Notes under the pieces: generated by a model
What the model was told of the DNA's origin: nothing
Seen by the model: the letters and a program-made list of their open reading frames with translations, nothing else
Databases searched by the model: none
Translations under genes and position numbers: made by a program
Virus record (IMG/VR): IMGVR_UViG_3300027977_000105
Coordinates: 1 to 34,925 of that record
DNA: 34,925 nucleotides
Direction: 5' to 3' (one strand)
DNA from: a virus
Shown: positions 1 through 34,925 of the stretch, one piece after another
How the letters are laid out: each line of letters opens with the position of its first letter
How positions within the stretch are numbered: position 1 is the first letter of the stretch

Positions 1-1
1 T

Positions 2-1054
2 GATGAGTTAACATCATTCAATATGAAAGAAGCTCAAAAAGAAGATATGGTAGACTCTATTTTAATGCCAACAATTACAACGCGTTGGAGTAGGAAAAGA
101 GTTAAAGACTTTGAAGCTCATGTACTTAGAAGAGAAGGGAGTAGAGTATCGATATCACCAGGTCGTTCAATGACTATTTCAACACCTAAAGGTGAAGATG
201 CATTCTATGACCTATATCATAGAGATAACAGCCATACCGTAGTCAATGATAATGGCGACAAGATAATCATACCGAGTACTTGGAAGGGTTATCATTATGA
301 TTACACTAAATCACCATACTTAGATGCTGATGAGATTTCATTAGCAGCTGATACAATGGACCCTATTAGGTTTGCTAGAGAGTATCGAGCTATTTTTGAA
401 GGCTCAGGCGCTAACGTATTCTATTGCTTCTCTAGAGAACTTAATGTATTACCTGCAGGACACGTTGCGCCAGATGAAGAAGAGTCTATACATATACCTA
501 TTGACTTTAACGTGAGAAAGCAATGTAGTAGTGTATGGGTAATTAGAGGTGACTTTGCATGTTGCTTTGATTATCTTCAAGGCAGTGCTGATACGCATCA
601 ATTAGCTGCATCTATATACGGTAGGTATGTGAATGATAAAAGACCTGCTAGTAAAATTTTTTGTTATCCAGACCCTAGTGGTAGAAGTGCTAAGACAAGT
701 GCGGTAGTAGGCACTACAGACTTAACAATATTAGCTAGTTATGGCTTTCAAGTATGTGCTCACAGTAGTCACCCTAGTATTGTAGACAGTGTCAATGCAA
801 CTAATGCTAGATTTTTAACAGCAGCTAATCCTGTTACAGGCAGAAAAGGCATTAGGTATGCTTTTGTACTATCTAACTGTAAGCCTGTAATTGAGTCTTT
901 AATTAGAACTCAATGGGTAGACAAGAAAAGTGATTCTGCAGTTATCGATAAAAGTTTAGATGTAGAGCATTTTAGTGACGGTATAAGATATTTCATGGAG
1001 TTTAGGTGGCCTGTGCGTAAACGTAACAAGGCTGTAAGAGGATTCGGATTCTAA
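2..1054 (+). CDS. terL: Terminase large subunit, C-terminal part (5' end outside window)
   Basis: This is the DNA-packaging motor ATPase and nuclease, truncated by the window edge. The reading frame is open from base 2 and the first visible residues are D-E-L-T-S-F-N, which look like the end of a Walker B motif, so the first in-frame ATG (base 23) is internal and not the true start. An S-T-P-K-G coupling motif lies at bases 179-193, as in terminase ATPase domains. The RNase H-like nuclease domain follows: I-D-F-N (Asp at 503-505), a P-D-P-S-G segment near 670-684, and a late E-H-F-S-D-G-I-R-Y-F that supplies a further acidic residue. In the cell it would dock on the portal encoded just downstream and pump DNA into the prohead. 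The family call is by motif and by position next to the portal. Confidence 0.9.
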   Translation, partial: DELTSFNMKEAQKEDMVDSILMPTITTRWSRKRVKDFEAHVLRREGSRVSISPGRSMTISTPKGEDAFYDLYHRDNSHTVVNDNGDKIIIPSTWKGYHYDYTKSPYLDADEISLAADTMDPIRFAREYRAIFEGSGANVFYCFSRELNVLPAGHVAPDEEESIHIPIDFNVRKQCSSVWVIRGDFACCFDYLQGSADTHQLAASIYGRYVNDKRPASKIFCYPDPSGRSAKTSAVVGTTDLTILASYGFQVCAHSSHPSIVDSVNATNARFLTAANPVTGRKGIRYAFVLSNCKPVIESLIRTQWVDKKSDSAVIDKSLDVEHFSDGIRYFMEFRWPVRKRNKAVRGFGF

Positions 1055-1071
1055 TTAATTAAGGAGTTATT

Positions 1072-1443
1072 ATGGCACAACAGCCAAAAGTAGTAGAAAC
1101 ACAATTACCATTGTTAGGTGATCCAGCAGTTGTAGATGCACCATTTCAAGAAACAGCGTTGACACCTAATGCTAATATTACAAGTACGCCTGCTGAAACA
1201 GTATTAGTAGAAGCAGAGGCAAACAACACAGGTGCAGTATTAGATTTGATTAATACTAGCGTAGAGAATATTAAGCAAGATTTAGACAAGCTAGCACCAG
1301 TAGAAGATACAGTGCCATTTACAGGATCTGAATTAGTACCTGCTATGTGGAACATTGAGCGTCAAGAAGAGCTTATTGTAGCTCGTTGCGGTTCACGTGT
1401 GTTTAAAGGTACAGTTCAAGCGTTTAACGCAAAGTTTAAGTAA
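1072..1443 (+). CDS. Small virion-associated protein with C-terminal GT..FN motif (unknown function)
   Basis: A 123-residue acidic protein between terminase and portal, with AAGGAG seven bases before its ATG. I do not recognise a family. The first 85 residues are rich in Ala, Thr, Asn and Glu and look flexible. The last 35 residues follow the pattern P-A-x-W-x-I ... A ... F-x-G-T-x-x-x-F-N, which reappears in the 67-residue protein at 3789-3992. This suggests a shared small folded module, perhaps for binding the capsid or forming oligomers. Position in the head cluster favours a structural or decoration role, but that is inference. Confidence 0.7.
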   Translation: MAQQPKVVETQLPLLGDPAVVDAPFQETALTPNANITSTPAETVLVEAEANNTGAVLDLINTSVENIKQDLDKLAPVEDTVPFTGSELVPAMWNIERQEELIVARCGSRVFKGTVQAFNAKFK

Positions 1444-1454
1444 GGGAGTTTTAA

Positions 1455-3077
1455 ATGGCTGACATGAGAAAGTTACAAACACCTACACCTGAATTTGAAC
1501 AGATGACGCCTGTGTGGAAGAAGTGCAGAGTTGTCGTAAGCGGTCAGAGAGCTGTGCTTTCTCATGATAAATTAGTTACTGATAAAAATAACTTGCTTAT
1601 CCCTTTTAGCCCTACGATGGATCAAGCTCAGTTTGACTTCTACAAGAGAGAAGCTGAACTACCTGGTGTTAATTCACAATTTGTTAAACTATTAGCTGGT
1701 GGACTGTTAAGAAAACCACCTGTAATAGAGTACTCAGATAAGGTAAGTCAAGAAGCACGTGATTGGATTGAGAACAGTATTTCAGTTGATAGTGCTTCAT
1801 TGATTAGCTTTTTAGACACTATTTTGAATGAAGAGTTGGTGACCTCTAGAACATGGATATATGTAGAATATCCAAATTTACCTGAAGATAAAACCAAGTT
1901 AATGTCACAATCAGATTGGTTAGCTGTCAAGCCTTATCCTTTATTATGGGTAGCTGAACAAGTACTCAGAACTCAAACTGCAATTATTGATGGCATTAAG
2001 AAATTAACTCGCGTTGTCGTTAAGGGGTTAGTCGAAGAATTTGAAACAGAATTAGATGTACACCCTAAATACGTAGACACAATTTGGGTACATGAGCTTA
2101 TTGGCGGTCTTTATCAAATACGCGTATTTAAAGCTCACAAGGCAGAAACAATAATTGCTGCCACAGGCGAACTCAATAAAGCAATTAGTACAGTTGCGTC
2201 TACAAATTCAAGCGATCTTGATGATTACAAATTAGAAGACACTTTATATCCTAAGATGCACGGTGAGCGTATGAAGATGATACCTGCTTGGCCAGCTAAT
2301 GGTAATATTGATATTGTTGAGCCAGAGCTAGCTACTATCGTTGATAAAGAAGTTGCTCTATACAATAAAATAAGTAGACGTAATCACTTACTTTATGGCG
2401 CTGCTACCTATACACCATGGATTTCTAGTGATATGTCACATGATGATTTCAAACTAATTGTCAAGCAAGGGTTAGGTACATGGATACACTTAGATAAAGG
2501 TGACACTATAGGTGCTTTAACTACACCTACAGAAGCACTTACAGATTTAGATACTGCGATTAAAGCTGGTCTTGATGAGATATCAAAACTAGGTGTTAGA
2601 ATGTTAGCTAACGAAGACGCTACACAATCAGGTGTGGCATTGCAACTAAGAAGTGCATCTCAAACTGCTTTTATAGGAAGCTTTAATACTAAATTAAGTG
2701 CAGTTGTTAGAGATGTTTTAATACATATGATTAATCGTAGATACCCAGAAGAAATTGTTCAAGCAGATTTGAAATTTACATTATGCTCTGACTTTGATAC
2801 TATACCTTTAGGCTCTGAGTGGATTAAACTTATGGGTGAATACTATGAGAAGAACTTAATACCTCGTAGTGCATGGATTGAATTATTAAAAGCAAATGAT
2901 TTATTAAAGCCTGAATATGATGATAAGATAGCTAAAACAGAGATAGATGAAGATGAATTAACTACGGCTAGTTTAGCACAAAATGAAAGCGGATTAGACA
3001 CAGCGTCAAAGATTAAAGCAAGAGAAGCGCAACGAAAAGCTTCTAAAGGTGATAATAATGACTCATCCGAACCCTGA
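1455..3077 (+). CDS. Portal protein (DUF4055-like)
   Basis: A 540-residue protein of typical portal length. It would form the dodecameric ring at the capsid vertex through which DNA enters and leaves and to which the neck attaches. The N-terminal third has the pattern usual for DUF4055 portals: a W-K-K-C-R-V segment near residue 21, an aromatic F-D-F-Y-K-R-E-A-E-L-P stretch, then G-G-L-L-R-K-P-P near residue 83. A late segment (A-T-Q-S-G-V-A-L-Q-L-R-S-A-S near residue 390) matches the conserved helix region of these proteins. The C-terminus is charged and low in complexity. It lies directly after the terminase module and before head genes, as expected. The start has a GGGAG ribosome site. The DUF4055 assignment is from memory of family pattern. 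Confidence 0.85.
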   Translation: MADMRKLQTPTPEFEQMTPVWKKCRVVVSGQRAVLSHDKLVTDKNNLLIPFSPTMDQAQFDFYKREAELPGVNSQFVKLLAGGLLRKPPVIEYSDKVSQEARDWIENSISVDSASLISFLDTILNEELVTSRTWIYVEYPNLPEDKTKLMSQSDWLAVKPYPLLWVAEQVLRTQTAIIDGIKKLTRVVVKGLVEEFETELDVHPKYVDTIWVHELIGGLYQIRVFKAHKAETIIAATGELNKAISTVASTNSSDLDDYKLEDTLYPKMHGERMKMIPAWPANGNIDIVEPELATIVDKEVALYNKISRRNHLLYGAATYTPWISSDMSHDDFKLIVKQGLGTWIHLDKGDTIGALTTPTEALTDLDTAIKAGLDEISKLGVRMLANEDATQSGVALQLRSASQTAFIGSFNTKLSAVVRDVLIHMINRRYPEEIVQADLKFTLCSDFDTIPLGSEWIKLMGEYYEKNLIPRSAWIELLKANDLLKPEYDDKIAKTEIDEDELTTASLAQNESGLDTASKIKAREAQRKASKGDNNDSSEP

Positions 3078-3138
3078 TTACGTGCTAATAGTACTAGAGA
3101 TACTTGTAATATTGATATTATTTGAATGGTTTGACTAA
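3058..3138 (+). CDS. Predicted 26-residue single-pass membrane peptide overlapping portal end
   Basis: A short frame starts at an ATG inside the last codons of the portal gene, in another frame, and reads through to TAA at 3136-3138. Its ribosome site (AAAGG about ten bases upstream) is reasonable. The product has a short polar start (M-T-H-P-N-P-D-Y), then about 15 consecutive mostly aliphatic residues (V-L-I-V-L-E-I-L-V-I-L-I-L-F), and ends E-W-F-D. This is the shape of a tiny membrane-inserted peptide. It fills the gap between the portal and the next gene almost exactly. Function unknown. Translation is not proven, and a chance frame in AT-rich DNA remains possible. Confidence 0.4.
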   Translation: MTHPNPDYVLIVLEILVILILFEWFD

Positions 3139-3150
3139 CAAAGGATACTT

Positions 3151-3672
3151 ATGTTAGAAATAAATGTACATCATTATTTTCATTCGGCTAGTGAGAATAG
3201 TGATTCAGAAAGTAAATTAGCTATGTTATTAACTCAAGGAGAAAAAATTATGGCAGATTTAGCACAAATTTATGCAGCATTAGAGGCATTAAAAGCAACA
3301 GTTGTTGATGAAAAGGCAGAAGTAGCTCTTGAAATTTCTGGCTTAAAAGAAACAATCGTTAACCTCCAAAATAGCTTAAATAATGGTAACGTTGTAACTA
3401 CTACAGACTTAGATTTATTGCTAGAAGCAATTACAGGTATTGAAGCTCAAGTTGAAGCTATTTCTGAGCCAGCTGTAGTTATTCCTACACCAGTAGAACC
3501 AACGCCTATCCCTACACCTGAGCCTACACCAGTAGACCCTATTCCAGTAGATACTACACCAGATGAAGAAGAAGTTATTATAGTGAATGAAGAAACACCT
3601 GTAGTTGAAGACGAACAAGTGGCTACACCTACAGAAGAAATTACTACAACTGATCCTTCAGTAACTCAGTAA
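3151..3672 (+). CDS. Coiled-coil and proline/threonine-rich small head-cluster protein
   Basis: A 173-residue protein in three parts. Residues 1-33 carry a histidine-containing segment (N-V-H-H-Y-F-H) and a linker. Residues 34-110 look like a helical coiled coil with heptad-spaced Leu, Ile and Val. From about 110 on it is a low-complexity tail of repeated P-T-P, P-V-E-P-T and acidic residues. Two starts are possible in the same frame: ATG 3151 with AAGGA five bases upstream, and ATG 3250 (M34) with a better AAGGAG eight bases upstream. The long form is kept because it abuts the preceding peptide gene. Such small coiled-coil genes are common beside portal genes, but the role is not known. A virion fibre or decoration role is a guess. 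Confidence 0.7.
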   Translation: MLEINVHHYFHSASENSDSESKLAMLLTQGEKIMADLAQIYAALEALKATVVDEKAEVALEISGLKETIVNLQNSLNNGNVVTTTDLDLLLEAITGIEAQVEAISEPAVVIPTPVEPTPIPTPEPTPVDPIPVDTTPDEEEVIIVNEETPVVEDEQVATPTEEITTTDPSVTQ

Positions 3673-3688
3673 TATTTAATTAATAAGT

Positions 3689-3708
3689 GAGGAGAAGAGG
3701 TTCTCCTC
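3689..3708 (+). terminator. Stem-loop after the coiled-coil gene, possible terminator or mRNA stabiliser
   Basis: A perfect 8-bp stem (GAGGAGAA / TTCTCCTC) with a GAGG loop lies 16 bases after the stop codon. After one mismatch the helix continues for four more pairs (TAAG 3684-3687 with CTTA 3710-3713). There is no long T-run after it, so efficient intrinsic termination is uncertain. It is the clearest hairpin in the 116-base gap before the next gene. Confidence 0.5.
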
Positions 3709-3788
3709 CCTTATCCTAGCTAGTCTAGATCGTAGTATAATTATGTTAATTTGCCTCATCTAGTTTTTAATTAATCTAAGGAGATAAT

Positions 3789-3992
3789 ATGGCATCACAA
3801 AAAGAGTTAACGCCAGCTAATTGGTTAATTACCAGTAATGATGGCACTAACCTTGCAGCAAAAAACACAGTTACAGGTACTATTTTTAATGGTACTCTGA
3901 CTAATTTTAATATAATGTTAGCACAGACACCTGACCCTGAACCTACAGGTGAAAGTGGTGGAACTAACTATGATACCTTAAGAATAAGGTAA
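3789..3992 (+). CDS. 67-residue protein with GT..FN motif, possible decoration or fibre-base protein
   Basis: A small protein with a strong AAGGAG site six bases before the ATG. It has no recognised family. Residues 9-45 match the C-terminal part of the 123-residue protein at 1072-1443: P-A-N-W-L-I, then an Ala-rich stretch, then I-F-N-G-T-L-T-N-F-N. The last 20 residues are Pro, Glu and Gly rich and look disordered. It follows a hairpin and precedes the fibre-like genes, so it may be expressed as the first gene of that group. A role in attaching something to the head is plausible but is inference. Confidence 0.65.
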   Translation: MASQKELTPANWLITSNDGTNLAAKNTVTGTIFNGTLTNFNIMLAQTPDPEPTGESGGTNYDTLRIR

Positions 3993-4011
3993 CATTCAAT
4001 AAGGAGTCATA

Positions 4012-6279
4012 ATGGCTAATAGAAAGTTAGAAGAATTAAACTCACTGATACCACAATTTTCAGACTTTATTCCAATTGCAAGAGCTGGCGGCGCATTATC
4101 TAAGATAACGCTATCAGTATTACAAGCATTAATCTCAAACGCAACCTTTGGCGCTAAGTCAATACGAGAGTATTTAACCGACGTTTCAGGTGTAACCGAT
4201 CAAAGAGCTCAACTCATAACAGCTATCAATGCGGCTAAAAATAACGCATTTAAACTTATTATTGACTGTCCTGTGTTTATTGACGTGGGTACTGACCACA
4301 CTAAGGTGATATTTTTACCTGACAACTTAAATATTGAATTTCTAAGTAATGGTAAATTTATAGTAAATAATAAAGGTGTACCTACTTTTGCAATTATACA
4401 TACCAGTAACATTACATTTAGAGATGCTAAGTTTAGCTGGTTAAATACCATTGACAGCGTTTTTGTAAATTACTCTGGCGGTCAACCTTTTGCAGGTCAG
4501 TTTAGTGACGGTTCATTGAAAACTTGGTTAACAGCTAACAAAGGTGTAACTTTTTCAAACTCTAATCCTATGTGGGCGGGACCTGGTGACGGTTGTAGTA
4601 CAATCAATATTAGAGGTAACTCTAGAAATCTTAATTTTTTAGGTGAAACTACTTTCACGTCAGAAAATTTGACTAACGCTTATAATATGATGATTAGCGG
4701 CATTAGTTTTAATCCTGAAGTTAAGGCTAATCAAATATTTTTAAGTCAAGCTAACGTAACACCTACATTTTACGACATACCTAGTGATATCTATTTTGAA
4801 AAGTTAATCTTAGATGGTGTTAGCATGGGCTTAGTCGGAGTTATGAGTGGAATTAAAATCGAGAAGCTGATCAGTAATCGATATACAGACGTTCAAGACA
4901 ACACAGGAAAAATAGCGCAATGGTATTCACCTCCACATGCTATCTATGAATCTAGAGGTGACGGATATGGTTTTGCATACAAAGATAACTTTATTAATGA
5001 GTACATTGATTACGGTGTTTACGTAGGCGCTGCTAGAAGACGTGGTGCGGGTGGATATGCACATTCTTTTAAAATAGCTACGTTCAGAATCGGTAGAATG
5101 ATATGTTTAAGACCTGACGGTGTTGGTGATATTTTAGCTTCAGGCTTACCTGTAGCTATTGATGATTTATACGCTGAGTATGACTCCAGTTTATTTACAG
5201 CAGAGTTTACAGCAAGCACTTCAGGTAATGTCATGACTGTAACATCTATTGCTAGAGGTTTTATTGAAGCTGACTCCAGACTTAATGACAATTTAGATCG
5301 TTCGCAGTATGCTAACGGTCAATTCAAAATATTACCTTTTGGGACTAATGGAACAACAGGTACAGGTGGAGTAGGTACTTACGCATTGAATAATACACCT
5401 ACAAATACTGCTTCAACAACTTTTATAACATCTTTTGGTTTTCCAGCGTTAAGATTCCTAGGTGGAGCTTCTACTTACAACGGGGTTGTTGTTAAAAAAG
5501 CTATTTTAAAAGATAATGCAGCTTATTCTTTATTCTTACCAATAGGTTCATCAGGTATTCTAGCGAATAAAAATTGTTTCTTTGATTTAAAAGTATTCTT
5601 AAAAGACTTTAAAGGATATGACTTCCCTAGCTTCTATTTATCTGGCGAAGGACATCAAATCAACATGGATGTGCTTTTGCAGTCACATACACAATTACAA
5701 AAATATGTTGGAGTGACAGTAGGCGCAGGTGCAGCACCGACAGGCCTTAAGGATGTACTATATAATTGTACAGTTTCTGGATGGCGTAATGTTTTAGCTG
5801 ATGTTGCAGGTTTACGTAACCGCGTATTATTTAACGGTAATGATGTAGATTCTTATGGAAATGTCTTGAAATTGACTGACATTAGCAATAAGCATGAAGT
5901 AATCTCTTATGACGGTTTACTTGAAGAAATCATCACTTTAACTCAAATAATTACACCAGCAGCAGGTGGCGCATTTACATCGTCATTTAATATACCAGGT
6001 GCTATTGATAGTGTTAATTGGACACCTATAAAAGCAGGCGCAAGAGTGATGACAGCAATAACTGGACCTACTAGTGTTCAAGTAGGAATTTCAGGCACAC
6101 CTACTTTTTTAGGTACATTAAGCGGACTAACAACTACAGGTAAATTTACAAATGATTCTGCAATGGTAAGTGCTAGCGGTAATAGAGCAATTGTATTAAC
6201 ACCAGTAGGTGGAAATTTTAGTGGCACTGGTAGTATTAGGCTCTCAATAACGCTTAAACGAACAGACATGCCAGTTTAA
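4012..6279 (+). CDS. Tailspike-like beta-helix protein with short virion-anchor N-terminus
   Basis: A 755-residue protein with the layout of a phage spike. Residues 1-45 form an anchor-like segment (L-E-E-L ... I-P ... D-F-I-P-I-A-R ... L-S-K-I-T) that is also found at the start of the next gene. From about 60 to 390 there are short beta-strand repeats such as N-I-T-F-R-D-A-K-F typical of right-handed beta-helix proteins. Around residues 397-475 is an inserted domain with T-A-S-T-S-G-N-V-M-T-V-T and later G-T-G-G-V-G-T-Y-A-L-N-N, a module widespread in virion fibres. The C-terminal 120 residues look like a beta-sandwich. Such spikes usually bind or cut surface polysaccharide; no catalytic residues could be assigned. 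It lies in the head cluster, so it might be a head-attached fibre. Confidence 0.75.
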   Translation: MANRKLEELNSLIPQFSDFIPIARAGGALSKITLSVLQALISNATFGAKSIREYLTDVSGVTDQRAQLITAINAAKNNAFKLIIDCPVFIDVGTDHTKVIFLPDNLNIEFLSNGKFIVNNKGVPTFAIIHTSNITFRDAKFSWLNTIDSVFVNYSGGQPFAGQFSDGSLKTWLTANKGVTFSNSNPMWAGPGDGCSTINIRGNSRNLNFLGETTFTSENLTNAYNMMISGISFNPEVKANQIFLSQANVTPTFYDIPSDIYFEKLILDGVSMGLVGVMSGIKIEKLISNRYTDVQDNTGKIAQWYSPPHAIYESRGDGYGFAYKDNFINEYIDYGVYVGAARRRGAGGYAHSFKIATFRIGRMICLRPDGVGDILASGLPVAIDDLYAEYDSSLFTAEFTASTSGNVMTVTSIARGFIEADSRLNDNLDRSQYANGQFKILPFGTNGTTGTGGVGTYALNNTPTNTASTTFITSFGFPALRFLGGASTYNGVVVKKAILKDNAAYSLFLPIGSSGILANKNCFFDLKVFLKDFKGYDFPSFYLSGEGHQINMDVLLQSHTQLQKYVGVTVGAGAAPTGLKDVLYNCTVSGWRNVLADVAGLRNRVLFNGNDVDSYGNVLKLTDISNKHEVISYDGLLEEIITLTQIITPAAGGAFTSSFNIPGAIDSVNWTPIKAGARVMTAITGPTSVQVGISGTPTFLGTLSGLTTTGKFTNDSAMVSASGNRAIVLTPVGGNFSGTGSIRLSITLKRTDMPV

Positions 6280-6300
6280 CATTATTAAGAGGAGTAACTT

Positions 6301-7605
6301 ATGGCAGATTCATTATTGAACGAATTAGCGGCAATCACGCCGCTTCCAACAGATATTGTACCAGTAGCAAGAGGTGCAAATGACTTATCAAAAGCAACAA
6401 TCTTGCAAATGATTGAATCAGTATTTCCAAGAGATGTTAGTGGTAACTTTTTAATTAACTTTATACCTACTACAGGTAACGAAGCAGCTTTATTAGCGTT
6501 AACAGGAACAGCAGGCCAAATTGCAGTAGCTACCGATACAGGTGCACTTGTTTTATACAACGGAGTAGCAAACGGCGCTAAAGCAGTTAGACCGCTTATT
6601 GGACAGCCTGGGACACAAGCAGCCTTATTAGCATTAACAGGAGTCGCAGGTCAAATTGCAGTAGCAACTGACACTAAAGCTTTAGTTGTATATAATGGGG
6701 TAGCAAATGGTGCTGTTGCAATACCTTCAACAGGTGGCGGAGGAAGCTCTGACACATTAAAAGTAACATTAAACAGCTACGCAACAGTTATTGATGCAAC
6801 GAACTATACTAAGGTAATTGTAAAAATCGCAGCTGGGATGGCAGCTTTTTCAGTAACCAATACAGTAAAAATTAAATTAGCGGCTGCTAGTGATTTTAAC
6901 AAATTAGATATTCAAATTCATTTAGCAGATAAAGCTGCTAATTTAGGAGCTAAAGCCTATGTAGAGTTAATAGGTGCTGATATCGATGTTACTAACGAAA
7001 CGTTTTTCGTATTACAAGAGACTTACGAGCTATTTGAAGCTAATATAGGTATTACAACGCTAGTGCTAAAAGATACAGGATTTTTTAGTCATTTTGAAAC
7101 TACAATCTATTACGATAGTAATTGGGCTTCTTTTACAAATTTTGATCTAAATAAATTTAGTCGAGCAGTGTCAACTATTCCAAGTGATTTAAGCGGGTTA
7201 GTTGGAGAAATATTAACAACAACTGCAGCAAACTCGACAGGCAATGCAATTACATTAATTTCTAATACATTAGGTACAGCTAATAGTTTATCATTACCTA
7301 CAGGACTTTGGGAAGTAACATCTAGCTACTATTTAACAGCAACAGGTAGCGATGTAACTGTTACAGATATTGTGGCAAGAACAATAAGCAATCAAGCTAC
7401 GGATATGAACTATACGACAAACTACCTTGAAGCTGATTATCCAGGAGGTATGACAATTCAAAATACAAAAATACGTTCAATTGTCTCAAGAACAAAACTT
7501 ATTAATAATAACACTCAACAAACTTTTTGGAATACTTTTAAAGCAACCTATACAGGTGGTACGCTAAAGGTTTTCGGAGTTTTAACAGCTAGAAGGGTGT
7601 TATAA
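6301..7605 (+). CDS. Virion fibre-like protein with internal 45-residue duplication
   Basis: A 434-residue protein. Residues 1-40 repeat the anchor pattern of the preceding spike gene (L-N-E-L ... I-T-P ... D-I-V-P-V-A-R ... L-S-K-A-T). Two tandem copies of about 45 residues follow (from A62 and A107), each holding A-L-L-A-L-T-G, A-G-Q-I-A-V-A-T-D-T and Y-N-G-V-A-N-G-A. This short beta motif is common in phage fibres. After a Gly/Ser hinge (about 147) come beta-rich domains. The end (G-L-W-E-V-T ... F-G-V-L-T-A-R-R-V-L) resembles the C1q-like trimeric heads of fibre proteins. Its stop overlaps the next ATG by one base, so the two genes are probably translated together. Receptor binding is a reasonable guess but unproven. 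Confidence 0.7.
   Translation: MADSLLNELAAITPLPTDIVPVARGANDLSKATILQMIESVFPRDVSGNFLINFIPTTGNEAALLALTGTAGQIAVATDTGALVLYNGVANGAKAVRPLIGQPGTQAALLALTGVAGQIAVATDTKALVVYNGVANGAVAIPSTGGGGSSDTLKVTLNSYATVIDATNYTKVIVKIAAGMAAFSVTNTVKIKLAAASDFNKLDIQIHLADKAANLGAKAYVELIGADIDVTNETFFVLQETYELFEANIGITTLVLKDTGFFSHFETTIYYDSNWASFTNFDLNKFSRAVSTIPSDLSGLVGEILTTTAANSTGNAITLISNTLGTANSLSLPTGLWEVTSSYYLTATGSDVTVTDIVARTISNQATDMNYTTNYLEADYPGGMTIQNTKIRSIVSRTKLINNNTQQTFWNTFKATYTGGTLKVFGVLTARRVL
6484..6726 (+). repeat. Tandem duplication (135-bp period) inside the fibre gene
   Basis: Two in-frame copies begin at 6484 and 6619, each about 108 bases, encoding nearly the same 36 residues (A-A-L-L-A-L-T-G through V-A-N-G-A). Copy spacing is 45 codons. 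Synonymous differences between copies show the duplication is not very recent. Confidence 0.75.
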
Positions 7606-8924
7606 TGCCTAATGTTAAATTTTCGACAGCAGGTAATGCAGTATCTGCTCGAGGTTTAAATTTAAGTGAGATAGATACTTTTGAAATTGTAGAGCAACCT
7701 AATTCAATTACTACACCTGTTAATGTAGACACAACTATAAAAGATGTAGTTGAGCGAACTACGTCAGGTACAGGGATTGATAACTCATTTAAAATAAACC
7801 GTAAAGCAGGCTCTTTAGCAGATAATAATGGAACTTATAGCTCTAGTAACAATGCAATTGCTACAGTAGATTCGACAGGTAGAGTTTTAAAAGGCTCATC
7901 TAGCGGTTTAGTAGAGATTACTTATCAATCAACTTCAAGTAGATTTAAAGTTACACGTAACATGGTCAGCACAGGCACATCTGTAAAAATTATTTCGGAC
8001 TGGACAGCAAACAGCTTAGCTAGACATATGGACTTTAATGTTAAAACACTAATGACAGGTAAGTCGCCAACAGATATTAATTTACCTCAAGTAATGTATA
8101 TTGCGGCTAATTACAGTGATGGTAGTGCTAGTGCCATTGATAATCCAAATTTATTTTGTAGATTCGGACCAAATGGTAGCACAGATCTAAATTTTGAAGC
8201 AGTTTCATTAGCTAGTAGTAATGGCTATGCTTATCCTTATGTTCTTATTTCACCAAATCATATTTTAGGTTGCAATCATGCAGGTAGAGCTGACGCGCCT
8301 ATACATTTTGCAAAGAATGGTGTTACCTACACAGCAAATAGAACACAATATCGACAGGTAGGTGGAGATATGGCTATCTATCACATATTTCCATCCATTA
8401 CTGATATTTCACCAATACGGATGCTACCTGTTGATTGGCAACTATATTTACCTACTATGAATACTGAGACTACCCCCTTAGCAATTTCAACATTAATTCG
8501 TACAGCAAATTCGGGACAAGTACTTCCATTTACGCCAAAACAAGGTGGTGGTGGTGACACTGCAATTATTACACAGAATTCGCCTAAAATACGATTAGGT
8601 CAATTAAAATCATTAAAGTCACAATTTGGACAGAATAATAAATTCTTTATAAACGAGCTTTCGTCAAACCCTACTGTACGAAGTTGGCAATCTAATTTAT
8701 ATGATGGTGATAGCGGAAGTCCTCAATTTACTATAATTAATAATGAACTGTGTCTAATAGGTGTTATGTGGTATGGCGGTGGTGGTCGAGGTGACTTTGT
8801 AAGTAATTACTTAACAGAAATACAAGCGGCAATGAACTCTATTAGTACTGCTGCAGGTACAACTCAACGTACTTTAGGAACGTTTTCTGCTGGTGATTTA
8901 TCAGCATTCACACAATTTCCATAA
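7605..8924 (+). CDS. Big2-like domain plus trypsin-like serine protease, virion-associated
   Basis: A 439-residue protein. Residues about 60-122 look like a bacterial Ig-like Big2 domain (Y-S-S-S-N-N-A-I-A-T-V-D, then G-L-V-E-I-T-Y). Residues about 150-420 carry the three landmarks of a chymotrypsin-fold protease: I-S-P-N-H-I-L-G-C-N-H with H225 as probable catalytic His (H219 is the alternative), G-G-D-M-A-I-Y with D255, and Y-D-G-D-S-G-S-P with S370 as nucleophile. The order His, Asp, Ser and the spacing fit the fold. No signal peptide is seen, so it is probably carried on the virion. It overlaps the stop of the fibre gene (TAATG) and lies upstream of the MuF fusion. It could cut host surface proteins during adsorption, or mature the capsid, since no canonical prohead protease is visible. 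The fold call is by motif only. Confidence 0.75.
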   Translation: MPNVKFSTAGNAVSARGLNLSEIDTFEIVEQPNSITTPVNVDTTIKDVVERTTSGTGIDNSFKINRKAGSLADNNGTYSSSNNAIATVDSTGRVLKGSSSGLVEITYQSTSSRFKVTRNMVSTGTSVKIISDWTANSLARHMDFNVKTLMTGKSPTDINLPQVMYIAANYSDGSASAIDNPNLFCRFGPNGSTDLNFEAVSLASSNGYAYPYVLISPNHILGCNHAGRADAPIHFAKNGVTYTANRTQYRQVGGDMAIYHIFPSITDISPIRMLPVDWQLYLPTMNTETTPLAISTLIRTANSGQVLPFTPKQGGGGDTAIITQNSPKIRLGQLKSLKSQFGQNNKFFINELSSNPTVRSWQSNLYDGDSGSPQFTIINNELCLIGVMWYGGGGRGDFVSNYLTEIQAAMNSISTAAGTTQRTLGTFSAGDLSAFTQFP

Positions 8925-8941
8925 TATATAGGAGGTAGCTT

Positions 8942-11900
8942 ATGAGTGATAATAGTGTTACCTCAATTGGTGACTTAACATTACGTAGAAATGCGTTAAC
9001 AAGACTTTATGCGGAACGATTAAACGGTAAAACTACCGTGATAATCAATGGGCATGAAGAGAATATTTTAAAATTAATGAAGAATCAGTTGAGTGCTAAT
9101 ATTAGTATTGCCGATAAAGCTACTAATTTAGCGCTTGACGCTGAGTTACAAAAGTTTTCAAATGATATGTATAGATTAACTGCAGGTGAGCTGATTGAGT
9201 TCGGTACAGATACTGCAGGTAATACTACAAACACTTTGAACAAAGGCTTTGGTAACTTTTTTCAAGCTGAACCAATTACTAGAACGGCGTCTGCGGATAT
9301 CGTTCTAAGTAAGCCTATTATAGGTAATGCAATATTAAAAGATATGTGGGGCAACCTGACTAGTGCAGAAAAGACACGTATTGAAGAACATATTCGTAAA
9401 GGATTAGCATCAGGTTTAAAAGAATCTGAAATAGTAGACACAATGAGTAAAACTTTTAATTTAACTAGAAGTCACTCATCTGCAATTGTAGTAACAGCAA
9501 CTACCAGTGTTTACGCTCAAGTAGACCAAGCTGTTTATGAACAAAATAAAGCATTTTTACTAGGATATCAGTATGTAGCAGTGTTAGACAGTAGAACTTC
9601 TAAAATATGTTCGCATAGAGATGGTCAAATTTATCCAGTAACAGATAAATCACACTTACCGCCTGCGCATATTAACTGTCGTAGTACTACAATACCTGTA
9701 CCTAAGTCTTGGGAGGATTTGCTTAAAAATGACGCTGTAAGACAAGCTAGATTTGTTAATACAGCTCAATTAACACCAGATCAAATTTTAGATTATGATG
9801 TAAAAGCATCTAAATGGTTTACAGGTACACCATTTGCAAAAGTCACTTATAATGATTGGCTTAAACGTCAACCAGAAGATGTTCAATTAATACATTTAGG
9901 TGATTTTGATAAATTGCGTATGTTTCAAAATAACCAACTAGAAGTTAAACAGTTTGTATCGCCTAAAGGTATGTCACTAGGCAAACGTGAATTACGTGAA
10001 ATAAGTGGTGAGCAAGGTACATCAGGCGGGTATAACGGTTCTATTGACGGTACATCTGCAGTATTTAATAACGCTAAGGCTAAGCTAAACTCTTTAGTAT
10101 TAGGTTATACTGGACCTGATGAAATTGTCAATAGCATTGCTGCTCAAAATCGCATGCTAGATTATTATGAATTACAATCAAAAGAACTTAATGGTAGACT
10201 TAGTTTGACTAACTATCGTGGTATTTTAATTAATAATAAAGCAATGACTAAAACACGTGTGTTACAATCACCGCCTAATGAAGATCAATTATTGTTTAAT
10301 CCAATGACTAAACGATATGAAGATGCTCGTATTTATCAACCTAACATTGCTGCTGAAGTAAGAGCTCACAATTTAATTGATTCGAGTAAATACTTGACCG
10401 ATAAAGATAAGGAGTTCTTACACAACTTTCATGAGAAAGTTAAAGGGCGAATCGGTATGAATGAAGCCAGCGTTGCTTCTGATAATTTACGTGTAGTGTT
10501 TGAACGTGCAAGAAAAGATGGTGAAATTTGGGGTAACTTCAAAGCCGTGCTAAATAGTGAAATGCGATACTCAGTAACTAACGTCTCTGAATACATTGAA
10601 ACTAACATTCGAGGTGCTTCTGATTTCTTTGTAAGGTTAAAACAAACAGAGTATTTAGACCCTGTATTAGGTTCAGTCCAACTTGAAGATTTAGGTAAGA
10701 ACTTTCATAAGAATATTATTGCTAAGAATGATTGGGAGATTAAGGTAATCCCTAAAATTGCTAGCGAATTAAGACCTTTCTTAGATAATAATTTACCTTT
10801 AAAATTACGCAATAGATTGACTAAGTTTCAGCGTGAAGAATTTTATCGAAAATTTGCAGTTCAACTATCAAAATCAGATGCGCCTGATAGAGATCAAATG
10901 GCAATTTCGTTAGGTCGTGAATTGTATAACTTAGCTAATTATCGAGGTTCTAAGCAAGAGTGGTACGAAGAAGGTGTAAAGTTACTTGATAGAGCAGAGT
11001 CTAGTGGATTATACGCCTTAGAAACATTTGGTGTTAAAAAGAGGAGAATGCGCAGTAGAAATTCAGGACAGTATTTTGGACAATATTACGATACAACTAG
11101 TATGAATATCGTAATAAAAGACCCTAGAATATTAGACTACGCTAAAACCAGCCGTAAAGTTGATGTAGGTTTTCGTATAGGCGTTAATGATGCTTTTGGT
11201 AATAGCTTAGAGGTTAGAGAAGGCTTTAAAACTTACTTCTTTCAACGCAATGGATTATACTATGATTCGCAAATACCAATAACGTCATCACATAGTTTTA
11301 CTGACTTTCCATTAGAAGCTGTTGATAAAAGTTTAGTAGATGCCTTGAATTGGGCTTCAAAAGCTAAATATTCAGTTGATGAAGAGTTTTATGATTTCAC
11401 AAGAAAGCTTTTAGAATTTAAAGATGATAAAGGTAACGCAAAGTATTTTGATAACTTAAATATTTATCGTGATTACATCACTGCTAGAGGTGATGCTTAT
11501 GAACGCTTTAAAGCAATGGAGTATTACCGAGCAAATAAGCTTAAATTCGGTAGTCATGCCTTTGTAGACCATCGTGGTCGTATATACGATGCTGGGCTAA
11601 TCAGCCCACAAAGTGGTGAAACATTCCGACCATTTTTAAATAGCGCTGTAGCTAAACCTTTAGGCGAGCAAGGCTATTTTGTTCTATTAGATAATATTGG
11701 CTCATTTCTAGGTGGAGTTTCAGACGAGTTTGAAGGTAATTATAATGGCTTAACTAATAAAGGTCACATTCAAATTGCTAAGAAATGGCAACCACAATTA
11801 ATACAAATGGGTAATCGTATCTTACGTGGTAAGCCTCAAGACATTAGAGACTTATTAGAATCAGACATTGTTCAAATGGTTGATGGTGAAGAGCTAGGTA

Positions 11901-13597
11901 AACTAATGCGTTATGGGTTAGAGTTAGCTAGAATTGATGCCCATAAAGGCTCATTAAATAACTATATGATATCCCTAGCTTTAGAGCAAGATGCTTCATC
12001 TTCTGGTGCTCAAATTATTGCATTAACAACGCGTAATAAACAACTGGCAGAATTGAGTAATGTTGTACCTACAAATCAAAAGCGTAGGCTATATGACGTT
12101 ATTGCTAAAGCAACTTTTGATGACCCTAGGTTTAAAGTTCTAAATGAACGTTTAGGATTAACTGAAAAAGACTTAAGAAAAGCGGCTAAAAACTTCTCTA
12201 TGGTTAAATTGTATGGTGCTGGTGAAAGAACATCTGTATTAAATGCAGAACGTAAATTATCAAAAGTGTTAGACTTAAAAGACAATTTATTAGTTATTAA
12301 ATCAGAGCAACGTGACAAGATCTTAGCTGAAATATCCGCAAGAACTGCAAGAGTGGAACGTTATGATCCTGAAGGCGCTGAAGAGTTAAGACAATTGCGT
12401 AAACAAGTTAAAGATATTTTAGACAAAGGGCTTAATCCTGGTGATGAGATACTTGATGAGTTATGGTTTATTGACCCTAAGACAAAAGATGTCATGGAGA
12501 AATTAACACGTAATTATGATGATATCATTACACCAAAAGACTTTACAGCTGTAGGTAAAATTATGGGTGACTATCTAACAGAGATGACACCTATATTAAC
12601 TGACTTTACGAAGTTCTTTGGTAGGGTGGCAGAAGAGTTTCTAACTACAGCTAAACCTTCACAAGGGGCTTTTGATTGGTTTGGATTATTACGGCTTAAA
12701 GCCTTTGATAAATATAAAGAGGGTTATCGTATAAATCAGTGGTTAGGCGTAATGCTAGGAATTGACTCTAAAGTCCCATTATTAGAGCAACAGCTAAATA
12801 AGATACCTGGATACAATCCTAACAGTACTGTAAGCGATATTCTATTAGGCGCTAGAACAGCAGGCAATCAACCGACTGCAATCAAGAAAAGCTTTAAGAT
12901 TTCTATTGGAGATGTTTATAAAAAGATTGACTTATTTAGCTTTGGTGTTAAGACTGACATACCTAAAATCTGGACTAAGATACCTTGGGTTAACTTTGAC
13001 GGTACAATTTTAGATCAGGTTTATAATCAAAGATTTGAAGAAAGACTTGCTTATAAGAATAAAGAAGGTTTATGGGTTAATAATATTATTCAAGTAGATC
13101 AAAAGACTGAGCCTACTTGGTTTGAAGAATTAATCAACGAAAACAATACGCTTAATGATATGACAGATGCAACAGCTGCAAGAACTGCGTATGCTGTAAA
13201 TGGTAACCATAGTAACGATGCAACTATTGTTAAGAATTACCACTTATGGGGTGCTAAAAATAATGTTATGACTAGTACAGTTCATGATGCTTTCTTTAGT
13301 AACGTAGCAGATATGTATGCATCTAAAGTAGAATTAAGAAAAATCTATGCTAATTCTGTAGATAAAAATACAATTAAATTGACATTAGATTTATTAAGAA
13401 AACGAGGACTACCTAAAGAAGCTTATGATAAGTTTTTAAATGAAGCTATTGATAAAGGATTAATCCCTGTTGCAGGAAGAAGTAAAGTAGGTGGTAAAAT
13501 ACTTACTGAAAAAGATATATTAACTAAAGAAGATGTTCTTCAAGAAATCCGAGACGATTTTTGGAATGATAATTTTGGTTTTTATGGTATTAATTAA
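8942..13597 (+). CDS. MuF-type minor head protein fused to a T7-like single-subunit RNA polymerase
   Basis: A 1551-residue fusion. Residues about 160-260 are a MuF/SPP1 gp7-like head morphogenesis domain: L-D-S-R-T-S (215-220), C223, D227-G228, P240-P-A-H-I-N-C-R-S248. The usual trailing segment Y-N-D-W-L-K-R-Q-P lies near residue 300. From about 560 to the end is a T7-family RNA polymerase: G678-V-K-L-L-D with E-S-S-G-L; D876-x-x-G-R880 (T7 D421-R425); then P-L-G-E-Q-G-Y-F; motif A with D1017 and S-S-G-A-Q (T7 D537); motif B R1079, K1083, M1087, Y1091-G1092 (T7 R627, K631, M635, Y639-G640); H1423-S-x-D1426 (T7 H784-D787); motif C H1448-D1449 (T7 H811-D812); an aromatic C-terminus. All catalytic residues are present, so activity is likely. 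The ATG follows a strong AGGAGG. Inference: MuF places the polymerase in the head near the portal for delivery with DNA. Confidence 0.88.
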   Translation: MSDNSVTSIGDLTLRRNALTRLYAERLNGKTTVIINGHEENILKLMKNQLSANISIADKATNLALDAELQKFSNDMYRLTAGELIEFGTDTAGNTTNTLNKGFGNFFQAEPITRTASADIVLSKPIIGNAILKDMWGNLTSAEKTRIEEHIRKGLASGLKESEIVDTMSKTFNLTRSHSSAIVVTATTSVYAQVDQAVYEQNKAFLLGYQYVAVLDSRTSKICSHRDGQIYPVTDKSHLPPAHINCRSTTIPVPKSWEDLLKNDAVRQARFVNTAQLTPDQILDYDVKASKWFTGTPFAKVTYNDWLKRQPEDVQLIHLGDFDKLRMFQNNQLEVKQFVSPKGMSLGKRELREISGEQGTSGGYNGSIDGTSAVFNNAKAKLNSLVLGYTGPDEIVNSIAAQNRMLDYYELQSKELNGRLSLTNYRGILINNKAMTKTRVLQSPPNEDQLLFNPMTKRYEDARIYQPNIAAEVRAHNLIDSSKYLTDKDKEFLHNFHEKVKGRIGMNEASVASDNLRVVFERARKDGEIWGNFKAVLNSEMRYSVTNVSEYIETNIRGASDFFVRLKQTEYLDPVLGSVQLEDLGKNFHKNIIAKNDWEIKVIPKIASELRPFLDNNLPLKLRNRLTKFQREEFYRKFAVQLSKSDAPDRDQMAISLGRELYNLANYRGSKQEWYEEGVKLLDRAESSGLYALETFGVKKRRMRSRNSGQYFGQYYDTTSMNIVIKDPRILDYAKTSRKVDVGFRIGVNDAFGNSLEVREGFKTYFFQRNGLYYDSQIPITSSHSFTDFPLEAVDKSLVDALNWASKAKYSVDEEFYDFTRKLLEFKDDKGNAKYFDNLNIYRDYITARGDAYERFKAMEYYRANKLKFGSHAFVDHRGRIYDAGLISPQSGETFRPFLNSAVAKPLGEQGYFVLLDNIGSFLGGVSDEFEGNYNGLTNKGHIQIAKKWQPQLIQMGNRILRGKPQDIRDLLESDIVQMVDGEELGKLMRYGLELARIDAHKGSLNNYMISLALEQDASSSGAQIIALTTRNKQLAELSNVVPTNQKRRLYDVIAKATFDDPRFKVLNERLGLTEKDLRKAAKNFSMVKLYGAGERTSVLNAERKLSKVLDLKDNLLVIKSEQRDKILAEISARTARVERYDPEGAEELRQLRKQVKDILDKGLNPGDEILDELWFIDPKTKDVMEKLTRNYDDIITPKDFTAVGKIMGDYLTEMTPILTDFTKFFGRVAEEFLTTAKPSQGAFDWFGLLRLKAFDKYKEGYRINQWLGVMLGIDSKVPLLEQQLNKIPGYNPNSTVSDILLGARTAGNQPTAIKKSFKISIGDVYKKIDLFSFGVKTDIPKIWTKIPWVNFDGTILDQVYNQRFEERLAYKNKEGLWVNNIIQVDQKTEPTWFEELINENNTLNDMTDATAARTAYAVNGNHSNDATIVKNYHLWGAKNNVMTSTVHDAFFSNVADMYASKVELRKIYANSVDKNTIKLTLDLLRKRGLPKEAYDKFLNEAIDKGLIPVAGRSKVGGKILTEKDILTKEDVLQEIRDDFWNDNFGFYGIN

Positions 13598-13637
13598 TTT
13601 TAAACAATCGAGTACTGTGTACTAATAGGAGATTTAA

Positions 13638-14354
13638 ATGACACCAGAAGAAATTGCAGCAAAAGAAGCTGAAGATAAACGCTTAGCTGAAGAAGCAGAA
13701 GCTGCAAAAAAGAAAGAAGAAGAAGATGCTAAGTCCAAAATGACTGACCAAGAAAAGCTTGATGCATTAGTTGCTGCAGAAGTAGCTGCTAAACTTAAAG
13801 ACATCAAAGGTAAATTGGATAACTCTTTTGCAGAACGTGATGCTGCTCTTAGAAAGGCTGAAGCTTTAGAGAAAAAAGAGCGCGATGCCGAATTAAAAGC
13901 ATTAGAAGATGCTGGCAAGTTTAAAGAAGCATTTGAACTTAAACTAGCTGAAGAGCAAGCTAAGTATGCTGATTTAGAGTCTAAATTCAAAAGCTTGCAA
14001 GATACGAATCTTGAGATTACTAGAAATACTAGTCTTAAAGATCACTTATCAGGCGTTGACTTTAGAAATAGTAGAGCTTTAGAGATGGCCTTTAACCAAA
14101 TATTACCTGAAATCATTAAGAATGATAAAGGTGAATGGGTGCATAGGTCAGGAATGTCTATTAAAGACTATGTCAAAGGCTTTGCTAAAGATGAAGCTAA
14201 TAGCTTCTTAATTAAACCTAAAGAAAGTTCAGGTGGTGGAACAACACCAGCAGGAACTACACCAGCAGGAAATGGTAAAACTTCATTATTAGGTAAAACA
14301 ACAGCTGAGATTTTAGCTATGGCTGAAGCAGGTCAATTACCTAAAAGTAAATAG
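13638..14354 (+). CDS. Capsid scaffolding protein
   Basis: A 238-residue, highly charged, Ala/Glu/Lys-rich protein. Residues 1-130 are predicted continuous helix and coiled coil. A conserved-looking region follows, including L-K-D-H-L-S-G-V-D-F-R-N near residue 133. Then comes a Gly/Thr/Pro linker (S-G-G-G-T-T-P-A-G) and a short C-terminal helix ending K-S-K, the usual place for capsid binding. This is the standard form of phage scaffolds, which fill the prohead and then leave. It sits directly before the capsid gene. The start has an AGGAG site. The high charge also produces a long meaningless frame on the opposite strand. Confidence 0.85.
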   Translation: MTPEEIAAKEAEDKRLAEEAEAAKKKEEEDAKSKMTDQEKLDALVAAEVAAKLKDIKGKLDNSFAERDAALRKAEALEKKERDAELKALEDAGKFKEAFELKLAEEQAKYADLESKFKSLQDTNLEITRNTSLKDHLSGVDFRNSRALEMAFNQILPEIIKNDKGEWVHRSGMSIKDYVKGFAKDEANSFLIKPKESSGGGTTPAGTTPAGNGKTSLLGKTTAEILAMAEAGQLPKSK

Positions 14355-14393
14355 CAGTAAATAATTCCGATACCGTGTATTAGCGAATTAGTA

Positions 14394-14408
14394 ATCGGTT
14401 GTACCGAT
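14394..14408 (+). other. Small stem-loop in the leader of the capsid gene
   Basis: The 107-base gap before the capsid gene holds a perfect 6-bp stem (ATCGGT / ACCGAT) with a TGT loop. An upstream CCGAT could pair with the same ATCGG instead, giving a competing fold. A leader structure on a highly expressed gene could affect stability or translation, but nothing more can be said. Confidence 0.3.
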
Positions 14409-14461
14409 AGTATTAAAGTGTTTAGACGCAAGTCTATTAATATTAATCGAAAGGAATTTAA

Positions 14462-15697
14462 ATGAGAACAAATCTACCTGCACAACCTGCAGGCTTATTA
14501 GGCGCTTCGGAATATGCATTACAAGAATCAATTAACGCATTTTCAGAAGAACTCTACACGAATGCTAAGAAATTAGTAAACACAGGTATTGCTGGGGCTG
14601 ATGCTGAAATCAACACTTCTGGCGAAACTTTTATTGGTCAATTACGTTGGAAGAAACCACTAGATGCAAAAATCAATGTTATTTCATTGACAGATGCATC
14701 TGAAGGTGAAAAGACTGTAATGTCAACTGATTACGCTAAGTATGTTAAAACAGCTCGTTCACACGGTGCGCGTCAAGTTAACATGGCTCAAATCGTAACT
14801 CAAGAAGATGGTCTACAAAAGATTGCTTCTGATTTTGCTGAAACACGTATGCAAGATGAGCATAATGCTTTGTTTGCAGTATTGCGTGGTGTTATGATTT
14901 CAGAAGCTTTAATTGGTACTCGTGGTAGTGGTGGTCAAGGTTATGACAATGATCCCAAATCAGCTACTCATGGCTTCTACGTTGACTTAGGCGCTACTAA
15001 ATTAATTGCTGATGCTTCAGCTATTAAACAAGGTGCTATTCGTGCTGAAGGTTTTCTTGACGCATTAGGTATGGGTTTTAAAGACTATGAGCCTGAATAT
15101 GCATATTTGACAGTAACTCCAAGACTGTTAGCATCATTCCGTTCAGCAAACTTAGTTGATCAAGATCGAGTTACGGAAGGTAATCTTGAATTTCAAACTA
15201 TCTTAGGTGGTAAATTCCGCTTAATCAATACACGTCAAAGCTTCAACTTTAGTACTGTTGAGCTTGATAACTTAAACAGCACAAACGTTTCTACAACTAA
15301 CTCAGGTGTAGACTCTAACGCAGGTCCAGATATTATCGGCACACAATGTGCTATGATTATCTTACCGAATGCTATTTCATTTAATCAAATTCAAGTACCA
15401 ATGCCAGTTGAACTTGAGCGTAATGCAGCTTCCTTTAATGGTGGCGGTACTACTGATTTATGGTATCGTTGGGGTTATGTTGCTCATCCACGCGGATACT
15501 CATGGGCTGGTTCAGAAGACAAATTTGTAGCTGATGCTGATTTCCAAAAAGTAGGTACTGCCGCTGAGCAACTAGCAGGTAATGGCATCAGCTTGAATGC
15601 AGGTGCTTCTGTATTAGGCGCAACTACTAAGGGTGCTTTTGTACGTAAAGCTCAATCAGTATTAAGCTTAAGTATCTTACCTGTATTCCACTCATAA
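14462..15697 (+). CDS. Major capsid protein
   Basis: A 411-residue protein directly after the scaffold gene, of usual length for an HK97-fold capsid subunit without its own long N-terminal delta domain. Features typical of the family are a helical N-terminal arm (E-S-I-N-A-F-S-E-E-L), a long spine helix (A-S-D-F-A-E-T-R-M-Q-D-E-H-N-A-L-F), an A-domain segment (Y-A-Y-L-T-V-T-P-R-L-L), and a late W-Y-R-W-G-Y-V-A-H-P-R-G motif common near the end of phage capsid proteins. The separate scaffold explains the lack of a cleavable delta domain. The ribosome site is AAAGGAA. Identification rests on position, length and these motifs. Confidence 0.87.
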   Translation: MRTNLPAQPAGLLGASEYALQESINAFSEELYTNAKKLVNTGIAGADAEINTSGETFIGQLRWKKPLDAKINVISLTDASEGEKTVMSTDYAKYVKTARSHGARQVNMAQIVTQEDGLQKIASDFAETRMQDEHNALFAVLRGVMISEALIGTRGSGGQGYDNDPKSATHGFYVDLGATKLIADASAIKQGAIRAEGFLDALGMGFKDYEPEYAYLTVTPRLLASFRSANLVDQDRVTEGNLEFQTILGGKFRLINTRQSFNFSTVELDNLNSTNVSTTNSGVDSNAGPDIIGTQCAMIILPNAISFNQIQVPMPVELERNAASFNGGGTTDLWYRWGYVAHPRGYSWAGSEDKFVADADFQKVGTAAEQLAGNGISLNAGASVLGATTKGAFVRKAQSVLSLSILPVFHS

Positions 15698-15719
15698 TAA
15701 CTATTAAAGGGGAAGACAC

Positions 15720-16208
15720 ATGGCTTTATCTAAAGGTGTTAACTCTTACTTAACCGTTGCAGAAGCTAATGATTATTTTACCAATAGAATTGATGTAGAC
15801 AGTTGGGATGCTGCTAATGATGCTAAGAAAGAAAAAGCATTAATTACAGCATCCTTGCAGTTTAATAATTTAAATTGGGTAGGTACTCTTTCAGATGATG
15901 ATCAAGATTTAGCCTTTCCTCGTGATGGCTCATATTACGATCCTATGGCTGGTAAGCAAATAGTTCTAGATCCGTTAGTAGTACCTAATAGAATTTTAAT
16001 AGCAGTATGCGAACAGGCATATTACTACATTAATAATACAAGTCTATTAGATGCTAGTCTTGGACCTACAGAGATTACAGTTGATGGAATTACGTTAAAA
16101 GGTTTAAGGGCTTCAGGTCAAAGTCGTACTTCGCCTATAGCTAGAGCTTATTATGAACCGTTAGAAGTTGTGTCTAGATCAAGTAACAGCTGGTTTAGAG
16201 CAAATTAA
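15720..16208 (+). CDS. Head-tail connector protein (DnaT-like / gp6-like adaptor)
   Basis: A 162-residue protein following the capsid gene. The opening Y-L-T-V-A-E-A-N-D-Y-F, then a Trp-containing stretch and K-E-K-A-L-I-T-A-S, then L-A-F-P-R-D-G and P-N-R-I-L-I-A-V-C-E-Q-A-Y-Y, is the pattern of the small helical adaptors often mis-annotated as DnaT-like ssDNA-binding proteins. Such proteins bind the underside of the portal and prolong the channel. The gene has an AAAGGGGA site and is followed ten bases later by the next neck gene. Confidence 0.8.
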   Translation: MALSKGVNSYLTVAEANDYFTNRIDVDSWDAANDAKKEKALITASLQFNNLNWVGTLSDDDQDLAFPRDGSYYDPMAGKQIVLDPLVVPNRILIAVCEQAYYYINNTSLLDASLGPTEITVDGITLKGLRASGQSRTSPIARAYYEPLEVVSRSSNSWFRAN

Positions 16209-16218
16209 GGCCGATAAT

Positions 16219-16572
16219 ATGCGTAATTTAATTGAAACAAATGTTAATAAAGCGTTTAAAATAATTGGAGATTTAAAAGAATCAGTTGTACTGTCTTCTT
16301 CTAACGCTACAGGATTTAACTACACTACAGGTCTACCTAATGTAAGTACTCCAAGTTTACATACTTTACAAGCAGTAGTGACCTTTAAAAAGAAGAAAGA
16401 CAGTAATTCAACAATTGTTGAGTTATTAATAGTTTCTAAGCAGATAACTGCAATAACTAATCTAGATACATTTGATAAGGTGACTGTAAGAGGTATTGTA
16501 TACACAATCATACCACCGTGGGTGGATAATGGTTACACAACAACCTTCATAGCATCTAGCGAGGTTATATAA
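16219..16572 (+). CDS. Neck / head closure protein
   Basis: A 117-residue protein. The frame extends upstream to a TTG at 16168 that overlaps the previous gene, but ATG 16219 follows an AAGG site and gives only an 11-base gap, so it is the preferred start. The N-terminal helix (R-N-L-I-E-T-N-V-N-K-A-F) and beta-rich remainder fit small head-completion or stopper proteins. I see no diagnostic motif, so the role is taken mainly from position between the connector and the tail terminator. Its stop overlaps the next ATG (TAATG). Confidence 0.65.
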   Translation: MRNLIETNVNKAFKIIGDLKESVVLSSSNATGFNYTTGLPNVSTPSLHTLQAVVTFKKKKDSNSTIVELLIVSKQITAITNLDTFDKVTVRGIVYTIIPPWVDNGYTTTFIASSEVI

Positions 16573-16982
16573 TGGACTTGAATAGATATGAAAAGACATT
16601 AAAAGATATCTACTCTATTGTTGAAAGCATGACAATCGAGGGATTAAAAATAGTACCTATTGGATATCAAGGTACAGAAACCACTAATGAGTATATTAGG
16701 TTTAATCCTGTAATTGGTGAAAATAATACTGAGTTAAATCTTAGAGGCATTCTTTATTTTGATATTTATACCAAAATAGGAGAAGGTCCAACAAGAGCTT
16801 ATAAAATTGCAGATATAATTGAAAAGTATTTCTTAGGAAATACAGTTAATTTGAATACTGGAAATTCAGTAACACAATTTATTAAGCAATCTAACTTAGT
16901 TGTAAAAGGAGAAGCAAAGAACCCTGCGTTTCTTCAAACACTGTATCAAATTCAATTCAATAATTTTCGAAAGGATTCATAA
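16572..16982 (+). CDS. Tail terminator protein (gpU-like)
   Basis: A 136-residue protein with the form of tail terminators: an N-terminal helix (Y-E-K-T-L-K-D-I-Y-S-I-V), a strand (I-R-F-N-P), the sequence L-N-L-R-G-I-L-Y-F-D-I-Y-T-K-I-G-E-G, a helix (A-Y-K-I-A-D-I-I-E-K-Y-F), and a C-terminal beta strand. It would cap the tube at its head-proximal end and join to the neck. Translation is coupled to both neighbours: its ATG overlaps the preceding stop, and its own stop overlaps the tail tube ATG at 16982. Confidence 0.75.
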   Translation: MDLNRYEKTLKDIYSIVESMTIEGLKIVPIGYQGTETTNEYIRFNPVIGENNTELNLRGILYFDIYTKIGEGPTRAYKIADIIEKYFLGNTVNLNTGNSVTQFIKQSNLVVKGEAKNPAFLQTLYQIQFNNFRKDS

Positions 16983-17560
16983 TGGCTCACTTAAACTCAA
17001 TTGGTGCTGGTATTTACTCAGACTTAGCAATTGCTATTGGTGCAGATGGTAACCCACCTTCACTAGCAGCAGTAGCTGAAACGCAAGCAGGTTTTGATGC
17101 TTTGTTTGCAACAGAGGGCAATTCAGCAGTCAACTCATTTGTACGTGTTAAAAATGTACGTGAATTCCCAGCAATGGGTACACCTCCAAATATTGTAAAC
17201 GTACCTGTGTTTGGTCAAGCAACTTCACAACAAATTCAAGGTCAAGCCGATGCACCTTCAATGGAAGTTACATTGAACTACGTAGCTACGGACTGGGCTG
17301 TAGACGCAACTTTAGGTAAATTAGTGCAAAGCGGTACACAGCTTTTAGTGCGTTTTGCATTATTAAATGCTGAACCTACTGCAACAACTAACGTTAAATA
17401 TGCGTCATCAGCAGCTGGACTAGGTACTCGTCCAAATACTTACTGGTATTTCAAAGGTAAAATTGACTCATTGTTGGTTACTCCAAGCTTGACTGATTCA
17501 AACCAAGCTACAGTAGCATTTACATTGCAATCAAAATTATTTGGTGCTTACACTATTTAA
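16982..17560 (+). CDS. Major tail tube protein
   Basis: A 192-residue beta-rich protein in the invariant place between tail terminator and tail chaperones. Segments such as F-V-R-V-K-N-V-R-E-F-P-A-M-G-T-P-P-N-I-V and S-M-E-V-T-L-N-Y-V-A fit the tube fold, and the C-terminal half ends in alternating strands (A-T-V-A-F-T-L-Q-S-K-L-F-G-A-Y). It would polymerise around the tape measure to make the tail tube. A strong hairpin follows the gene, consistent with high expression. Confidence 0.82.
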   Translation: MAHLNSIGAGIYSDLAIAIGADGNPPSLAAVAETQAGFDALFATEGNSAVNSFVRVKNVREFPAMGTPPNIVNVPVFGQATSQQIQGQADAPSMEVTLNYVATDWAVDATLGKLVQSGTQLLVRFALLNAEPTATTNVKYASSAAGLGTRPNTYWYFKGKIDSLLVTPSLTDSNQATVAFTLQSKLFGAYTI

Positions 17561-17580
17561 TTTAGTAATTAAGTAATAAA

Positions 17581-17600
17581 GGGCGGATTAAGTTCCGCCC
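17581..17600 (+). terminator. Strong stem-loop after the tail tube gene
   Basis: GGGCGGA and TCCGCCC form a perfect GC-rich 7-bp stem with a TTAAGT loop, 20 bases after the tail tube stop. The sequence after it is TAATAGG, not a T-run. It is therefore more likely a partial terminator or a 3' stabiliser that raises tail-tube mRNA above that of downstream genes. It stands out sharply in this AT-rich DNA. Confidence 0.55.
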
Positions 17601-17614
17601 TAATAGGAGTAATA

Positions 17615-17884
17615 ATGGAAACAGAAAACAACATTGTTGTTAATGACGAATTAGAGCCTATTCAACCATTAAGATTTACGCGAGCTTTTGTTATTAAACA
17701 TACAAAGTTTTTTATGAAAAGACCTTTGACAAAAGTCTTAGTAGCAATTGATCGTAGTATTGAATATGCTTTTAGTCGTGTGCCTGAATTTGAAGGCGAT
17801 ATTGATAAATCTAATGAAGTGTTTCAAACGCTAGCTGATTTACATGAGCTTCGTAGAAAAGTACTTGCAATAGTTAATTTTTAA
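17615..17884 (+). CDS. Small tail-cluster protein of unknown function
   Basis: An 89-residue protein with an AGGAG site, between the tail tube and the tail chaperones. The N-terminus is acidic; the middle is basic (F-F-M-K-R-P-L-T-K-V-L-V-A-I-D-R). The end is helical with Leu/Arg repeats (L-A-D-L-H-E-L-R-R-K-V-L). No family is recognised. The position suggests a role in tail assembly. Confidence 0.65.
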   Translation: METENNIVVNDELEPIQPLRFTRAFVIKHTKFFMKRPLTKVLVAIDRSIEYAFSRVPEFEGDIDKSNEVFQTLADLHELRRKVLAIVNF

Positions 17885-17898
17885 ATAAAGAGGATAAT

Positions 17899-18207
17899 AT
17901 GAGCATTTTAGACCTAGTAGGTAAAAAAGTAACAAAAACAGTTAAGTTTATGAATACTGACATTACAATTAACAAACTCTCTGTAGCTGAAGTTACAGCT
18001 ATTCAAGAAGCTGCAAAAGAACTTCAAGAAAATTCAGAAGATGGTTTAGTTGTACTTCGTCAAGTAATCAGATCAGCGGTAGAGAATGGTGACGAGTTAA
18101 CAGAAGCTAACTTTTTAACCTTCCCGATTGATGAATTGTCTAAACTTTCTAACGAGATCATGAAGTTCAGCGGATTAGGAAATACAGAAGAAACAAAAAA
18201 GAGCTAA
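17899..18207 (+). CDS. Tail assembly chaperone, G-like short form
   Basis: A 102-residue mostly helical protein in the place of lambda gpG. The fold pattern (a short beta start K-T-V-K-F-M-N-T-D-I-T-I-N-K-L-S, then helices with A-I-Q-E-A-A-K-E-L) matches tail assembly chaperones. These bind the tape measure protein and recruit tail tube subunits but are not in the finished tail. Its last codons hold the heptamer A AAA AAG at 18195-18201, four bases before the TAA, from which a share of ribosomes should shift to -1 and make the longer GT-like form. It has an AGAGGA ribosome site. Confidence 0.85.
   Translation: MSILDLVGKKVTKTVKFMNTDITINKLSVAEVTAIQEAAKELQENSEDGLVVLRQVIRSAVENGDELTEANFLTFPIDELSKLSNEIMKFSGLGNTEETKKS
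18195..18201 (+). promoter_or_regulatory. Programmed -1 ribosomal frameshift site (A AAA AAG)
   Basis: In the zero frame this reads ACA AAA AAG AGC TAA, so A-AAA-AAG is placed exactly as the X-XXY-YYZ slippery heptamer, the same sequence as in E. coli dnaX. The -1 frame is open from here to 18551. A purine-rich AGGA (18177-18180) lies 14 bases upstream and could act as a stimulating Shine-Dalgarno. Downstream, ATGCTA and TAGCAT (18222-18227 and 18235-18240) can form a 6-bp stem, but 20 bases away, further than usual. Confidence 0.85.
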
Positions 18208-18221
18208 CAGCAACTGAAGCA

Positions 18222-18551
18222 ATGCTATATGATTTAGCATACAATTTGCGAATGCCTGTTTATAAATTAGAAAGAGAGATGCCTTACGAAGAATATCTTA
18301 ATTGGCATCTTTATTTTAATGAAACACCTATAGGCTGGCGTGATGATCGTAGATTTATGGTTATATTACAAGCTTTAGGTATCAAAGAAAAGGCTGGCAC
18401 TATATTCCCTTCATTAGCAATTATTGAGAAGTCTCAAGATGCTAGAACTGAAGACAGTCGCTTAGCTAGTTCACTAAAACGGTCAGGATTCTTACAACAT
18501 ATGCTTGCAGCATCTGATGTACCTGATGCAATCAAAGAATTTTCACTATAA
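18222..18551 (+). CDS. T-like extension of tail assembly chaperone, made by -1 frameshift
   Basis: A 109-residue frame downstream of G. There is no ribosome site before its first ATG; upstream is only CAACTGAAGCA. The frame is open back to the slippery site, so it is almost certainly translated as a fusion. The 0-frame is read to 18198 and then from 18198 in -1, joining with K-E-L-T-A-T-E-A and giving a GT-like protein of 217 residues. The segment L-Y-D-L-A-Y-N-L-R-M-P-V-Y-K-L, then P-Y-E-E-Y-L-N-W, is typical of T-domain sequences in siphophages. The T part is thought to contact the tail tube subunit while G coats the tape measure. Confidence 0.82.
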   Translation: MLYDLAYNLRMPVYKLEREMPYEEYLNWHLYFNETPIGWRDDRRFMVILQALGIKEKAGTIFPSLAIIEKSQDARTEDSRLASSLKRSGFLQHMLAASDVPDAIKEFSL

Positions 18552-18560
18552 GGAGTTTTT

Positions 18561-18803
18561 ATGGCTAAGGATAAAGAAGCAGTTGCTGTTTCTGATAATG
18601 AAGTAAGTACTGTGCAAGTCACACCAGTACATTATCAAATCAGTGAAACTGATAGAGTTAGTTTACTTGAACAAGCAGGATATGAGTATCCTCAAACAGT
18701 ACAGTTAGCTAGCCAAAATGAAATCATTGCGCTAGTTAATTTAGCATTTAATGCAGGCATGAAATTAAATACGACTGCAATAAACGAAATGCTTACAAAC
18801 TAA
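18561..18803 (+). CDS. Small tail-cluster protein of unknown function
   Basis: An 80-residue acidic protein with an AAGGAG site, nine bases after the GT stop. It is predicted helical (V-S-L-L-E-Q-A-G-Y-E-Y, then E-I-I-A-L-V-N-L-A-F-N-A-G-M-K-L). It has no recognised family. It is the last gene before the first of two related non-coding elements. Confidence 0.65.
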   Translation: MAKDKEAVAVSDNEVSTVQVTPVHYQISETDRVSLLEQAGYEYPQTVQLASQNEIIALVNLAFNAGMKLNTTAINEMLTN

Positions 18804-18822
18804 TAGGCTGATTAAAAGCTCT

Positions 18823-18937
18823 CTCGCCAAAAATTTTCGGGCGAGGGAGACCGAAGGCTATCCGCGAAAAAATTTTCGGAGTTTCAAGTAATACTCGTAT
18901 AATAAACTATTCAGAGAAACGGTAAAAATTTCGCAGA
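18823..18937 (+). repeat. Non-coding element A (left copy), related to element B at 30228-30342
   Basis: The 183-base gap between 18803 and 18987 holds this element. Aligned by hand without gaps to 30228-30342, it is about 64% identical over 115 bases. The best blocks are the first 36 bases (32 of 36 identical), the GTTTCAA block at 18881-18896 (14 of 16), and TTTCGCAGA at the end. A 10-bp stem (18819-18828 with 18840-18849, one G-U pair) encloses an AAAAATTTTCG loop. A TATAAT lies at 18898-18903 without a good -35. The element starts 19 bases after the preceding gene, ends 49 bases before the next, and is GC- and A-tract-rich unlike its surroundings. Function unknown: a regulatory RNA, promoter/terminator or recombination site are all possible. 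Confidence 0.7.
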
Positions 18938-18986
18938 AATCCCAAACGCGCTAGTCGCAATCAAACAACAAAAGAAAGGAGTAAGT

Positions 18987-19298
18987 ATGATTAAAATTAA
19001 AGGCTTAGACAAAACATTGAAAGATATTGCAGACACTAAAAAAGCAATTATTGAAAAAGAGCAAGCAAGACTTACTCAAGACTTAGTTGCAAAGCTTAAA
19101 ATAGCAACACCAATAGATACTGGAAATGCTAGAGATAGTTGGCATATCCAAAATAAGAATATAATAAATGACGCAGAGTATATCTCTGATTTGAATGAAG
19201 GTCATTCACCGCAAGCACCTGCTAAGTTTATTGAAAAGACTATCTTATCAGATAAAAATTTCAAAACTTCAGGTTTTATAGTAAATGAGAAAGGGTAA
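18987..19298 (+). CDS. HK97 gp10-like head-tail / tail completion protein
   Basis: A 103-residue protein with an AAAGGAG site. The segment T-P-I-D-T-G-N-A-R-D-S-W, then Y-I-S-D-L-N-E-G-H-S-P-Q-A-P and F-I-E-K-T-I, is the hallmark of the HK97 gp10 family, small proteins that finish the neck or tail. They usually lie among the neck genes before the tail terminator. Here the gene lies directly upstream of the tape measure, after element A, which is unusual. It ends two bases before the tape measure ATG, so translation may be coupled. Confidence 0.75.
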   Translation: MIKIKGLDKTLKDIADTKKAIIEKEQARLTQDLVAKLKIATPIDTGNARDSWHIQNKNIINDAEYISDLNEGHSPQAPAKFIEKTILSDKNFKTSGFIVNEKG

Positions 19299-19300
19299 AT

Positions 19301-22300
19301 ATGTCAGGTATCTTAATTGATGTCGACGTAGACAGTAAAAAGTCGGAGAAGGATCTCATAAATATAAACAAGAATCTAATTCAACTTTCTAAGTCTACAG
19401 AGTTGTTGAATAGTTCATTCACAAAAGCATTTAAGAATAACTTTAATTTCAATAAAAGTACTTCTGAAATTAAATCACAAACTAATGCTCTTAAGGCAAT
19501 GGGTACAGTTGGCTTTAATAGTTTTAATCAAATTGGTAGTGGTGCAGCTAAATCAGCATCAGCTGTAGCTTCACTTGGTACTGCAATTAAAAGTGCTGTA
19601 GTAGGATTAACAGCTTTTGCTTCTGCAAAAATAAGCTTCAATATTTCAGATGAATTCACTAATTTAAACAATAAATTAGCATTAGTTGCTAGAGAAAATG
19701 AAAACTTATATGCAACTCAATTGAAACTATCTAAACTTGGCGCTAACACTAGAGCTACATTAAAGAATACTTCAGAGTCTTATTTTGCATTAGCTAGAAG
19801 CTTAGATAAAGTTAATTTCTCGCAAGATAGAATTTTAGGTTTAACTAAAACAGTTAATCAGAGTATTGCGCTATCAGGTGGTTCAGTTGAAAGTACAACT
19901 GCAGGTTTAATTCAATTTAGCCAAGGTCTTGCTGCAGGTGCTTTACGTGGTGAAGAGTTAAATTCAGTGATGGAACAAATTCCAGCTTTAGCTAAAAATA
20001 TTGCTAAAGGTATGGGCGTCACTATTGGTGAGCTCAGAGGATTAGCTCAAGAAGGTAAAGTAACTACTGATGTTATTGCAAAGGCTTTAGAGAAAACATC
20101 TAAAGCTATTGATGCTGAGTTTAATAAAACAGCTATTACAATTAGACAAAGTGGCGTATTGCTTAAAGATGCCTTTAATCAGTTGTTTTATGAAATTGGG
20201 AGATCTATTAGTGGTGCACAAAATGGCTCTAATTTAGCTATTTATATATCTTCACTATCAAAATCTATTGCTACATTTGCAACAGATGCAGGTAAGAATC
20301 TTGAAGTAGCTAAACAAGTATTTTCTAATTATATTAATTTAGTAAATCGCTACAGCAAAACAAGCTTTATTTTTAATGCAGCACTTTCAAGTGCAGGCGG
20401 TATTGCCAATCTTTCAGGTTATGGTAAACAATACTCAGCAATTAAAAAGATTATTGATTTAATAGATAGGTTTAAAGATAAAGATAATGTTGTTGGTATC
20501 AAAGAAACTGCTACTGAAAATGCGGCTAAGTTTTTAGAGACATTTAAAAACTTAGGTCAAGTTATACTTGCAGTAGGTAGAGTCTTAGGTTCAGTCTTTG
20601 ACAATATAGTTTATAAATTAGGCTTAGCTACATTAGCTTTAACTAGTTTCAAACAAGATTTGATTATAGTAAGTAAAGCAACATTATTTAAAATAGATTC
20701 AAATATAGGTGCGTTCACACGTCCGTTACAAAGAGCTATTGAAGGCTTTACTGATGCAATTACATTAAATCGTGTTTTTAGAACAGAATTTGAAAGATCA
20801 ATTGCAGCATTAGCTAATTCTAAAGACTTGGTATCATTGCGTAAAAATCTTGACAATGTTTCTGAAGCATTAGATAACAGAAACTTTAAAGGATTTTCAG
20901 GTATTGGTCTTGAAATTGAAAAAATAGCCACTAAGGGCTTGTTTAAAGGTGAAAGCTTTTTAACTAAGCTAGGATTGGTAGAACCTAAATTATTGAGAAT
21001 TTCAAACATTAACTATGCTGGTATTATCTCTAGCTTTAAGACATTAGCAGCTACAATTAAAATATTATTTACAGATGTAATCGCAACAAGATTTAGTGAA
21101 CCAATTGCCAGAATCTATACTTTTGTTGCTACATTAGCTACAGCTTATAAGACAGCAATCATTGCTGCTTTTGTAAATGGCGATGCAACTGAAACAGGTG
21201 TAGAAATTGCAAAATGGGTTAAAGACCAAGTTGAACAGATTAAAGAGGCAATCGTATATAATTTTAAAGGTGCTGGTGAAGCTACTGCCTTATCTGTATT
21301 AGGTTTCTTTGGTAAAGGTCTTGCAGCAATGAGCGCTGGTATTACAACATTGCTCAAGGTTGTTTTAGGTTTTATTCGTGAAATTAATATTGATGATCTT
21401 TTAGTAAACCTATTTGATGGGATTGCAAATTTCTTCTCATCAAATCAAGCAAATAAATTAGGCGATTCTATTGCTGCAGGAATATCTAAGTCAATTAATG
21501 ACAGGCTATCTTTAGGTAAAATCTTATTACAAACATTAGCTAGTATTAATTTGTCAGGCTTAATATTTTCAATGACAGCTGCTTTTGTATCAGTATTTAC
21601 ATTTGTGTTTAAGACACTTACAGCAACAATTGCAACCTTAGCTAAAGATTTATCGTTAACTGAAATTATAGTTAATGCATTTAGTAAATTTGATAACTTA
21701 GTAAGCTTGATTAATTTTAACAGTGCAGGTAAAGTTATTGGCGAAGCCTTTAGAGATTTATTTTTAATCGTAAAATCAGCAACTGATGAAATTACTAGTA
21801 CATTGTTCACAATAGATTTAAACATAGTATTTAATACATTTGTAAACAGTATTAATAAATTGTGGACAAAACTTATCAGCTTTATTCAAGGACTATTACA
21901 AGGTGCGCTTGATATTAATGTGTTTGAAATTTTATTTTCTGGTAATTTTAGCCTTACAGGATTTGTTACAAGTAAAATAGCTAAAGTATTCAATGAAGTT
22001 TCTAACATGTTAGCTTCAGCAGCTAAAGCACTCAGCTCTGATGCTGCAGACACTTTAAGCAAAAGCATTGCTAAGGCAATTGCTGGTATTGAAATTTTAG
22101 AAACAGACCTTGAGCTACTCTTTGTTAAACTATTTAAAAAGCTAGACTTCTCTAAGTTTGCAGTATCATTAATCAATTTGATATCTAGTGTATTTAATTT
22201 CGTGGCTAAAACTTTAAGTCGTATTATCGAAAATTCATTTGAAGCTTACCCTGTATCTAAACTCTTTGATTTATTATTCAGTGGTATTTTTGCTGTACTT

Positions 22301-25300
22301 AATAAGTTTGACGGAGTTGCAATAGGTAAGTCTATTGGCAGATTATTTAGCTCTTTATTTGATAGTGTTAAAAGCACTGCGCCTGATTTAGATTTGTTTA
22401 CTTTTGATGTTCAAGCTATATTTAACAAGTCGAAAGAAGCTATTAAATTAGCAATAGATAAAATTAAAGGATTTTTAAAAGGTGTTGTAATTGGTACATT
22501 AAAGCTAAATTTCTTTGAAGAATTTTTATACTTAAATTTTAATGATTTAGAAGCAATTAAGGCTAAACTCTCAAGTATAATCACGCCTGTTAAAAGTTTA
22601 ACAAATAGCTTTAAAACGCTTGTAGATTCACTTAAAGACACTATCGAAGGTTTTAAAGAATTTGGCAATCTAATTGTTGAGAAATTAAAAGCAATCAGTT
22701 TCAAATCAATAGGTATATTCTTAGGTCGTAACTTAAGAGAAGCCTTATTATTTGCGGTAAGCAGTATTTCAGCTATTTCAGATGAGATTGCGCCTAATAA
22801 AATATTTAATACAGTTGTAAGTATTCTTAATGGCATTTCAGAGCGTATTCAATCATTCGCAAAAGGATTTGCAATTGGTGCTTTAGACTTAAACTTCTTT
22901 GATAAATTTCTATTAATAAATTTTAACAATTTAAATGGCGTTAAGCGTAAAATAGTTGATATTATTAATGAAGTTAGAAAATTCTTTGATTCCGTAACTA
23001 ATGTATTCTCGTCAAAAGGCGCTAAAGAATTATCTAAAAATATTGCAAAAGAACTTGGCAATTCAATTAAAGGTAAAATAAGCTTTATTCAAGATGTTGT
23101 TGACTTGTTTGAGAAAATTAACTTTTCAAAACTTGGCGTATCTGTTGTTAAAGCATTTAGTAGCATGCTTAAGTTTGTAAACAATACCTTGCAACAAACA
23201 ATTAAACAAGTATTTGGTAATTTAGACTTAACAGATGTTAGTGTTAAGTTCTTAAAAGAATTACAAAAGCTTGTTAAAAGCATTAACACATATGATATTG
23301 GTAAGGCATTAGGTCAACTCTTCTATACAATTAAAACTCAGTTAAGCGAGTTGTTTAGTGATAATACATTTAGTTTTAACTCAGACGCGGTAATACGCCA
23401 ATTTGACAAACTCTATCAAATAGTGCTTAAAAAGCTAAAAGATTTTGCTAAAGGATTTATTGTAGGTAGCAAAAACTTAAACATCTTTCAAGAATTCTTT
23501 GTAATTAATTATGAATTCTTTAAACCTGTAATTGACTTTACACGTAAAGTTATTGCTACACTAAAATCACTATTTATCACAAGAGATAAGTTTAATCTCT
23601 TTGAAGGTATCTTTTCAATTAACGATAAAATCGTTGATACAATTAAGAATGTATTTAATCAAGTAACTGGATCAGTAACTATCTTAGATAGTGTTAAAGA
23701 GTATATCAAAGCTTTTGCAGAAAAGATTAATTATTACTTCTGGTTGATTTATGACAAAGTTGTAGGTCGTTCATATTGGCCTGATCTTATCGACGGTATT
23801 ATTTCAGAGACTGATAGGCTTGACTCTGTAGTAGATTACTTTGTATCATTTAAGAATAAATTAACAAGTATGTTTAAAGACTTATCTATAAACAACTTTA
23901 CTATTGATTTATCATTCCTTAAAGATACAAACATAGACCTTGAAAAGTTTGCTATTAAAGCTGGTGCAGTAATCACTTCATTGTGGCTATCACTAGTTAA
24001 TAATTCAGCTAACTTTACAGCAATTTTAGCTGTTAACTTAGTATCAAGTATTATATCAGCTTTAGATTCAGTTAAGCCACAAGCAGTAGCAGCTACTGTT
24101 AAATTCTTAGGTGATGTAGCAGCTGAGATTGCTAGCTCATTAATTAAAAGTTTATACTCACTTATAGGTACAGTTACTACGTTTTCAAGTGCATTTATTG
24201 CAGAGTTCTTGTCACAATTTGGAACTATTGGAAAATTGATTGGTGGTGTATTTGAAGCCCTACCTGAATCTTTGAAGACTATTGTAGGCTTAAGTATAGC
24301 AAGTTTGTTTGGTGTTTTTGGTAAGGATATTAAAAAGTTAGCTAACAAGCACATTTTAAAACCACTGTTGAAAAGCATTGGTGATATTTTTAAAAATAAT
24401 AAACTATTTTCAAATTTAATTATGGGAAGTAGTGGTGTTACTGCTGGCTTAGGCGTAGCCTTAATTAGTATGATTAAAGGTGATAGTACGCTAGCTACTG
24501 TGACGAATGGTATAGGTGCAGCCTTGCTTGTAAATATGTTTACAGGTGGAACAGTCCTTAACAAATTAATGAAAGATATTGCTAAAACACTTAAAACAGC
24601 AATCTTTGGCGCTACAAAAGAAACTAACGACAGTGAAAAAGGTAAGGGCTTAATTGACTCATGGTTAGTACAGCCATTGAAAGATGGCTTTGAAGCTATC
24701 AAACCGACTTTAAAGGCAATGTTTAAATCTATATTTAAATTCTTAGGCACATTGTTTGATTACTTACCTGAAGGTGAAACTAAAGATATCGCTAAGGCTA
24801 TTGTAAAGGACTTAATGAAGATTCCTGAAACAATCAAGGCGAATTTTAATCAATACAATAAGGGCAAGATAAACCTCAAAGACTTATTCTTTAAAACAGG
24901 TAAAGCTAACGTAGATGTTTTTGGTGATGGTCAATCAAGCAAACAACCTAAAACTAAAAATACACCTCAATTTGACGGTTTTGATTTTGGTAAAGATGAT
25001 ACATTCAAAAAATCTACAGATAAAATTAGCAGCAATGCTGATTTTGTAATAGCATCTTTGAAAAGTAAATTTAAAGCATTAACAGGCAATTTATCAGCAT
25101 TGTTTGTAGATTTATACAAACGAATTAATATCAGGGTTCGTGAAATACTCAGTTTTGTATTTAACGGATTTAGCACTTTCTTTACAGATTTAGCAGGATT
25201 ATTAAGACTTAAAACTAGATCTTTACTAGCTATTATTGCAGGTATCAGTATTGTATTTGCTTCATTCAATGCTAGCGCAGCGACAGGTGATTCAGCTGTA

Positions 25301-28300
25301 GGTGGATTAATAGGCTCTGTAGGAAGTCTTATTGGAGTATTTGCTGGATTGTATGTAGGGTTAGCTACAGTAGCTGTAGGGTATTCATTCTTGCAAGAGC
25401 TATTTGCTAAGAAACCATTAAGTGCAATATTTTCAAAAAGCAGTGATACATTTGCAACATTAGATTTCTTTACTAGCAGATTTCAAAAATTAGGTAAAGT
25501 TGTTGTAGAATTTTCAGAAAAAGCCTTTACTTACATAGGTGAAAAACTAGCAGTAGCATTAGGCTACGCATTAGTTAAAACTATTAACTTAGGTACGGCA
25601 TTTGTTAGATTAAGAGCTCAATGGGCAGCTTTCTTAATACTTTACAACACAGATAAACCAGCTGCAATTGATAAGCTAGGCACTAAGCTAGATAAGTTGT
25701 TTGAGCCTATAGGTAAGTTAGGTGAAGCTATTGGTAAATTTATTGTATTAGCCTTTAGAGCAATAGCTGTGGTATTTAGGTTAGGCTTTGCTTTGATTAG
25801 CTTAAAAGGTCTTTTAGTTATAACTGCAATAACAACAGCTGTAGTAGCATTATCAGCAGCTTTTGGTGATTCTGAAAGCTATGTAACTAATTTTGGAAGA
25901 TCACTTAACAGCTTATTTGGAATCAAAAATACACTATCAGTTGAAATACAAACCACGGAAGCACTTAATAAGATTCGTGTGTTAGATGGTATATTAGATA
26001 AAACTACAGGCAAACCTATTAAATTAGACTTTACACAAGCACTTAAAGAGATTGACTTTGCTGCTTTAAGCGACAAAGAAGGATCTTATTTAGCTGAAAT
26101 GAGTAAAGCAAATATTGAACGTATTAAACAACTTAATAGTATATCTAAAGAAAATGAAGGCTTAACTGAAGCTCAATTAGCTGAATTGAAAACGCTAGTA
26201 AGTAATCAAGCAAAGATATTGCGTGAAGCGCCTAAGTTTAGTACACCTAAAACGTTTGAAGAGATTGGTAGTAGATTAAAAATAGCTCTAGAAGATTCAC
26301 AAACAGGCTTCTGGAAAGGTGTTGGGAGAGTTACAAGTAATGTTGTCGGATTCTTTAACAGCGATGCTAGAAACGTAACTGCAGCAATTGCTAAAGATAC
26401 TTTATTAGCTTCTGAAGAAATAATTCCAGTTGATAATATTAATGCTCAAATTAGCGTGTTAGAAGCTAAGATGAAAAAAGACTTGAGTAATGTTGACATA
26501 ATCCCTGAAACAGGCTTCTTTGTAACTACTCGAAAATTTGCAACACTATGGGGTAAAACATTAGATGATTTATATAATGTTGCTGCTACTGCGACAAGAG
26601 AGAAAGTATTTCCAGATGCTTTAAATAAAACATTATCAGCTAAATTAACGCCAGCTTTAGAATTTCTTGAAGCTGCTGAGCCTGTATTAGGTAAAGACGA
26701 TAAAGTATTTAAAGGTGTAAAGGATAATTACTTTGAGCTTATAAGACTGATTGAGAAGCACAATAAGCTAACTGATAGCGATTCAGCTACAGGGTTACGT
26801 AGTAAAGATGTTATCGAGCAGCGTACAGTAGCTTTACTGAATCAAGTTGAAGCTGTTAGGCAATTAGCCTTAGAGCAAACACGTAGAGCTAACTCTGTTA
26901 GAAATGTTGTTAATAAAGAAAAGGCAGATGGTAATTATTCACCTTCAGCACCTATTGATGAAAATGCATTTGGTACTAGTATTGCTAGAAACTCATTATT
27001 AGCTTCGCAAGGACTTGCTAAATATCAAGAACAACTACCAGGTGTAGCTAAAGGTTTAATTGGAATCACCAAGGCTGGACTTGATTTTGGTACTAAAATG
27101 CTTACAGAAGCAAATTCTTTTGATGAGTATACTAAAAACATATCATTGTCTTTAGAGAATATTTCAACGCTTTCAACACAAAATATATTAATAGCGTTTA
27201 ATAAAGATAGTGAAAAGACTCTTAAACAATTGCAGAAAATACGTATAGACTCAGCTGAAGGTTTTGTTTATAGATTAAGGATGGTAGGTAATAAAGAAAT
27301 TGTTAAAAACTTAGCAGAAATAGCTAAGTCATTCTTATTTATAGGATCAGCGTCAAGTAAAGTTTTAAGCGCTTTTGAAGGTTTAACCCAAACGAATCTT
27401 AACAATTTACTTAAAATAGACCCTGTTGCATTTTCAAAATTAGCTAGACTTACGAAAGATCTAGACAACACTAGAGCAATCTTAGCAGATACAGCTGTAT
27501 TAGACCCTAGAAGAAATGATAGAGCACGTGCAGTAAGTAACGCGGAAGAAGCTGTAAGGCAATATCGTTTAGAATTAGTTCCAAGATTTGCTGAATTGTC
27601 TGAAGGGGACTTACAAACTAGAATTGATAAGTTAAATATCTCTACAGAAGTTAAGGTAACAGATTTTAATTTTGATAATCAAGCAGCACTAAGTAAGTCA
27701 ATAGAGTACGTTGAAAATTTAAATAAACAGTTAGCAGAAACGCGTGCAGGAAATAAAAACGGTATTTATAACGATAAGGTTAAATCTCAAATAATTGATA
27801 TTGAAATTGCAATGGAAGCGTTAGCTAAGACTATTAACTTAATTCCTAAAATTAAAGATAGTAGCAAAGAAACCGCTAAAACGTGGATAGAAACATTTAA
27901 TGAATCGTTTAGTAAAATAGGTTTAAACTTTGATGCTAATGCTTTTGCTAAACTAACTGATCAAGGTAAGATTGCAATTGTTACTTTACAAAAAGAAGCT
28001 GGAACATTATGGGCAAAAATTCAATCTAAGAAATATAAGAGTGAAGATAAGTTTAAATTCTTAAAAGACTTAAATGAAATTCAAGTTAAAGTCGAAGACG
28101 TTTCTAAAGATTGGAAAGAGTTATTTAATGATAAATTTACAAGAGTAGGCTTAAGTGTTGATGTAAATGATTATGCTGCAATGGGTAATGATGCTAGACT
28201 AGCTGTGCTAGAGTTGCAAGAACGTGCAGATGAAATTAATAAGCTAATGAATCAAATTGGTTTAACTTCAACACAAAAAGTAGATTTCCAAGCTAATTTA

Positions 28301-30154
28301 AATGGACTTAATAAGCAAGCTGAGCAATTAAAACCTAAGCTAGAAGAAATTGATAATAGTTTAGAAGCATTGACTAATAATTACGCTAATATATTAGAAG
28401 GCTTTGCATTCAGCAACTTAGCGCCTATTAGTCCTGAAGCTCTTGCAGATATGAATAAAATATTAGCTATCGAGAAACAAATACGAGAGCTAAAAGCTAA
28501 ACCAGTACCTTCAGAAGCAGATGCAAAATTACTTGCAGATGCTAATGATAGTCTCAAAGTTGAACGTGAAATTTTTGCGTTGAAAAATGGTACATTTGGT
28601 AAAGCATCAGATTCAGCTAGCGCAGCAGGTGTAGATATACTTAAAGCACCTATTGATCAGCTTCGTACTATTGGTCAAAATCAATTATCTTTAGATTTTG
28701 CTAAAGCGGATTTAGATGGGTTAAATTTTGCTGAAGTATCACCAGAGGTCATTGAGCAGTTAAGATTGCGTTGGTCAAGTTTAAATGATACACTAAAAGC
28801 TTCAATAGAAGCGGCATTACCACAAGATTTATACTCTTCAACCACTAGAAAGCTTAAAGACACTGGTATAAGTTTTACTGACAGTTTAAAGAAAGCTACA
28901 GATATTCAGATACTTGAAATTCAAGGGCTTAATGGAAAACTAGCAGATGCGCTTAAAATAACCAATAATGTAGATGTTGAGTCTAGTGCAAGACAATCAG
29001 CTCAAAAACTAGTAGAGGAATATCAACGTGAAATTCAATTAAAGATAGATGAAATACAAACACCTGCAGCAGAACAAGCAGGAAGGTCATTTGCTGAAAA
29101 CGTCAAGAATAACTTTACTTCAGGACTTCAAGCAGTATTAAGTTCTGAGAAGAAATTTAAAGATGTTATATATGATTTCGCACTAAACTTTGCTAAAAAT
29201 GTTACTGACACTGTAGCTGCAGGCTTTGCAAAAGGCTTATTCGGTGAAGGTAAAGGCAGTATTATGGGTTGGTTAGAAGGGCTAGGAAGAGATCTCTTTG
29301 GAGGTGCTGCTAATGTCGGTGCAGATGGCTCTACAGCTTTAAAGGCATTGTATGTAAGAATGGTAGGTAAAGACCCTGTAACAGGCGCTGTATTTGGTGA
29401 TGGTAATGATCCAGTCACTGATTCTAATAAAGGCATTTTAGGTGGTCTTAAAACTATTTGGGATAAGATCTGGGGTAATACTGGAGAAGACTCTTCAGGA
29501 TCACCTTATGAAATGTTACCAGATCATGTACCTTCTGAAATATCTGAACCTATTGTAGATACTTTAAATCAAAATCTAATTGAACAAACTGCAAGTGATC
29601 GTAGCGTATTTGGTGAAATTGGAAACATTTTTACTAAAGGGCTTGAGAGCTTAGGTGGTTTATTTCAAGGGCTATTTAGCGGAGGCGGTGCTGGTGGTAT
29701 TGTAGATAGCATCAAAAACTTTGATATTGGTGCAATATTTAGTGGTGTAATTGGATTCCTTGGCTTTGCTAAAGGTGGCTCTGTCAATGGCAGAGTTAGT
29801 GGTCTTGGGCATGGTACTAGCGACAGTATACCTGCAAGACTCTCTAATGGTGAGTACGTTGTAAACGCTAGAGCAGCTAAAATGAATATGGGATTATTAA
29901 ATGCAATTAATTATAATAAACCTGTAGGGTTTGCTACTGGCGGTTTAGTAGGTGGTGTTTCACCTGTTGTAGTAGAAACAAGAAACAAATCTATGGGACT
30001 TACTCAAAATTCAGCTAAACAAGAGCAAGTATTTAATATTAATGTAACTGGTGATATTTCTAGACAAACACGTCAAGAAATTCAACAAATGATTCCTATG
30101 ATTACTATGGGTGTAAATGCAACCAATAGAGAATCAGGAGTAACAAGAAGATAA
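19301..30154 (+). CDS. Giant tape measure protein
   Basis: A 3617-residue protein that sets tail length and probably helps DNA cross the envelope. Residues about 193-270 hold the lambda-type N-terminal tape measure domain (S-T-T-A-G-L-I-Q-F-S-Q-G-L, then L-R-G-E-E-L-N-S-V, and I-G-E-L-R-G-L-A-Q-E-G-K). The middle has four copies of a roughly 196-residue unit between about 720 and 1440, one copy shortened. Several strongly hydrophobic stretches (about 1560-1770, 1960-2030 and 2160-2190) could be membrane segments. The C-terminus (3488-3530) carries the usual F-A-K-G-G-S-V, G-T-S-D-S-I-P-A-R-L-S-N-G-E-Y-V-V-N-A. No peptidase or lysozyme motif was seen. By the rule of about 0.15 nm per residue the tail would be roughly 540 nm. 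No good ribosome site is seen (AAAGGG lies close by), which fits coupling to the previous gene. Confidence 0.92.
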   Translation: MSGILIDVDVDSKKSEKDLININKNLIQLSKSTELLNSSFTKAFKNNFNFNKSTSEIKSQTNALKAMGTVGFNSFNQIGSGAAKSASAVASLGTAIKSAVVGLTAFASAKISFNISDEFTNLNNKLALVARENENLYATQLKLSKLGANTRATLKNTSESYFALARSLDKVNFSQDRILGLTKTVNQSIALSGGSVESTTAGLIQFSQGLAAGALRGEELNSVMEQIPALAKNIAKGMGVTIGELRGLAQEGKVTTDVIAKALEKTSKAIDAEFNKTAITIRQSGVLLKDAFNQLFYEIGRSISGAQNGSNLAIYISSLSKSIATFATDAGKNLEVAKQVFSNYINLVNRYSKTSFIFNAALSSAGGIANLSGYGKQYSAIKKIIDLIDRFKDKDNVVGIKETATENAAKFLETFKNLGQVILAVGRVLGSVFDNIVYKLGLATLALTSFKQDLIIVSKATLFKIDSNIGAFTRPLQRAIEGFTDAITLNRVFRTEFERSIAALANSKDLVSLRKNLDNVSEALDNRNFKGFSGIGLEIEKIATKGLFKGESFLTKLGLVEPKLLRISNINYAGIISSFKTLAATIKILFTDVIATRFSEPIARIYTFVATLATAYKTAIIAAFVNGDATETGVEIAKWVKDQVEQIKEAIVYNFKGAGEATALSVLGFFGKGLAAMSAGITTLLKVVLGFIREINIDDLLVNLFDGIANFFSSNQANKLGDSIAAGISKSINDRLSLGKILLQTLASINLSGLIFSMTAAFVSVFTFVFKTLTATIATLAKDLSLTEIIVNAFSKFDNLVSLINFNSAGKVIGEAFRDLFLIVKSATDEITSTLFTIDLNIVFNTFVNSINKLWTKLISFIQGLLQGALDINVFEILFSGNFSLTGFVTSKIAKVFNEVSNMLASAAKALSSDAADTLSKSIAKAIAGIEILETDLELLFVKLFKKLDFSKFAVSLINLISSVFNFVAKTLSRIIENSFEAYPVSKLFDLLFSGIFAVLNKFDGVAIGKSIGRLFSSLFDSVKSTAPDLDLFTFDVQAIFNKSKEAIKLAIDKIKGFLKGVVIGTLKLNFFEEFLYLNFNDLEAIKAKLSSIITPVKSLTNSFKTLVDSLKDTIEGFKEFGNLIVEKLKAISFKSIGIFLGRNLREALLFAVSSISAISDEIAPNKIFNTVVSILNGISERIQSFAKGFAIGALDLNFFDKFLLINFNNLNGVKRKIVDIINEVRKFFDSVTNVFSSKGAKELSKNIAKELGNSIKGKISFIQDVVDLFEKINFSKLGVSVVKAFSSMLKFVNNTLQQTIKQVFGNLDLTDVSVKFLKELQKLVKSINTYDIGKALGQLFYTIKTQLSELFSDNTFSFNSDAVIRQFDKLYQIVLKKLKDFAKGFIVGSKNLNIFQEFFVINYEFFKPVIDFTRKVIATLKSLFITRDKFNLFEGIFSINDKIVDTIKNVFNQVTGSVTILDSVKEYIKAFAEKINYYFWLIYDKVVGRSYWPDLIDGIISETDRLDSVVDYFVSFKNKLTSMFKDLSINNFTIDLSFLKDTNIDLEKFAIKAGAVITSLWLSLVNNSANFTAILAVNLVSSIISALDSVKPQAVAATVKFLGDVAAEIASSLIKSLYSLIGTVTTFSSAFIAEFLSQFGTIGKLIGGVFEALPESLKTIVGLSIASLFGVFGKDIKKLANKHILKPLLKSIGDIFKNNKLFSNLIMGSSGVTAGLGVALISMIKGDSTLATVTNGIGAALLVNMFTGGTVLNKLMKDIAKTLKTAIFGATKETNDSEKGKGLIDSWLVQPLKDGFEAIKPTLKAMFKSIFKFLGTLFDYLPEGETKDIAKAIVKDLMKIPETIKANFNQYNKGKINLKDLFFKTGKANVDVFGDGQSSKQPKTKNTPQFDGFDFGKDDTFKKSTDKISSNADFVIASLKSKFKALTGNLSALFVDLYKRINIRVREILSFVFNGFSTFFTDLAGLLRLKTRSLLAIIAGISIVFASFNASAATGDSAVGGLIGSVGSLIGVFAGLYVGLATVAVGYSFLQELFAKKPLSAIFSKSSDTFATLDFFTSRFQKLGKVVVEFSEKAFTYIGEKLAVALGYALVKTINLGTAFVRLRAQWAAFLILYNTDKPAAIDKLGTKLDKLFEPIGKLGEAIGKFIVLAFRAIAVVFRLGFALISLKGLLVITAITTAVVALSAAFGDSESYVTNFGRSLNSLFGIKNTLSVEIQTTEALNKIRVLDGILDKTTGKPIKLDFTQALKEIDFAALSDKEGSYLAEMSKANIERIKQLNSISKENEGLTEAQLAELKTLVSNQAKILREAPKFSTPKTFEEIGSRLKIALEDSQTGFWKGVGRVTSNVVGFFNSDARNVTAAIAKDTLLASEEIIPVDNINAQISVLEAKMKKDLSNVDIIPETGFFVTTRKFATLWGKTLDDLYNVAATATREKVFPDALNKTLSAKLTPALEFLEAAEPVLGKDDKVFKGVKDNYFELIRLIEKHNKLTDSDSATGLRSKDVIEQRTVALLNQVEAVRQLALEQTRRANSVRNVVNKEKADGNYSPSAPIDENAFGTSIARNSLLASQGLAKYQEQLPGVAKGLIGITKAGLDFGTKMLTEANSFDEYTKNISLSLENISTLSTQNILIAFNKDSEKTLKQLQKIRIDSAEGFVYRLRMVGNKEIVKNLAEIAKSFLFIGSASSKVLSAFEGLTQTNLNNLLKIDPVAFSKLARLTKDLDNTRAILADTAVLDPRRNDRARAVSNAEEAVRQYRLELVPRFAELSEGDLQTRIDKLNISTEVKVTDFNFDNQAALSKSIEYVENLNKQLAETRAGNKNGIYNDKVKSQIIDIEIAMEALAKTINLIPKIKDSSKETAKTWIETFNESFSKIGLNFDANAFAKLTDQGKIAIVTLQKEAGTLWAKIQSKKYKSEDKFKFLKDLNEIQVKVEDVSKDWKELFNDKFTRVGLSVDVNDYAAMGNDARLAVLELQERADEINKLMNQIGLTSTQKVDFQANLNGLNKQAEQLKPKLEEIDNSLEALTNNYANILEGFAFSNLAPISPEALADMNKILAIEKQIRELKAKPVPSEADAKLLADANDSLKVEREIFALKNGTFGKASDSASAAGVDILKAPIDQLRTIGQNQLSLDFAKADLDGLNFAEVSPEVIEQLRLRWSSLNDTLKASIEAALPQDLYSSTTRKLKDTGISFTDSLKKATDIQILEIQGLNGKLADALKITNNVDVESSARQSAQKLVEEYQREIQLKIDEIQTPAAEQAGRSFAENVKNNFTSGLQAVLSSEKKFKDVIYDFALNFAKNVTDTVAAGFAKGLFGEGKGSIMGWLEGLGRDLFGGAANVGADGSTALKALYVRMVGKDPVTGAVFGDGNDPVTDSNKGILGGLKTIWDKIWGNTGEDSSGSPYEMLPDHVPSEISEPIVDTLNQNLIEQTASDRSVFGEIGNIFTKGLESLGGLFQGLFSGGGAGGIVDSIKNFDIGAIFSGVIGFLGFAKGGSVNGRVSGLGHGTSDSIPARLSNGEYVVNARAAKMNMGLLNAINYNKPVGFATGGLVGGVSPVVVETRNKSMGLTQNSAKQEQVFNINVTGDISRQTRQEIQQMIPMITMGVNATNRESGVTRR
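21458..23620 (+). repeat. Four diverged in-frame repeat units in the tape measure gene
   Basis: Two anchor motifs recur together. A G-x-x-x-G motif lies at residues 810, 1009, 1138 and 1334. A K/Q-G-x-x-x-G ... L/I-N-x-F motif has its second Gly at 868, 1065, 1193 and 1389. Spacings are 197-199, 128-129 and 196 residues, so the third unit lacks about 67 residues. The full units begin with L-S-K-x-I-A or L-G-D-S-I-A at about 21458, 22055 and 23030. The repeats are seen in protein but are weak in DNA, so the duplications are old. Confidence 0.75.
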
Positions 30155-30157
30155 CGG

Positions 30158-30184
30158 AAGCGCCTAGTGTAAAAGCTAGGCGTT
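30158..30184 (+). terminator. Terminator-like hairpin after the tape measure gene
   Basis: CGCCTAG (30161-30167) and CTAGGCG (30176-30182) form a perfect 7-bp stem with an 8-base loop, extended by a G-U and an A-T pair. It lies seven bases after the stop and is followed by TTATTCGTTTAT, a T-rich but broken run. It fits a partial intrinsic terminator separating the tape measure from the tail tip genes. Confidence 0.6.
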
Positions 30185-30227
30185 ATTCGTTTATGTCCTA
30201 GTGACAATGTAACATATTATGTGCCTT

Positions 30228-30342
30228 CTCGCCAAAAATTTTTGGGCGGGTGATACCGAAGGCAGGAAAAAATTTTTTCGTGGGCGTTTCAAATGATACT
30301 CCAACAATACTCTGAATAGTAACGCGAGCAATTTTTCGCAGA
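30228..30342 (+). repeat. Non-coding element B (right copy), related to element A at 18823-18937
   Basis: The 244-base gap from 30155 to 30398 holds a terminator-like hairpin, then this element, then a 56-base leader. The element keeps the same order and spacing of blocks as element A. Here an outer stem GCCTTC/GAAGGC (30223-30228 with 30258-30263) encloses an inner CGCC/GGCG hairpin with a loop of A and T tracts. Element A lacks the outer stem. GTTTCAAATGATACTC lies at 30286-30301. It is not a tRNA despite the T-loop-like GTTTCAAAT. A TATAAT at 30375-30380 lies downstream without a convincing -35. Confidence 0.7.
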
Positions 30343-30398
30343 TTTTCATTCGGGCGGAGTAGACACCACGTACTTATAATATTAAGAAGGAGAAGATT

Positions 30399-31013
30399 AT
30401 GTATGGAGTTTTAAAAAGCAGTACAAACACAGGTAATGACAATGAATTGCTTTTTGTATTTTCAACACCTCTTGATATAGTATCTAATCAGCCAGCATAT
30501 AGATCAGACACAATGAGTTTGAAAACAAGAGTTAGTAGTCAAAACGTACAAAGATGGGAAATTGAAGCGCAGATTGCAGAAACAAATGATTCACCAAATG
30601 TATTAGTTCACTCTACTGAAAAAGGCTTGAGTGAAATTTTTCACATAAGAATGCCTCAAGTTTATAGAAGCGCACCAGTACCTGAAAATTTAACATTGAC
30701 AACGACGTCTGTTAAACAGATTGGAAGCCGTAATATTGATATCGCAGGTCTTAATGGTAATGATATTTCAGGTCAATTCATTAATTTTGCAGGTAATTCT
30801 AAAGTTTACTTAGTTACAAGTATTGGAACAAACGGGGCTAATGCAACTATTACACCACCCTTGCTTACAGCTATTGCGCAAAATGCTAGTATTATTTATG
30901 GTAACAAAACAACAATGGCGGCAAGATATGATGCTAATACTGTTTTAGGTATTAAATATTCAGACGGTATCCTTGTGAATCAAGGCTCTATGAAGTTTAT
31001 AGAGGCACTATAA
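30399..31013 (+). CDS. Minor tail protein, distal-tail position
   Basis: A 204-residue protein, first gene after the tape measure, with an AGAAGGAG site. The N-terminal half is beta-rich (W-E-I-E-A-Q-I-A). The C-terminal half has D-I-A-G-L-N-G-N-D-I-S-G-Q-F-I-N-F and K-V-Y-L-V-T-S, then I-T-P-P-L-L-T-A-I, a layout seen in minor tail proteins of siphophages that form the tail-tip ring. A Dit-like role is inferred from position; the sequence has no diagnostic motif that I can name. Its stop overlaps the next ATG (TAATG). Confidence 0.65.
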   Translation: MYGVLKSSTNTGNDNELLFVFSTPLDIVSNQPAYRSDTMSLKTRVSSQNVQRWEIEAQIAETNDSPNVLVHSTEKGLSEIFHIRMPQVYRSAPVPENLTLTTTSVKQIGSRNIDIAGLNGNDISGQFINFAGNSKVYLVTSIGTNGANATITPPLLTAIAQNASIIYGNKTTMAARYDANTVLGIKYSDGILVNQGSMKFIEAL

Positions 31014-31612
31014 TGAAAAAATATTCAAACAATGTGAGTCAAGTCATAGGGTTACCTAACTTGTCATTTTTCTATTTAGTGCAAATTGAGTTTAGTGACG
31101 GTACAGTAAGGCATACAAGCACACCTCATAATATTGATGTTAATGGCTTAGGTCTATTTATAGCTGACAACAACCTAAAAAATATTGAAGCGCCTAAATT
31201 ATCATCAGTAGTTGACAGAGAAACATATAAGATAACATATTCAGATAATAGTCAAGAATTACGTACTAAGTTTGATGAAGGTATTGTAGGTACACCTGTA
31301 ACAGTGTATATTGGTCTGTATAATAATAGTACAGCACCTATTGGTGGTGTTGGCGTAGGACAGCCCTTTACAAGTCTAGCTGATTTAATTATCGCTTACA
31401 AGGGAGTAATTGATACACATGGTTATAGCGTTGATGTTGATTCTGAAATTACAGCATTATTAGAATGCTCTTCACCAATGGCTAGCTTAGAACTAACTAA
31501 ACCATTTTACACTTCGCGTGATTCAATGCGACAAGTTAACGCCACTGATACTTCATTTGATGATGTATATAGTGGATCTAAAGAAATTACTTTACTTTGG
31601 GGGAAAAAATAA
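31013..31612 (+). CDS. Minor tail protein, tail-tip hub component
   Basis: A 199-residue protein coupled to both neighbours by TAATG overlaps. It has L-V-Q-I-E-F-S-D-G-T-V-R-H-T, then repeated beta strands (T-Y-K-I-T-Y-S-D, T-V-Y-I-G-L-Y), and ends in R-Q-V-N-A-T-D-T-S-F-D, with I-T-L-L-W-G last. This pattern is known from small proteins upstream of J-like tip genes in many siphophages (DUF2163-like or lambda gpL-like position). The exact family cannot be fixed by eye. A role in closing the tube around the tape measure tip is likely. Confidence 0.65.
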   Translation: MKKYSNNVSQVIGLPNLSFFYLVQIEFSDGTVRHTSTPHNIDVNGLGLFIADNNLKNIEAPKLSSVVDRETYKITYSDNSQELRTKFDEGIVGTPVTVYIGLYNNSTAPIGGVGVGQPFTSLADLIIAYKGVIDTHGYSVDVDSEITALLECSSPMASLELTKPFYTSRDSMRQVNATDTSFDDVYSGSKEITLLWGKK

Positions 31613-34600
31613 TGTCATTCTTTCAGATATTTACTTTTGTTATCTCCTTAGTAATGCAAATGCAAGCTGCTAAAGCGGCTAAGGCTAGACAAAAGAAAGC
31701 TGAACGTGAAGCTAAAGAACGAGCTGATGCTGCTAAAGGCTTTCAACTAGGTGTTGAGGGTGAGGCTTCAGTTTTACCAGTAGCTTACGGTAGAAACTTA
31801 CTAGGCGGTATTCGAGTATTTCATAATACTAAAAATACTTTTGTTGTTGCTGCACCAGCAGTAGGTGGTCAACTTTTTCAAAAAGCACTGAACGCATCAC
31901 GTAATGGTATTAAACATGAATTTTTAACAGTTCAAACAGCATTATGCTATGGACCGATTAACGCATGTATTAATATTGTTGTTGATGGTCGTTTGTATGA
32001 TGACGATAAATTTAAAGCTGTAATTGGCGCAAAAGAATTCTTAGATGAAGGTCGCTTAATGGGTGGTCATAGGTTTCATGTGTACCCTAAAGGTAATGTA
32101 GCTGATACTTTGTTAACCGCTAATTATCAATTAAATCGACCATTTACTAACACAGCTTATGTTACAGCGGTGTATGCTTTAAATCGTGATGATTATCAAT
32201 ACAATGGAGTACCTGATGTTAAGTTCATTGTTGAAGGTCTTTTAGTTAAAGATATATTATTTTCGCAAGGACAATATATATTATCTACCACTAAGTCTTA
32301 TTCAAATAACCCAGCTTTATGTTTACTTGACTATTTGATGAGTCCTATTTATGGTCGCGGATTGACTATAGACGAAGTAGATATTGAAAGCTTTTATTAT
32401 GCTAAAGGCATTTGTGATAGAGTTGTACTTAGTAACTTAGCTACAGAAGGTATATACTGGAAAGCAAAAGGTATTAGCCGTGATGTTAAATTGTATGAGT
32501 GTAACGTAACATTATCCCCTACAACGACTGTTAGAGATAATATTGAAATTATTCTTGAAACAATGGGTCAAGCTGAATTAATTTGGACAGCTGGTAAGTA
32601 TAAGTTAATATTAGAATACCCAGAGCTATTTGAAGATAAAGCAGTATTTAAAAAAGGTGATGTAATTCAATATGATTTTGACCTGTATCGTGCTAAAATA
32701 GATGTTAACAAGCCTGCTAACAATTTTTTAGCCTTTATGACCAACGCCACCTACTGGACTCGTGATGTCATTTCAGGATATATCACTGATGATGATATTA
32801 TAAGAGGTGCTGAAAATACTGTAACATGGCCTAATGCTTCAGAAAGATATAACTTTGTAACTGTAAGATTCTTAAATGAATCAAAAGATTTTGTAGAAGA
32901 TTCCGTAAGTTGGCCACCTAAAACAGGTAGTATACCAGGTCCTGCTTTATATAGAGGGGTCTGGAGTCCGACGGCAGTATATGGTAAAAGTGATATTGTA
33001 GATTATCGTGTAAATGACTTATCACCTTACGTCAAGTATCAGTTTAACGATGCAGCTATTTATTCAGGAGAGTACCGTTCAGATGTACTTTATGTAGTTA
33101 ACGAACGTGTTACATATCTTAACGAGCAATACAGATTAACAGGCGAAGCGCCAATAGGCACGTTACCTACAAACACTACTTACTGGACTAAACTACTTAA
33201 CTTAAATACGCTAGTTCCTTCAGCAGGATCAGGCTGGATTATTTATGATGTCTTTGATGTTTATAATACATTTAGATCTGAAGATAATGGATTGCCTCTT
33301 GAAGCAGATTTCTTTGAAGCAGGTATTACGGATTATTATCACGCATTAGCTAAGGCTGAACAACGCGTAAGGTTCTCAAGAACTTCTACTAGTTTTAAAT
33401 TAGTATTAAGTTTAGAATACAGCAAACTAGAGCCTGGTGATCTTATTCGAGTACGTAGTGAAGTTTTACGTATTTATGATGAAATCATGCGTTTAGAGAA
33501 TGTTAAGATATTAGATAACGGTAACGCTGAAATTGACGCTACTAAATTTGATGCGAGACAGCTAGCATGGAATGCTGACGATACTGAGATTGTGGAACCT
33601 AGAATTACATTTGATACTAAAATACCTCAATGTACTAATTTAGTATTTACTAAAACAAACTTAACTAGCACATTATCGTCTGGTAGATTAAGTTGGACTG
33701 CGCCTAATGATATTCGTGTAGTTAAGTTTCAAGTTTTTTACACTACGTCAGCATTAAGTAGTATCACAGATACAACTGTATGGAATTTGATTGGTGAAAC
33801 GAGAAATAATTTTCTTGAAATACCTTCGTTAAATACAGCTGATTATGTATTGACCGTAGTTTCAGTAGCAGCTAATGGCTCAACATCACCTAGACGTGAG
33901 TTGCTTTCTGAGTGGCCATTAATAGGTGTAGGGCTAAGCGCCATATCAGTTGATAATACACTACTACTTAACGTAACTGTGTATACGAGATCGTCAACAA
34001 TACCTGCAACACCTATAGGTGGTATATTTGATTTTAGTGTAATGGCGTTAACTACATTACCAAGAGACCCCAATAATAGTGGTGGCGGAAGCTTAGCATC
34101 AGTTTTTATGATTGACGCAGTTGATGCTTTGGTTATTGAGAACTCAGATTTGTTGCTGTTAAATGAAGGTTCAGGCACAGTAAGTAATGTCATTAATTAC
34201 AGCAATCTTAAGACAAATGCTTTAGATGAGTTGTTAATTAGAACAGGTGACGCATTAAAAGTAAACTTGATTGAAACTATAACTCAAGAAGCTAACACTA
34301 ACGTTAATAATACTGTATCAACAACGCCAATAACAACTACAGTAATTACTTTTAATAATTTAAAAGTAAACGCTTTAGATGAGTTGCTAATTCGTGTTGG
34401 TGATAAATTAAAAATAAACCCATTAGAGAATGTTACTACAGTAGTTACGAATGCGCCAGCACAAGCAGGTATAGTGTGGTACGCTACACCTCCAATTGGA
34501 AGTGGCACGTTGTATGCTTCTACAGCTGTAGCTGAAAGTAATTCTAAGGCAATTCCAGATACAACACTGAATTGGACTCAACCTTACGCTATTAGCGATT

Positions 34601-34925
34601 CACTAGTGACTGTTACAGCTTCAAGAACAACACTAGGTGTAGGCACTGATGCTAATGGTAATCTAAATGTTTTCTCAGAAGCATTTGGTAATATTATAGT
34701 TAAGGTAGATGATACTGATTTTAGTAACACTGCTGATGTAACTTACAGTACTAAAGATATTGTTAAATGTTCAGTAGCACCAATGACTAATACGCTTAAC
34801 AGTGATCGTAGTCGCTACTCTGTGGTAGGTTTAGTAGGCTCGCAAGGTAGATTTACAGTAGTTGCAGTATTTAGAGGCAGAACTTATGAATTTATTATTA
34901 ACGTTCAAGCTGTTCAAGATGCATA
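31612..34925 (+). CDS. J-like tail tip / host specificity protein (3' end outside window)
   Basis: An open frame of at least 1104 residues that runs off the window. It begins with a hydrophobic segment (F-F-Q-I-F-T-F-V-I-S-L-V-M), then a highly charged helix of K, E, A and R. The hub region follows: P-V-A-Y-G-R-N-L-L-G-G-I-R-V, then L-L-D-Y-L-M-S-P-I-Y-G-R-G-L typical of J-like tip proteins. Near residues 443-530 are two W/Y-rich repeats (W-S-P-T-A-V-Y and Y-R-S-D-V-L-Y-V-V-N-E-R-V) like the small carbohydrate-binding folds of chitinases. A fibronectin-III-like domain starts near 673. Around 865 and 915 a motif L-K-x-N-A-L-D-E-L-L-I-R occurs twice. It would form the tail tip and bind the receptor. 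The start overlaps the upstream stop. Confidence 0.85.
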   Translation, partial: MSFFQIFTFVISLVMQMQAAKAAKARQKKAEREAKERADAAKGFQLGVEGEASVLPVAYGRNLLGGIRVFHNTKNTFVVAAPAVGGQLFQKALNASRNGIKHEFLTVQTALCYGPINACINIVVDGRLYDDDKFKAVIGAKEFLDEGRLMGGHRFHVYPKGNVADTLLTANYQLNRPFTNTAYVTAVYALNRDDYQYNGVPDVKFIVEGLLVKDILFSQGQYILSTTKSYSNNPALCLLDYLMSPIYGRGLTIDEVDIESFYYAKGICDRVVLSNLATEGIYWKAKGISRDVKLYECNVTLSPTTTVRDNIEIILETMGQAELIWTAGKYKLILEYPELFEDKAVFKKGDVIQYDFDLYRAKIDVNKPANNFLAFMTNATYWTRDVISGYITDDDIIRGAENTVTWPNASERYNFVTVRFLNESKDFVEDSVSWPPKTGSIPGPALYRGVWSPTAVYGKSDIVDYRVNDLSPYVKYQFNDAAIYSGEYRSDVLYVVNERVTYLNEQYRLTGEAPIGTLPTNTTYWTKLLNLNTLVPSAGSGWIIYDVFDVYNTFRSEDNGLPLEADFFEAGITDYYHALAKAEQRVRFSRTSTSFKLVLSLEYSKLEPGDLIRVRSEVLRIYDEIMRLENVKILDNGNAEIDATKFDARQLAWNADDTEIVEPRITFDTKIPQCTNLVFTKTNLTSTLSSGRLSWTAPNDIRVVKFQVFYTTSALSSITDTTVWNLIGETRNNFLEIPSLNTADYVLTVVSVAANGSTSPRRELLSEWPLIGVGLSAISVDNTLLLNVTVYTRSSTIPATPIGGIFDFSVMALTTLPRDPNNSGGGSLASVFMIDAVDALVIENSDLLLLNEGSGTVSNVINYSNLKTNALDELLIRTGDALKVNLIETITQEANTNVNNTVSTTPITTTVITFNNLKVNALDELLIRVGDKLKINPLENVTTVVTNAPAQAGIVWYATPPIGSGTLYASTAVAESNSKAIPDTTLNWTQPYAISDSLVTVTASRTTLGVGTDANGNLNVFSEAFGNIIVKVDDTDFSNTADVTYSTKDIVKCSVAPMTNTLNSDRSRYSVVGLVGSQGRFTVVAVFRGRTYEFIINVQAVQDA
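34204..34428 (+). repeat. Duplicated 25-residue motif in the tip protein
   Basis: N-L-K-T-N-A-L-D-E-L-L-I-R-T-G-D-A-L-K-V starts at 34204 and a near-identical N-L-K-V-N-A-L-D-E-L-L-I-R-V-G-D-K-L-K-I starts at 34357. They are separated by a Thr/Asn-rich linker. This looks like a repeated structural element in the tip shaft. Confidence 0.65.

Follow-up and report, generated by a model that had tools for sequence, protein, structure and literature searches.

A conserved fusion of a MuF minor head protein with a T7-type RNA polymerase: a candidate virion RNA polymerase of long-tailed phages

Phages that bring an RNA polymerase (RNAP) into the cell within the virion are well documented, and the types described include N4-type enzymes, the multisubunit enzymes of jumbo phages, those of crAss-like phages, and the tail-tape-fused enzyme of P23-45 (PMC10770324, PMC12390700, PMC7598289). 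The N4 virion RNAP, gp50, is a podovirus protein of about 3500 aa that lacks MuF and has different flanking domains, and its promoters take the form of extruded DNA hairpins (PMC4496689, PMC12633501); one survey states that virion RNAPs of the N4-like kind are confined to N4-like phages (PMC5512222). In Thermus phage P23-45, gp96 is a virion RNAP fused to the tail tape, and gp64 is a non-virion RNAP (PMC10770324). MuF proteins are known from a separate line of work as head components located at the portal, inside the head: in SPP1, the MuF protein gp7 is attached to the portal, each capsid holding one or two copies (PMC5576092), and for enzymes carried on MuF, delivery into the host is the presumed fate (PMC5512222). 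The cargoes described in the consulted passages of these surveys are toxins and effectors such as nucleases, ADP-ribosyltransferases, PBECR and RelA/SpoT domains; no RNA polymerase is among them, and the word polymerase is absent from PMC5576092 (PMC5576092, PMC5512222).

Here we analyse a viral gene that joins a MuF domain to a T7-type RNAP, hereafter MuF-RNAP. The window, that is, the whole stretch of DNA examined, is a complete IMG/VR record, a fragment of 34,925 bases that runs from terminase through tail genes and also encodes a head-tail adaptor, a tail terminator, a major tail protein, and distal tail and fibre proteins. The features discussed below are as follows.

23-1054: terminase, partial match
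1455..3077, + strand: portal protein, presumed partner of MuF (phrog_145, E 3e-48)
8942..13597, + strand: MuF-RNAP fusion gene, one open frame of 1551 aa, supported by homologues
9377..9694, + strand: MuF domain (Phage_Mu_F, PF04233), residues 146-251 (Pfam E 1.7e-14, invariant residues)
9695..10675, + strand: conserved linker, residues 252-578, no domain assigned
10676..13594, + strand: single-subunit RNA polymerase fold, residues 579-1551 (structure model, Foldseek and VIA-align)
11567..11581, + strand: DxxGR motif, residues 876-880, T7 D421-R425 (homologue conservation, alignment to T7 RNAP)
11990..11992, + strand: catalytic Asp of motif A, D1017, T7 D537 (homologue conservation, alignment to T7 RNAP)
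12176..12217, + strand: motif B, R1079-G1092, T7 R627-G640 (homologue conservation, alignment to T7 RNAP)
13283..13288, + strand: motif C, H1448-D1449, T7 H811-D812 (homologue conservation, alignment to T7 RNAP)
13638..14354, + strand: head scaffolding protein (phrog_206, E 3e-7)
14462..15697, + strand: major head protein (phrog_247, E 5e-21)
19301..30154, + strand: tape measure protein, 3617 aa (position and size; a tape measure lies at the same place in relatives)

MuF-RNAP shares traits with each of the described systems. Like the N4 enzyme, it is a single-subunit RNAP of the T7 superfamily (here a likely virion enzyme) accompanied by a second phage RNAP and by a few early promoters (candidates here) per genome, but it is 1551 aa long with an N-terminal MuF, its modelled fold resembles T7 more than N4 (Z 30 versus 20), and the candidate early element has a linear consensus of 24 bp. 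The likeness to P23-45 lies in a long-tailed phage joining an RNAP to one of its structural virion proteins, in the second, free phage RNAP, and in two distinct promoter motifs, candidates here, of which the AT-rich one serves the vRNAP in the early region of P23-45 and, by analogy, might serve MuF-RNAP here. However, the P23-45 enzyme is a two-barrel RNAP (DxDxD) related to cellular RNAPs and fused to the tape measure, whereas the enzyme of the window is T7-type and sits on the MuF minor head protein, the tape measure being a separate gene. The jumbo-phage multisubunit and crAss-like enzymes are likewise virion RNAPs but are related to cellular two-barrel RNAPs and not to T7 (PMC7598289, PMC10770324); jumbo phages also encode a second, non-virion RNAP. 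With the MuF-enzyme fusions, MuF-RNAP shares an N-terminal MuF as carrier for an enzyme and a gene located in the portal-head region (PMC5576092, PMC5512222). What appears to be new is a T7-type RNAP on a MuF carrier; virion-borne RNAPs and MuF-carried toxins are known already. A preliminary description of this DNA had called the arrangement a third route to virion-borne transcription, a count overtaken by the N4, jumbo, crAss-like and P23-45 types; its companion remark, that it knew of no described MuF-polymerase fusion, agrees with the searchable full-text literature, in which we found none.

The reading of the gene itself as a single 4.66-kb frame was borne out, the frame being uninterrupted over its whole length. 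Pfam assigns Phage_Mu_F with 54.9 bits against a cut-off of 29.6, and RNA_pol at residues 994-1112 with an E value of 1.3e-7, above the curated cut-off; comparison with PHROGs returned both head morphogenesis (1.9e-54) and RNA polymerase (3.6e-18). Every residue named in the preliminary description is present: the MuF signature (D216, C223, D227-G228, P240-P241, H243, C246-R247), the DxxGR motif, which reads D876-H-R-G-R880, and the polymerase positions D1017, R1079/K1083/Y1091 and H1448-D1449, which align to T7 RNAP residues. In the sequence alignment, D876, R878 and R880 correspond to T7 D421, R423 and R425; D1017 and Y1051 to D537 and Y571; R1079, K1083, Y1091 and G1092 to R627, K631, Y639 and G640; and Y1361, H1448 and D1449 to Y739, H811 and D812. 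Among 84 homologues, the window included, D876, R878, R880, D1017 and K1083 are conserved in all 84, Y1091 in 83/83, H1448-D1449 in 71/71, and R1079 is an arginine in 75/84. In the MuF part, D216, C223, G228, P240, P241, H243, C246 and R247 are conserved in 83/83 homologues and D227 in 79/83. On this sequence evidence, chance is excluded as the source of the combined MuF and RNAP residue pattern.

The preliminary description had further claimed a complete T7-family polymerase and had proposed comparing a structural model of this part with T7 RNAP and N4 vRNAP. An AlphaFold model of residues 500-1551, built with 42 homologues in the alignment, has a mean pLDDT of 80.8 and a pTM of 0.81, and the 50 Foldseek matches listed for it are mitochondrial and T7 RNA polymerases. 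Using VIA-align, the best match was T7 RNAP (Z 30.4, 617 residues, rmsd 7.7), with an alignment that spans model residues 80-1052, or protein residues 579-1551, and reaches T7 residue 883, its last. Another T7 RNAP chain gave Z 26.1 over 531 residues with an rmsd of 3.4, yeast mitochondrial RNAP gave Z 28.5, and N4 mini-vRNAP gave Z 20.1. Thus, by modelled fold and by motifs, the C-terminal part of MuF-RNAP is a full single-subunit (T7-type) RNA polymerase. A model of the N-terminal residues 1-520, with a pTM of only 0.41, yielded no Foldseek match with E <= 0.001, which argues neither way.

We then asked how widely the fusion is kept. In a tblastn search of 50,697 phage records, EBPR siphovirus 1 encodes a full-length relative with 45.7% identity, and the roseophages DSS3_VP1 and DSS3_PM1 (Naomviridae) encode full-length relatives with about 32% identity; all three carry the same full-length gene as the window. 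DSS3_VP1 differs in having dU in place of dT in its DNA (PMC12697855), and EBPR siphovirus 1 in having a group I intron and an HNH gene inside motif B of the MuF-RNAP gene. In all three phages, the annotation of the homologue goes no further than minor head, head morphogenesis or head protein. A single-protein query with MuF-RNAP found no match in the IMG/VR viral contigs, but an alignment query did find relatives, at least 328 of them, and the RNAP part alone as the query retrieved at least 576 contigs. Loci retrieved with the RNAP part alone, which avoids a bias from retrieval through MuF, were used to examine the fusion: MuF lies in the same frame as the RNAP in 69 of the 70 loci with enough upstream DNA. 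An apparent natural split at L165 (same contig as L075) was discarded as a counterexample, since its linker shows a local indel. In 20/20 related records examined, the only MuF match is the one inside the fusion frame. A search for prophages in 84,980 bacterial and archaeal species genomes found only 2 loci, both in one gammaproteobacterial MAG; one of the contigs is exactly as long as a related virus record, so that they point to no host. Judged from these sequences, the architecture is real, conserved and old; its retention in 69/70 loci and at about 31% identity in isolates argues that the physical link is useful.

The gene order portal - MuF-RNAP - scaffold - major head is conserved in relatives. 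In DSS3_PM1, the MuF-RNAP gene adjoins the portal gene but for one tRNA, and in EBPR siphovirus 1 it is next to the portal by gene order; in the window, it lies between portal and scaffold, 5.9 kb past the portal because extra ORFs intervene. The 3617-aa tape measure marks a long-tailed (siphovirus-type) virion. Tail length scales with the tape measure at 0.15 nm per residue, which for this protein would mean about 540 nm, an unusual length for a tail.

Besides MuF-RNAP, searches with PF00940 revealed a free T7-like RNAP (about 745 aa where its gene is uninterrupted) in all relatives of at least 56 kb examined. Both DSS3 phages encode one, as do 25/25 further long contigs, those found through element 1 (see below), and the gene usually lies upstream of a DNA polymerase-exonuclease-primase/helicase module; the window fragment ends short of the region that holds it in relatives. 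In a maximum-likelihood tree with long branches and arbitrary rooting, from which we claim no origin, the fused RNAPs form a clade of their own (99/98) and the free RNAPs another (100/100) near T7 and SP6, with N4 vRNAP on a very long branch. An origin of the fused enzyme by duplication of the free one finds no support in these separate, long-branched clades, and no recent duplication is evident.

Two promoter-like elements emerged from the relatives. Element 1, a 24-bp sequence (tGCGgAAAaannGGTATCTTATAT followed by GA), was detected as a repeat within the DNA that precedes the free RNAP gene, where 1-3 copies occur on the coding strand in 13/13 relatives examined, across a GC range of 0.35-0.62. 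In the five complete genomes, which were searched whole, its exact 14-mer is expected fewer than 0.001 times per strand and is observed 2-3 times in four; the fifth, G005, has the variant CATCTTATATGA three times. Most copies precede the free RNAP by about 1-10 kb, one copy lies elsewhere in three of the five genomes, and the structural modules of all five have no close match to the element; in the other genomes, the search covered the DNA leading up to the free RNAP gene. When 2.9 million viral contigs were scanned blind with GCGSAAANNNNGGTATCTTATATGA, 87 stretches were returned, and among the contigs of at least 50 kb found by element 1 alone, 24/25 encode MuF-RNAP, whole or in part, the 25th being a 53.8-kb fragment. 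The consensus drawn from 117 distinct sites runs from -23 to +1, and the 32 nt on its 3' side fold into a hairpin that is more stable than shuffled sequences (-3.6 versus -1.5 kcal/mol). Element 2, ACCCGTTAAATTAACCC, occurs in several copies per genome and, in many relatives, sits 4-9 nt past the MuF-RNAP stop codon; a match with up to three mismatches lies within 450 nt of this stop codon at 53 of 71 loci. Judging by these sequence patterns, element 1 is likely an early promoter with its start at GA, and element 2 likely a promoter of the free RNAP. That the fused enzyme would use element 1 and the free enzyme element 2 is our inference from position and from the two-motif precedent of P23-45 (PMC10770324); as the two RNAPs always co-occur, the co-occurrence of element 1 cannot tell one from the other.

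Neither element was found in the window, which does not contain the early region, nor in DSS3_VP1, and no element 1 was found in the part of EBPR siphovirus 1 searched. Motif finding in DSS3_VP1 gave no separate early element; this phage has a nine-copy, T7-like repeat of its own, TAATAGGnTnCGTTAAAGA, a promoter candidate of the form TAATAGG(G/T)T(G/A)CGTTAAAGA(A/G)GGG.

L004 (NC_055826.1), positions 2238, 2329, 6576, 7404, 19198, 19233, 19322, 29392 and 46547: copies of the T7-like repeat of DSS3_VP1

G005 has a further repeat, CCTGAACATGGCTCTAAACTGTTC, at 33435, 34058, 38517, 38549, 38606 and 60508, with a 5-bp stem that shows paired changes (GAACA/TGTTC, AGACA/TGTCT, GAGCA/TGCTC); three of the copies are directly upstream of its free RNAP gene. 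A hairpin in the window, AGTACTGTGTACT at 13611, was considered as an N4-type promoter and set aside, as 3-base-loop hairpins in the window and its relatives are near chance expectation.

Taking sequence, structural model and analogy together, we consider it probable, at roughly 0.8, that MuF-RNAP is a virion RNAP, that its MuF domain is the means of delivery, and that it starts an early-to-late cascade with the free RNAP. Expression with the head operon and the MuF tether make a virion polymerase the best explanation, and a sole MuF within the head operon, a free RNAP, and an early-region element in relatives are what such a cascade would lead one to expect. The enzyme would be made late, within the head operon, and its N-terminal MuF would dock it at the portal vertex inside the procapsid; at infection, it would exit the particle together with the first DNA or before it, presumably passing the ~540-nm tail unfolded and refolding thereafter. 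Independently of the host enzyme, the T7-type C-terminal part would then transcribe early genes from element 1. In nearly complete relatives, these genes include the free T7-like RNAP, which would in turn read the rest of the genome from element 2, so that the vRNAP would act first and the non-virion RNAP second. The virion-polymerase proposal of the preliminary description thus gains from the architecture, the sole MuF in the head operon, the second RNAP and the early element, and stands apart from its claim of a third route. A broader picture, which we offer tentatively and rate a little below even, is that of a widespread, hitherto unrecognised siphophage group with largely host-independent transcription, whose portal-bound MuF-RNAP is fed through a tail as long as about half a micrometre, refolds, starts at a double-stranded promoter of 24 bp before a few early genes, perhaps pulls the genome in, and hands over to a second T7-type RNAP with its own promoter.

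It is possible, but unlikely, that MuF-RNAP is packaged and yet element 1 is read by the host RNAP or by the free RNAP, the fused enzyme acting otherwise on the incoming DNA, for example by pulling it in through transcription or by priming replication. Element 1 ends in TATATG, which resembles the sigma-70 -10 hexamer, and it co-occurs with both phage RNAPs; moreover, DNA entry of T7 is driven by transcription. Against a reading by the host, the 117 sites share no -35 hexamer at the right distance, whereas they do share 24 bp outside the sigma-70 scheme, and copies of the element cluster before the free RNAP gene, a place that calls for an enzyme already there at entry. Even if the DNA were pulled in by transcription, this would be the work of a virion RNAP. 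Sigma-70 may nevertheless contribute to early transcription.

We regard as improbable a role late in the same cell, with MuF-RNAP acting on late genes and the fusion being a byproduct or its parts being separated by a protease. This would suit the location of the gene in the late head operon and the promoter-like element right after its stop codon in most relatives, but nearly complete relatives already have a separate RNAP, and a byproduct is hard to reconcile with a fusion kept at 69/70 loci and down to ~31% identity in isolates. Still less credible is a degenerate RNAP domain with a structural role only: its sequence is far from T7, as the modest Pfam score indicates, but the catalytic residues are invariant in 71-84 sequences despite about 50% divergence elsewhere, and group I introns occupy the most conserved motifs, as in genes needing function, insertion at catalytic motifs being typical of genes that must stay functional. 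Besides EBPR siphovirus 1, five further relatives have 13 group I intron matches within the MuF-RNAP gene stretch, five of them in one genome. An assembly chimera or annotation artefact, conceivable for a fragmentary metagenome contig, is refuted by hundreds of independent contigs that have the same frame, and by its presence in EBPR siphovirus 1 and in the isolates DSS3_VP1 and DSS3_PM1.

A virion polymerase held through MuF would point to an independent solution for carrying a polymerase in the virion, via a modular portal-side domain that also holds toxins. It concerns a large, widespread siphophage group in which the gene is called just a head protein in isolates, inviting re-annotation. 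As DSS3_VP1 and DSS3_PM1 can be grown, the claim is testable now, and promoter candidates are at hand for two new T7-type polymerases. For phages with dU-DNA, there may be a particular reason to bring their own polymerase, in that the host enzyme may read such DNA poorly.

Some observations on individual loci may be added. The record with five group I intron matches in the MuF-RNAP gene is L306 (G035:C1:37000-47000), 104 kb long, and the fragment L307 has four. In L082:10001-15322, and likewise in L081 and L083-L085, an in-frame insertion of 230 aa follows residue 1115, directly past motif B, and has no Pfam match. Between portal and MuF-RNAP, the stretch 4012-8924 of the window encodes a 755-aa protein that matches a family of phage pectate lyases (phrog_11548, E 5e-73) and, after it, an Ig-like domain protein; several relatives have little or nothing at this site. 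The tape measure gene is flanked by two similar intergenic stretches, at ~18815-18960 and ~30230-30390 of the window, which have in common the motifs TCTCGCCAAAAATTTT(C/T)GGGCG and GTTTCAA(G/A)T(A/G)ATACTC and are perhaps a phage-specific regulatory element of the window's subgroup.
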